The notes under the pieces were generated by a model. It made no database searches and had not been told where the DNA came from. It was given only the letters and a program-made list of their open reading frames with translations. A stretch of 64,000 nucleotides of DNA from Entoloma clypeatum (lineage: Eukaryota; Basidiomycota; Agaricomycetes; Agaricales; Entolomataceae). The stretch spans positions 2,108,001 to 2,172,000 of the forward strand of contig OY751492.1 in the NCBI GenBank assembly GCA_963565915.1. Direction: 5' to 3'. Below are positions 1 to 64,000 of this stretch, one piece after another (position 1 is the first letter of the stretch; each line of letters starts with the position of its first letter). A program made the translations under genes and the position numbers.

Positions 1-1611
1 CGCTTTGTCCCGACAAGCGGACCACGGAGACGGATCGCAGGACAATGAAAACATCATCCTTCTTCAATCAGAATTGTTTGCAGTGCGAGCAATGCGTGGG
101 GTAACTGTTCAAGGGGAAGAACACGACATCCTCTGCCAGGTCTGACAGGGAATCCAAGAGGGGTTACTGGAGGATAGTGTGGCAGAGGTTGTCAAATCCC
201 TTCCGACTGTCAGAGCGGGGTCTGTCCATAGTGTGGAGTGGAGGCAAGCGGAAGGTTTGCTCTACTTCAGGGATCGTATCTATGTTCCTAACAATCCCCA
301 ACTGCATCATCGGATCCTCACACAACACCATGACACTCCAGTGGCCGGACATCCTGGATGGTGGAAAACCTTGGAACTGGTGTCGCGCAATTACTGGTGG
401 CCACACATGTCTCGTTTAATAGGTCAATATTGCAAGACATGTGACCCATGCCTCCGCACCAAGGTCCGACGCACTCCGCCCTCCAGAGAGCTCAATCCGC
501 TACCGGTCCCCACGGAGCAATGGCAAGTAACCAGTGTTGACTTCATTACTGAACTACCAGAAGCCCACGGCTACAATGCTATCATGGTCGTAGTGGACTC
601 AGTAGGGAAGCGGGGACACTTCATCCCGACGCACTCCGACATCTCCGCACTCGGGACTGCACGCTCCTATGTTCAAAATGTCTGGAAACTCCACGGACTA
701 CCGGAGGCCATTGTCTCCAACCGAGGACCACAGTTTGTCGCCAAGTTCACGCGCGAACTATACAGGCTGCTTAACATTAAGGTTGCTGCCTCGACAGCCT
801 ACCATCCGCAGTCGGACAGACAGACGGAGCGGGTCAATCAAGGATTGGAATGATATCTTCGCCTATTCGTCAATGAACATCAAGACGATTGGGACGAATG
901 GCTTCCGATGGCTGAATTTGCATACAACAACCATGTTCATGCATCGACACGTCAAACTCCATTCTACATTGACACTGGCCGCCATCCGCGCATGGGATTC
1001 GAACCTTGCGAGAAGCGGACAGAGATCGAGGCAGTAGCGGATTTCAGCCAGCAGATGAAGTCCGCTCTAGAGGAGGCTCGCGCAGCACTGACAAAGGCAA
1101 AAGATGACATGGCGCGATACTACAACCAGCATTGGAGCACCACTCCGACATTCCACCCAGGGGACAAGGTCTTTTTAGACTCATCAGACCTCAAAACCAC
1201 CCGACCCACAAAGAAACTTGCACATCGATACATAGGCCCTTTCCCAGTGGTCCGACCTGTCGGAACACATGCCTACGAACTTCGCCTTCCCCCTTCCATG
1301 TCCCGCGTTCACCCAGTATTCCATGTCATCAAACTTTCACTAGTTCCCGACGACCCCTTCCGACGCCAAGTCCACTCTCCTCCGCCTCCGATGGTAGTTG
1401 GAGAAGAATTAGAGTATGATGTTGAAAACCTCTTGGACAGCCGACTGCATCGAGGCAAGCTTCAATTCTTGGTCAAATGGTGGCTACGAAGAGAATTCCT
1501 GGGAAGCAGAAGACAATGTCCATGCTCCGCGCCTAGTCCGCGACTTCTACCGACATCATCCGGGAGCTCCGCGGCGGATCGCCACCGCGATATTCGACTC
1601 GTTTCGCCTGA
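1..1611 (+). pseudogene. Gypsy-A copy 1: 3' part of pol (integrase and chromodomain), broken
   Basis: Ty3/Gypsy chromovirus pol fragment entering from the left edge. In one frame it reads the RNase H-integrase linker, the HHCC zinc-binding domain (HHRIL ... CKTCDPCLR, about 300-470), the integrase core (VVVDS about 590-600, VSNRGPQF about 715-735, SDRQTER about 810-830) and the GPY-like region, ending in a chromodomain (NGGYEENSWE, about 1475-1505). In-frame TGA stops lie at 143-145 and 851-853. A one-base frameshift near 1478 splits the chromodomain. The second catalytic Asp of the D,D-35-E triad is Asn (VSNRG instead of VSDRG). All of these lesions are also in copy 2 (35.6-40.8 kb, minus strand), which is almost identical. 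The element is cut off at 1611 inside CCTGA, where a Gypsy-B LTR begins in reverse. Its missing tail and 3' LTR are at 11943-12412. Confidence 0.93.
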
Positions 1612-1740
1612 AGGGGATGACGAAGTAATGTAATGAGTCAGACTGGAAATCGAAGGTTGCGAAAGTAGACATTAGACATGCCGAGTCAGGCCGATAAATA
1701 AAAGATATGATGTGGTCCTCATACCATAGAGTCCATAACA
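1612..1740 (-). repeat. First 129 bp of the Gypsy-B 5' LTR, displaced by inversion
   Basis: The reverse complement matches the start of the Gypsy-B 3' LTR at 23602-23755, apart from a deletion of about 22 bp and scattered transitions. On the minus strand the LTR starts at 1740 with TGTTATGGACTC (TGTTACGGACTC in the 3' LTR). The next five bases, 1741-1745, are GAGAC, whose complement GTCTC equals the five bases after the 3' LTR (24004-24008). The rest of this LTR is at 12413-12663. The two pieces add to 380 bp against 402 bp for the 3' LTR; the difference is the deletion. Confidence 0.92.
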
Positions 1741-2475
1741 GAGACGATTCCATAGCTCTCGAGTATCATAGCTAAGCCCATAGTGGTGACCAGCACTATG
1801 TCCTACATTGCCAGGGTCGCTAACTATAAAGTCTCTCTCTAATGTCGCCACTAAGTCCTCAGAATCGGAGCTCATCTAGGACTCTCTATATCCCTTAGAG
1901 ATAGTGTGAAAGGGTGCAAAATGCGCAGATTTTAGGCCTAGACATGTTGCAGCCTTATCAGCGTGGGAGGCGAAGGCAGTGGCCAGAGAGGGGGAGGTGG
2001 GTTGGGAGGTCATGACTGGATGGATGCAGTATATGAGGGCACTGGGATGTGATGTGATGCGCGTGCACCCCCACGACCACAGGGAGGTCTGCGATGACAC
2101 GCAGACAGGACATGTAGCACCAAGGGGTGCCATCCCATGGGTATTCCCTACCCCCACATACCCTCGAAAACCCTCACCCATAGGTGCGGGTTTCCTTACT
2201 CTTGACGAGGGGTATGGTTTTTTGAGGGTAAGGGTATGGGTACAATTCTTTTACCCACGGGATACCCCTGTCCATCACTACTCTCAGCTCACAAAAGAGC
2301 TTAGGCAGAGCATGCACGAAGGTGCACACTGTATCATGAACAAAGAACCTTGTTCATCGCCAAAGAAGATCTTCAGGAGTGGTTGGGCTTGCAAACGAAT
2401 GGTGTCCTCACTCCAATATGAGTGGTAGCTACCACTTTAATCATTAGTACAGGGCTTTAGTCCTAGCGAAATAGT
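1741..2475. other. Unassigned spacer with a possible split reading frame
   Basis: No recognisable gene. The minus strand 1741-1875 is open (it starts MSSDSEDLVATLERDF and ends RELWNRL). After undoing the inversion it would join sequence at 24004, where an open stretch also reads on for about 50 codons between TGA or TAG codons. A plus-strand frame at 1979-2428 (149 codons) has no family resemblance and is probably chance. An imperfect inverted motif of GGGTA/TACCC type lies around 2145-2250. Confidence 0.4.
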
Positions 2476-2498
2476 CATAATAACCACTGGTTATTATG
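2476..2498. repeat. Perfect 23-bp palindrome
   Basis: Arms of 11 bases (CATAATAACCA and its complement) around a single C. It sits at the left edge of the AT-rich minisatellite and may mark its boundary or a chance local fold. Confidence 0.6.
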
Positions 2499-2559
2499 AT
2501 ATGATAGATTGTATTCTATATGATGCTTTATCATTTGAAAATACTTATCATACTTATGA

Positions 2560-3245
2560 TATTCCCTATCATTAGTTTTAAATCATCATAAAACTATCAT
2601 TAGAGTGAATTTTCTTCATTTGAATATATCATGAAACTATCATTAGACTGCACCTCTCATTATAATACATTATAAAACTATCATTAAACTGCACTTTTCA
2701 TTAAAATAGCCATCATTGAAGAGACTATATCATTAGACTGCACTTTTCATTAGAATAGTCATCATTTGATTAGAATACATTATAAAGCTATCATTAGACT
2801 GCACTTTTCATTAGAATAGTTGTCATTTGATAGGATACATCATAAAGCTATCATTAAACTGCACTTTTTATTAGAATAGTTATCATTTGACAGAATACAT
2901 CATCATTTGATTAGAATACATCATAACGCTATCATTAGAATGCACTTTTCATCATCATAGTCATCATTCAATAGGATATATAATAAAGCTATCATTAGAC
3001 TGCATTTTTCATTAGAATAGTTATCATTCAATAGGATACATTATAAATCTATCATTAGACTGCACATTTTATTAGGATAGTCATCATTTGATAGAATACA
3101 TCATAAATCTATCATTAGACCGCATTTTTCATTAGAATAGTTATCATTCAATAGAATACATCATTAGACTATCATAAAAGCGAATTTCTCATTGGAAAAT
3201 CTATCATTGGCTCAAATACATCATTAGGCTGTCATAAATTGGAAT
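2560..3245. repeat. AT-rich minisatellite, about 60-bp period
   Basis: About 10-12 imperfect copies of a unit containing CTATCATTAGACTGCACTTT, a TTAGAATAGT block, ATCATTTGATAG and AATACATCATAAAG. The core CATTAGACTGCA recurs at 2641, 2682, 2731, 2792, 2852, 2933, 2993, 3053 and 3113. The spacing is 60-61 bp in the best-kept part and is disturbed by small deletions or duplications at both ends. No open frame follows the period. Confidence 0.85.
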
Positions 3246-3427
3246 ACCTCAGCTGGGAAGGATTGATAAGCTACTGACATCATATCATGTGCGCCCTTAC
3301 TCGTCATTATATTATCATTAGATTTCTCTTATCAATCAATGGCCATCAATCCATCAATTATCTTTGCCCCTGCGATTTCTGGGCATTTACTAGGGGAAAT
3401 GCTCGTACTCTAATAGGGACACTGATA

Positions 3428-3558
3428 CAGTGCCTCACAAAACTGATTCAATGTTTGCTACTTTGTAAATACCTTCAAAATAACTTTGCAAATAATGCCA
3501 ATCAAAAGAAGGTATTGGTACCTGGTTAAAAGCCCTGCTTCAGGACTCTCGGAATCTG
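3428..3558 (+). repeat. Left terminal inverted repeat of the Tc1 element
   Basis: Matches the complement of 4905-5035. The outer 30 bases are essentially identical and similarity then declines. TA precedes it. Confidence 0.85.
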
Positions 3559-3654
3559 CAATAATCATGTAATTCCCATAAACAATGATCAATATATGAT
3601 CAAATTACTCCAGGGACTCATTGAATCAGTACAATAAATACAGTATTTTATACT

Positions 3655-4673
3655 TTAGTACTTGGTATTACCCTCCTTAGCTTTGATTACTGCCTCTACC
3701 CTTCTTGGCATACTTTCTATCAGGTTTTGACACACTTCTGGCTCTATATTATTCCACACCTCTGCTGCTCTGTCCCAAATCTCCCAGACTCCCTTGGGTG
3801 GTGTTGGATATTCATTCAACTTCCTTTTAATATGAACCCAGAGGTGTTCAATAGGATTGAGGTCTGGGGACTGTGCAGGCCAATCCAGCAGAGCAATATT
3901 CTTGCTGTCCATCCATTTTTTGGCCTTCTTGGAGGTGTGCTTGGGGTCATTGCCCTGCTGAAAAAAAGGATCTCCTCTTCAGAGATTCCACTCTCCTCCA
4001 TGCTGGGCAGCAAATTGTCCTCCAAAATGGACACGTACTAATCAGCATCCATCCTCCCCTCAACCTCTGCAAGTCTCCCCACACCTTCCCAACCCATACA
4101 ACCCCAAACTATAATATTTTCTCCCCCAAACTTGACTGGGCCCTGAACCTCTCTTTCAATAAGCCCCTCGCCCTTCTTTTTCCGGGCCCATTCCTTGCCA
4201 TCTGACCCAAACCTGTTGATTTTGGTCTCATCTGACCAAATGACCCTCTTCCAGTCCTCCACTGTCCATTCCCTGTGCTTCATAGCAAATGCCAACTGCC
4301 TCTTCTAATGTATGGCCTTTAAGAAAGGTCTTTTCTTCTTTGTTACAGCCTTGAATTCATGTTTTCTGAGAACCCTTCTCACAGTTTCTGGGGAGACAGG
4401 ATTGGAGATGACAGTGTTGATGTGTTTGGTAGCCTGCACAGCGTTGGAGGCTCTCCCTGAGGTGATTTGTGAAAGTATGTTTCGTGTGTTGGTGGGAGAA
4501 AGCTTGGATGGATGACCACCAGAAGAGAGATTGCGATGAGGAAAAAGATTCTGAAGCACTCTGGAGACAGTTGATTGGCTGACACCCAGGTTAGAGGCAA
4601 TATGACGAGTGGAGTGACCATTGGAGGCCAGAGAAAGAATGTTTTCCTTGTGGAAAGAGGAGATAGGGCGCAT
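3655..4673 (-). pseudogene. Tc1-family transposase, inactive
   Basis: The N-terminal part (4673 to about 4305) has the paired helix-turn-helix DNA-binding region (ASNLGVSQSTVSRVL, then a second HTH). The catalytic part shows the first Asp in VIWSDETKINRFGSDG and the DLNPIEHLW block with the glutamate of the DDE triad. In-frame TAG codons occur at about 4302 and 4040. A seven-T run near 3961 has shifted the frame, which then continues through QQGNDPKHTS. The residue usually Asp in QQDNDPKHT is Gly here, so the second catalytic carboxylate is lost. Summed over the breaks it is close to the usual 340-residue family length. Related elements elsewhere in the genome would be needed to move it. Confidence 0.92.
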
Positions 4674-4904
4674 GATTAATTATGGGGGCTGTTGAGGTTG
4701 GATTCTTCTTATACAACTTTTCTTGACAACCCATCAGGGTTCTATTCAAGTTCCATCAGTAAGTCATGACAACTGGTTACCATACAACCAGTGAAGCATT
4801 TGATTCTGATAATTGCCATAGGTACTCACAAAACTGATTCAATGAGTTGCTGATTTAATTTAATCATATCTCCATGGATTCTGATCTAAATCATATGATT
4901 CCTT

Positions 4905-5035
4905 TATATTCTGAAAGCCCTGAAGTAGGGCTTTCAATTATATACCAAAGGTTTAATTCAATTGGTATTCTTTGCAGAGTTATTTTGAAGGTATTCAAAA
5001 AGCAACAAACATTGAATCAGTTTTGTGAGGCACTG
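4905..5035 (-). repeat. Right terminal inverted repeat of the Tc1 element
   Basis: Complement of the left repeat at 3428-3558. It ends ...GTGAGGCACTG followed by the TA duplication. Confidence 0.85.
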
Positions 5036-5084
5036 TATCTCAAAGGGATAGAATATACAATGTCTAGATCAATAGATATTCCCC

Positions 5085-5935
5085 CTGAAGATCAAAATTG
5101 CAAAAATGCGCCACAGAATTGCAGGGTAACCATTGGATATTTGCCTCTTATTTCTTATCATCCATATTCCAATCATATAGGAGGTGCTTTCCACACAAGA
5201 GATAGGCCACACAATGTCTGGATCAGTTATTACAAATACAGATCTCCAAACCCTCCAAATTGCTAAAGTGCATACTGAAAGTTAGCTTCTGGAGTATGTA
5301 ACCTTATGATACAGTAGGCCAAGGATATTGGATATGCAATGGCTATATCAGTGGTTAAGAGCATACTGCACCCTGCAGATTAAAATTGCAAAAATGCGCC
5401 ACAGGATCACAGAAGATCCACTGAATATATGCCTCTCATCTTCTAAGCCCTCACTCTAGAAGTACACGAGGCACTATGTGCCAAAGGATCAGTTTCCAGG
5501 GTCCATGGATCACCAGATAAAAGTGGGGGGCCCCAGAATCCCCAAAACACAAAAGTGCACCTTAGATCTCTACAACCATTGAACAGATAGCTCTCTCCTC
5601 TTAAACCCTTATTTTAGACATATAGGAGGTGCCCCATGTAAGAGGAATAGTCCTTGAGATGTCTGTATCAATATATAGAAGGATGGTCCCTCCTGCCCCA
5701 ATCGAAAATACATACCTCCATTGCTCCTGAACAGTGGCACGGATACCTCTCGCCTTCTGGGCCCTTGTCTTAGACATATACAAGTTGTCCTTGACCAAAG
5801 AAAGGATTTGGGGAATGTCTGGATCACCTTGTAGAGGTATGTGATCCTCCACCCCCCTTTTGCACAATAATGCATCAATAGAGGGGTATAAAAGCATGTC
5901 CATGGCCTCTATCCTCCATCCCTACACTATATCAT
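5085..5935. repeat. Decayed tandem repeat, four units
   Basis: Related segments begin near 5095, 5382, 5545 and 5695. Shared blocks include ATTGCAAAAATGCGCCACAG (units 1 and 2), TAGACATATAGGAGGTGCC or a variant (units 1, 3, 4) and AATGTCTGGATCA (units 1, 3, 4). Units are roughly 150-290 bp and strongly diverged. No coding capacity is recognised. A TATA-like GTATAAAAG at about 5887 lies just after the last unit. Confidence 0.5.
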
Positions 5936-6530
5936 GAGTTTCCCACCAGTGGCAAGCAGTAGAAGCAGTGTTCTTAGTCCAAAACCCGCCCAAACAGTCT
6001 TGGGGGAGGAGGAGCACATATCTCTACACCCTCTACATGCTGTGTATATGCAAATATGATATCTATAGGTTATTTCTACATCATAATAGAGCTTGGGGAC
6101 GCACCTTTGGATACTCCTTCATGTGTGTAATGGAGTGTAAAAGTGCCAACTCACCAACCATCCATGCTGTATCAAACAGCTATACCAGAGGCTTTCACCA
6201 CCAGGGCAATCACTTTAAGATGATTAGGCATGTATATAATACATAAATCCATAGTCATGTCAGTCCTAGATTGATTTTATAGAGTGGGAGCAGTTATGTT
6301 ACAGTGCAACATGTCTCAAAAAGTGGTATCCTCTATTTGATATTCACAATGGATAGTAATTGGCATCATGGGCTATCTAAAACAAGTCTCTTAGTGTATA
6401 AGAATGTTATACAAAAGACCCAAAAGAGATCCATGAAGCATAGACATCTGGAGAACATCAGCAAACTCTGATTTGGGCTCATAGCAAACTGTAGCAAACA
6501 CTCCCAAACATGTAGTGTGGTGCAGTGCCA
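5936..6530. other. Intergenic spacer without recognisable features
   Basis: A TATA-like GTATAAAAG (about 5887) is followed by an ATG at 5934 opening 41 codons, and nothing further is recognisable as a gene. The rest is AT-rich and has stops in all frames within short distances. Confidence 0.4.
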
Positions 6531-7441
6531 TACACAGCAGGACCAGACCAATGTACCCCTCAAAAACATTGTAAACAAATAACAATCTAATATAGAATTT
6601 ATTTGCTGACCACATTGTGGGAACACAAGTAAAATCCATTTTTAATAATTATTTAATGTGCTCTGCATGTTTCCACTGAGCAAATGCAAAAGAAAATGCA
6701 AAATGTGATTGTGATGTGGCCCCGATATTTTGTTCTCTCAAATGGAGATCCCATTCAAAAATCAAACCACTTGTTTATCCTTTATAAGAATTGAGTTTGA
6801 TCCCAGCTTACATAGCAGGAACATGCTGAACAAATTATTTATTTGATCCCTATGTTCTACCCTTGTGCATGGAATTTCCATTGACAAAGAACATTTTAAA
6901 AGAAATCACAGTAAAGTCATCATGAGATTGACAATCACACCATTTGTATATTTTTAATCTTCTTCTTTGTTTGAGGAAACATTTTAAAGACTACAAAGGA
7001 TGTGATGGGTACATTTTAAACATAGCAGCAGTGTGGTTGTCAATCACATCATGGACTCAGTGTGATGTCTTTTGAAATGTTCCTTGTCAATGGAAATTTC
7101 ATGCATGAGGGTAGAACATAGGGATCAAATAAACAATTTGTTCAGCATGTTCCTGCTATATAAGCTGGGATCAAACTCAATTCTCATAAAGGATAAACAA
7201 GTGGTTTGATTTTTGAATGGGATCTCCATTTGAGAGAACAAAATATCGGGGCCACATCACAATCACATTTTGCATTTTCTTTTGCATTTGCTCAGTGGAA
7301 ACATGCAGAGCACATTAAATAATTATTAAAAATGGATTTTACTTGTGTTCCCACAATGTGGTCAGCAAATAAATTCTATATTAGATTGTTATTTGTTTAC
7401 AATGTTTTCGAGATGTATATTGGTCCAGTCCCACTGTGATA
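6531..7441. repeat. Large foldback (inverted repeat with about 430-bp arms)
   Basis: The left arm (about 6531-6960) and the complement of the right arm (about 7010-7441) align almost end to end, for example GTGGGAACACAAGTAAAATC with its complement and GCCCCGATATTTTGTTCTCT with AGAGAACAAAATATCGGGGC. Mismatches are few in the outer part and increase toward a loop of about 50 bases. No transposase or TIR/TSD signature is evident. The right end is cut by the insertion of CopA copy 1, so the original terminus on that side is lost. A foldback or MITE-like element is the likeliest class; a segmental inverted duplication is the alternative. Confidence 0.88.
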
Positions 7442-7752
7442 TGTTGAAACTTTTCCCATCACGTAGATTAGATTAGATTAGATTACATCACGTGACCTTT
7501 ACATATCTTCATTACATACTTGTTTGGTTGGTACAAACAGTAGTACGGTATATAAGACCAGGAAACTGTCAATATCAACAAGTTGTCTCTTGACTCTTAA
7601 CCAGCTCCATCGCTCTCACCAGCCTCAACCGCTCTCACCAGCCTTACCCCCCTCCAAACCATGTAAGTGACTATAGCGGTATCGTAGAGTACTTCCACTG
7701 TAGCCGTGTTGCTCAGTACACCTGTGGCTAGCGCCCAGGTGGAACTTCAACA
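7442..7752 (+). repeat. CopA copy 1, 5' LTR
   Basis: Begins TGTTGAAACTTTTC and ends GGAACTTCAACA, giving TGTTGAA/TTCAACA ends. It contains four ATTAG pentamer repeats near 7466-7488 and a TATATAAG promoter box at about 7549-7556. It matches the LTRs at 16162-16470, 21707-22015, 25661-25970 and 31140-31449. The host-side base pairs are the right arm of the foldback. Confidence 0.95.
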
Positions 7753-7768
7753 GGTTATGGGCCCCGGA
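7753..7768 (+). promoter_or_regulatory. CopA primer-binding site (internal initiator-Met tRNA type)
   Basis: Directly after the LTR comes GGTTATGGGCCCCGG. The segment GGTTATGGGCCC is complementary to the anticodon stem-loop of eukaryotic initiator methionine tRNA (GGGCCCAUAACC), not to a tRNA 3' CCA end. This implies priming by a tRNA half, as known for Drosophila copia. The same sequence follows the 5' LTR of copy 3 (25971) and, on the minus strand, of copy 2. Confidence 0.7.
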
Positions 7769-8115
7769 TAGCAGAGGGACCTGGGAAACGCTGGCAACAG
7801 CAAGTACCTGCCCACTCTACCCTGGTTGGCAAAGAACCGATCGAAAGATCTAGGTTCTGAGTCATACTTCTTCACATATGAACCTGGGAACGTCATTACG
7901 ACAAGTACCTGTCATGAGACGTCCCTAAGGGGATTGACCTAGTACACTCCATGTGGAAACGTTGATCGCACCTTACGCGTTTCTGACATATAAAGGGCTT
8001 TCCCATGACCGCTATTCCTGAAGGGAATATGTCATAAAGGAATCATTCAATTGTTTTCTCGAATCATATTCATAAACACATCACTGATTGAGAACCCTTT
8101 TTAGATTCATTCAAA

Positions 8116-11100
8116 ATGTCTACCTCTCGTTCTGCCCTCGACACAATCACTGCCTTTGACGGCATCGACTACCGGAGCTGGGCCGAGAAGATGAAGTCTT
8201 ACCTCCTCCATCAAGGAGTCTGGCGCCTTGTTTCTGGCGACATCCCCCGCCCTGTCATCGCCGACTTCACCACCACAGTCTCCACCCCTGGGGCCACTGC
8301 TACTGCTCCCCCTGTGCTGGCCACCACGGTCGACCAGCCCGGCTTCCGCAAGGAAGAAAAAACCTGGATCAGGGACGATGACGTAGCTCTTGGGGCGATA
8401 CGCCTGAAGGTCTCCGAGGCAATCAGACGCCACATCAAGGACGCCACTTCCTCGAAAGACGCCTGGAAGTCATTAAAGGATGCTTACTCCAAGGTATCCC
8501 CGGCCGTCATCTTCGGCGACTTCAAGGCCGCCGCCACCTACAAGCTCTCTGGACGCGACCCCGTCCCTGAAATCGAACGCCTGGGGTCTCTTTTCGCTCA
8601 GCTCGCCGACTCGAACTTTGACGTCGCCGATCTGATGCAGGCAATGATCCTGGCAAATGCAATTCCCGACGCCTGGTCGTCACTCTCCACCGCCCTCTTC
8701 CAGGTCTATGACGCTGACGATTTTACCTACAAGGCCGTCGCCGAAAGCATCATATCAGAGTACCGGCGCAAGTATTCGATTGGGTCCACTCGTACGTCCA
8801 ACGAGCAGGCCCGGAAAATCTCTGGGACAAAGCGCAAGGGGCAGGACCCCAAATGGGAAAAGCAGCAAAAGCCGAGTACCTCGCAGAACGACGCTGATGA
8901 GCAGCCTAACTCGACTGACCATAGTACCGCTTCTGAAAAGAAGAAGGGAAAAAGACGCTGGCGCAATCAGAAGAAAAACGCCAACACTGCGGACAACGCG
9001 TCCGACCATGTGGAAGAAACGGTTGAGTTCGTTGCTCCCGCCATTCACTTCCCTCCTCTTCCGGCACCATCCTTCACCACCATCACTGGCCGCGGGAAAA
9101 TGACAAGTACCGCACAGCCCGATTCCGGAAAAATGCAGTCGCTCCTGCAACGCATGAACCCCCCTCCATCACAGTACACCGGGCTTCCTTCTGGAAAACC
9201 ATCCATGTGGAAAAAGAACGACCATGTCCGCAAACTCGCGCGCGGCATTGGTGCTCGCCCCTCAGGATCGAATCTTCGTATCCTAGATACCATCATCCCT
9301 GAAATCGACGAAAGGCCGGCTAAACAGCGTCGCGTAGCCCCGTCGATAGAAGAATCGCTGAAGATGATGGACATAGACCATCAAAGCGAGCGGATGGGGC
9401 CGGAACAATTCGAAGACGGGCTGATCGAACTTGACGGTTCGTCACATTCTTCTCTCAAACTTGACCAAATGGGAAATGCTAATAATCACGCACAGACGTT
9501 TGAATATATATTAGCCAGTACCGATGCAGATAGTATAGATCTCTTTAGCGATGATCTGTACAAAAAATATACCAAACATTTTGCGTCCTGCACACACTGC
9601 AAAGAGAGAGAACGCGCTCAGTGGATCTTAGATTCCGGTGCATCATTACACTTTACCCATGAGTTTAAAGACTTCGCGTACTACAGGCCTCTCAAGGCTA
9701 AGCGATTCGTCCAAACAGCTGCAAAGGGAAAGAAACTGGAAATTCTTGGAGTTGGGGCCGTTCCAGTACGGCATACCCTAAATGGGGAAATAAAAACCCA
9801 TCTTCTCCGACCTGTATTCTACATTCCGGACATGGACACACGCCTATTGTCCCTAGGCGTCTTCCTTAATCACGGGTACAAAGTAGACGGAATGCGTGGA
9901 GAAATTAACATCTCCAAAGGACAGAACAAAATACAGTTCTCGCCTCACATTCTCGGACAAACCATTTACTGGTTAGACACTGAAATACGCTATGACCAAA
10001 TCCACGCGATCTCTAGCGAAATCACTGTTGAAACCTGGCACAAACGCCTTGGCCACCTGAATGACCAGGCGCTCAATAAGATTCCCACCAGTACCAAAGG
10101 AGTACCCAGAACGTTAGTACGTGAGAAATCACAGGAAAGCTGCACGGGGTGTCTAAAAGGGAAAATGCCGAATCAGTCTTACCCTAACTCAATGACAAGG
10201 GCTGTCAAACCCTTTGATTTGATCCATTCGGACCTGAAACAGATATCCACGGCATCGTACCACAAGTACAAATATTTCCTTACCTTTTTGGATGATTTTT
10301 CTTCCCATGTCTGGGTCGTCTTGCTCAGGAAAAAGTCAGGCGCCATCACGGCGCTGAAACAATTCCTTGCGATGATCCAGAATCAATTCGCCGCCACCCC
10401 TAAAAAATGGCGGGTTGATGGAGGTGGAGAATTTGACGAATACAAGGATGTACTTGCCGATCATGGAATTCTGATCGACGTCACGCTCCCATATCAGCAC
10501 CAGCAGAATGGTAGAGCAGAAAGGATCAATCGAACACTATGGGAAAAATCTCAGGCATTGCGCTTCGATGCATGCTTACCACCCATGTGGTGGGAATTCT
10601 GTTTGGAACACGCAGCATTTCTCTACAACAGAACCCCCATGCAGCGTCTTGAATGGAAAACCCCTTACTTCAGGGTGACCAATGAGATCCCCGACATGTC
10701 TAGCGTCAGAGTCTTCGGATGCCAAGCATACGTATATATCCCAAAAGAAAAACGCAGAAACTCCCTGGAGTCAAGATCTCAATTGATGATTTATCTCGGA
10801 TCAAAACCAGGGGTCAAAGGATACCGCTTCATGGATCCTGAGACCAACACGATTTTCATGGGTGGAAAAGCTATCTTTGATGAAAGCAAGTACCCTAGAT
10901 GCCACATCGACCCTTTGCCAGAAAACCATCCAGAAATGGAAAACCCAGAGCCGGCTGATGAGTTTGAGGATCTCATTCCTGGCAGCAACGACGACGAAAG
11001 TCACAACGAAACACCTCATGACCCACTTCCCATTGAACAGGATCAACCTGAATCAGACAACGAATTGCCTGCCAGTGAGCCTGATGACAAACCGCGAGTA

Positions 11101-11553
11101 CCCACTCCGGAACCCGAGCAAGTACCAGATCGACCGATCAGGGAACGACGAGTTCGGAAGATGCCAGGAAGCATTTATGGGGAAGACACTCCAGCGTCTG
11201 ATCTTGAAAAATTAGATTGAAGACGGAGACTGGGCGGTCAAACGGCATGGATGAATGACCTCCTGATGGAGGCAATATCAGTCCAAGTTGGCATTGTCGA
11301 CATGTCCCATAAAGACATATACCCTCTTCCAAATAAAGAAGACTGGTATGCGGCTGAACGTAAAGAGCTAGATATGCTCAAACGCCGCGGGGTGATCACG
11401 GAGCTAGTACCCCTGCCTGAAGGGAGGAAAGCTCTAAGGAACAAATGGGTTTACAATGAAAAATCCGACGGGCGCCTGAAAGCACACCTCGTCGCAAAAG
11501 GATTTTCACAAGTAGAAGGGATCGACTTTGATCAGATCTTCTCACCAGTCGTA
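8116..11553 (+). pseudogene. CopA copy 1 Gag-Pol, 3' truncated
   Basis: Single frame as in other Copia elements. Gag (UBN2-type, from about residue 10) has no clear CCHC knuckle; a CTHCKERER motif precedes the protease. Protease has WILDSGASLHFT (codon about 508). The pre-integrase zinc region has TWHKRLGH and CTGCLKGK. The integrase core has HSDLKQ, WRVDGGGEF and NGRAERINR, so the triad is intact. The integrase tail ends with PSKY-like acidic/proline-rich sequence. A TGA at 11218-11220 follows EKLD; copy 2 has the same stop, while copy 3 reads Arg. The frame then continues into reverse transcriptase (NKWVYNEKSDGR) and stops being Copia at about 11553 (SPVV), where unrelated sequence begins. 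The RT catalytic region, RNase H and 3' LTR are missing. Its 9.05-10.47 kb stretch is indistinguishable from copy 3. Confidence 0.93.
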
Positions 11554-11942
11554 ACCATCTTTGGCAAATATTGGTGTTTGCTGATGTAAGTCATAGCCTT
11601 GTAACACTTCATAACATAGAACTGCCATATCATCATAGTAACCTAGTAAGCCATACTCACCAATCAATCCTCATGCTTGGGTTTTCTTACATCTGAATGG
11701 CATGAGAATATGAAAAAGGACATGAATTATAATATGAAAATGAGAGCCCTCATTCAAAAATGTGCAAACAGTGATGTACATATGCTCCTCCCCCCCCCCC
11801 TCCCCCCTCCCCACTGCTGTCGTGTTCTCTGTTAGTGTGATTGGCACAGCAGGGTGCTGTCCCCCACCCTCACCACGTCCCCTCACACCATCCCACCGTT
11901 CTTAGGCATGTCCTGCCCCATGTGTCCCTTGGCAGGCATAGC
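11554..11942. other. Unassigned spacer with poly-C tract and a dispersed repeat
   Basis: No gene. It holds a C-rich run (about 11790-11812). A block at about 11812-11890 (GTGATTGGCACAGCAGGGTG and neighbours) matches the complement of about 40930-41010, next to the truncated LTR of Gypsy-A copy 2. The bases bordering the Gypsy-A LTR are GCATAGC. The predicted 5-bp TSD for copy 1 is therefore GCTAT read on the element strand. Confidence 0.5.
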
Positions 11943-12375
11943 TGTAAGGGCGACCTTACGATCCAAGACTCAAACTCAGATACTTGCAAGGGAGATCCGA
12001 AGTTTAGATTGAGCAGTCTGATAAGTAATACAACACACACCTTGCAAGGGAGATCCGAAGAGAAAGTTCTAAGGATTCCCCTGCAAGCTAGCGAGATAAA
12101 TAGTAAAATGAGATATGAAATGAGAGATAAAACGAGACACATGAATGATGAGCAATGATCAGGAGTAGCGATGAAGGATGAATGGAAACAAGATGAATGA
12201 TAGTACCTGCAATCCGACATGCGGAGTAGCAGATGGGGGCGGAGTCGTCGGATGCGGAGAGGCGGATAAGATGTTGGAGACAGCGGATACGATTGGAGGA
12301 TGTCGGAGATGGTGGAATAGAAAGGAAAGGAAGAAAGGAAAGGAAAAGTGAAAAGTGAAAGTGGTTGCCCTTACA
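11943..12375 (-). repeat. Gypsy-A copy 1, 3' LTR
   Basis: Plus strand reads TGTAAGGGCGACCTTACG ... GGTTGCCCTTACA, with TGTAAGGGC/GCCCTTACA ends. It is nearly identical to the copy 2 LTR at 35202-35620. An internal direct repeat CTTGCAAGGGAGATCCGAAG occurs twice, about 68 bp apart. The retroviral sense is minus. It was separated from its element (1-1611) by the inversion. Confidence 0.92.
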
Positions 12376-12412
12376 TCACCCCCCCTTCAAGGCACGGTGT
12401 CTCGACGTGTCA
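12376..12412 (-). other. Gypsy-A copy 1, last internal bases with polypurine tract
   Basis: Minus strand carries the 3' end of pol and the purine run GAAGGGGGGGTGA next to the LTR, as in copy 2 (35621-35660). It stops at CTGA (12410-12413), the same tetranucleotide where copy 1 stops at 1608-1611. Confidence 0.88.
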
Positions 12413-12663
12413 GTATACTTCGCTCCCGCGCTGACTCACTTTCCGCAGTCAGCTTACTCACTGTACATAGCCTTCCGCAGTCGCCTTACTCATGCGCACT
12501 GCCTTCTGCAGTACTGACTCATCCGCTACCGCCTATAGTCAGTACCTATATAAACCTCTTGTACTATAGTAGATTCCTTAGATTTAGCAATCACTTTGCT
12601 CTTCATCTTTCCACTTTCCTGCATACTCTGCCCGAACCTTGGAACGGTTTGTTAAGCATAACA
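12413..12663 (+). repeat. Gypsy-B 5' LTR, distal part
   Basis: Matches 23755-24003 of the 3' LTR. It contains the TATATAAA promoter box (about 12547) and ends GTTAAGCATAACA. The first 129 bp of the LTR are at 1612-1740 on the other strand. Confidence 0.92.
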
Positions 12664-12726
12664 AGTTGCTAAATCTCGTTAGGTTCGCCCAGAGCGAAGA
12701 GAGCAACTACCAGACGAGTCAAGACG

Positions 12727-13451
12727 TTGCGCTTCTTTGAAGACTTCACCAGTAACCCATTCAGCACGCCAGAAGCCCGACAGGAGGAGCTAAGTCCTCG
12801 AGACAGTATCAATTTTACACTCATCCAGCAGTACATCGAATCGGAGATCCGTCGCATCCTACACCAGGTGCTTGACGAAGAACTAGACAACGACGAGCAT
12901 CGCCCCCACGGCGAGTTAGCAGAGAGCATCCACCTTGCTCGGCAACACCAGATCGCACGTTACAATGCCCGACAGAACAAACTCAAAAGCTTTCGTCTTC
13001 AAGGAGGACCTCAGACAGGTCGGATCACAGAGATCAGAGAGTTTATCGGTGTCCAGACAACCGTTATCAGAAGATTGATTAGGGCGCTCACATCGAGACG
13101 TCCCAGAGCCACATCATCATGTCTTACTCAAAGCAGCAGATCTATGCCCACTTCACCACCAAAGAACAACAGACCAAGTACAACCGTTGGGCACGAAATG
13201 AGAGACTTGACCCCTTCTCGCGACCAACAGACACGCAGGAACAGAGATTCCTTAGAGATTACAGAGGAAATACTCTGAACGTTTTGCCACCGATTCCGCC
13301 GACGAGTCCCCTGACGAATTTACTTTTGACTCCGCGCAGTCAGATATCAAACAGACGCCTAGAACAGGGACTCATTTTCAATCCTTACCTGTATCCCGAA
13401 CCCCATCTTCATCCCAACAACCTGACCCCTCTTCTCCTCCGCAGACTCTAG
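12727..13451 (+). pseudogene. Gypsy-B gag, N-terminal region, frame-shifted
   Basis: Two overlapping open stretches (12727-13278 and 13119-13451, different frames) just downstream of the 5' LTR. The first encodes a charged helical protein (ESEIRRILHQVLDEELDND), the second a basic/proline-rich one. Position and lack of another candidate make them the leading part of gag. A frameshift between about 13120 and 13270 is inferred. No conserved motif is recognised. Confidence 0.55.
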
Positions 13452-13453
13452 AC

Positions 13454-16161
13454 ATGGCAGAAGCTCCGGCTGTACAAACAATGGATACATCCAAGATCAT
13501 CAAGGATCCTGGGATGTTCAAGGACAGATACACCTTTGACAAGTGGTGGAAAGCCACCAAACTATACATCAGGTTCCAAAAGAGCCTCACAGACGACCAG
13601 AAGATTCTTGCGGTGCTATCCCGCATGATGGAAGGGTCTGGCAGACACTGGGCCAGTAACAAGTTAGACGCTCTTGCTGTTGACAACGAGAACATCACCT
13701 GGCTAGGTTTTTCCGATGACATCGCCACACGATTCTCCATCGCCAACAAGTCGGTCGCTGCCAAAGCAAGACTCGAAGTCCTGAAACAAGAGAAACACAC
13801 TGTTGATGAATTCTTGGATGAATTCAAAGAACTCTTGAAACTGTCAAACCTTGGCGAAGAAACTGGGAAATTCACCAAATCGACAACAGAAAGCGAGCCA
13901 ACTTGCCGAAGTCAAACTGGATTTGGGAGCACATCAGGAAACCATGGAAGCAATGGTACTGGACATTGGGAGAATGGACATGCTCTTGGGACATGACTGG
14001 TTGGTGCACCACAACCCCACAATCAATTGGACAACCGGCGCGGTAACATTTAACCGGTGCCCAACAACATGTCGAACCAAACACTCGGATTTCAGGATTA
14101 ACCTTAATGGTCGCAAACACCGGGTTCGCATGGTTGAGGTGCGCGACAAAGATGCACCCAAAAAGTCGGATCAGAAATGGAAGCCTGGAGACCCTATTTT
14201 GGAAGCTGTCACTCCCACACCACCTCCCACAACCAAAGGACCCTCATATGTTGAGCGATTTGCTCATCTTTTCGAGAAAGAGAACTTTGACAAGATCCCA
14301 AAGGAGAGGGAATGGGACCATGGTATCGAACTTACACCGGACACACCAAAGGAACTAGGGGGAAATACATATCCTATGACGCAAAAGGAACAAGAAGAAT
14401 TGGACACATTCATTGACGAGGGTCTAGCAACAGGAAAGATCCGCCCGTCCAAATCCCCTTATGCCTCCCCTTGCTTCTTCATCAACAAAAAGGATGGCTC
14501 CAAACGATTGGTACAAGATTACCGCATGGTCAATAAATTCACGGTCAAAGACAAGTTCCCACTCCCATGAATATCCGATCTCTTGGACGTACTGAAAGAT
14601 GCGGTCTACTTCAATAAAATGGACATCATGTGGGGCTATAACAATGTCTGGATTAAGGAGGGCGATGAATGGAAAGCTGCCTTCCTCACCAGTTGAGGAT
14701 TGTTCGAACCATTGGTCATGTTTTTCGGTCTTTGCAACTCCCCGGGAACGTTCTCTCAAATGATGGCTAGTCTATTCCGGGACCAGATCCGCTGACGTAT
14801 CTGCGTGATCTACATGGATGACATCGTGGTTATCGGTAAAACCAAGGAAGAACTCGCGCGAAACACTGAAGAAATCCTACAGATCCTATCGGACAATGAT
14901 TTGTTCCTAAAGGAGAAGAAGTGTTTATGGGAAGTAACAAAATGTCCTATATTGGGATATGTGGTTGGTGAGGGACGTGTTGAGATGGAAACTGAGAAGG
15001 TGGATACAATTCGAAACTGGCGAGCACCCACATCAAAAAAGGAAGTTTTGGATTTGCTAACTTCTATCGACGTTTTATTGAAGGGTACTCAAACATCGCA
15101 AAACCTCTCACCGCGCTCACAGGCAGTACAGCATTTACTTGGGGACCAACAGAGCAGCAAGCTTTTGAAGGTCTCATATGGGCAATTACATCGGCACCAG
15201 TCTTGGCATTACCAAAACCAGAGGGACAGTTCAGGGTTGAAACTGATGCATCGGGCTATGCAATTGGAGCAGTACTCTCTCAGAAGCAAGATGACAAATG
15301 GCACCCCATCGCATTCTTGTCGCAGACCATGTCCGCGGCCAAACAGAATTACGAGATATACGACAAGGAACTCCTGGCAGTCATGGAAGCATTGAAAGAT
15401 TGGAGACACTATCTGCTTGAAGCCAGGGAACATTTCGAGATCTTGACCGATCACAAGAACCTGGAATATTTCCGTCGTCCTCAGGACCTAAATCAATGAC
15501 AGCGACGCTGGAAAATGAAGTTACAAGACTATGACTTCGAATTACGACATGTGCCCAGCAAGACCAATGCGAAAGCGGACATCCTGTCACGCTTACCCTG
15601 GTATGAAGTGGAACTCAAACCACAGGACAGTGACCAAATGCTCAAGGAGGGACTATTCTTGAAACGGTTGGAATCAGAAGATGTGGTACAAATGGAGATG
15701 TTCACGGAGGAACAATTCTTTGAAGGGGGTGAGACATCTGATTCCATCAAAATTGGAAACATCACAACCATCGAAAATCCGTGGATCGCACGCATCAAGG
15801 GTTCAAACCGCATGGAGACAGAAGTAGCGCAGGGCCTAAAAAAGAATCCTCATTGGTATCAGCAGAAGAATGGAATCACCTATGCAGGAGAACGAGTCTA
15901 TGTCCCGCCAGACCCACAATTACGACAAGAATTGATGTTCGAGTCACACAATGCACCAGTGGCTGGACATCCAGGACAGTACCGGACACATGAACTCCTC
16001 ACTCACACCTACTGGTGGCCTACCATACTGCATGATGTGAAGAAGTACGTGAAGGGTTGCGACACTTGTCAACGCAACAAGATTAACCGACAAAAGCGAC
16101 ATGCTCCGCTACATCCCCATGCAGCACCAAGTCAGCCATGGGAAGACATAGGAATCGACGT
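13454..16161 (+). pseudogene. Gypsy-B gag-pol, 5' portion up to the CopA insertion
   Basis: Gag (13454 to about 13865) has the retrotrans_gag pattern (WWKATKLYIRFQ, HTVDEFLDEFKEL). The sequence then jumps in another frame to the C-terminal half of a protease (LLGHDWLVHHNPTINW), so the zinc knuckle and the protease active site have been deleted. Reverse transcriptase follows (LATGKIRPSKSPYASP, KKDGSKRLVQDYR, VIYMDDIVV), then RNase H (VETDASGYAIGAVLSQ, EILTDHKNLEYF), the HHCC domain (CDTCQRNK) and the start of the integrase core. TGA stops lie at 14568, 14694, 14793 and 15497. A frameshift near 15045 breaks the RT-RNase H connection. CopA copy 2 interrupts codons for GIDVVGP at 16161, with GACGT duplicated on both sides. 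Confidence 0.93.
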
Positions 16162-16470
16162 TGTTGAAGTTCCACCTGGGCGCTAGCCACAGGCATACTG
16201 AGCAACATAGCTACAGTGGAAGTACTCTACGATACCGCTATGGTTACTTACATGGTTTGGAGGGGTAAGGCTGGTGAGAGCGGTTGAGGCTGGTGAGAGC
16301 GATGGAGCTGGTTAAGAGTCAAGAGACAACTTATTGATATTGACAGTTTCCTGGTCTTATATACCGTACTACTGTTTGTACCAACCAAACAAGTATGTAA
16401 TGAAGATATGTAAAGGTCACGTGATGTAATCTAATCTAATCTAATCTATGTGATGGGAAAAGTTTCAACA
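16162..16470 (-). repeat. CopA copy 2, 3' LTR
   Basis: Plus strand TGTTGAAGTTCC ... AAGTTTCAACA. On the minus strand it is preceded by the purine run ATATGGGGGGG. Confidence 0.95.
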
Positions 16471-16545
16471 CCCCCCCATATTTAGTACATACTTCTAAAT
16501 ACATCTTACTTTTTCCCACATATATATATAGGTACTCTGTTTCGC

Positions 16546-19500
16546 CTAGTTTTTTATCAATCCGAAGTACGGGATAAACTTGTTGAAGAGGATTTTCCCC
16601 AGATTCTTAGTTAAAAGGTCTGCAGGGTTGTTCACTCCTTCAATGAATTCGACCGTAATTATCCCTTCGGAGACTTTTTCTCTGACGAAGTGGAATCGCA
16701 CGTCAATGTGCTTGGATCGCTTCTCAGTTACAGGGTTGGATGCGATAAAGACGGAGCCGTTGTTATCTCCGTAGATCGGTACTGATCCGATCTGCATTCC
16801 AAGCTCGGCAAGCATGCTTCTAAGCCATGTCACTGCGCGACTGCAATCTGATAGCGCCATGTATTCTGCTTCCGTGGAAGAGAGGGCAATGGTTTTTTGC
16901 GCCGATGAAACCCAGGTTACTGCTCCAGATGCCAGCGATACGAAGTAACCAGTGGTGGACTTCCTGGTGTTTTCGTCTGACGCCCAATCGGAGTCTGTGA
17001 ATGCATAGATTCCTTTCCCAGAATCACCATCGTACATGATCGCGTAATTTTTTGTTGCCTTCAAATACCTGCAAATATCCCTTGCCACTTCTAAATGGCG
17101 TTTGGTAGGGTTTGCGGAAAATTGGGACATTTTAATTACGGCGAAACAAATGTCGGGTCTTGTCCCGATCATTAAGTACAATAATGATCCAATGACGGAT
17201 TGGTACTTGGATCTGAGTTCCGCATTGGGTTCATCTTCAGATTTCATGAGTTTGTAGCCCGTTGGGAGTGGGGTATGGGTGGCATTAGATTCGCTCATCC
17301 CCATGCGTGTGAGAATTTTCTCAAGGTAGGGTACTTGATCAATGAAGATCCTCTTCCCATGTTGCCTTATTTGGATAGAGAGAAATTCTTTTGGTTCCCC
17401 ATCAGGGACTAGGTGGCCTAGGTCCCTACATTCCCATGTTGTCATGAAGGCCTTCTTTTTTTCCAGCGTGTATTCCCGGTTTGTGCTGAGAAAAGCAGAG
17501 TCATCGACATAAATGACGGCGATCACAGTTTCCCCTTTGGTACTTGTGTGAATGAAAACTCCCGCATCGGAGTGAAGCCGGACAAAGCCGAGCTTTTTCA
17601 TGGAGGAATCGAGTTCCCTCCACCAGGCTAATGCGGCCTGCTTGAGTCCGTATAGGGCTTTGTATAGTCGGTACACGAGGTTTTCTTTCCCTTTTACTAT
17701 GTAGCCCTCAGGCTGTCGCATGTAAATTACCTCACGGAGTGTTCCATAGAGGAAGGCTGCTGAGACGTCCAAGAGTGTCATGAACCACCCTTCAAGGGCT
17801 GTCAATGCCAGAATTAATCGGATGGTCTCGTATCTCACTACTGGTGAGAAGATCTGATCGAAGTCAATCCCTTCTACCTGTGAGAAACCTTTTGCAACAA
17901 GGCGCGCTTTCAAACGCCTGTCGGATTTTTCGTTGTAAACCCATTTGTTCCTTAGAGCTTTCCTCCCTGTAGGTAGGGGTACTAACTCCGTGATCACCCC
18001 GCGGCTTTTGAGCATGTCTAGCTCTTTTCATTCTGCCGCATACCAATCTTCTTTGTTTGGAAGAGAGTATATGTCTTTGTGTGACATTTCGATGATGCCT
18101 ACTTGGATGGAGATTGCCTCCATCAGGAGATCGTTCATCCATGCCGTTTGACCGCCCAATCTACGTCTTCAATCCAATTTTTCAAGATCAGAAGCAGGGG
18201 TGTCTTCCCCATAGATGCTGTCTGGCATTCTCCGAACTCGTCGTTCCCTGATCGGTCGATCTGGTACTTGCTCGGGCTCTGGAGTGGGTACTCGTGGCTC
18301 GTCATCGGGCTCGCTACGCGGCAAATCATCGTCTGATTCAGGGTGATTCTGTCCAGTGGGAACAGGGTCGTGAGGTTTTTCGTAATGACTGTCATTGTCA
18401 TCGTTTCCGGGGATGAGGTCCTCAAACTCATCAGCCGGTTCTGGGTTTTCCATTTCTGGATGGTTCTCTGGTAAAGGGTCAATGTGGCATCTAGGGTACT
18501 TGCTTTCATCAAAGATAGCTTTCCCACCCATGAAAATTGTATTAGTCTCAGGATCCATGAAACGGTACCCTTTGACCCCTGGCTTTGATCCGAGATAAAT
18601 CATCAATCGATATCTAGACTCCAGGGAATTTCTACGTTTTTCTTTTGGGATATACACATATGCCTGACATCCGAAGACTCTGATGCTTGACATATCGGGG
18701 ATCTCATTGGTCACCCTGAAGTAAGGGGTATTCCATTCGAGACGCTGCATGGGGGTTCTGTTGTAGAGAAAAGCTGCATGTTCCAAACAGAATTCCCACC
18801 ACATAGGTGGTAAGCACGCATCGAAGCGCAAGGCCTGAGATTTCTCCCACAGGGTTCGATTTATCCGTTCTGCTCAACCGTTCTGCTGGTGCTGATACGG
18901 GAGCGTGACGTCGATCAGAATTCCATGATCGGCAAGTACATCCTTGTATTCGTTAAATTCTCCACCTCCATCAACTCGCCATTTCTTAGGAGTGGCGGCG
19001 AATTGATTTTGGATTATCGCAAGGAATTGTCGTAGTGCCATGACAGCATCCGACTTCTTCCTAAGCAGGACGACCCAGACGTGGGATGAAAAATCGTCCA
19101 AAAATGTAAGGAAATATTTATATTTGTGGTATGATGCCGTGGATATTTGTTTGAGATCGGAATGGATCAGATCAAAGGTTTTTGTTGCCCTTGTTATCGA
19201 ATTGGGATATGACTGATTCGGCATTTTCCCTTTGAGACAACCTGTGCAACTTTCCTGTGATTTCTCACATACTAGTGTTTCAGGTACCCCTTTGGTACTG
19301 GTGGGAATCTTTCGGAGTGCTTGATCATTTGGGTGACCAAGGCGCTTGTGCCATGTTTCAACAGTGATTTCGCTCGAGATCGCATGGATCTGGTCATAGC
19401 GTATTTCAGTGTCTAACCAGTGAATGGTCTGACCAAGGATGTGGGGTGAAAACTGGATTTTGCTCAGCCCTTTGGAGATGTTAATTTCTCCACAAGTCCT

Positions 19501-21345
19501 GTCTACTTTGTAACCATGGTTAAGGAAGACGCCTAGGGACAATAGGCATGTGTCCATGTCTGGGATGTAGAACACCGGTCTGAGAAGATGGGTTTTAACT
19601 TCCCCATTTAGGGTGTGCCGTACTGGAACGGCCCCAACTCCAAGAATTTCCAGTTTCTTCCCTTTGGCTGCAGTTTGGACGAATCGCTTGACCGTGAGAG
19701 GTCTATAATATGCGAAGTCCTTAAACTCATAGGTGAAGTGTAAAGAGGCGCCGGAATCTAATATCCACTGTGCGCGTTCTTTTTCCTTACAATGTGTACA
19801 AGAAGCAAAATGTTTAATATATTTTTTATGTAAATCACTGCTAAAGTGATCTACGCATTCTGTACTGGTACTGGCTATTATGTCATACGTCTGTTGAGAG
19901 GTATTGTTAGCTTTCCGCAATTGGTAAGGTTTAAGAAAGGGTTTTGACGAACCGTCAAGTTCTATCTCATCCTCAAATACATCCGGCCCCATCCGTTCCT
20001 GGTCGATGTCCATCATTTTCAGCGATTCTTCTATCGACGGGGCTACGCGACGCTGTTTAGCCGGCCTTTCGTCGATGTCAGGAATGATGGTATCTAAGAT
20101 ACGGAGGTTTGACCCAGAGGGTTGAGCACCAATTTCTCGGGCGAGTCTTCGCACCCTCTCGTTCTTTTTCCATACAGACGGCTTTCCAGAGGGAAGCCCG
20201 GTGTACTGAGAAGGAGGCGGGTTCATGCGTTGCAGGAGTGACTGCATTTTCTCCGATTCAGGCTGTGCGGTACTCGTAGTTTTCCCGCGGCCCGTTACAG
20301 TGGTGAAGGTAGGTGCATGACGAGGAGGGAGAGGGCAAGGGGCACGCTGACGAGGAGGAAGAGGACAGGGAGCAGGATAACGAGGGGACTGCTCAATGGC
20401 CGGTGCGATGAATTCAACCATTTCCTCGGCATGGTCAGAGTCGTTGTCGGCATTGTTGGCACGTTTCTTCTGGTTGCGCCAGTGTCCCTTTCCCTTCTTC
20501 TTTTCAGAAGCGGTACTCGGGTCAGTCGAGTTAGGCTGCTCGTCAGCATTGTTGCGCGAGGTACTCGGCGCTGTTTGCTTTTCCCATTTGGGGTCTTGCC
20601 CCTTTCGCTTGGTCCCGGAGATTTTCCGGGCCTGCTCGTTGGACGCCCGAGTAGACCCAATTGCATACTTGCGCCTGTACTCCGATATGATGCTGTCGGC
20701 GACGGCCTGCCATGTGAAGTCATCGGCGTCGTAGACCTGGAAGAGGGCGGTGGAGAGAGACGACCAAGCGTCAGGGATGGCACTTGCCAGGATCATAGCC
20801 TGCATCAGATCAGGCACGATGAACTTCGCGTCGCTGAGGCGAGCGAAGAGTGATCCGAGGCGCTCGATTTCCGGTATGGGGTCGCGACCCGAGAGCTTGA
20901 AGGAGGCAGCAGCCTTGAAGTCGCCAAAAATGGTGGCGGGGGAGACCTTCGAATACGCGTCTTTCAAAGATGTCCAAGCTTCCTTTGAGGTTGAGGCGTC
21001 CTTGATGTGCCTCCTGATTGCTTCGGAGACTTTGAGACGGATGGAACCCAGAGCCATGTCATCGTCTCTGATCCAGGCCTTCTTTTCTTTGGCGAAGGCG
21101 GGATGGTCGACAGTGATAGTGACCGCCGGAGGTTGAGTCGCAGATGTCGCAGATGTTGAAGTGGCGGAGGCAGGGGTGGAGACCGTGACCGTAAAGTCCT
21201 TGATGTCGGGGCACTCAATGTCGCCGGATACGAGGCGCCAGACTCCTTGATGGAGAAGGTACGACTTCATTTTTTCGGCCCAACTCTGGTAGTCAATGCC
21301 GTCGAAGATGGCGATGGAGTCGAGGGCGGAGCGAGAGGTAGACAT
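16546..21345 (-). pseudogene. CopA copy 2 Gag-Pol, three in-frame stops
   Basis: Same architecture as copies 1 and 3. Gag from the ATG at 21345, protease (WILDSGASLHFT), TWHKRLGH and CTGCLKGK zinc region, integrase core (HSDLKQ, WRVDGGGEF, AERINR), RT (VIYVDDSAFL) and RNase H ending in LTKNLGKILFNKF. TGA stops lie at 18874-18876 (NG*AER), 18169-18171 (EKLD*RRR, shared with copy 1) and 18028-18030 (AAE*KEL). A proline-rich insertion relative to copy 1 lies in gag around 20320-20390 and is built from short repeats. The stops separate gag-protease-integrase from RT-RNase H. The RT-RNase H half is open for 489 codons. Confidence 0.95.
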
Positions 21346-21706
21346 TGTAGATGAATCTAAAAAGGGTTCCCAATCAGTGATGTGTTATGAATATGATTCA
21401 AGAAAACAATTAAATGATTCCTTATGACATATTCCCTTTAGGAATAGCGGTCACGGGAAAACCCTTTATATGTCAGAAACGTATAAGGTGCGATCAACGT
21501 TTCCACATGGAGTGTACTAGGTCAATCCCCTTAGGGATGTCTCATGACAGGTACTTGTCGTAATGACGTTCCCAGGTTCATATGTGAAGAAGTAAGACTC
21601 AGAACCTAGATCTTTCGATCGGTTCTTTGCCAACCAGGGTAGAGTGGGCAGGTACTCACTGTTGCCAGCGTTTTCCAAGTCCCTCTGCTATCTGGGGCCC
21701 ATAACC

Positions 21707-22015
21707 TGTTGAAGTTCCACCTGGGCGCTAGCCACAGGCGTACTGAGCAACATAGCTACAGTGGAAGTACTCTACGATACCGCTATGGTTACTTACATGG
21801 TTTGGAGGGGTAAGGCTGGTGAGAGCGGTTGAGGCTGGTGAGAGCGATGGAGCTGGTTAAGAGTCAAGAGACAACTTGTTGATATTGACAGTTTCCTGGT
21901 CTTATATACCGTACTACTGTTTGTACCAACCAAACAAGTATGTAATGAAGATATGTAAAGGTCACATGATGTAATCTAATCTAATCTAATCTACGTGATG
22001 GGAAAAGTTTCAACA
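21707..22015 (-). repeat. CopA copy 2, 5' LTR
   Basis: Plus strand TGTTGAAGTTCC ... AAGTTTCAACA, preceded by GGGGCCCATAACC (primer-binding site on the minus strand) and followed by the TSD GACGT. Confidence 0.95.
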
Positions 22016-23062
22016 GACGTCGTGGGACCCATACCAGAATCTGATGGAAAAAATGCAATTCTGGTCATCACGGATAGACATTCAAAGATGCTTCACCTCA
22101 TTCCGACAACCGTGGAACTATCAGCTGAAGGATTAGCCAAGATCTATTGGGATCAGATATGGAAGCTTCATGGGATCCCCAAGAAGATCATCAGCGATAG
22201 GGGACCGCAGTTCACCGCGAAGTTCATGGAGATACTCTGCCGCATGTTAGGGATCAAGAGGAACCTGTCCACCGCATACCACCCACAGACTGATGGACAG
22301 GCTGAGCAATCGCATCAGGAAATGGAAGCGTTCTTACGAAACTTTGTCAACCATCTACAGGATGATTGGGCTGAATGGATCGCAATCGCAGAGTTCCAGT
22401 ACAATGACAAAGAACATCAGGCAACGAAGCACACCCCATTCTACCTCAACTACGGTTTACATCCATGGAAGGGAGAGCTCGTGTTAGAAGATACCAATCC
22501 GGCTGCCAACAACTTCTTGAAAAAACTCAAACAGGCATGAGAAGAAGCCAATGCAGCGCTGAAACAAGCACAGGATCAGATGAAGAAGACAGTTGACACA
22601 CGGAGAAGTCTGTCTCGGAACTACCGCATCGGAGACAAGGTGTGGCTGGAAGGGACTAACATCAGGACCGATCGCCCCTCAAAGAAACTTGACGCACTCC
22701 GACATGGACCATTCAAAGTCCTAGAGAAGAAAGGAGTTAGCGCGTACCTTCTTGATCTTCCGAAGACTTGGAAGATGATTCACCCTGTGTTCAACGAGAC
22801 CCTGTTGTCACCATATGAAACTCCGAAGTACGCCATCCAGAAAAAGAAACCAGCCCCTGATCCGATCATCGTCGAAGGACGAGAAGAGTACCATGTGTCT
22901 ACGATCCTAGACTCTCGAAAGTTCCGTGGAAAGATCCAGTACCTCGTCCAGTGGGAAGGATATGGTCCAGAAGAAAACACATGGGAACCTCGAGCTAATG
23001 TTCAGAACGCTCAAGATTTGATCCGTGATTTCCATCGGCAGAACCCGTCTCGTCCACGATAA
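22016..23062 (+). pseudogene. Gypsy-B integrase core, GPY/F and chromodomain
   Basis: Continuation of Gypsy-B pol after CopA copy 2. It has VITDRHSKM, IISDRGPQFTAKF and TDGQAEQ, so the D,D,E residues are present. A TGA at 22538-22540 follows LKKLKQA. The GPY/F region reads [10 protein letters not shown], and the chromodomain reads [17 protein letters not shown] with a normal aromatic cage pattern. The frame ends at 23062. In chromoviruses the chromodomain is thought to direct integration to methylated-histone chromatin. Confidence 0.94.
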
Positions 23063-23195
23063 AAGATGAGTTCTCAAAACCCATGGCAGCATCGACCTCA
23101 TCAGTCAACCACACACCGAGTTCCCCGCTCTAGTCTTCTCCCTGCCCAATATAGCCACCCCATTCTTCTTTTACCTCTCAACCATCCTCACCGCC

Positions 23196-23567
23196 ATGTC
23201 AAACACCATCGTCACCTCCACCTCCACCACCGACATCAACCCCGCCATTGCCGCCCTCATGAACGAAGCACTCTCCATGAGAGACCAAATCCACACTCTC
23301 GAAACTTCCCTTGCCGACCTCCTCCATCGCCAGATGCATATCCGGCTCCACTCGCTGTCCAACCTACCCGTCGCCCCGAGTCCCAAGGAAAAACAAATTC
23401 TCGGAAACTACACCAGCACCCTCGTAATTGAGAATCGATGTATTCGGCTGGCTATCAAAGGCCTTGAACTCGCCGTAGCCATCAACGAGGAGTTGATATA
23501 TGATTGGAGCCTCAAGGAAAGTCCGAACTGGTCCGATCCCGGCAACAACGAGGGATGGGGACAGTGA
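23196..23567 (+). CDS. Gypsy-B accessory ORF after pol (unknown function)
   Basis: 123 codons between pol and the 3' LTR, in the place where some plant and fungal Gypsy elements carry an extra protein. It is Ser/Thr-rich at the N-terminus, then helical with possible heptads (MRDQIHTLETSLADLLHR). The same segment is conserved, although broken, in the second Gypsy-B copy on the minus strand (33438-33650), including EELIYDW and the Pro/Lys stretch before it. Conservation between copies argues that it is a real element gene. I do not recognise the family. Stop TGA at 23565, 34 bases before the LTR. Confidence 0.55.
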   Translation: MSNTIVTSTSTTDINPAIAALMNEALSMRDQIHTLETSLADLLHRQMHIRLHSLSNLPVAPSPKEKQILGNYTSTLVIENRCIRLAIKGLELAVAINEELIYDWSLKESPNWSDPGNNEGWGQ

Positions 23568-23601
23568 CTCTGTGAGGACACAGAGCTTGGAGAGGGGAAC
23601 A

Positions 23602-24003
23602 TGTTACGGACTCTACGGTATGAGGACCACGTCATATCTTTTATTTATCGGCCCGACTCGGCGCCCTCTTACGAGCTTACTATGTCTAATGTCTACTTTC
23701 GCAACCTTCAATTTCCAGTCTGACTCATTACATTACTTCATTATCCCCTTTAGTATACTTCGCTCCCGCGCTGACTCGCTTTCCGCAGTCAGCTTACTCA
23801 CTGTACATAGCCTTCCGCAGTCGCCTTACTCATGCGCACTGCCTTCCGCAGTACTGACTCATCCGCTACTGCCTATAGTCAGTACCTATATAAACCTCTT
23901 GTACTATAGTAGATTCCTTAGATTTAGCAATCACTTTGCTCTTCACCTTTCCACTTTTCTGCATACTCTGCCCGAACCTTGGAACGGTTTGTTAAGCATA
24001 ACA
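23602..24003 (+). repeat. Gypsy-B 3' LTR
   Basis: TGTTACGGACTC ... GCATAACA, preceded by the purine-rich tract GAGAGGGGAACA and followed by TSD GTCTC (24004-24008). TATATAAA promoter box at about 23888. Confidence 0.95.
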
Positions 24004-25084
24004 GTCTCACAAGATAGAAAAGACTATTGAGCGCCTCTCGCAATGAAGTGTGAAACAAGGAGATGGGTTATATTGGAGTTATCAATGACACTAGCACTGT
24101 CTACCATATGTTGGGGTTTGACCAGAGACATTCTTGCAAGAGGTTTGGTCAACCTGCACCACGCTTCACATCCAAATCGTCCATATCGGGAATATTGAAA
24201 TGACACAGGATGATACAGACCAAGATCGGGTTTGATATGTCATGATCAACATGATCTTATGGCAAGCATTGATAGAGATTGAATCTGATGGGTGGCTTAC
24301 TGAGACGACCCTTAATTGATGCAGCTGATACTTCACAGTAACTAGTCGGCATCATCCCGGGTACATTGCAAAACCAAGATATTGAAATAGTGGTCTCTCC
24401 AGTGCGGCAGAGGTTTGGATATGGAAAGAGGGCGTACCTGTGGCGTTGTCTACCACATGGGCGCATTGAAATGACTTTAGCGAAGGTCACTTGACTGGAT
24501 ACCATTTATTGATACCACATGCAACCTTTTTCTATATTTATTGCTGCTCATGTATAAAATCTCGTAGTTTTGTGGTAGATAGGATAGGTTAGATTGTGCC
24601 CCAGAATTGATAGCATTTGTCTTGTGCATCTGTCGTTGTTTGCGAGTATCATTGAAGCCTCAAGATTGTTTGGTTTGCATCGGAAGTCAGTCGCAATTGT
24701 GTTTTGTGTGTTTGAGAACTTGTCAATCGTCAAATCGTGTTATCTATCGGTCATATTGGTCATTGTCATGTTTATATTTGGTCGAGATCATGTTCGCAAA
24801 GTCTTGTTGGTTCGGATATCACAAACCTTGGTTCATTATCTATTGAGAACTATCTCTAAGTCTTGTTCAAGACTTATTGAGCCATCGCTAAACAAGTTAT
24901 TCAATTGTTGTTTGGAAGAGTCGCATCCTGAGTGATCCCACTCACCACCTCAAACTATATCAATTGAGAAGTACGCATCACGAGACTTGTTCGGTCTTTG
25001 TTGTTGTGTTTGGTGTTTGTGTGTGTGATAGAGATATTGCTCGCGCTCATCCCCAGACTCACTTCCTTTGTTTCAGCGCCATTC
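24004..25084. other. Unassigned sequence with traces of an old reading frame
   Basis: Starts with the Gypsy-B target duplication. A plus-strand frame reads sensibly in patches (GYIGVINDTSTVYHMLGF; later RFGYGKRAYLWRCLPHGR) between stops, and could be the other half of the frame at 1741-1875. From about 24540 the sequence is T/G-rich with small hairpins (AAGTCTT GTTC AAGACTT near 24857). About 24938-25075 is repeated at 63862-64000 on the minus strand. Confidence 0.35.
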
Positions 25085-25300
25085 GGTGGACAGGTAGGTG
25101 GTGGCAGTGGGCGAGTACAGGATGGTGGGCAATGGTTGGGTGTGAGTCAATGCCATTGGGCACAAAGTGGGCATGAGTTGAGGTTGTTAAGCACGAGTTG
25201 ATGGTGTTGGGCACGAGTGGCGGCAGCTGGGCACAAAGGGGGGCTGTTGGGCATGAGTACTGGCTATTGGGTTCAATGCAAGTTGAGGTCATTCAGCATG
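25085..25300. repeat. TTGGGCATGAG minisatellite, copy 1
   Basis: Loose tandem repeats of GTTGGGCACGAGT/TTGGGCATGAGT with 20-30 bp spacing. The same word family makes up 45830-46300 and 47720-48210. Confidence 0.65.
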
Positions 25301-25311
25301 AGTTGAGCTTA

Positions 25312-25660
25312 CATGGTCACTGAGTTGTCTACTAGACAACTCAGTGACCATGTTTCTTTGTTTTCACTTTTGTGGATGGCATTTACACAATGCCATCCTT
25401 CTTCCTTTTGACAAGAGTTTCTTGTCAATACTATTTCATCCCAACGACAATACATTGTCTTCGGCATTCATTCCTTGTGCCTTGCTTCATGGCAAGGCCT
25501 TTGTTATGCCTCACAAGAGGTCTCCTGCAAGTCAACCATGACTGAACCTCGCTGTCTGCGGCATCGTCTGGTACTTCGATTCACGAGATGGATGACAATC
25601 ATTCATCCATCATCTCCATTCTCCATGCCTTGTCTTTGGGCGAGGGTCTCCAGCATTTTG
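25312..25660. repeat. Hairpin chain, left part
   Basis: A run of separate short perfect inverted repeats: 25312-25352 (19-base arms, 3-base loop), 25374-25398 (10-base arms), 25408-25428 (9-base arms, 3-base loop), 25446-25459 (6), 25479-25498 (7), 25530-25543 (5) and 25587-25611 (9). Each has a different arm sequence. CopA copy 3 is inserted at its right end and the chain continues beyond it at 31450. No coding frame is recognisable. Confidence 0.85.
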
Positions 25661-25970
25661 TGTTGAAACTTTTCCCATCACGTAGATTAGATTAGATTAG
25701 ATTACATCACGTGACCTTTACATATCTTCATTACATACTTGTTTGGTTGGTACAAACAGTAGTACGGTATATAAGACCAGGAAACTGTCAATATCAATAA
25801 GTTGTCTCTTGACTCTTAACCGCCTCCATCGCTCTTACCAGCCTCAACCGCTCTCACCAGCCTCACCCTCTCCAATCTATGTAAGTGGTCAGAACGGTAT
25901 CGTAGAGTACTTCCACTGTAGCCGGTTGCTTCAGTACACTTGCGGCTAGCGCCCAGGTGGAACTTCAACA
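25661..25970 (+). repeat. CopA copy 3, 5' LTR
   Basis: TGTTGAAACTTT ... GGAACTTCAACA. TATATAAG box at about 25768. Confidence 0.96.
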
Positions 25971-26332
25971 GGTTATGGGCCCCGGATAGCAGAGGGACTT
26001 GGGAAACGCTGGCAACAGTGAGTACCTGCCCACTCTACCCTGGTTGGCAAAGAACCGATCAAAAGATCTAGGTTCTGAGTCTTACTTCTTCACATATGAA
26101 CCTGGGAACGTCATTACGACAAGTACCTGTCATGAGGCATCCCTAAGGGGATTGACCTAGTACACTCCATGTGGAAACGTTGATCGCACCTTGTACGTTT
26201 CTGACATATAAAGGGCTTTCCCGTGACCGCTATTCCTAAAGGGAATATGTCATAAGGAATCATTTAATTGTTTTCTTAAATCATATTCATAACACATCAC
26301 TGATTGGAAACCCTCTTTTAGATTCATCTAAA

Positions 26333-29300
26333 ATGTCTACCTCTTGTTCTGCCCTCGACACAATCACTGCCTTTGACGGCATCGACTACAGGAGCTGGGC
26401 CGAAAAAATGAAGTCTTACCTCCTCCATCAAGGAGTCTGGCGCCTTGTTTCTGGCGACATCCCCCGCCCTGTCATCGCCGACTTCACCACCACAGTCTCC
26501 ACCCCTGGGGCCACTGCTACTGCTCCCCCTGTGCTGGCCACCACGGTCGACCAGCCCGGCTTCCGCAAGGAAGAAAAAACCTGGATCAGGGACGATGACG
26601 TAGCTCTTGGGGCGATACGCCTGAAGGTCTCCGAGGCAATCAGACGCCACATCAAGGACGCCACTTCCTCGAAAGACGCCTGGAAGTCATTAAAGGATGC
26701 TTACTCCAAGGTATCCCCGGCCGTCATCTTCGGCGACTTCAAGGCCGCCGCCACCTACAAGCTCTCTGGACGCGACCCCGTCCCCGAAATCGAACGCCTG
26801 GGGTCTGTTTTCGCTCGGCTCGCCGATTCGAACTTTGACGTCCCCAATCTGATGCAGGCAATGATCCTGGCAAATGCAATTCCCGACGCCTGGTCGTCAC
26901 TCTCCACCGCCCTCTTCCAGGTCTATGACGCCGATGATTTCACCTACAAGGCCGTCGCCGAAAGCATCATATCAGAGTACCGGCGCAAGTATTCGATTGG
27001 GTCCACTCGTACGTCCAACGAGCAGGCCCGGAAAATTTCCGGGACAAAGCGAAAGGGGCAGGACCCCAAATGGGAAAGGCAACAGAAGCCGAGTACCTCG
27101 CAGAACGATGCTGACGAGCAGCCTAACTCGACCGACCATAGTACCGCTTCTGAAAAGAAGAAGGGAAAAGGACGATGGCACAATCAGAAGAAAAACGCCA
27201 ACATTGCGGACAACGCGTCCGATCATGTGGAAGAAACAGTTGAGTTCGTTGCTCCTGCCATTCACTTCCCTCCTCTTCCGGCACCATCCTTCACCACCAT
27301 CACTGGCCGCGGGAAAATGACAAGTACCGCACAGCCCGATTCCGGAAAAATGCAGTCGCTCCTGCAACGCATGAACCCCCCTCCATCACAGTACACCGGG
27401 CTTCCTTCTGGAAAACCATCCATGTGGAAAAAGAACGACCATGTCCGCAAACTCGCGCGCGGCATTGGTGCTCGCCCCTCAGGATCGAATCTTCGTATCC
27501 TAGATACCATCATCCCTGAAATCGACGAAAGGCCGGCTAAACAGCGTCGCGTAGCCCCGTCGATAGAAGAATCGCTGAAGATGATGGACATAGACCATCA
27601 AAGCGAGCGGATGGGGCCGGAACAATTCGAAGACGGGCTGATCGAACTTGACGGTTCGTCACATTCTTCTCTCAAACTTGACCAAATGGGAAATGCTAAT
27701 AATCACGCACAGACGTTTGAATATATATTAGCCAGTACCGATGCAGATAGTATAGATCTCTTTAGCGATGATCTGTACAAAAAATATACCAAACATTTTG
27801 CGTCCTGCACACACTGCAAAGAGAGAGAACGCGCTCAGTGGATCTTAGATTCCGGTGCATCATTACACTTTACCCATGAGTTTAAAGACTTCGCGTACTA
27901 CAGGCCTCTCAAGGCTAAGCGATTCGTCCAAACAGCTGCAAAGGGAAAGAAACTGGAAATTCTTGGAGTTGGGGCCGTTCCAGTACGGCATACCCTAAAT
28001 GGGGAAATAAAAACCCATCTTCTCCGACCTGTATTCTACATTCCGGACATGGACACACGCCTATTGTCCCTAGGCGTCTTCCTTAATCACGGGTACAAAG
28101 TAGACGGAATGCGTGGAGAAATTAACATCTCCAAAGGACAGAACAAAATACAGTTCTCGCCTCACATTCTCGGACAAACCATTTACTGGTTAGACACTGA
28201 AATACGCTATGACCAAATCCACGCGATCTCTAGCGAAATCACTGTTGAAACCTGGCACAAACGCCTTGGCCACCTGAATGACCAGGCGCTCAATAAGATT
28301 CCCACCAGTACCAAAGGAGTACCCAGAACGTTAGTACGTGAGAAATCACAGGAAAGCTGCACGGGGTGTCTAAAAGGGAAAATGCCGAATCAGTCTTACC
28401 CTAACTCAATGACAAGGGCTGTCAAACCCTTTGATTTGATCCATTCGGACCTGAAACAGATATCCACGGCATCGTACCACAAGTACAAATATTTCCTTAC
28501 CTTTTTGGATGATTTTTCTTCCCATGTCTGGGTCGTCTTGCTCAGGAAAAAGTCAGGCGCCATCACGGCGCTGAAACAATTCCTTGCGATGATCCAGAAT
28601 CAATTCGCCGCCACCCCTAAAAAATGGCGGGTTGATGGAGGTGGAGAATTTGACGAATACAAGGATGTACTTGCCGATCATGGAATTCTGATCGACGTCA
28701 CACTCCCATATCAGCATCAGCAGAATGGTAGAGCAGAACGGATAAATCGAACTCTGTGGGAAAAATCTCAGGCATTGCGTTTCGACGCATGTCTACCGCC
28801 GATGTGGTGGGAATTCTGTTTGGAACATGCAGCATTTCTATACAACAGAACCCCCATGCGGCATCTTGAATGGAAAACCCCTTATTTCAGGGTGACCAAT
28901 GAGATCCCCGACATGTCCAGCATCAGAGTCTTCGGATGCCAAGCATACGTATATATCCCAAAAGAAAAACGCAGAAACTCCCTGGAGTCAAGATCTCGAT
29001 TAATGATTTATCTCGGATCAAAACCAGGGGTCAAAGGATACCGCTTCATGGATCCTGAGACTAACACGATTTTCATGGGTGGGAAAGCTATCTTTGATGA
29101 AAGCAAGTACCCTAGATGTCACATCGACCCTTTGCCAGAAAACCATCCAGAAATGGAAAACCCAGAGCCGGCTGATGAGTTTGAGGATCTCATCCCTGGC
29201 AGCAACGACGACGATAGTCACAATGAAACACCTCAGGACTCAGTTCCCATTGAACAGAATCAACCTGAATCAGACAACGAACTACCTGCCAGTGAGCCTG

Positions 29301-31060
29301 ATGACGAACCGCGAGTACCCACTCCAGAACCCGAGCAAGTACCAGATCGACCGATCAGGGAACGACGAGTTCGGAAAATGCCAGGAAGCATCTATGGGGA
29401 AGACACTCCAGCATCTGATCTTGAAAAATTAGACAGAAGACGGAGATTGGGCGGTCAAACGGCATGGATGAATGACCTTCTGATGGAGGCAATATCAGTC
29501 CAAGTTGGCATCGTTGAAATGTCTCACAAAGACATATACCCTCTTCCAAATAAAGAAGACTGGTATGCGGCTGAACGTAAAGAGCTAGATATGCTCAAAC
29601 GCCGCGGGGTGATCACGGAGCTAGTACCCCTGCCTGAAGGGAGGAAAGCTCTAAGGAACAAATGGGTTTACAATGAAAAATCCGATGGGCGTCTGAAAGC
29701 GCGCCTCGTCGCAAAAGGCTTCTCACAGGTAGAAGGGATCGACTTTGATCAGATCTTCTCACCAGTCGTAAGATATGAAACCATCCGACTAATACTGGCA
29801 TTGACAGCCCTTGAAGGGTGGTTCATGACACTTTTGGACGTCTCATCAGCCTTCCTCTATGGAACGCTCCGTGAAGTCATTTACATGCGACAGCCTGAGG
29901 GCTATATAGTAAAAGGGAAAGAACACCTCGTGTACCAACTATTCAAAGCTCTATATGGACTTAAGCAGGCCGCATTAGCCTGGTGGAGGGAACTTGATTC
30001 CTCCATGAAAAAGCTCGGCTTTGTCCGGCTTCACTCCGATGCGGGAGTGTTCATCCACAAAAGTACCAGCGGGGAAATTGTAATCGCCGTCATCTATGTC
30101 GACGACTCTGCTTTTCTCGGCACAAACCGGGAATATACGCTAGAGAAAAAGAAGGCCTTCATGACCACATGGGAATGTAGGGACCTAGGGCACCTTGTGC
30201 CTGATGGGGAACCGAAAGAATTTCTCTCTATCCAAATAAGGCAACGCGGGAAACGTATCTTCATTGATCAAGTACCTTACCTTGAGAAAATACTCGAACG
30301 AATGGGGATGAGCGAATCTAATGCCACCCATACCCCACTTCCTACGGGCTACAAACCCATGATGTCTGAAGATGAACCCAATGTAGAACTTCGATCAAAG
30401 TACCAATCCGTCATCGGATCACTTCTATATCTAATGATTGGAACAAGGCCAGACATCTGCTTTGCCGTGATCAAAATGTCGCAGTTTTCCGCAAATCCCA
30501 CCAAACACCATTTAGAAGTGGCTAGGGATGTTTGCAGGTATCTGAAAGCGACAAAAAATTACGCAATCATGTATGATGGTGACTCAGGGAAAGGGATCTA
30601 TGCATTCACAGACTCCGATTGGGCGTCAGATGAAAACACGAGGAGGTCTACTACTGGCTTCTTCATATCACTGGCGTCTGGAGCAGTAACATGGGTATCA
30701 TCGGCGCAAAAGACCATCGCCCTCTCTTCCACAGAAGCAGAGTATATGGCGTTATCAGACTGCAGTCGCGCAGCAACATGGCTGAGAAGCATGCTTGCCG
30801 AACTTGGAATGCAGATCGGATCAGTACCGATCTACGGAGATAACAACGGCTCCGTCTTCATCGCATCCAACCCTGTAACTGAGAAGCGATCCAAGCACAT
30901 TGACGTGTGATTCCACTTCGTCAGAGAAAAAGTCTCCGAAGGGATAATTACGGTCGAATTTATTGAAGGAGTGAACAACCCTGCAGACCTCTTAACTAAG
31001 AATCTGGGAAAAATCCTCTTTTCCAAGTTTATCCCGTACTTCGGATTGATAAAAAACTAG
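26333..31060 (+). pseudogene. CopA copy 3 Gag-Pol, nearly intact (one TGA)
   Basis: A frame of 1575 codons from ATG 26333 to TAG 31058-31060, broken only by TGA at 30908-30910, where copy 2 has CGA (KHIDVRF). Order: Gag (1 to about 480), CTHCKERER, protease DSGAS (about 509), TWHKRLGH and CTGCLKGK zinc region, integrase triad HSDLK, WRVDGGGEF and NGRAERINR, acidic/proline linker, RT (NKWVYNEKSDGR, QPEGY, VIYVDDSAFL), RNase H (TDSDWASDENTRR, SSTEAEYMALSDC, DNNGSVFI). The stop removes the last 50 residues, after the RNase H catalytic residues, so a truncated but possibly active polyprotein cannot be excluded. At EKLD it reads RRRR, not the stop found in copies 1 and 2. Confidence 0.95.
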
Positions 31061-31139
31061 GCGAAACAAAGTACCTATATATATATGTATGTGGGAAAAA
31101 GTAAGATGTATTTAGAAATATGTACTAAATATGGGGGGG

Positions 31140-31449
31140 TGTTGAAACTTTTCCCATCACATAGATTAGATTAGATTAGATTACATCACGTGACCTTTAC
31201 ATATCTTCATTACATACTTGTTTGGTTGGTACAAACAGTAGTACGGTATATAAGACCAGGAAACTGTCAATATCAATAAGTTGTCTCTTGACTCTTAACC
31301 GCCTCCATCGCTCTTACCAGCCTCAACCGCTCTCACCAGCCTCACCCTCTCCAATCTATGTAAGTGGTCAGAACGGTATCGTAGAGTACTTCCACTGTAG
31401 CCGGTTGCTTCAGTACACTTGCGGCTAGCGCCCAGGTGGAACTTCAACA
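31140..31449 (+). repeat. CopA copy 3, 3' LTR
   Basis: TGTTGAAACTTT ... GGAACTTCAACA, followed by the TSD TTTTG. Confidence 0.96.
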
Positions 31450-31945
31450 TTTTGGAGCATGGAGGGCACATTCCATGTCCCTGCAGCTTTTGCAGTCATT
31501 TTTCAACAGCTTCCTCTTGTGGTTTCTGAACCACATGTTTGTCATTGCGACAAACATCCTTTATGATTGGAGAGGCATCTATTGACTGCCTCCTCCCCTA
31601 TCCACTGCGACGACAACAGCATTTACGCCGGCATCCCTCCATCTTGTTGTGGAGGTTGTTACTGCCACCTTTGCTGGGAAAAAGGGAATGAGGAATCTCC
31701 TCGTTCTTGCCCTGATGTGCCCTGATGTGCACATTGTTTTGGAACAACAATGCTTGTCGTTCTCGCCCCCAGCTACTGCTGAATGAGGATTGTCAGTGCA
31801 GGGGTGCAGTCCATGGCCCTTGCAAGGTTGGTATCCAACCTGACCTCCACCATGATGAGCAGTCCGCTTTCGTCATAGTTTTCTTCACCTTTGGCTTTGT
31901 TGTGGGTTGTACACCACAATGTTCTTGTTGTGCTGGGCGAGGTTT
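31450..31945. repeat. Hairpin chain, right part
   Basis: Continuation of 25312-25660 after CopA copy 3. Inverted repeats at 31458-31477 (6-base arms), 31481-31495 (5), 31518-31535 (7), 31535-31557 (9), 31572-31592 (6), 31636-31655 (6), 31690-31702 (5), 31732-31752 (7), 31826-31840 (6, loop TAT) and 31900-31919 (6). Two of them abut without spacer. The right limit is the Gypsy-B copy 2 LTR at 31946. Confidence 0.8.
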
Positions 31946-32289
31946 TGTTATGCTTAACAAACCATTCCAAGGTTCGGGCAGAGTATGCAGGAAGTGGAAA
32001 GGCAAAGAGCAATGTGATTGCTAAATCTAAGGAATGTAGCTATGATACATGAGGTTTATATAGTACTGACTATGAGTCAGTAACTGCGGAAGGCAGTGCA
32101 CATGAGTAAGATAACTGCGGACTAAGTAATACTACTGCAGAGCTGAGTAAGGCTACTGCAGACTGAGTGATACTGGGAATCTAAGGGAGCAAAAGTAGGT
32201 ATTAGACATAGTGTATTCATAAGAGAGCGCCGAGTCGGGATGATAAGTAAAAGAGATGATGTGGTCTGCATACCGTAGAGTCCGTAACA
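31946..32289 (-). repeat. Gypsy-B copy 2, 3' LTR (diverged)
   Basis: Minus strand starts TGTTACGGACTCTACGGTAT at 32289 and ends AGCATAACA at 31946. About 60 bp shorter than the 402-bp LTR and clearly diverged. The adjacent internal bases 32290-32337 contain the purine tract (GAAGGGGGGAACA) and the sequence preceding it in copy 1. Confidence 0.88.
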
Positions 32290-32337
32290 TGTTCCCCCCT
32301 TCAAGCTCTGTGTCCTCACAGAGTCATTGTCCCCATC

Positions 32338-33437
32338 TGTAAGGGCAAGCCCCTAGAGGATTAGAGACCTTAGCAAGGAAGTCATTCCTTCTATCCTTGT
32401 TTCTTTCTGTTCCTCGACTCTGCCCATACAATGTCAAGACAATCCTCCTTTTTGTTGACTGCTCTCGCAACTCCATCACCCTCCTATAACCTCCGATGCT
32501 GCTCCGATCTACTCCGAAATCTCTCCACCTGTTCCGACTCTCCTCCATCCACCCCCACTGGGTTCCAATGTTCCGAAGCCTTGTTCAGGATAGTTCCCTC
32601 TGATGGATTTCCATCCATCTTACTGTAAGGGCAACATCGCTTTCATTGGTTTCACTAACACCAAGGTCCATCTTACCCTCCGTATTTCTATATCCTGGTA
32701 CCTCCATCGGAGCTCCGCACTCCTCCGATATAGCTCCGCACTTTTCCGACGTAGCTCCGCACTTCCTGCACACTTGACACTGTCGTTTCTCCATCGGAGC
32801 TCCACATTTCTCCATGCCCAGCAATACAGGCAATATCCCTTCCCTTCTCCTTTCTTCTCCCTTTCGCATTCTCTTTCCACCACCTCCGACGGTTTCCGAT
32901 GATCTCCGACGATTCCCAACATACCTCCGACCCTCCGGTTATCGGACTTCTAGATGTGGTGCGTTTATTACTTACACTTACTATACTTTACATTTTCCTT
33001 TTCCTTTCCAAACACCTCCGACATATCTCCGATATTCCGACGGCCTGTTCTCCGCCCTTCGGTCTTTCAACATGACCTTATTACTTCAAGTCCATGCACG
33101 GTACGATACATCACTTATATATTTATCTCTTCAACCCCCATCTCTGACGTCCTCTGATCCGCTCCAAAATGCGGAGCGGATATCTTATTTCAAATATTCC
33201 TACTATTTCATATATTCTCATTGCCGTTCCGCTTCCATTTCCAATTCCCTTTTTCTATATATCTGCTTCGGTTGCAGGGGATTCCTTGAGTTTTCTCTTT
33301 GGATCTCCCATGCAAGGTACGATATATTGTTGTTTAGTAGTCTTTAATCTAACCTTTGGATCTCCCTTGCAAGTCGTCCGACATTGGAGTCGCTTCGGAG
33401 CACTTCGGAGTTGTTGGATCGTAAGGTCGCCCTTACA
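32338..33437 (+). repeat. LTR-C solo LTR (1.1 kb) inserted in Gypsy-B copy 2
   Basis: TGTAAGGGCAAGCCCC ... GGTCGCCCTTACA, flanked by TSD CCATC (32333-32337 and 33438-33442). Its ends and last 150 bp (including the duplicated CTTGCAAGGGAGATCC box) match the Gypsy-A LTR, but the middle is about 650 bp longer and rich in TCCGA/TCGGA, with short tandem repeats around GCGGAGCT. A second copy with its own TSD is at 57447-58523. No internal element is attached, so both are solo LTRs. Confidence 0.9.
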
Positions 33438-33655
33438 CCATCCTTCATTGTTGTTGGGATCGGACCAGTTCGGACTCTCCTTGAGGCTCCAATCATATAT
33501 CAGCTTTTCATTGATGGCAATGGCGAGCTCGAGGCCTTTGATAGCCAGCCGAATATGTCAATTTTTGATAACAAGGGTGCTGGTGTAATTCCCGAGAATT
33601 TGTTTCTCCTCAGGGCTGGGGGCGATGGGGAGGTTGGACAGCAAATGAAGCCAGA
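33438..33655 (-). pseudogene. Gypsy-B copy 2, accessory ORF remnant
   Basis: The complement matches about 23340-23565 (for example GATTGGAGCCTCAAGGA, CGGCTGGCTATCAAAGG). It ends abruptly near 33655, where Gypsy-D sequence begins. Frame disrupted by LTR-C and small changes. Confidence 0.75.
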
Positions 33656-33662
33656 TATGCAT

Positions 33663-34536
33663 TGTTATGATCATATTTTCACTTTTCACTTTATCTCATC
33701 TTATTTCGATCTTATCTTATCTACATCATATCATACATGAGGACATCTTATCAATCGTGCAGCATGACACTGCCTCAACGCTGCCTCATGGTATTTACAT
33801 ATATAAGTAGGGTACTTTCACTTGTATTCGATAGCTTGTTCTCTTGAGATTCCCGCTGGGTCTCTTGGCAATACAGCCCCTTCCTCATCTTTCCACATTC
33901 CTCACTCTAAGTTTCTAAGTTTGGGCTCGCAACGTCGTTTGACTTAGCATCACCTCAACAGAAGAACAAGCTCTTTCTACTCGCCCGCCCAAACACACAC
34001 TTCCTACTCCATCCTCACTATCCCCGCCGTTTCGCACTTTTGCATTAAAAGTCGCACTTTGTTATTACATGTGGACCCTAGCGTTAAGGGGGACCTCCTG
34101 GACTTCAGGGATAAGAAGAGAAACACTTGGTACACCCATTATAACTAGTGTTGCCATTCGAGACACACAGGGAAACGTTGAGCCCGTCCTGTGTTGAGGT
34201 GACCAAAGGCCAACACATCTAACCTTCGGGGAAGTTGCTGGCATGTGTAATGGTTTGGAAGAGAAGACCGTACACATCTAGTTCGCAAAAGGTGTTCCAA
34301 TCCCCGACTCCTCAACATCTCGATTCAACCAGTCCAGCGCGCGTAGGGGTATTGACTGCATGGACTTCATCTTTCCCAGATCTTCCTCTATTCGGGCATC
34401 CCAACTGCCTGGGTAGACAGATTGTTCTTTGGGTTTTATTTCCAGATTTTTTTTCGCCTAAGCGTCAGAACAGGGTTGTGCGCCCAATGTAAGGTACTAT
34501 TGTTCAAACCAAAACACCCCCCGTCAGAACACCATC
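33663..34536 (+). repeat. Gypsy-D putative 5' LTR and leader
   Basis: Starts TGTTATGATC and contains ATATATAAG near 33799. Untranslated leader runs up to a gag start at 34537. The LTR 3' border is not clear (CACCTCAACA at about 33960 or TTATTACA at about 34071 are candidates). There is no second LTR to compare, because the rest of the element was replaced by Gypsy-A copy 2. Confidence 0.45.
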
Positions 34537-35201
34537 ATGGACAACCAAGATTTCCAGGACGAAGCCCCCGAACTCCCTGAGCATCACCAACCCCCCATCA
34601 CACCACCACCACCTCCTCCTCCTCACCGACCAGGGCGAAGAATTGAAATAACCGCAGATCCCAGCAAATATAATGGATCCCGACCCCTGTTTTCGGGATG
34701 GTGGGCAAAAATGCTCACATGGATCTGAGTAAATTGAGATCTGTTACATGGGGATGACAAAATCTGTATCGCAGTCTGGTCCTGATTAGATGGACCGATT
34801 GCAGGAACATATGGGGAGACACGACTCACCCAATGCATGGAATCAAATGATTGGCCAACATATTGAAACTTGGTCTATGAGATTACCACGAGGTTTCAAC
34901 CTACCACTGAAGTGGAATGGGCCAGAGGAAAGATTGAGGGGTTCAAACAGAACCAGCTGAAGACAGACGACTGGATCACACAGTTTGGAACACTGGTGAT
35001 CAAAGGGAAAATTGAGGATCATCATGGGATTCCTTATTAGAGAGAAATGCCTGGGACTCAATCATACAGCAATTGTTTCAGCAAGGAAGACATCAGGACA
35101 CCATGCAGGAAACTGTCGAAGAAATCTCAGCCATTGGAAGGGCTGAACAGAATTACACCATGAGGCAAGAAATGAGGCAGGGACCTCAAAGGCAAGGGAA
35201 C
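34537..35201 (+). pseudogene. Gypsy-D gag, 5' part with several TGA stops
   Basis: ATG at 34537, then a proline-rich N-terminus and the gag core ITADPSKYNGSRPLFSGW. The frame continues past TGA codons at about 34726, 34735, 34786 and 34864 through LVYEITTRFQP, EWARGKIEGF and DDWITQFGTLV, the usual order of a retrotrans_gag domain. All four breaks are TGA. It ends where the Gypsy-A copy 2 LTR begins at 35202. Confidence 0.8.
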
Positions 35202-35620
35202 TGTAAGGGCGACCTTACGATCCAAGACTCAAACTCAGATACTTGCAAGGGAGATCCGAAGTTTAGATTGAGCAGTCTGATAAGTAATACAACACACACC
35301 TTGCAAGGGAGATCCGAAGAGAAAGTTCTAAGGATTCCCCTGCAAGCTAGCGAGATAAATAGTAAAATGAGATATGAAATAAGAGATAAAACGAGACACA
35401 TGAATGATGAGCAATGATCGGGAGTAGCGATGAAGGATGAATGGAAACAAGATGAATGATAGTACCTGCAATCTGACATGCGGAGTAGCAGATGGGGGCG
35501 GAGTCGTCGGATGCGGAGAGGCGGATAAGATGTTGGAGACAGCGGATACGATTGAAGGATGTCGGAGATGGTGGAATAGAAAGGAAAGGAAGAAAGGAAA
35601 GGAAAGTGGTTGCCCTTACA
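35202..35620 (-). repeat. Gypsy-A copy 2, 3' LTR
   Basis: TGTAAGGGCGACC ... GGTTGCCCTTACA on the plus strand, 419 bp, followed by the polypurine tract of the minus-strand element. Flanking pentamer GGAAC. The partner LTR is truncated, so the TSD cannot be confirmed. Confidence 0.93.
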
Positions 35621-35639
35621 TCACCCCCCCTTCAAGGCA

Positions 35640-38600
35640 CGGCGTCTCGATGTGTCAGGCAAAACGAGTCGAATATCACGGCGGCGATCCGCCGTGGAGC
35701 TCCCGGATGGCATCGGTAGAAGTCGCGGACTAGGCGCGGAGCGTGGACATTGTCTTCTGCTTCCCAGGAATTCTCTTCGTAGCCACCATTTGACCAAGAA
35801 TTGAAGCTTGCCTCGATGCAGTCGGCTGTCCAAGAGGTTTTCAACATCATACTCTAATTCTTCTCCAACTACCATCGGAGGCGGAGGAGAGTGGACTTGG
35901 CGTCGGAAGGGGTCGTCGGGAACTAGTGAAAGTTTGATGACATGGAATACTGGGTGAACGCGGGACATGGAAGGGGGAAGGCGAAGTTTGTAGGCATGTG
36001 TTCCGACAGGTCGGACCACTGGGAAAGGGCCTATGTATTGATGTGCAAGTTTCTTTGTGGGTCGGGTGGTTTTGAGGTCTGATGAGTCTAAAAAGACCTT
36101 GTCCCCCGGGTGGAATGTCGGAGTGGTGCTCCAATGCTGGTTGTAGTATCGCGCCATGTCATCTTTTGCCTTTGTCAGTGCTGCGCGAGCCTCCTCTAGA
36201 GCGGACTTCATCTGCTGGCTGAAATCCGCTACTGCCTCGATCTCTGTCCGCTTCTTGCAAGGTTCGAATCCCATGCGCAGATGGCGGCCAGTGTCAATGT
36301 AGAATGGAGTTTGACGTGTCGATGCATGAACATGGTTGTTGTATGCAAATTCAGCCATCAGAAGCCATTCGTCCCAATCGTCTTGATGTTCATTGACGAA
36401 TAGGCGAAGATATCATTCCAATCCTTGATTGACCCGCTCCGTCTGTCTGTCCGACTGCGGATGGTAGGCTGTCGAGGCAGCAACCTTAATGTTAAGCAGC
36501 CTGTATAGTTCGCGCGTGAACTTGGTGACAAACTGTGGTCCTCGGTTGGAGACAATGGCCTCCGGTAGTCCGTGGAGTTTCCAGACATTTTGAACATAGG
36601 AGCGTGCAGTCCCGAGTGCGGAGATGTCGGAGTGCGTCGGGATGAAGTGTCCCCGCTTCCCTACTGAGTCCACTACGACCATGATAGCATTGTAGCCGTG
36701 GGCTTCTGGTAGTTCAGTAATGAAGTCAACACTGGTTACTTGCCATTGCTCCGTGGGGACTGGTAGCGGATTGAGCTCTCCGGAGGGCGGAGTGCGTCGG
36801 ACCTTGGTGCGGAGGCATGGGTCACATGTCTTGCAATATTGACCTATTAAACGAGACATGTGTGGCCACCAGTAATTGCGCGACACCAGTTCCAAGGTTT
36901 TCCACCATCCAGGATGTCCGGCCACTGGAGTGTCATGGTGTTGTGTGAGGATCCGATGATGCAGTTGGGGATTGTTAGGAACATAGATACGATCCCTGAA
37001 GTAGAGCAAACCTTCCGCTTGCCTCCACTCCACACTATGGACAGACCCCGCTCCGACGGTCGGAAGGGATTGGACAACCACACTATCCTCCAGTAACCCC
37101 TCTTGGATTCCCTGTCAGACCTGGCAGAGGATGTCGTGTTCTTCCCCTTGAACAGTTACCCCACGCATTGCTCGCACTGCAAACAATTCTGATTGAAGAA
37201 GGATGATGTTTTCATTGTCCTGCGATCCGTCTCCGTGGTCCGCTTGTCGGGACAAAGCGTCGGACTTGCCCATTGACTTGCCAGGTCGATGGTGCATTTT
37301 GAAATCGAAACGAGCGAGGTATAAGGACCATCTAGCCTGTCGTCAATTTAGTTTTTGAGCTGTCATGAAATACTCAAGATTTTTGTGGTCCGTCCAAATC
37401 TCCACTCTCTTCTCCGCTCCTTCAAGGAAGTGCCTCCACTCCTCCAATGCGCGGACCACCGCCAACATCTCCTTGTTGTAGATCTCGTAGTTGCGTTCCA
37501 CCGGACTTAGGCTTTTGGAATAGAATGCGACAGGGTGCCACTTACCGTCCTCTGTTGGTTGGGACAGTACTGCTCCGGTTGCAAAGTCCGAGCTATCCAC
37601 TTCTATCCGCCACTCCTTTCCATGATCAGCTAGGACCAGGATCGGAGCGGATGTAATCCTCCGCTTCAACTCCGCAAATGCGGACACTTCTCCCTCCCTC
37701 CAAGACCAGAGGTGCCCTTTCTTCGTGAGCTCGAAAAGAGGGCGCGCAATGTCCAAAAGCCCTTCAATAAAACGGCGATAGAAGTTAGTGAACCCCAGAA
37801 AGGACTGTACTTCTCGGACGTTTGTCGGAGCAGGCCACTCCGCGACCCCCGCTACTTTCACCGGATCCATCTCTACATGTCCTTGTTCAATAATAAGGCC
37901 TAGGTATTCAATGCATGTTTGTTCAAACTCGCATTTCTCTGGTTTTAGATAGAGTTTGTGTTCACAAAGTCGTTCCAGTATGATCCGTGTGACTCTCCGA
38001 TGCTCCGCAAGGGTCTCTGTGAAGATGAGTATGTCGTCGAGGTAAACACAGACTACACCTTCAGTGATAAGGTCCTGAAAGATTATAGTCTGGAATGTGG
38101 ATGGACTATTAGTGAGGCCGAAGAACATCACCAATGGTTCATAGAGTCCGCCATTGGTTTGAAAAGCGGCCTTCCACTTGTCTCCGGGTTTTATCCGCAC
38201 ATTGTTGTAGCCCCAGCAGATGTCGAGCTTGGTGAAGTATTGAGCGCATTGAAGTTTATTGATCAGTTCAGATATGAGCAGAAGCGGATACTTGTTTTTG
38301 ATAGTTTTGGAATTGAGTGACTGGTAGTCTTGTACAAGACGAAGCGAGCCATCCTTCTTCTTGATGTAGAATACTGGAGATGCCATTGGAGACTTGGAAG
38401 GGCGAATCCGACCAGTTGCAAGGTTTTCCTCCAAAAATGCGTCGAGTTCCTTCTGTTTGTTCGGAGCAAGCAGATATACCTTACAACCTGCCAGAGAGGC
38501 GTCCGGAACAAGTTCAATGGTGTGGTCCCAAGTCCGCTCTTCCGGTAAGGTGTTGAAAGAGGTCTTTGAGAATACATCTTCAAAGTCAAACAAGTGGTCC

Positions 38601-39664
38601 GGTACAGAGTCGCGGAAAGATTTAGGTTTTTGGTTACTGAGGAAGGCCTCCGATAGACGTTGCGAGATATTGGATGAAGCACGGATGAACTCCGCCTCCA
38701 CGGGTACTGTTCCGACAAAAAGGCGATCTCCCTCCTCAAACTCATCCTCTTCCTCATCGTCTTCTGCTAACTCCTCCGGTTCCTCTCCTTCTGTGACATC
38801 CTCCACCCATGGGCCACGTGGAGCCTCCTCCTCTAGACCAGATGTCGGAGTGGAACCCATCTGACAGGCTCGGATGGGGACTTGTTCAAACTTCCGCTCC
38901 TTCTGCTCTTGGGCTGCCTCCTGGTGGCATGTCCGATATCGTGCAGGACACCGGCTCATCTTCACTTCCCCTGACATCCAATCTACCTCGGGGTTGTGTT
39001 CTTTGAGCCAAGTGAAGCCTAACATGATTTCTTGTTTTCCCAAACTTGTGACTGCAAGCTGGGTCCGTTCCGAGTGATCCCAATAGCAGAGCACTACATC
39101 CAACACCTCCGTTATTGCTCCAGCCTCGTTTGGAGTTCCGTCGATGTTGTATACCGGAATTGCGCGTTGTAGTTTTCGAGTAGAGAGTCGATGTTTCTCA
39201 ACCAGAGTGCATTCAATAAACGACCCTGTTGCCCCGCTGTTGAGTAAGGCCTTTTGTGATAGTGTGTCTTTAGTGTCGGTAGTTTCAAGAACTATGTCTA
39301 GTTCAATAGAATTGTCGGAGTGAGCGGAGGCGAGGACATACCGATGCTCCCATTTAGAGAGGCAAAGGCGGATGGGATTTGCGGAGTTGGGTGCGACTAT
39401 GGGATTGTTTGCAGGCTTAGAGATGGAGGGTATAGGATCATATTGTTCCATAAATAAGGCAGCATAATGATTTTTAGCAGACAACGAGGGCGCACTGTTC
39501 ACTCGCTGTGGGGAGGAAAGTCCTCCTGTCCTTCCTCCGACTCCGCAGACTCCGTGGGCAGAACGGAGTTGCCTTCCGCTGTGTCCTTGACCACGAGTTG
39601 TTCCATAACAAACTCGTCCTGCTCCTCCGTTGTCATGAAGCGAACATCGAAGCAAAGGGGGCAT
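35640..39664 (-). pseudogene. Gypsy-A copy 2 pol (protease to chromodomain), inactive
   Basis: Protease ALLNSGATGSFIE, whose expected Asp is Asn. A Glu/Asp-rich linker follows. RT has LATGRIRPSKSPMASP, KKDGSLRLVQDYQ and VCVYLDDILIF, RNase H has IEVDSSDFATGAVLSQ and EIWTDHKNLEYF, and integrase is as in copy 1, with VSNRGPQF (Asn for catalytic Asp). TGA stops at 37343-37345, about 37115 and 36413-36415, and a frameshift in the chromodomain near 35781. The first 700 or so codons of pol, through RNase H, are open. Pol lies in the -1 frame relative to gag and overlaps its end (39499-39664), compatible with a frameshift arrangement. Confidence 0.94.
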
Positions 39665-40743
39665 TCACGACTAAAGTGACCCGTTTTGTTACATCTGAAG
39701 CATGCATTGGCATTCTTGCCTTTGATGCGTGAAGTATCAATGTCCATTGCATTGGGGTCCCTTGTCGGCGGAGTGGATGCGGATGCGAGCGGAGCTGTAT
39801 GCAGAGTGAATGGAATGTAGGGGCGAGGGAATACTGAGGTGCCAGGTACTCATGGTCCAACAACGTTGCGGAAGGTGGAGGTGCGGGTCAGAGCAGTGGC
39901 TTTGAAGGCTTTGTTGGCAATCCTATTGTCGTCATTGACTCGTGCTGCAGAGTACCACTCATCGGGGTTGTCATCCACAGGTCGTCCATGGGTCAGGGTG
40001 GCAATCTCGTTCTGAATGTCGGAACGGAGACCATGGCAGAATTTGAGTACGATGTTGGTATCCTCCTGATAGCCCGCTTTGTCAATGTAGTCTTTGAACT
40101 TGTCAATATAGGTCTCGACATCCCGTTGACCTTGATAATAGGATTCTCCTTCGAGGATCAGTCTCGCGTCCTGTTCCTCATTCTTCGGAGTGAACTCCGT
40201 TGTAAAGACGGCGCGGAAGTCCACCCAAGTCCGATAAGGCGGAGCACCGGTCCTCCGCTCTTGTCGGATAATGCGATCCGCAAAGCGTGCTGCGCGTCCA
40301 CTCTTCATGAAAGATAAGGCCCAATAAATTTTAGCGTGGTCGTCTGCGAACTGTTCCGGAGCCAGCCCCATAAACAATTCACAGGAGTTTAGAAAGGTCC
40401 AGCCATTTGCGCGTGATCCATCAAAGTCCGACGGATTGGCAGGTTTTGCTCGACGCACGCCCAGATTGGCCGGAGCGAGCAGAGCGGGTATAATAGTGGG
40501 TGTGGGAGCAGCTGGGATAGGTGGCGGAGCTGGGGCAGGAATTGCATTGAAGGCGAGGAGGAGTTGGTCAAGTTGAGTTGAGATATTATCGAGAGTTTGA
40601 CATTGTTCCTGGAACTCGTGCTCGAGCTGTTCAAGGCGATTGGGGTCGTCCATTACTATGCACGGAGCAGAATCACCAGTTACGGAGAGGTAATTAGAAG
40701 AACTGGAAGGGGTGTGAGATGTATCAGAGTCGGACGCGGACAA
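39499..40743 (-). pseudogene. Gypsy-A copy 2 gag
   Basis: ATG at 40743. The gag core reads KPANPSDFDGSRANGWTFLN, then FMGLAPEQFADDHAKIYWAL and GQRDVETYIDKFKDYIDKAG. After a TGA at 39850-39852 the frame continues to the CCHC knuckle CFRCNKTGHFSREC and a short Glu-rich tail ending at 39499. A coiled-coil-like N-terminal stretch (RLEQLEHEFQEQ) precedes a Pro/Ala-rich hinge. Without the TGA this would be a typical 410-residue Gypsy Gag. Confidence 0.92.
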
Positions 40744-40814
40744 AGCTGCTCCGAAGCGTGGAATTGTGACAACAATGCAATTGGACCCGGTCCAATTAGA
40801 AGAGAACTTTCTAC

Positions 40815-40924
40815 TGCAAGGGCGACCTTACGATCCAAGACTCAAACTCAGATACTTGCAAGGGAGATCCGAAGTTTAGATTGAGCAGTCTGATAAGTAA
40901 TACAACACACACCTTGCAAGGGAG
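40815..40924 (-). repeat. Gypsy-A copy 2, 5' LTR remnant
   Basis: Plus strand TGCAAGGGCGACCTTACG ... CTTGCAAGGGAG matches the first 110 bp of the LTR at 35202. It then breaks into an unrelated dispersed repeat. About 310 bp including the promoter are missing, so this copy cannot be transcribed from its own 5' LTR. Confidence 0.88.
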
Positions 40925-41393
40925 GATGGCATGAGGGGACGTGGCAAGGGTGGGGGACAGCACCCTGCTGTGCCAATCACACTAACGGAGAACATAACAG
41001 CAGTGGGGGTGGTGGGGAGGGGTACTGACACGGTCACCGCAGAAGAATGGCAGGGCAAAGGGCGGGACATGTGAATAAGTCATGAGCAAATGTGGCAACG
41101 CACCGCTGAGGGATGGGGGTGGGGGGGGAGTTTTCTCCAGTGGGACATGCGAATAGGCCCTGAGTGTAACACTTATTGTCAAGGGAGGACAATACAGTGT
41201 GAACTTTGGGATGTTGCCTAGCTTTCTTCAATGCCACTGGTTTCAGGGTTCTGATGTTGTCGGCATTGACAACAGTGATCAAGGGAAGAGGGGAAGAGAG
41301 GCCTCAATGGGTGGTTGCAATAGAGAAAGGAGGGGCCGTGTTAAGGCAGTCAAGTTCAGAGAGCAGTAGCACTGAGGGTTACTAGGGGTTGAT
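40925..41393. other. Dispersed non-coding repeat, left of the LINE insertion
   Basis: About 40930-41010 matches the complement of about 11812-11890. The block GGCAACGCACCGCTGAGGGA (about 41094) recurs in variant form near 42757. The LINE at 41409 split this repeat; it continues at 42136. Confidence 0.5.
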
Positions 41394-41408
41394 ATCCTAG
41401 ATTCAGAC

Positions 41409-42120
41409 GCGGCACATGGCTTAAGGATGTGGGTCACTCCCAATCCCTCACGGCTCAAATGGTTCGCGGCCTCACCAGTCACGCCCCAATTGGCCACTAT
41501 AGACATAGGTTCAATATTGGCGACAAGGTTGAACAATGTGACTGTGGGTCAGGGTCCGTTGAGGACTTCACCCACGTACTCTACAAATGTCTGCACCACC
41601 CCACCAGGCCCCCAGACATGCCCACCTTCTCGAGGAACACTCCCACGTGGGACAACTTTGGGAAATTCATTATGGATAACCCAGGGGCCTTTGCCTTTCG
41701 GGATCGTCCAATGCCCAACACAACCGTTGGCAGTAGTCGTGTGGTAGCGTGCTGGGTACAAAGGGGTGCAGCCCCCTCTGGCAAGCGAACGCGATCGAAG
41801 GATAAGAACCGCACAGGCGCTTCTTTGGGGGGCAGGGCACAGACACCCCCCAGCGCCGCTAACGGCCAACCTCACAAGGTTGGAGTGCTCTTGTATCGCG
41901 CGGCCGAATATTCGGGTGCGCATACTAACGTGTTTGTTTACAACAGACTCCCCCGTCCTGGCGCGAGGACTTATCAGCTCGACAGAGCTTTGCGCCGCCT
42001 GTTCTTTGTGCGTACATAGATCCTCGGATCGATGTAGTTTACTCTATGTCAAGCGGACTGTACCCCTAGTATACCGCTATATAAATTGATGACCCAAAAA
42101 AAAAAAAAAAAAAAAAAAAA
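41409..42120 (+). mobile_element. 5'-truncated LINE (non-LTR retrotransposon) copy
   Basis: The 712-bp insert ends in a run of 25 A (42096-42120) and is bounded by the 15-bp duplication ATCCTAGATTCAGAC (41394-41408 and 42121-42135). Dead-on-arrival truncation of this type is the normal product of target-primed reverse transcription. Confidence 0.95.
41411..42019 (+). CDS. C-terminal end of LINE ORF2 (partial)
   Basis: Open from the 5' truncation point to TAG-class stop at 42017. It begins GTWLKDVGHSQ and reads GLTSHAPIGHYRHRFNIGD, then the zinc-finger-like CDCGSGSVEDFTHVLYKC followed by H (C-x-C ... H-x4-C). This is the tail found after RNase H in fungal and other I/Tad-type LINE reverse transcriptases. 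The remaining 120 residues are basic and low-complexity. No stops, so the copy is recent. It carries no catalytic domain. Confidence 0.88.
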   Translation, partial: GTWLKDVGHSQSLTAQMVRGLTSHAPIGHYRHRFNIGDKVEQCDCGSGSVEDFTHVLYKCLHHPTRPPDMPTFSRNTPTWDNFGKFIMDNPGAFAFRDRPMPNTTVGSSRVVACWVQRGAAPSGKRTRSKDKNRTGASLGGRAQTPPSAANGQPHKVGVLLYRAAEYSGAHTNVFVYNRLPRPGARTYQLDRALRRLFFVRT

Positions 42121-42135
42121 ATCCTAGATTCAGAC

Positions 42136-43779
42136 TGGGGACTGACTGACTACTACATCCAGTATATATACTGTATCAAGTGTGCACAGACCAAGAGAAA
42201 TATAAGTAAACAGTGATAAGAGAGAATACCGCTATTGGCTGGCAATAGTGGGGTCTGTCAAAGTGAAACAAGGGTTAGTTCTGAGTCAGAGATAAGATGG
42301 GAATATATGTCCATCTGGAGTAAAGCCAGAGTAAATGTGAGTCAGAGTGTAGATAAAGTGGGCATGTGTCAATAATGAGGCGAATGGTGAAACAGTGTTC
42401 AAAGAAGATCAAGGGTTGTCCAGGTGTGAGAAACAATGAGGTGAAATAGGGTTCAGGGTTAATGTGAGAGTGTGAAAGAGTGTCCAGATTGTTATCAAGG
42501 GTTCTAGAGTCCAGACTCATCAAGGGTTCTTCAGGGAGGATGGCTTCTATATGGGTATAGGTCACGTGATAAGTGCTTCATGTGAGAGCATGTCTTGTAC
42601 TGCAAGTCTTTGTGCAGCTGTCGTTATCGATAGGGGTTTGTCGGATGTGGTTGATGGGTGGGATCAGAGAGGGGATCACGGGAGGGGATGGTAGGAGAAA
42701 TGAAAAGTTGTAACACTGAGAATGTGGCAATGCCCACTGAGGGATGCACGGCAATGCACCGTTGAGGGATGTGTGGGGCAGGGGGGACTTGTCTTGGGTT
42801 TGGCACAACATTTGGTATCTCTTTTCAGTTCTGTAGCCTTGTAGAATTTGCTTCCAAATGGAAATGATTTCTGATACTACCACTTTCATGTGTTACAAGT
42901 GAATCTGATGAATGAGCCAATATTGCAATTCATAGCATTGAAGAAACACAGTCTGTAGTTATACATAGTCATGAGAGGTTGCTCTGTAGCACTACAGAGT
43001 GATGGCAGCTTGCTACAGAGTGCTACAGAGTGATGGCAGGCTGCTACAGAGTACTACAGAGTGATGGCAGGTTGCTACAGAGCGCTCTCAAATCATAACC
43101 CTTCGCTACAGCGCTATGAAGCTCCAGAGCACTCTGGACACTCCCCAGCATCTCCAGGTTTTGCTGATGAAAAGAATGAGGCCAAAAGCATCAGCCAATG
43201 CATCATCAGGAAAAATCCACCTGTATCAATAGCAGTCTGTAGCTGCAGTAGCCATCACACCCCGGTATACAGGTCCCCTTTATAGAGCTCATCATAGCAC
43301 ACTGCCAGGTTTCCATAGTAGTCGATAGCATGCTGGCTGGTTTTCATAGTAGTCTGTAGTGCATAGGTGCCTATCAGATATTTGGAGTACTTCATATTTC
43401 CATATGTGGACAGCTACGACGACTATGAGCACTCTGGTGTGCGACATATTTTGCACCAGTTATCAGATCATTCCATAGTGTTGCACAGAACGGTCAACAG
43501 ACATATATATTTTTTCATATCTAAGCCACAGACCAGCTATATACTCAGGTTTATGCTGCATTCTCATCTGAGTCCAAAACGCTACCCTCACTCTCAGTCT
43601 CCCCAGTATGCCCCTCCAGCTCAAGACGGGCCCACTCTTCTACCTCGCCTATCAGCTGTCACTCTGGCTCAGCCACATCCGCAACACCTGCATCGCGTCT
43701 CAACACAAATAGAAGGTTAGATCATACACACTATAAAAATGATGTAAGCTTATAGCGCATGCCGAAACATCTCCCGACG
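42136..43779. other. Repeat-like non-coding stretch
   Basis: Continuation of the repeat split by the LINE. Contains many AGGGTT/AGAGTGT words (42240-42540) and no coherent reading frame. A three-unit tandem repeat lies at 42979-43085, and phrases of TTTCATAGTAGTC type recur near 43310 and 43345. Confidence 0.45.
42979..43085. repeat. Tandem repeat, about 31 bp x 3
   Basis: Units of the form TTGCTACAGAGTGCTACAGA followed by GTGATGGCAGG, at about 42979, 43010 and 43042. Confidence 0.75.
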
Positions 43780-44428
43780 TCAGTTGGTGGTCACATTTTG
43801 GTCAAGCTTGCTCCACCTTTCTACATCAGCATGGTGAGCAATTATGAGGGGCTTCACACCTTCCTCCTGAAATGTGGCTGCAACATGTCTCCCCGAAGAC
43901 CATTCATGCACACACCAATGAATCTAATATATTTAGAAGTGATGTCAGCTTTAGAGTTGTCACATTGGGAGGTAATGTACAAAGGTAAAGACGAGGGCCA
44001 ATATCTTGAGAGAGATTGGGTTGAAATATTTTTTGAAGGTCACCCTGAACCTGAGGCATTCTTGAACCAGAGAGCTTGAATAATGTGGTGGATGATACAT
44101 CCACAAGCATAGCCTGACAAGGTCTTTGGGTCCTGGAATGGGCCATTTTTAGAAGACGAGATTAGATCAGTTGAGTAAATAATTACCTTATGATGAAATG
44201 ATGAATCCTTCATGAGATGTGCCGCAAGTTTTTTGTTGTGGTTGGTGTCCCAAGGTTTACCACCAGCACGGAATCCAAAGATTCCTTCCACCAAAGGACA
44301 TACAGCGCTAACGCAAGCTCCATGAATGTGCGAGCCACCTTTGACAATCTGACGAGGTTTTGTTAGCAATATGGAAAGAAAAAAGAAAGAAGGCTTACAA
44401 CACGCAACATCCGGTCTGTGAACTCATA

Positions 44429-46543
44429 TAGTGTTTCTAAGTCCAGTCTCAAGAACCTAAAACCAGACCGAAACCGGACCTGAACGAACTGGATTGAGAC
44501 CAGACTGCAGTCTCAAGTTTTAAGGTTTTCGATCACAACCATCCTCGGTTCTCTCCGAATTTTAAGATTTGAAAGACCGGCCAAAGACTGGTTCGGATGA
44601 ACTCTTGAACTAAGCCACAGAACCATTGTAATTTCTTGCTCACTCACTCTACATACCCACTTTTTCACTTCCCAAATAGGCCACTTCCAAAATAGGCACA
44701 ACCAGCCAAAAAAGACAAAAGGTGTGTGTGCACCCCCCCTGCCCCGATCACATGTAGACACAGGCTTTCTATAAATATATTTTAACCTTTCAACATGTGT
44801 GCCCCTCATTGCAAGGTCAGGAATGGGTGGATGCGTCGTTTCGACGTTGGATGACGCGCATCAAGTGCGCATCAAATGTGTCAAAAACAAATCCCCAAAA
44901 ACATCGCACATCTGCTTATTATGTCTACACAGGAACAAGTAAGGGTTTCTACTATATCAATTATGTAGGAGGGGATTATATCTCACTCAATATGTATTGT
45001 TTTTCTGAAATTTCACCACAGATTTTAAGTCATAGAGGTGCCATGCTCTGCAACAAATAATAGTAAACAATGCACAAAATGCATCGCACAGGCGCGCGCG
45101 GTGCCTTCCTCATAGCCTAATAATAGCTTAAAATGATAGAACTACTTATGGAATATGTATTCACCTTCTGACACACTTTGTATAATTTTTAGAAGTCTAG
45201 ATATGATAGAAATAATGAAATGTGCAGATTTCAGTAAAGGTGTTATATCTCCATAATGAATCAACCAAATTTGAAAAACAAATGTGCTATAAGATCCCCT
45301 GAATGTGGAGAATCCAAATCTGAAATAAAAATTTTTGGTCAAATTTTCGACCTATTCTGCTCATATTCACCTTATGAAGTCCTTGAATTGTGTTTGAATG
45401 GTCTCAATAGGTTCACATGCAATGGTTAAATAGTATATATATATTACATGTAATCTAATGTGGTTGTGGAAAGGAGGAAGTAAGAAATGTTGCTTTTTGT
45501 GTTTAAGGAAACTCATGCTGCACTGTTTATCACGATTTACAGGGTGTTTTGATACATCATTCTGCTACATAGACTCTCTACCAGACATAGCTAATGTATG
45601 TAACTGTATATATACTTACTATTGGTTTCAAGTATCTCTACATAAGTTATGAATATTTTTTGGGACTGGTGGCGCCAAGCTTTGGGCATTGAGAGTACAA
45701 GTTTTGACGATGTGCATCACTCGGCATTGACTGCCAAGCATTTTTGGCAATCGCTGAAACTCAAACCATAAGTCGATTGCCAGCAAAACGTTCCCACAGT
45801 TTTCTTTTCCCCCACCTCCACTCCATCTGGCCACCACCTCCGCCCAACAGCCACCACTCGTGCCCAATGGCCCCTCTAGTGCCCAACAGCCCGCTCTCGT
45901 GCCCACTGGCGGCCTCTAATGCCCAACGCTGTCCACTCCTGCCCAATGCCGTCCCTTCGAGCCCAACAGCCCCCTCTGCTGCCCAACAGCCCCCTCTAGC
46001 GCCCAACGGCCCCTCTTCATACCCAATGGCATTGTCTCATGCCCAACGCCCTCCCTTCGAGCCCAATGGCCTCGACTCATGCCTAACGCCCTGCCTTCGA
46101 GCCCAACAGCCCCCCACTCGTCTCACTCACGCCCAACGGCATCCACTCATGCCCAACGACATCCACTCATGCCCAAAGCATCCACTCATGCCCAACGTGC
46201 CCACTCGCGCCCAACAATGCCCAACATGTCACATCCACTTGCACCCAACACGTCCACTCACGCCCAATGCATCCACTCGCTCCCAACGGCATCAGACGGT
46301 GAGACTCAGATGATACGTGCATGTGCCGTCCAGTAGCACACTTGTACAGGACATATTACGAGTCTGGACCGGTTTAAACCGGTCCAGTCTCATCAGACCT
46401 GAATACATGGACTGGTCAGACTGGTCTCTCACTGGTCTGGTCTGGTTTTCCAAGGTGACTATGTAAAATTGAGACTGGTGCGGTCCTCGGTCCTTCCTTT
46501 TTGGGGGGTCAAAAACGAGACCAAACTGAACTTTCAATCACTA
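44429..46543 (-). mobile_element. hAT-N copy 1, non-autonomous hAT-like element (2115 bp)
   Basis: Identical 8-bp duplications AACTCATA at 44421-44428 and 46544-46551, and inverted ends TAGTGTTTCTAAGTCC and TAGTGATTGAAAGTTC (on the complement). 8-bp TSD and a TAGTG terminus fit hAT. Subterminal regions are full of short GGTCTGGTC/ACCGGTCC words. The middle holds a GCCCAACG minisatellite (45830-46300). No transposase. Nearly all of it (44810-46543) is repeated in inverse orientation at 47451-49235. Confidence 0.88.
45830..46300. repeat. CTCATGCCCAACG minisatellite in hAT-N copy 1
   Basis: Loose tandem repeats of CACTCATGCCCAACG with 15-25 bp period. Complement of the TTGGGCATGAG repeats at 47720-48210 and 25085-25300. 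Frames reading through it give Pro/Ser/Ala or Gly/Trp low-complexity strings and are not genes. Confidence 0.8.
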
Positions 46544-47450
46544 AACTCATAGCGGTCCGTCACCGTCTCAACAGCATCTTGGACTTCTTCAAAGCATGCT
46601 TGAGCCCACTGGGCTTGAGGACTTGCCTCTGGGAAAGTGTTGGACATGCATATCCTAGCTTCATAGGTGTGTACAGCCTTGAGCAGAAGAGCATAGGCCA
46701 TTGGATCATGGAAATCTTTCGCAGCGGGTCATGATTTTGGATCCAGATTCTGGTGCAACTCCACCGTCTTCAGCTTCTTGGAGGCAGGCAGTTCTGAGTC
46801 AGGATCAGGTGATGTTGAAGACAAACAAGGTTGTTTGTCACGATTGTGAATGCCAGCGGCAGCCGTAGATGGTGAGTGTGGGTCTTCCTCCATATCCAAA
46901 TATTGAGGTGAAGAGGCTGCCTGTGAACGCTGGAATGCTGTTGCTGTGGGCGGCTTTCTGAAATCGATGCGATGAAGGGGGCAGTTTGTGTCCTCAGGTG
47001 GTTGATTGACAACAAGAGGCTGAATCTAAGGGGAAATATCAGTAATGAAATGTGAGTCGGCATCAAACAAGAACTTACTGAGCTTGAGAATCACATATCT
47101 TCCTCAGCAGTGGGGTCTTCACTCTCGAGGTCGCCATCTTCACTGTCAGTGCCGTCTGTGTCAGTCTGTGTATAATCAAAATTTAATTACTGGCAGAAGG
47201 GAAAGCGATAGAAATATACCCATGGCCCTTTGCTTTGATGACAGTTTCCGGATCCTCTTCGGCAGTGATGGGGCGATCTCCTCTTCCTCTTCCTCTAATG
47301 CAAGAAAATGACGTGCCATATGCAAAACTGTAATAGCTGGATGAAAAGCAAGGGATAAAAGTGAGGGATAGAGCTCACTGCCTGCAGTGAGAGTTGGTTG
47401 TAAAGGAGAAAATTTTAGTTGTGATGTCCCAGACAGCGATCGGCGAACAC

Positions 47451-49235
47451 TAGTGTTTTAAAGTCCGGTCTGGTCTTGTTTTTGACCCCCAAAAAGGGAA
47501 GACCGAGGACCGGACCGGTCTCACTTTTTCGTGGACACCTCTGAAAACCAGACCAGACCAGTGAGAGACTGGTCTGGTCAGTCCGTTTATTCAGGTCTGA
47601 TGAGACTGGACCAGTTCGAACTGGTCCAGACTTGTAGTATGTATGCTACGAACATGCTACTGGATGGTGAATGCGAGTGTTGTCTTGTGTGCATACTCCC
47701 TGCCCCCTGTCCCTGAATCTCGCCGTCTGACAGCGTTGGGCGTCACTGGATGTCGTTGGGCATGAGTGGGCGCGCTTGGCATGAGTGGGCATCGTTGGGC
47801 GTCAGTGGACGTGTTGGGCGTGAGTCGACGCTTTGGCCATGAGTCGACGCAAGAGGGGCAGTTTGAACAAGGGGGGCGTTGAGAATGAGAGGGGGCTGTT
47901 GGGCTTGAAGGCAGGGCGTTTGGCATGAGAGGGAGCCGTTGGGCTTGAAGGGAAGGTGTTAGGCATGAGTGGAGGGTGTTGGGCACAAGTGGACACTGTT
48001 GGGCATGAAAAGGGGCCGTTGGGAGTGAGACAACACCGTTAGGTGCTAGAGGGGGACGTTGGGCATCAGTGGGGGCTGTTGGGCATCAGTGGGGGCTGTT
48101 GGGCATCAGTGGGGGCTGTTGGGCTCGAAAGGACAGCATTGGGCATGAGTGAACGGCATTGGGCGCTAGAGGCGGCCATTGGGCACGAGTGGCGGTTGTT
48201 GGGCGGAGGTGGTGGCCAGATGGAGTGGAGGTGGGGGAAAAAGAAAAGTGTGGGAACGTTTTGCTGGCCATTGACTTATGGTTCGAGTTTTGGTGATTGC
48301 CAAGTGTGCTCGGCAGTCAATGCTGAGCAATGCATGTCATAAAAACTCACGCCCTTGATGCAAACTGTGGCACAACGAGTTCCAAAAATAAGTCTTAATA
48401 TATGTAGAGATACTTAGAAGCTATTAGTAAGTATATATACAGTTAGATACATGATCTATATATGGTAGGAAGTCTGTACTCCAGAATGATAGATCAAAAC
48501 ACAGTGTAAATCATGATAAACAGTGCATCATGGGTTCCATCAAACACAAAAACCAGTATGTTCTGACTTCCTCCTTTCCACAACCCCTGTGAACTACATG
48601 TAATATATATATACTACTGAACCATTGGACATGAACCTGTTAAGACCATTCAAATGTAATTCAAGGACTTGATAAGGTCAATATAAGTAAAATAGGTCGA
48701 AAATTTGACCAAAATTTTTTTATGTCAGCTTTGGATTCTCCACATTCAGGGGATCTCATCACACATTTGTTTTTCAAATTTGGTTCATTCCTTGGGGAGA
48801 TATAACACTTTCACTGAAATCTGCACATTTCATTATTTCTATCTTATCTAGACATCTATAAACAATACAAGGTGTTTCAGAAGGTGAATACATATCTATT
48901 GATGAGTTCTATCACCTCCAACTATTGAGCAAGGCACTGCACGCGCCTGCGCGATGCATTTTGCGCATTGTTTACTATTATTTGGTGTAGAGCATGGCAC
49001 CTCTATAATACAAAATCTGTGGCATCATTCCATGAAATAAATACATATTTACTGACATATGATACCCTACTACATAATTGATATAGTCTGCAAGATTCAT
49101 TCCTGCTATGTAGCCATAATAAGGAGAAGTGCGATGTTTTTTGAGTTTGTTGACATGTATTTGACACATTTAATGCACATGTGATGCGCGTCATCCAACA
49201 TCAAAATGACACATCCACCCATTGCTGACTCACCT
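47451..49235 (+). mobile_element. hAT-N copy 2, inverted and truncated
   Basis: Starts TAGTGTTTTAAAGTCCGGTC at 47451, 132 bp upstream of the DUF6532 start codon, and runs in the opposite direction to copy 1. Similarity to copy 1 ends near 49235 (GGATGACGCGCATC region). The last 380 bp of copy 1 have no counterpart, so the distal terminus and TSD (expected GCGAACAC) are missing. Both copies contain a short homologous frame (HRTSAYYVY/HRTSPYYGY ... ILSHRGAMLCNK/ILYYRGAMLYTK). This could be a transposase scrap or simple nucleotide similarity. Confidence 0.8.
47720..48210. repeat. TTGGGCATGAG minisatellite in hAT-N copy 2
   Basis: About 20 copies of GTTGGGCATGAG or GTTGGGCATCAGTGGG type units; the best-kept part is four units of GGGCTGTTGGGCATCAGTGG around 48060-48125. 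Confidence 0.8.
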
Positions 49236-49488
49236 GATGTACCCACAATACCCCTCTAATTAGAGCTGTTTTTCGTTTATCAGGCAAACTCGGTTAAAAG
49301 CTAGTTAATTCGTCCTCAGTAACACAGTCAAAGTGTACCTACAGAGCTCGGTGCATGCCGCCCAGCCATCAATATCCATCAACTGCCATCAGCAATGTCC
49401 ACGGGTCACTCCACACTATCTCCCATGTCGCACATCATGTCTCGACCACCCCAAACAATGTCCCGACATGTTCTCACACCCCTCCCAT
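49236..49488. other. Spacer without recognised features
   Basis: Pyrimidine-rich from 49340. Contains the self-complementary CTAATTAG near 49256. No gene seen. Confidence 0.4.
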
Positions 49489-49779
49489 GTTACACTTTTT
49501 CACCCTTTTTCTATGCACCTTCATGCGACCCTTCGACCCTCAATCCCCATCAGACCCCATTTCACTTAACTCAGACGACCCTGGGACATGTGTCTCCTCT
49601 ATCAGCGCTATGACTCACAATGACTTGGACTATTCCCCTTGTAGATACATTTTCACTTGTTATCTCTGACTCATGGCCTTGAGGCCTTATCTCTGGCTCC
49701 TATGCCACAACCTCCTTGAAACATTTATCTAACCAATGGCTTATTTAGCTCCTGCGCAGCACTTACTTATTGCCGAGAC
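49489..49779 (+). repeat. LTR-F fragment
   Basis: TGTTACACTTTTTCACCC ... GCTCCTGCGCAGCACTTACTTATT matches the first 290 bp of the LTR-like unit at 62515 (and 62097). Truncated at 49780 by Copia sequence. Confidence 0.7.
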
Positions 49780-50225
49780 CTAGGTCACACGAAAGAATTT
49801 TGGCATGACTATTCGCCAGGAAGGTCATACCATCAAAGTTGACCAAGTAGCGTACCTGAAAAAGGTTTTCAAGCACTTCGGCATGACAAATGCCAAGCCG
49901 GCTCCTACTCCACTACTCACGGGGTATTACCTGGTACCAAACCAGGGGGAGTCAAACCCAGAAATTTGATCCCGATTCCAATTGGTGATTGGAGCCCTGT
50001 TGTACCTATCTTTGGGTACACGGCCCGACATAGCCTTTTCCATTGCAAAGATGTTGCAGATGTCAGCCAACCCATCCCAAGAGCATCTTGATAAGTCTCT
50101 TTATATATGCAAGTATCTTGCAGGGACACAGGACTATTGCTTAAGCTTTAGAGCATCATTGTCCAGCCTCCTTGTGTACACAGATTCTGATTGGGCATCA
50201 GACCCCTCTAATGTTGAACGAATTC
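49780..50225 (+). pseudogene. Copia RT-RNase H fragment
   Basis: Reads MTIRQEGHTIKVDQVAYLKK, then MTNAKPAPTPLLTGYYL, a TGA at about 49967, LVIGALLYLSLGTRPDIAFSI and VYTDSDWASDPSNVER. This is the usual Copia order from the end of RT into RNase H. It belongs to a different family from CopA and from the main body of CopE, and stops at VER, after which LTR-like sequence begins (TGTTGAACG at 50213). Confidence 0.85.
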
Positions 50226-50452
50226 CACTCCTATAGATATTTCATCTATAGCATCATGTGCCCAATCCCATGACATACAAATAAATGTACAAATAAGTAG
50301 ACTAGTATATAAGACTGTCCTTATTCTCTGTGCAATCTAACGCTCTTACCGAGTAACCCCCACCTGCAAACACCTCTCAAGGTTAGTAGTAGGATTCTCT
50401 CTCTATCGTAGATACATGATCTGTAGCGTGTAGCATAGAGTAGGAGACACCG
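50226..50452. other. Possible LTR or leader of CopE
   Basis: TGTTGAACGAATTCC (50213) and ...CGTTGAACA (50462) could be LTR ends, with AGTATATAAGAC as promoter box near 50309. However, the following frame starts in the middle of gag and there is no matching LTR at the 3' end, so the assignment is weak. Confidence 0.3.
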
Positions 50453-53400
50453 TTGAACAACTCCAGTGATCAAAACAAGAAGCAGCTGTTTGTACCCAAA
50501 AAGGTAGGGTTGCGGAGTTGGAAAAAGGTCCAGCCCACCCAAGAGGCCACTGCAGGCGGTACCGCTGGCTGCTCTCATGTTGCCTCATTGGCAATGACTA
50601 TGAATCTGCTGACACCTCCCTTCACCACTGTCACAGGCTCGGGACGTGTCATTCCCCCCCAACAATCTTCTACTCTGACGACTGACCCCCGTCGTTGTCC
50701 TCTCGAATCACGGTTGACATCTAGTCCCGCTGAACATATCATGACTGCTGGTGCGAGAGAACTCCTCAATCGCATGACAAACATGTCTGTGCAACACTTC
50801 ACAGGTGCTCCGGTTAATCAACCGTCGATGTACCCTGAGATGCAGGCAGCGCGCGACGTTGTCACATCTCTTGGCATTGTGGGAACATCCCAGACCCTCC
50901 AAAATGTCAATAATGTCATATACCCTGAAGACATTCTGGGGATATATTTTACCCCTGACAATGAGGTAATGGATGAAGATTCCCTGTTCCTGATGGAACG
51001 CCAAGATTATGATGCTGATACAGTGATGGACTTTGATGAGGAGTATGAGTATGATGAAGATGAACCTGGACCATCCAAGTGGACACATTTCAGTTGGGTG
51101 GATGAAGTTGATGATGAGCTTTTTGGAGGTTCATCATGTGATGACCAGAGGTACGTTCTTTCACAAGTTTCACATGAGCACACAATGACAGAAGAACACA
51201 CCCAGATTCGTGATGAGTCACTAGAACCAGGTTGTAGTTATTTAAAATCACCTGTTGTTGCTGCCTCCTTCATGGAGGAAATATATGATCATTTTGCCTC
51301 ATGTTCAAAATGTAAGAACAAAACCAAAGATACTAATGACGCTGAGTGGATAATGGATTCCAGCGCTAGTATGCACTCCACCGCAGAGATGAGTGACTTT
51401 GCAACATACAAAGAAGAGAAATCTGTCCGTACTGCCCAAACTGCGGGCAAAGCAAAGATCTCTATAAAAGGAAGAGGGACCGTGTTTATCACTCACACAA
51501 TACCATCGCATCAAGGAAAGCCAAGAAGTCTAACAACTCGGCTTTATCCGGTTCTACACATCCCGGAGCTTTCCACTTGCCTCATGTCGATGGGTGAAAT
51601 TCTTCAAGAATCTGGACCCTGGTAAAGATGTCCTGAAAAAGGCACCCGACGCATGTGATGGATTCCCTAGGGATGTCCAATTTCCCCTTAAGGATAAGCC
51701 ATGCCGTCCCTGCGCAGAAGCGAAGTTGAGGTTGAAAAGCTTCCCTCCTTCACCTTCATGTGCTTCCAGACCCTTTGAGTTGCTCCATTCGGACCTCAAA
51801 GAGTTTCCTATCGCCTCCTATCACAAATTTAAATACTACATCAGCTTCTTGGATGACTATTCTGGGCATGCTTGGACGGTATTGTTGAAACTCAAATCTG
51901 ATACCTCTGATGCATTCAAAAAGTGGACAACGCTTATGAAAACCCAGTTTAATGCCCAATTTCGCCGATGGCGTTTTGATGGAGGGGGAGAATTCAAAAA
52001 GGAAACTGGGGTAGTAAAATACCTCGAGGATCTTGGAATTGCCATGGAAATTTCAGCTCCTAATACACCCCAACAAAATGGTTGAGCCGAAAGGATTAAC
52101 CGCACCATTGTAGAGAAAGCACAGGTGATGTGATTTGCCACCTGCTTACCACAATCATGGTGGGAGTTTTGTGTTTTACATGCTGTGCATGTCTATAATC
52201 GCACGCCAATTAAATGACTTTATTGGAAAACACCTTTTGAATCACTAAAAGGGGAAAAACTGGATGTATCTAATCTCCATGTTTTAGGCTGCGCTGCCTA
52301 TGTTTATATTCCTGAAGAACACCATGTGAATAAATTAAATCCACGTGCAGAGCTTATGACCTTTATGGGTTTTAAACCAGGAATGAAAGCATATCAGTTT
52401 ATGACTGATAAAAACAGTATCTTTATCGGTACTACTGCGGTATTCAATGAAACACTTTTTCCGAGGTGTCCGGATACCAAAGTGCCACAACACACACCCA
52501 TGGGAAATGAGCCTTCCCATGATGAGTATCAGAATAACGGAAACCCTGATGACAATGTTGATCACCACTTCGGAGATGGATATGTTCATTATCATTCCCG
52601 CCAGCGTAATCAGCTGAGTGGAGATGAATCCTCCGATCCCCCTTCCGCTCCAAATGGAAACCAGCGTGATGGCGCTGACATACCACCTTCAAATCAGGAT
52701 GATCCTGAGGTCCAGAACCAGCTGGCGAATCCTCCGCCTGCTGATGCCCCTCAACCACAAAGGAATGCTAACCTGCCTCAACGGGAAGGCAACATCTACG
52801 GGGAGCAACAGCACCCCGCGCAACAACAACGCAACATCAATTGCACATGCTCTTGGCGTGAAGCCGTGAATCGAGAGAAACAGCAGTGTGAGTCTTCCCG
52901 GCTCCGCAATGTTCCCCAATCATGACAGGAAGAAGCGGAACCTAGTTCCCCCTTATCCCCACCTGACACAGGGCCTAGTGGATCTTCCGGTACTCCTCCC
53001 GGTGGCCCCGAAGTTCCTGATGACAAACCTTTGGAAGATACGGATGCAGAGAGCTTACTGCGCAAAATGATGAATGATGTGGAGCTAGGTCCAAAAGCAT
53101 TTAACTTGTACCTAGAACGATTAGTTCAGAAACAAGGGGGAGACACAAAACAGATCGCTGAGTTGAACGCGCTACTTGCATCAGCCGTTCCTCACTCTGA
53201 ATCTAATCTCTCACAGTTCTGTGATATCTGGGAGATGAAGTTTCGCAACATTGCCAAAATGCCGAAAAACCTCCAGGATGAGTGTTTGGACGCATGCCAT
53301 AAGGAACTTGATAGCATCAAGCGGTGTGATGTCTATGATCTAACACCTTTACCGACCGGACGGAAGGCCATCGGATCATGATGGGTCTTCAACATAAAGA

Positions 53401-53946
53401 CCAACGGCCATAAAAAGGCTCAGCTTGTTGCACAAGGGTTCTTGCAAATTGAGGGAATCGATTTCGATGAGGTATTCTCTCCCGTAGTTTGATTCGAGAC
53501 AGTACATCTCATGCTGGCTACCGCTGCGCTTGAGAGTTTGGTGATCCTTGTGCTAGACGTAACTGCTGCTTTTCTTTATGAGAAACTCCAGGAAGAGTTA
53601 TACATGATGCAACCCGAAGGCTTCAAAACAAAAGGCAAAGAACTTCTTGTTTGGTGCCTACATACAGTTCAAAGCAGGCTGGACTGGCATGGTGGCATGC
53701 CATGAAGAAATCCATGAAGAAACTAGGTTTCCGAAGGGTCATATCTGACGCCAGAATCTTTGTTTTCTATTTCCCAAACGGAACCATCGTACTAGCAATA
53801 ATCTATGTCGATGATGCGATGTTCATGGGACCAGACGCTAAGCTTACAACTGTTAAAAGAGCCTAATTCATGGCTATTTGGGAATCTCATGATCTAGGTG
53901 AACCCACTGAATCTTGAGAATGTGCATCATGCGTACCAAGAATATG
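50453..53946 (+). pseudogene. CopE Gag-Pol, 5' portion
   Basis: Gag remnant without N-terminus, acidic linker, C-x2-C pair (CSKCKNK), protease WIMDSSASMHST with Ser for the Gly of DSG. A deletion at about 51610 removes the His pair of the pre-integrase zinc finger. The integrase core has HSDLKEF, WRFDGGGEF and then TGA in NG*AERINR, the same codon as in CopA copy 2. The integrase tail has LGCAAYVYIPEE. RT has TGRKAIGS*WVFN, SPVV*FETV, LDVTAAFLYEKL and IIYVDDAMFMG. At least eight TGA stops and two frameshifts. Split at 53946 by hAT-S inside codons for MRTKNT; continues at 60240. Confidence 0.92.
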
Positions 53947-54184
53947 TAGTGTTGCCGCAACTCGGCTACTCACAAAGTCATGGCTTGGCACATATTCAAC
54001 TCGGCTTGTCAACCGAACCAATTTATTTGGCTCTGTTTGGCTCAGCAGCCGGAGCAAGCTGGTCCCGAGTCATGGAACTGATCAATCAATTGCCAAAACA
54101 GTGCATGTCATTATATAATAATATATTTATCATTTTATCGGCTGCTTGATGTTCTCATTACGTATAAAAAGCATAATTATTCAG

Positions 54185-55085
54185 TCATACGAGATACAAT
54201 ATATTTTTATACATCATGAGCCACAATTTGTCTAAGTTCATCACCCAAAATTGAGACAACATCAATGTGAGATGATCGTGAGTGTCTCTTGGTGACAATA
54301 ACATGTCATCCTCCGGTGTTTCTAGCCCCTGCGTGAAATCCAACCTCTGCCGCTTCAATGAAAACTTCAGGATTTGAAGGGCCTCCATCATGATTGGATG
54401 GATTTGGTTCCGGCGCTTCATGTCCATCTCACTAGCTGATGAAAATATACACTCACAAGGAATGGCAGATGCCTGGATTGAGAGATAGTCGAGAGCCATG
54501 GCATACAATGTGGGGTACCGGCGTGGGTCTTGCTTTCCCTCCATCTGGATGCAGTAGTTAGTATTTCGAAGTTGCATATGCTTGACAAAAGCATTGGCAG
54601 CTTTTCTGCACACATGTTTTGCTGCACGACATGTGGAATCTATTTAAACCAGTCAAGATATGTAGTAATTAATGATTGTGAAACCTTACTGTGAGGACTG
54701 AGGCAAAGTCTTCCAAATTGTCCCACTCTCGTTCAGTCAACTTGAGGTGAGCAATATCTCTATTGAGAGGATTGGTTAGAAAGGTTTCGATGGGCTGTAG
54801 GTCAAGATGAGAAGTGCAAAAGACGCGAGACGAAGAAAAGCTTTCCTGTTGCAAATAGAGACATCTAACGACCATGGCATGTATCGAGTCCCAACGAGAA
54901 TGGACGTTGAGGAGGAGTTGGAGAATCTTGATATTCTTGCTTTTTCCTTCGGTGTCAAGGCCCCACCAGTGCTCCTGATTGCCGAGTGTGATCGTGTTTT
55001 CAAAGTGCTCAATTCTCTGTCCCGAAGCCCAGACCGTGTGTACAGTGTTGTGGCAGGCAGCAACGACATTGTGACTTCCGTAGAA
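54185..55085 (-). pseudogene. hAT transposase, C-terminal part with internal deletion
   Basis: N-proximal piece ILQLLLNVHSRWDSIHAMV and LTEREWDNLEDFASVLT, the helical region before the hAT dimerisation domain. An intron (54640-54689, GTAAGG...AATAG) then joins IPHVVQQNMCAEKLPML. A deletion jumps to the dimerisation domain (hATC): PRRYPTLYAMALDYLSIQAS, then IPCECIFSSASEMDMKRRNQ, with the signature SS/A-E-x4-R-N. The DDE residues lie in the missing parts or were not recognised. Upstream (55086-55337) an open minus-strand stretch (MDNAKICEEQLPTFDPHH) may be another piece. Clearly not functional in this copy. Confidence 0.85.
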
Positions 55086-56188
55086 CTATCTAATGTAGTC
55101 TAGTAAATAGAATAGAACTACTAATTCAAATAAGTATATGGAAACTAACTGTCCACGGACGCTGCTACTGCATTGCCGACGTCGGTTCATGATGCACTGC
55201 CCACAAGGCAGATCATATCTGCCGATGAATTCAATCCCCCACCCGATGCTGCTGTTCCATCGCTGCTCCATGATCACACACACATGATGCGGATCGAATG
55301 TCGGGAGCTGCTCTTCGCAAATCTTGGCATTGTCCATTCATCATATTAATGGATTTGACCGCCGCAATCTTGGCAACAGGTGCATGATGTGTATTTACAT
55401 GAGCCTAATGTGCGTACATCAGGCCAACGTGCATGCAAATGAGGAGCAAACAAAGGCGGCCACCCACAAGCAATTCACCACCGGCATCGACGCCATCCAG
55501 TTGGCCTCTTTGCAAGCATCTAGGAGAGCTGTCTTCACTCCGACTGCTGAGGCGCCGGAAAGCAGTGAAGGTGAGGTCGAGCACCAGTACCTCAGTAGTG
55601 ATCCAACCACTGGTACGATCACCGCCTCTGCCCATAACCATTGATGAACTGGGGAACCAGGTTGCTGGTTGAATAAACAGCGGCCACGCAACTCCGGACC
55701 TTTCCCTACACCTCTCACCTCCATGAGGCCCTAAACCCATATTAGATTTAATTGTAAGTACGACTTCCGACCCCCGATTCTGTTGTTTGAGTCCCGTGGT
55801 GTATCAACAACTGGACACCCCAACACGTGATTTTTTCTTCTTGCTTTCACACCACCACCTACCGACCTCCCCATCCTCAGTAAGTTCTGTAAGATAGGTT
55901 TTATTAGTACATGTAATTAGTAAATCATAAGCACTGATGAGTACTCAAATTGAAGCGGGGGCAAAGATAAAGCCCCACCCATCGGCAGCACGTCCTGCAT
56001 GGGCAAATTGATGTGTAGTGTATGATACGCGCACACCAGATTCATGGACTCCTCGCTCTGAAGGAGTATGCAAGGGAACCAGGGGCCCATGGAGCGAGGG
56101 CTGTTCTTTGTTTTCTACGATTTGAACATCAACTGTACCATGAAAGCTAATTATCACATCCCATAGATCATCAATCGAACCCACCAAC
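55086..56188. other. Interior of hAT-S between transposase and Spt5-like gene
   Basis: Two frames are candidates: plus 55324-55644 (EEQTKAATHKQFTTGIDAIQ, 106 codons) and minus 55945-56235 (LVGSIDDLWDVIISFHG, 96 codons). Neither is recognised. The stretch should hold the transposase N-terminus and the divergent promoters of the two genes. Confidence 0.35.
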
Positions 56189-59100
56189 AGGGTGAGTCGT
56201 TGCCGGGTATGTCTGTCTTCTTGCTCATGCAACATGCGGGGGGCTTACAGTCCGTTAAACAGATCACAGAAGCTCATAATCCCTTCGTGGATCTCGAGGC
56301 TCAAGTCAATGATGCTGATGATGATGATGATGAGGAGGAGGAGGAGGAGGAGGATGGTAAGCAACCCGTCCTCTTATTTTGATCCACTTCTGAGGTAGCT
56401 CTAGGTTTTATCAATGACCAGGAGGATAATCACCCTGAGGGTATTCGGCGGTGGAACGATTACCAGGCCGGTGGACTGGACAAGCCACAGGATGAGCCGG
56501 AGGATGATATTGATTGGGACGTGGTCCATGAACGTGCGCACTACTGCGCCACCAGGGTGTGGTGCCAACACCCCATGACTGCATACGACGACGAGGTGTC
56601 TGGCAGAATTTTACCACACAATCTACTGTGTCAACCTCGAACGTCAGACAAACCTATTTGGCAGCTCCGATGCTGGGTAAGTCTTCATTCATCTCGTTTG
56701 TGGTAAGTCTCAAGGATATTCCAGCCTGGATTTGAAGAAGAAGTTGTCTACACGCTCTTCCAGCTAGTCAAGGACAGGGTGACGCCAGACGTTCTATCAG
56801 CGGCCTATACCCGTGGACCTCTCCGAGGGTCAGTTTTCATCGAGGCCGACATGAACCCAAACCTCCGTAGCTTCCTGCGCCGCATCCCCGGGGTCATGAA
56901 GAGAGGAAACCTGTTGGTTTCACAAGACCAGCTAGCAACGCCTATCGTCAAGTTTGTCCCACTGGAAGATTGACCAGCGACACTCTGTCTTCCTCAGGAT
57001 CGGGAACTAAGGCTCAGGATCGGACAGTGGGTGTGGGTCTTAAGAGGTGCCTACAAAGGTGACCTTGGGTACGTCAACAAGTTAATGCCATGGGGTGGCA
57101 TACAACTCCTCCTGGTGCCTCGCCTCCAGCTTTCAACCCCTCTCTCATCAAGAAAACGGGGCAAGCACCATGCTCCACTCCTCCTCCTCCCCAGGCTCTT
57201 TTCAATCCCTCTGTCATTGAAAAGATCTTCGGCATCCCACCGACTCCAAAAGGGAATGATACTTTTTTTTTTCGATGGGTGCACTTTCGAACATGGCCTG
57301 CTGATAAAAGACTTCAACGTGTATTCCGTGTCGTCTGAGGCTGTCTCCATCTCCACTGAATTGCATGCCCTTTTCCTCCTCAGCCCGCACCCGGGGATCC
57401 AACGCCTGATGGGCGAGGAGTTTCCCACCCCGCTTGAATGGGCGTTTGTAAGGGCGACCTTACGATCCAAGACTCAAACTCAGATACTTGCAAGGGAGAT
57501 CCAAAGGTTAGATTAAAGACTACTAAACAACAATATATCGTACCTTGCAAGGGAGATCCAAAGAGAAAACTCTAAGGAATCCCCTGCAACCGAAGCAGAT
57601 ATATAGAAAAAGGGAATTGGAAATGGAAGCGGAACGGCAATGAGAATATATGAAATAGTAGGAATATTTGAAATAAGATATCCACTCCACATTTCGGAGT
57701 GGATCAGAGGACGTCGGAGATGGGGGTTGAAGAGATAAATATATAAGTGATGTATCGTACCGTGCATGGACTTGAAGTAATAAGGTCATGTTGAAAGACC
57801 GAAGGGCGGAGAACAGGCCGTCGGAATATCGGAGATATGTCGGAGGTGTTTGGAAAGGAAAAGGAAAATGTAAAGTATAGTAAGTGTAAGTAATAAACGC
57901 ACCACATCTAGAAGTCCGATAACCGGAGGGTCGGAGGTATGTTGGGAATCATCGGAGATCATCGGAAACCGTCGGAGGTGGTGGAAAGAGAATGCGAAAG
58001 GGAGAAGAAAGGAGAAGGGAAGGGATATTGCCTGTATTGCTGGGCATGGAGAAATGTGGAGCTCCGATGGAGAAACGACAGTGTCAAGTGTGCAGGAAGT
58101 GCGGAGCTACGTCGGAAAAGTGCGGAGCTATATCGGAGGAGTGCGGAGCTCCGATGGAGGTACCAGGATATAGAAATACGGAGGGTAAGATGGACCTTGG
58201 TGTTAGTGAAACCAATGAAAGCGATGTTGCCCTTACAGTAAGATGGATGGAAATCCATCAGAGGGAACTATCCTGAACAAGGCTTCGGAACATTGGAACC
58301 CAGTGGGGGTGGATGGAGGAGAGTCGGAACAGGTGGAGAGATTTCGGAGTAGATCGGAGCAGCATCGGAGGTTATAGGAGGGTGATGGAGTTGCGAGAGC
58401 AGTCAACAAAAAGGAGGATTGTCTTGACATTGTATGGGCAGAGTCGAGGAACAGAAAGAAACAAGGATAGAAGGAATGACTTCCTTGCTAAGGTCTCTAA
58501 TCCTCTAGGGGCTTGCCCTTACAGCGTTCTTTCCTGGAGAGTCAGTCAAAATTGTTGAAGGTTCGCACAATGGGGAATTCAGCCGGGTCAAACTTGCTCA
58601 ACCAGACTTTGTTGAGGTCGAAGTCGCTGAAATGGGGGGTGAGGTTTTGAAACTTCCATGGTACCATGTCTGCAAATCCATCAGTATTGGCGATTTCGTC
58701 AGAGTTGTCGGAGGCGTGCATAGAGGCCGAATGGTATTTGTAGAGCAGGTAGACTACATTGACATCTGGATCCTTGAAAAAGGTGGTGACGACACCCGTC
58801 CTGCTATGGAGGTACAGCACTTCTTTTCAGGGAAGAAACATTCATCTTCTAACTTCTTTTTTAGTCATTTGTCATTCACAAAAACAGCGCCTCAATCACA
58901 GAACTGCCCATGCTGCATGCTGTGTCACTGCCCTCTTCAGATGATTTGGCACTTTCAGCGGCGTTGAAGGAGCGGCATCAAGTCCCCTGGCAGGGGGTCA
59001 AGGTCATGGTTATCAAGCGTGGACACCAGCGTAAAGGCCAGCCCACAGTCGTTGAGAATGTTCTGCCCAATGAAGATACAGTGAGCGGCCTCAGGATTGA

Positions 59101-59914
59101 AGTCCGTTTCATAAACTATGATCCAAATGCGCCATTCCCAAAGGTGATCTTTGATTATGATGACGTGGTTGAATTCGAGTATGAGTTCCATCCAATATAC
59201 ATTCATCCTCTGATGCTAATTAATGATCCTTGCTTTCAGCACCAAGCAAGAGCTATTCGAGTTCCAGTACCCACAAAGTCGCCTCTTCAACCCACTTTTC
59301 CGTGACCCACTTCCCCACGCCCGGCCCCCCCCACCCATCTTAATCGCGAGCACCCCCATGCCTGAGCCTAGAGGCTCATCGTCCACCCCAGCTTGGGATC
59401 CATCGTCGCAGACTCCAGGTCGCTACTCCCACCTCACAACACCCTCCACATCCGCGCCCACTCCCGATCATGATCTTCTTGATCCACGTTTCTTGGGCAT
59501 CAAAGTACAGGTGAAGGTTACTAGCAGCCAGTTCAACCTGTCGCAGGTCTATGTTTTTCAGCACCATGCATGACGGACAGCTGAAAATTATTTACATGGT
59601 GAATCAAAGGATGCACGTTTTGGACCCAGATTGGGTTTCTATCATCCATCTGAATGTGAAGCAGACTGATGCTCTGCTTGTCGTTCTCAAGGGGGATCAT
59701 CAGGGTAGGTTTGCTCTTCGAATTTGTCATAGTCGCCGTGGCTCCAAGGAAGCAGCTCTCGTCAAAATCATCAATCCCGTCGGTGCAAGTTCAACTTGGA
59801 CAGGAATTGAGGTGCAGCTGCCTGCAGACCACCTTGCAATTGTCTTTGAAATGAAGGAAGAGAAACGGTGGCATGAGGAGTGCATGGTAGATCGTCAAAA
59901 GTGGGCTCGCAACT
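56189..59914 (+). pseudogene. Spt5-like transcription elongation factor carried by hAT-S
   Basis: Spt5 order throughout. Acidic N-terminus (NPFVDLEAQV, then a D/E run). Intron 56357-56404. NGN domain: KPIWQLRCW, intron 56677-56724, PGFEEEVVYTLFQLV, LRGSVFIEADMN, RRIPGVMKRGN. KOW: IGQWVWVLRGAYKGDLGYVN. Linker ALFNPSVIEKIFG, FEHGLLIKDFNVYSVSSEA. LTR-C is inserted at WAF/FPGE. Two further KOWs: FFPGESVKIVEGSHNGEFSRV and SIGDFVRVVGGVHRGRMVFV. Intron with TTCTAAC branch ends about 58863. KOW4 VPWQGVKVMVIKRGHQRKGQ. Intron 59179-59239. Spt5 CTR-like STPAWDPSSQTPG. Last KOW LKGDHQGR, stop at 59912. TGA after PLED (56971-56973, possibly intronic) and shifts near 57120, 57275 and 59548. Start uncertain; an upstream exon before GTGAGTC at about 56191 is likely. 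In cells Spt5 with Spt4 clamps RNA polymerase II. Confidence 0.85.
57447..58523 (-). repeat. LTR-C solo LTR (1077 bp) in the Spt5-like gene
   Basis: TGTAAGGGCGACC ... GGGGCTTGCCCTTACA with TSD GCGTT (57442-57446 and 58524-58528). Orientation opposite to the copy at 32338. Removing LTR and one TSD joins TGG GCG TTC TTT CCT in frame, so it entered a reading frame that was still continuous here. Confidence 0.93.
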
Positions 59915-60099
59915 GACATTTTTTTACTATTGTTTTATTTTGATAAGAATTCTTCCCCTGCCCTACCTACATACATCATTATCATCACGCTTAGGGCATT
60001 TTATATGATATATTTACACTTGAATCATATTGCTTGCTTGCAGAAAGAAGTCTCAGAGATGCGCAAGTGTTTTGTTTGAATTTGTGTTTGTTGTGTTTA

Positions 60100-60239
60100 C
60101 GAGGCACCGGCTCAAGCCGGCAGCTGAACCGAAACTGCTTACAACTGCGGCTTTGGAAGTCATGGCTTCAGAACATCACGGTTCAGCTCAGTTTCGGCTC
60201 TGTGCAGTGCAGTTTCGGCTCAGAACTGCGGCAACACTA
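60100..60239 (+). repeat. hAT-S subterminal repeats and right TIR
   Basis: Repeated GAACTGCGGC, CCGAAACTGC and AGTTTCGGCTC words in both orientations, next to the terminal GCGGCAACACTA. The left end has CTCGGCTACTC, CTCGGCTTGTC and TTGGCTC. Clustered subterminal motifs are the usual transposase-binding sites of hAT elements. Confidence 0.65.
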
Positions 60240-60248
60240 AGAATACAA

Positions 60249-61251
60249 TCATGATCAATTAATGTGCCTATTTACAGAAAGTTGTAGAGAGATTCGGCAT
60301 GACAAATGCAACGATCGCCATGACTCCTCTACCTACTGGCTACAAGCCAACAGCAAATGCTGGCACTGCCACTGCTGCACTTCGATCACAATTTCAGCAG
60401 ATCATAGGGTCTCTGATATATTTAATGATCAGTACATGACCTGACATTGCCTTTGCCATGATTATGTTATCACAGTTCTCGGCAAATCCTACCCAGGAAC
60501 ACGTTGATAAAGCGAAGTATATAATCCGCTATCTTGTGGGCACTTCTGATTACTGACTGACGTATTCTGGTGATCAAAATGTGGGCTTACATGCCTACAC
60601 AGATTCTGACTGGGCATCCGACGAAATTAAGCATTGAAGCTGCACCAGCTTTTTCCTGAAGCTTGCAGGTGCTTCTGTAGGCCTTCTCGTCTACAAAAAA
60701 CCATTGCTCACTCATCTACTGAGGCAGAGTACATGGTGATTTCCGATTGTGGCCGCCAGGTAAAATGGGTAATCCAACTCTTCTTCCTAATGCGGAATGT
60801 CCCGATCTATGCCGACAATCATGGCTCAATCTTTATTGGGAACAACCCTGTACAGGAACACCATACTAAACATATCGATCTAAGATATCATGTCATCTGA
60901 GAGTACATCTCTTGTGGATTGATCACTGTAGAGTACATTGAAGGCACATCCAATCCCATGGATATCCTAACTAAAAATCTTAATTGGGAACTCTTTGAAA
61001 GATGTTGCCATGGGCAAAACCCTGTAACCGAAGGACATACTAAACACATTGACATATGATACCATGCTATACACAAGTATGTTGAAGAAGAAATAGTTGA
61101 GCTCTTCTTCACTCCTGGAACTGATAATCCCACGGATATGTTCACAAAGAACCTATCACAAGTAACCTTCGAGAAATTCCACTCGCAATTAGGGTTAGAG
61201 TTTACCTCACCCTACACTCCACTTACGAAGCGATTACCGGCTTCTAAGTGA
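60249..61251 (+). pseudogene. CopE RT end and RNase H, with duplicated chimeric tail
   Basis: Resumes after hAT-S: CAYLQKVVERFGMTNAT, LPTGYKPTANAG, IGSLIYLMIST*PDIAFAM, YTDSDWASDE, STEAEYMVISDCGRQVKW, DNHGSIFIGNNPVQEHHTKH, VEYIEGTSNPMDILTKNL. A second, differently diverged tail follows at once: GQNPVTEGHTKHIDI, FFTPGTDNPTDMFTKNLSQV, FHSQLGLEF. TGA stops at about 60437, 60556, 60635, 60898 and 61057. The doubled RNase H end looks like a template-switch product between two Copia families joined at AACCCTGTA. Confidence 0.9.
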
Positions 61252-61258
61252 GGGGGAG

Positions 61259-61573
61259 TGTTGGAACTACTGGATCCAGCATGTGATCAAACACGTGATC
61301 ACTATGTCATTATGATGTATCTCTGACATCATATATGTTGTCATTCTCTGGAACATTCCATGAGTTACTATATATGTGAATTTATTGTAGAAACACATAA
61401 ACAGACCACAACATGGTCTGTGGCATATATTAGTATAAATAGTAGACCTGTAATGTAGTTGCAGAATAAGAACTCTCCCAGTTCCCTCCATGTCAGTTGC
61501 CTCTATACAACTTCTATAGCCTAACAAGCTATTCACCTGATTTTCTATTCACCCATACTAACTACTCTGTACA
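61259..61573 (+). repeat. CopE 3' LTR (3' border uncertain)
   Basis: Starts TGTTGGAACTACTGG directly after the purine tract AAGTGAGGGGGAG. Promoter-like TATAAATAG near 61435. No second copy in the window, so the end (TGTACA at about 61573 or CCCACA at about 61584) is a guess. Confidence 0.65.
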
Positions 61574-61574
61574 T

Positions 61575-62096
61575 TGTCCCACATGGCACACCTCAATACA
61601 TTCAATATGTTTTTGACTACTCCATATGATTTATTCTTTCCTTTGATGTCATTCTTGATGTCAGAGAGGCTTTGGTTGCTGGTTAAAGGCGACATGGATT
61701 CAGTGGGGGATGGGATAGTTCAGATGTCAGGGTTTCTGACGACGAGTGGGATGGGGTCAGGGACAGGAGTTGGTTCAGGGGTGGTGGTGAGCTCGGGGAG
61801 GAGAGTGGTTAAGATGGGGTTTTCTATGGGTGGATTGAGTAGTGTGATATCGGGGGTATTTGTGTGGTTGTTGAACAATCATTCATACTGCTGGTAGATG
61901 TCTCGGTCCAACAGTGTGTCAATGTGTCCTTCAATGAGTCAGGCAATGTTGGCAGTGGTGTCGTAATGGAATTGGTGGAGGGTGATTAGTCTGAACAGTG
62001 TGTTGACCAGAAATTGGTTGGTCTCATCATTGATGTGTCACAACACTCTATCATTGTGTTTGGGATTGGTCAGGAGTCTGAAGAGGCGGTGTCGGT
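61575..62096 (-). pseudogene. Possible gag-type N-terminal region, minus strand
   Basis: On the minus strand, with TGA codons read through, 62096 to 61575 gives a coherent protein: NNRHRLFRLLTNPKHNDRVL, DETNQFLVNTLFRLITLHQF, IEGHIDTLLDRDIYQQYE, then a Pro/Thr-rich stretch. All breaks are TGA, the same pattern as in the other elements. It lies next to a short LTR-F fragment (62097-62147). I infer an LTR element; no diagnostic motif is present. Confidence 0.4.
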
Positions 62097-62147
62097 TGTT
62101 ACACTTTTTCCTCCCTTTCCCATGTGTCTTCACACAACCCCTTGACC
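62097..62147 (+). repeat. LTR-F fragment (51 bp)
   Basis: GTCGGTTGTTACACTTTTTCCTCCCT context repeated almost exactly at 62512-62565; only the first 50 bp of the LTR remain here. Confidence 0.6.
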
Positions 62148-62514
62148 CATGCCAGCCTCTCTCACAACTGCGTGAGGGTTTGAATCCTCTCATGGGCAAT
62201 ACTTTCTCCAGTGACCTTTGGGGATCTGAGATTGGCCACTCAGCCCCCATCACACCAAGCTCTAAGATTGGAACACACAAGGAGACAGGCAATCAAGCCC
62301 TCTATGTTGGAGTGATCCGACATTAGAGGCAGTAGATCCAAGTAGGACAGCGCTTGGACTAGCCCAATAACATAGACCTTTCACCATCAGGTCATGTCTA
62401 CTGAGCCGAGTGGCCAATCATTCCTGATTCCACCCTCACATGATAAATACTCCCTTTGGTTTATCAGAAAGGGAGCCATGTTCTCCCACACCGAGTCTGA
62501 AGAGGCGGTGTCGG
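62148..62514. other. Spacer between LTR-F pieces
   Basis: No gene. Contains GGTTTGAATCC (about 62168), resembling an RNA polymerase III B box, but no tRNA fold or A box. Confidence 0.4.
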
Positions 62515-63013
62515 TTGTTACACTTTTTCCTCCCTTTCCCATGCGCCTTCACACAACCCCTCGACCCTCGATCTCTATTAGACCTTGTTTCACTTCACTC
62601 CAATAACCCTGGGACACGTGTCCTCTCTATCAGCGCTATGACTCATAGCGACTCAGACTTGACCCCATTTGTGTACTTTTTCACTTGTTATCCATGACTC
62701 ATGGCCTCAAGGCCTTATCTCTGACTCTTATGCCAAAACCTCTTGAAACCTTTAACTAACCAATGAACTATTTAGCTCCTGCACAGCATTACTTATTTAT
62801 AGCCATAGGATTATGTATATAAAGACTTGTAACTTAGAGTAGAGGTCCTCAGCTTGACCTAGGCAATTAACACTTACTTGTCTCAACCTTTCGACACTCT
62901 CAAACTAAGTGCCTTGCAAGGACTTAGCTCAACTTGACCTGAACCGAGTCGTTCTCTTGAGGAACTTGCTGATCTTGAACAAGTCACCTTACTAAGGGAC
63001 TTGTGTGGAAACA
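62515..63013 (+). repeat. LTR-F, putative complete LTR
   Basis: TGTTACACTTTTTCC ... TTGTGTGGAAACA, about 499 bp, with ATGTATATAAAGAC promoter box near 62813. Two partial copies at 49489-49779 and 62097-62147. No TSD could be identified, so the right end is tentative. Confidence 0.55.
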
Positions 63014-63861
63014 GTATGAACCCACATGACTAGGATCTTGTACCGATTGTAGGCTATTGCCATAACAAAAGGTCAAGCTGATCTATGTTGTCAACCCACC
63101 GTGGTTTAAGATGCAAAGATTCCTCCCCAACAATCAACCTTTGGAGTCCCGTCCGACTCAGAAAACAAACAGGAGTTTGTTGATGCACCTACTACACAAC
63201 CACCAACTAGTGTTTGAGGGTTTGGTTTGGTGTGTAATTTACACTCCCCCATGAGTCCAAGCGGACTCCAAGCAGATTCCAAGCACACAAAAAACCATCC
63301 AAAATTCTGCTCGGAGTCCGAGCAGATTCCGAGCAGACTCCGAGCAGAATCCACTCATCCGAGCAAATCTGCTCCATTCTGCCTGGATTTTGAATGTCAG
63401 ATTTTTTGAACTCTATTTGACTTATTTTTTCAGTGGGACGAGAGTGGTAGTTAGGGTAAACACACAGTTGTGCAAAATATTCATTTAAATATACAAAAAT
63501 TTAATTAATAACAAAATACGATCCCCCACATAAGGCGGGGGGTGGAAAGCCTTGGGGGAAGGGTGCATGACCGGCGCTGGTTTTGGGAATGGGTGGTACG
63601 AAGCGGGCATAAAAATATCACCCCCTCCCACATAAGGTGGGAGATGCAAGCCCTGGGAGAGTGGCAATGGGGACAGAGACACATCACCCATTTCAGAAAT
63701 GGATGGTATGATGTGGGCAATGGGATACGCGGCAGATGACAAAAAACCACCCCTGCATAAGGCGGAGGGATACATGACAGGGGTACAACGTGGTGCTAGG
63801 CACCCAAGAGGCCATGGGGAAAGAGGAGGCGGATGCGAGGAGGTGGGGCGTGCCCAGATGA
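63014..63861. other. Repeat-rich non-coding stretch
   Basis: 63225-63370 is made of 11-12-bp words TCCGAGCAGA(T/C) in both orientations (GCAGATTCCGAGCAGACTCC). 63520-63770 holds the hairpin repeat described separately. No gene. Confidence 0.5.
63520..63775. repeat. Three spaced copies of a small hairpin repeat
   Basis: CCCCCACATAAGGCGGGGGG (about 63523), CTCCCACATAAGGTGGGAG (about 63627) and CCCCTGCATAAGGCGGAGGG (about 63750). In each, flanking C-rich and G-rich arms can pair around (T/C)ACATAAGG. The intervals (104 and 123 bp) also share GATG(C/G)AAGCC(C/T)TGGG and GGCAT/GGGCAA blocks, so it is a degenerate tandem repeat. Confidence 0.6.
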
Positions 63862-64000
63862 TGTGACAGCGAGGGGCGGTGAAATGAAGGAAGTGAGTCT
63901 GGGGATGAGCGCGAGCGATATCTCTATCACACACACAAAGACCGAACAAGTCTTGCAATGCATACTTCTCAATCGATATAGTTCAGGGTGATGAGTGGGA
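63862..64000 (-). repeat. Copy of the 24938-25075 repeat
   Basis: The complement of this segment shares CTATATCGATTGAGAAGTA, GACTTGTTCGGTCTTTGT and GATAGAGATATCGCTCGCGC with 24938-25075, with small indels. It runs off the window end. Confidence 0.8.

Follow-up and report, generated by a model that had tools for sequence, protein, structure and literature searches.

The window, by which we mean the whole 64,000-bp stretch of Entoloma clypeatum DNA that was analysed, contains a hAT element of 6,293 bp at positions 53947-60239. Its left end is the terminal inverted repeat TAGTGTTGCCGCA (53947..53959, plus strand) and its right end is an exact inverted match of the same 13 bp (60227..60239, minus strand), which are the short terminal inverted repeats expected of a hAT transposon. 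Within the window, the exact 13-bp end is found only at these two places, and if up to three mismatches are allowed there are 13 matches versus 12.65 expected by chance. Across the 60.1-Mb genome the exact end occurs 33 times but the reversed pattern, used as control, only once. Chance pairing of the ends is ruled out by the exact window matches together with this genome count. Next to the terminal repeat, the right end of the window copy falls about 16 bp short of that in the sibling copies. The target-site duplications AGAATATG (53939..53946) and AGAATACA (60240..60247) agree in six of eight positions. Of the hAT ends and the 8-bp duplication that had been read from the sequence alone, the ends are therefore exact but the duplication is not perfect here, and clean duplications come from the siblings. 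The element lies in a copia-type retrotransposon, as judged by eye from the flanking frames and from a Pol_BBD match at 50444-51622. LTR retrotransposon genes account for the window's long open frames at 8092-11217, 16549-21384, 26240-30907, 35624-40827, and 50444-51622; they are of copia type (one of 1,556 residues), plus a Ty3-type element.

The left part of the element contains, in antisense, the transposase remnant that had been proposed to lie between the ends. A C-terminal piece with the dimerisation domain characteristic of hAT transposases is found at 54185..54643 on the minus strand (PF05699, 36.6 bits at a cut-off of 21.4), and a further remnant on the same strand (54563..55081) is 95% and 94% identical to the sibling copies L084 and L085, respectively. 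At the junction at about 54563, approximately 600 bp of transposase that are present in L084 and L085 are absent. The transposase is fragmentary in the copies examined.

The gene in the right part is encoded on the plus strand and belongs to the Spt5 family. It begins with an acidic N-terminus (NPFVDLEAQVNDADDDDDEEEEEEED, 56279..56358), which was recognised in translation and is similar to the start of the relative P0005. The NGN domain at 56725..56928 is borderline (PF03439, 22.5 bits at a cut-off of 22.4) and is followed by a premature TGA at 56971-56973, where the L085 frame stays open. The adjoining KOW1-linker region (56974..57446) is backed by the match of L085 to Spt5 in the PDB; L085 aligns to the Spt5 chain 8qsz with 53.8 bits (E 1.2e-13), while the frame of the host Spt5 reaches 295.5 bits with the same chain. 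Compared with L084 and L085, one base is missing at about 57167 and there is one extra base at about 57273, and the region is out of frame from about 57167 to about 57273. A nested non-autonomous transposon of 1,077 bp with the ends TGTAAGGGC and GCCCTTACA and a GCGTT duplication occupies 57447..58523 (plus strand) and is absent from both siblings; a stretch 96% identical to it was found in L010. Downstream follow a KOW exon (58524..58811; KOW4_SPT5 22.2 bits, below the cut-off of 27), a GT-AG intron of 53 bp (58812..58864), a second KOW exon (58865..59178; 50 matches in the genome including fragments), a GT-AG intron of 61 bp (59179..59239), and the last exon (59240..59916), which contains one extra base at about 59554 and encodes a CTR-like unit, TPAWDPSSQTP (59385-59417), and the C-terminal region. 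A further one-base difference between the window copy and L085, at about 58978, appears to be a defect on the L085 side because the window frame is open there.

Several KOW domains, like the NGN domain, are thus part of the gene: the KOW4_SPT5 and KOW5_SPT5 matches at 58509-58967 of the window copy are below the cut-off, but those of L085 exceed the cut-offs of 27 (29.4 and 31.1 bits), while its NGN domain is below the cut-off at 17.8 bits. The C-terminal region is not a repeat. The predicted TPAWDPSSQTP motif and the acidic N-terminus are present, but the expected array is reduced to a single unit, versus five TP[AG]WN units downstream in the host Spt5. Because of the TGA, the one-base shifts, the loss of about 600 bp of transposase, and the nested 1,077-bp insertion, the window gene is a decayed copy. 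The complete Spt5 layout claimed in the sequence-only reading is therefore true of the family but not of the window copy, with its stop codon, frameshifts, and nested insertion. The introns, inferred from the sequence, are indeed in place, at the same position in all three copies examined, which fits a capture of the Spt5-like gene as genomic DNA.

The host Spt5 is encoded separately (L031/L086, at C10:3766401) in a frame of 449 residues with an NGN domain of 70 bits and a match to PDB Spt5 at E 6.3e-87. The objection that the transposon gene might be the only Spt5 in the genome did not hold, and such a role is ruled out by this host gene. In a tree of 33 NGN-KOW1 rows, for which eight re-fetched duplicate loci, the identical copies L046 and L079, and rows with less than 75% coverage were left out, the Spt5-like families I-V and IX and two Panaeolus proteins are located on one side of a 99/96 branch. 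The host Spt5, two PDB Spt5 fragments, and the single-copy genes VI and VII are located on the other side, where the placement of VI and VII is unsure because of their long branches. The transposon genes thus form a clade separate from the host Spt5 (99/96), a point that the sequence-only reading had left to an NGN tree, and do not group with it as orthologues would. In total, 12 protein relatives were found at E <= 1e-5 among the 7,991 candidates with most words in common. The relatives in Panaeolus papilionaceus and P. cyanescens have the NGN domain, and no NGN was detected at E up to 1 in the more distant relatives from Marasmius and Dendrothele. The P. cyanescens protein P0006 has a length of 1,292 residues, of which about 500 form an additional C-terminal part, and no further Pfam match was obtained for it at E up to 1. 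The structure of the Panaeolus relative P0004, which is not the structure of the window protein, retains the Spt5 folds of the NGN, KOW1-linker, and KOW2-3.

Whether the gene is family cargo or was captured once could not be decided from the window copy. Counting pieces of one copy separately, the 3' half of the gene has 49 DNA matches in the genome, the transposase side 52, and the right end 31; the KOW fragment has 50 protein matches, fragments included. Among 12 elements with both flanks read, whose ends were paired by nearness and strand, four have perfect 8-bp duplications (C8 GGCTGATC, C9 ACTATAAC, C11 GGGATAAC, C15 ACCATTTT), one agrees in seven of eight positions (C9:1519057), the window copy in six of eight, and six show none. 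The 8-bp target-site duplication of hAT elements is therefore seen in this family. All four perfectly duplicated elements contain the NGN-KOW gene or part of it, those on C9 and C15 only part. The right flank of the C15 element recurs at C15:2026633, and the region is therefore duplicated. Near several left ends the gene has no match, and five right-end matches are limited to the final ~120 bp and are probably derivatives without the gene. Copies of the same hAT lacking the gene, which would have spoken against the sequence-only reading, thus exist, but they seem to be fragments of element ends or derivatives with internal deletions. No copy in which both the transposase and the Spt5-like gene are intact could be demonstrated among the copies examined. 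L014 and L030 share the 13-bp end but have TAGTGTTGCCGCAAGGTGAGG internally and a related transposase (53-55%); none of the listed NGN matches lies in their vicinity, and L030 is an 874-bp miniature. A single capture is ruled out by the gene matches throughout the genome and by the four perfect duplications around gene-bearing units.

The same layout recurs in three subfamilies, represented by 25 (family I), five (family II), and eight (family III) gene rows. Over well-aligned codons, identity to family I is 58% for the NGN-KOW proteins of family II and 50% for those of family III, and families II and III share 45% with each other. In all three, the transposase reads toward the left end and the NGN-KOW gene toward the right. 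The hAT dimer domain has 122 matches in the genome. An upstream, antisense match is located no more than 15 kb from ten of the 25 gene rows of family I, two of the five of family II, and three of the eight of family III; any other placement near these rows was seen once, and 2000 random placements yielded 0.53 on average and five at most. The gene rows consist of the 50 KOW matches minus five second pieces plus five added rows, one row being without family, and random placement covered 13 of 20 contigs, nearly all of the genome, with an assumed length for C19. At 23 of the 38 gene rows of families I-III, no dimer domain was found at the expected position within 15 kb. One family III element, at C5, carries the end TAGTGTTGCCGCG, and its transposase shares 64.6% identity with that of family I over 79 residues; for the family II transposase the value is 64.4% over 101 residues. 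Damaged pieces apart, the longer transposase matches of family I are 77-100% identical. Matches of 60-65% are found at three loci, two of which adjoin family II genes, and matches of 54-58% at six loci, three of which adjoin family III genes; the next group has 42-53%, and its three best have no listed NGN or KOW match nearby. Transposase identity thus falls stepwise with the subfamily, and gene and transposase therefore appear to have diverged together. The family III copies L087 and L088 share 96-98% identity across most of 9 kb, also in upstream open frames, for which no Pfam match exceeded the cut-off; the ends of the two copies were not found within 9 kb, and the similarity extends beyond.

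It could also be that the Spt5-like genes are a host family around which hAT elements merely landed. No hAT dimer domain lies within 15 kb of the genes of families IV-IX, no tie to any transposon was found for families IV, V, VIII, and IX in the sequence examined, and full-length relatives of unknown genomic context are present in other Agaricales. However, the four units with perfect target duplications, the co-amplification, and the fixed order and orientation versus random placement argue against it; it is contradicted for family I by the perfect duplications and for families II and III by the shared ends and transposase, and we regard it as very improbable. Two further single-copy Spt5-like genes, L034 (C2:41498) and L032 (C15:1519348), with open frames of 336-337 residues and no dimer domain within 15 kb, are possible independent paralogs. 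Both genes of the transposon are enclosed by one pair of ends and have been inserted together at several sites, and a hAT element carrying an NGN-KOW gene, as originally proposed, is borne out by its ends, the PF05699 match, the NGN and KOW matches, and the recurrence of the family. The earlier question of cargo or capture is answered in favour of family cargo by the perfectly duplicated gene-bearing elements and the common layout.

Between the subfamilies, third codon positions show about twice the divergence of first and second positions. The protein has therefore long been under constraint, and the codon comparison supports purifying constraint during subfamily divergence. Within family I, singletons give omega-like values of 0.74, 0.87, and 0.75 in three gene segments, which is near neutral, and shared changes give 0.64 and 0.59 in two segments, indicating mild constraint, but 1.03 in the last exon, where such constraint is not seen. 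The transposase segment of family I is also decaying (0.91 and 0.82). For one exon in 12 distinct family I rows, the pooled dN/dS was 0.42 in the gene frame; the two remaining sense frames gave 0.85 and 0.84, and the antisense frames 0.72, 0.92, and 0.40, the low value of antisense frame 1 being due to the coincidence of wobble positions. The 22 singletons comprise 13 replacement and nine silent changes (14.1 and 7.3 expected). Strong purifying selection within family I thus has no clean support, since antisense frame 1 is equally low and the singletons look neutral. A selection figure for family II was set aside, its rows having included two damaged family I copies (L067, L076). The dN/dS analysis foreseen in the sequence-only reading therefore reveals constraint between subfamilies but change close to neutral within family I. 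Such near-neutral change, together with several broken copies including that of the window, could mean that a host Spt5 paralog was captured by an ancestral element and copied along without benefit to it, and captured genes are known from fungal hAT elements such as ToxhAT, as far as the accessible literature describes them. However, the gene is conserved across three subfamilies with the excess at third positions, order and orientation are constant wherever the transposase was found, and decay after insertion is expected of any transposon gene and is also seen in the transposase segment. Passive carriage is thus unlikely. The pattern is consistent with a transposon gene that is selected in active copies and decays after insertion, although a benefit to the element is not thereby proven.

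We therefore consider it quite probable that the Spt5-like gene is a standard, selected cargo of a two-gene hAT lineage. Against this reading stand the six of 12 paired elements without duplication, the gene rows without dimer domain, the near-neutral change in family I, the failure to find both genes intact in any copy examined, and families IV-IX with no dimer domain nearby. In this lineage a transposase gene is directed toward the left end and a divergent Spt5-family gene toward the right end, the product of the latter having an acidic start, an NGN domain, several KOW domains, a single CTR-like unit, and a C-terminal domain. All steps beyond anatomy and constraint we infer: the protein would ride RNA polymerase II via its NGN domain, probably with the host Spt4, and would favour elongation over the element's own genes or lift co-transcriptional silencing by the host. 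By analogy with what is proposed for plasmid-borne NusG paralogs in bacteria, such polymerase and Spt4 binding with a pro-elongation or anti-silencing role is conceivable, but somewhat doubtful. The shrinkage of the CTR to one unit means that CTR-dependent Spt5 functions may be lost. This shrinkage, and the existence of two-protein DNA transposons, would fit an alternative in which the protein acts in transposition as a further DNA- or RNA-binding protein of the element and not as an elongation factor. This is improbable given that the Spt5 folds are kept in P0004.

The protein shares with Spt5, the large subunit of DSIF, the acidic start, the NGN, the multiple KOW domains, and the TPAWD unit, but differs in its separate clade, in having one CTR-like unit instead of five, and in being carried inside a transposon. 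As in ToxhAT and other fungal hAT elements with captured genes, an extra gene is located between hAT ends, but according to the accessible descriptions ToxhAT carries an effector gene, whereas here a transcription factor is found in three subfamilies. Specialised NusG/Spt5 copies on mobile elements are also represented by the NusG paralogs of plasmids and xenogeneic operons (RfaH, LoaP, UpxY, NusG-SP; PMC7593976 and PMC7819879); these are bacterial and reside on plasmids or in operons, and a like function of the transposon Spt5 is putative. Plasmid-resident paralogs have been proposed to act as antiterminators on the long operons of their plasmids, and operons that NusG and Rho silence are activated by RfaH (both PMC7593976). 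Spt5-family proteins for non-coding or silencing-related transcription are the Spt4-Spt5m of Paramecium, which germline expression and the rearrangement of the genome during development require (PMC8934623), and plant KTF1 (PMC10229537), but these are host genes in genome defence and not transposon genes. Hosts thus use Spt5 paralogs in genome defence, and the transposon's own Spt5 could work from the opposite side.

A literature search at title and abstract level, largely outside subscription papers, returned no report of a transposon-borne Spt5-like gene; specialised copies are known on bacterial plasmids, and we found none reported on a eukaryotic transposon. With considerable reservation, a eukaryotic DNA transposon lineage may encode its own RNA polymerase II elongation factor, a counterpart of the plasmid-borne NusG paralogs, which would keep its genes transcribed against co-transcriptional silencing or compete with the host Spt5. 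If the protein acts on RNA polymerase II, it would offer a way to test if transposons escape silencing during elongation, for which the many natural variants and the separate host Spt5 in the same nucleus would be useful.
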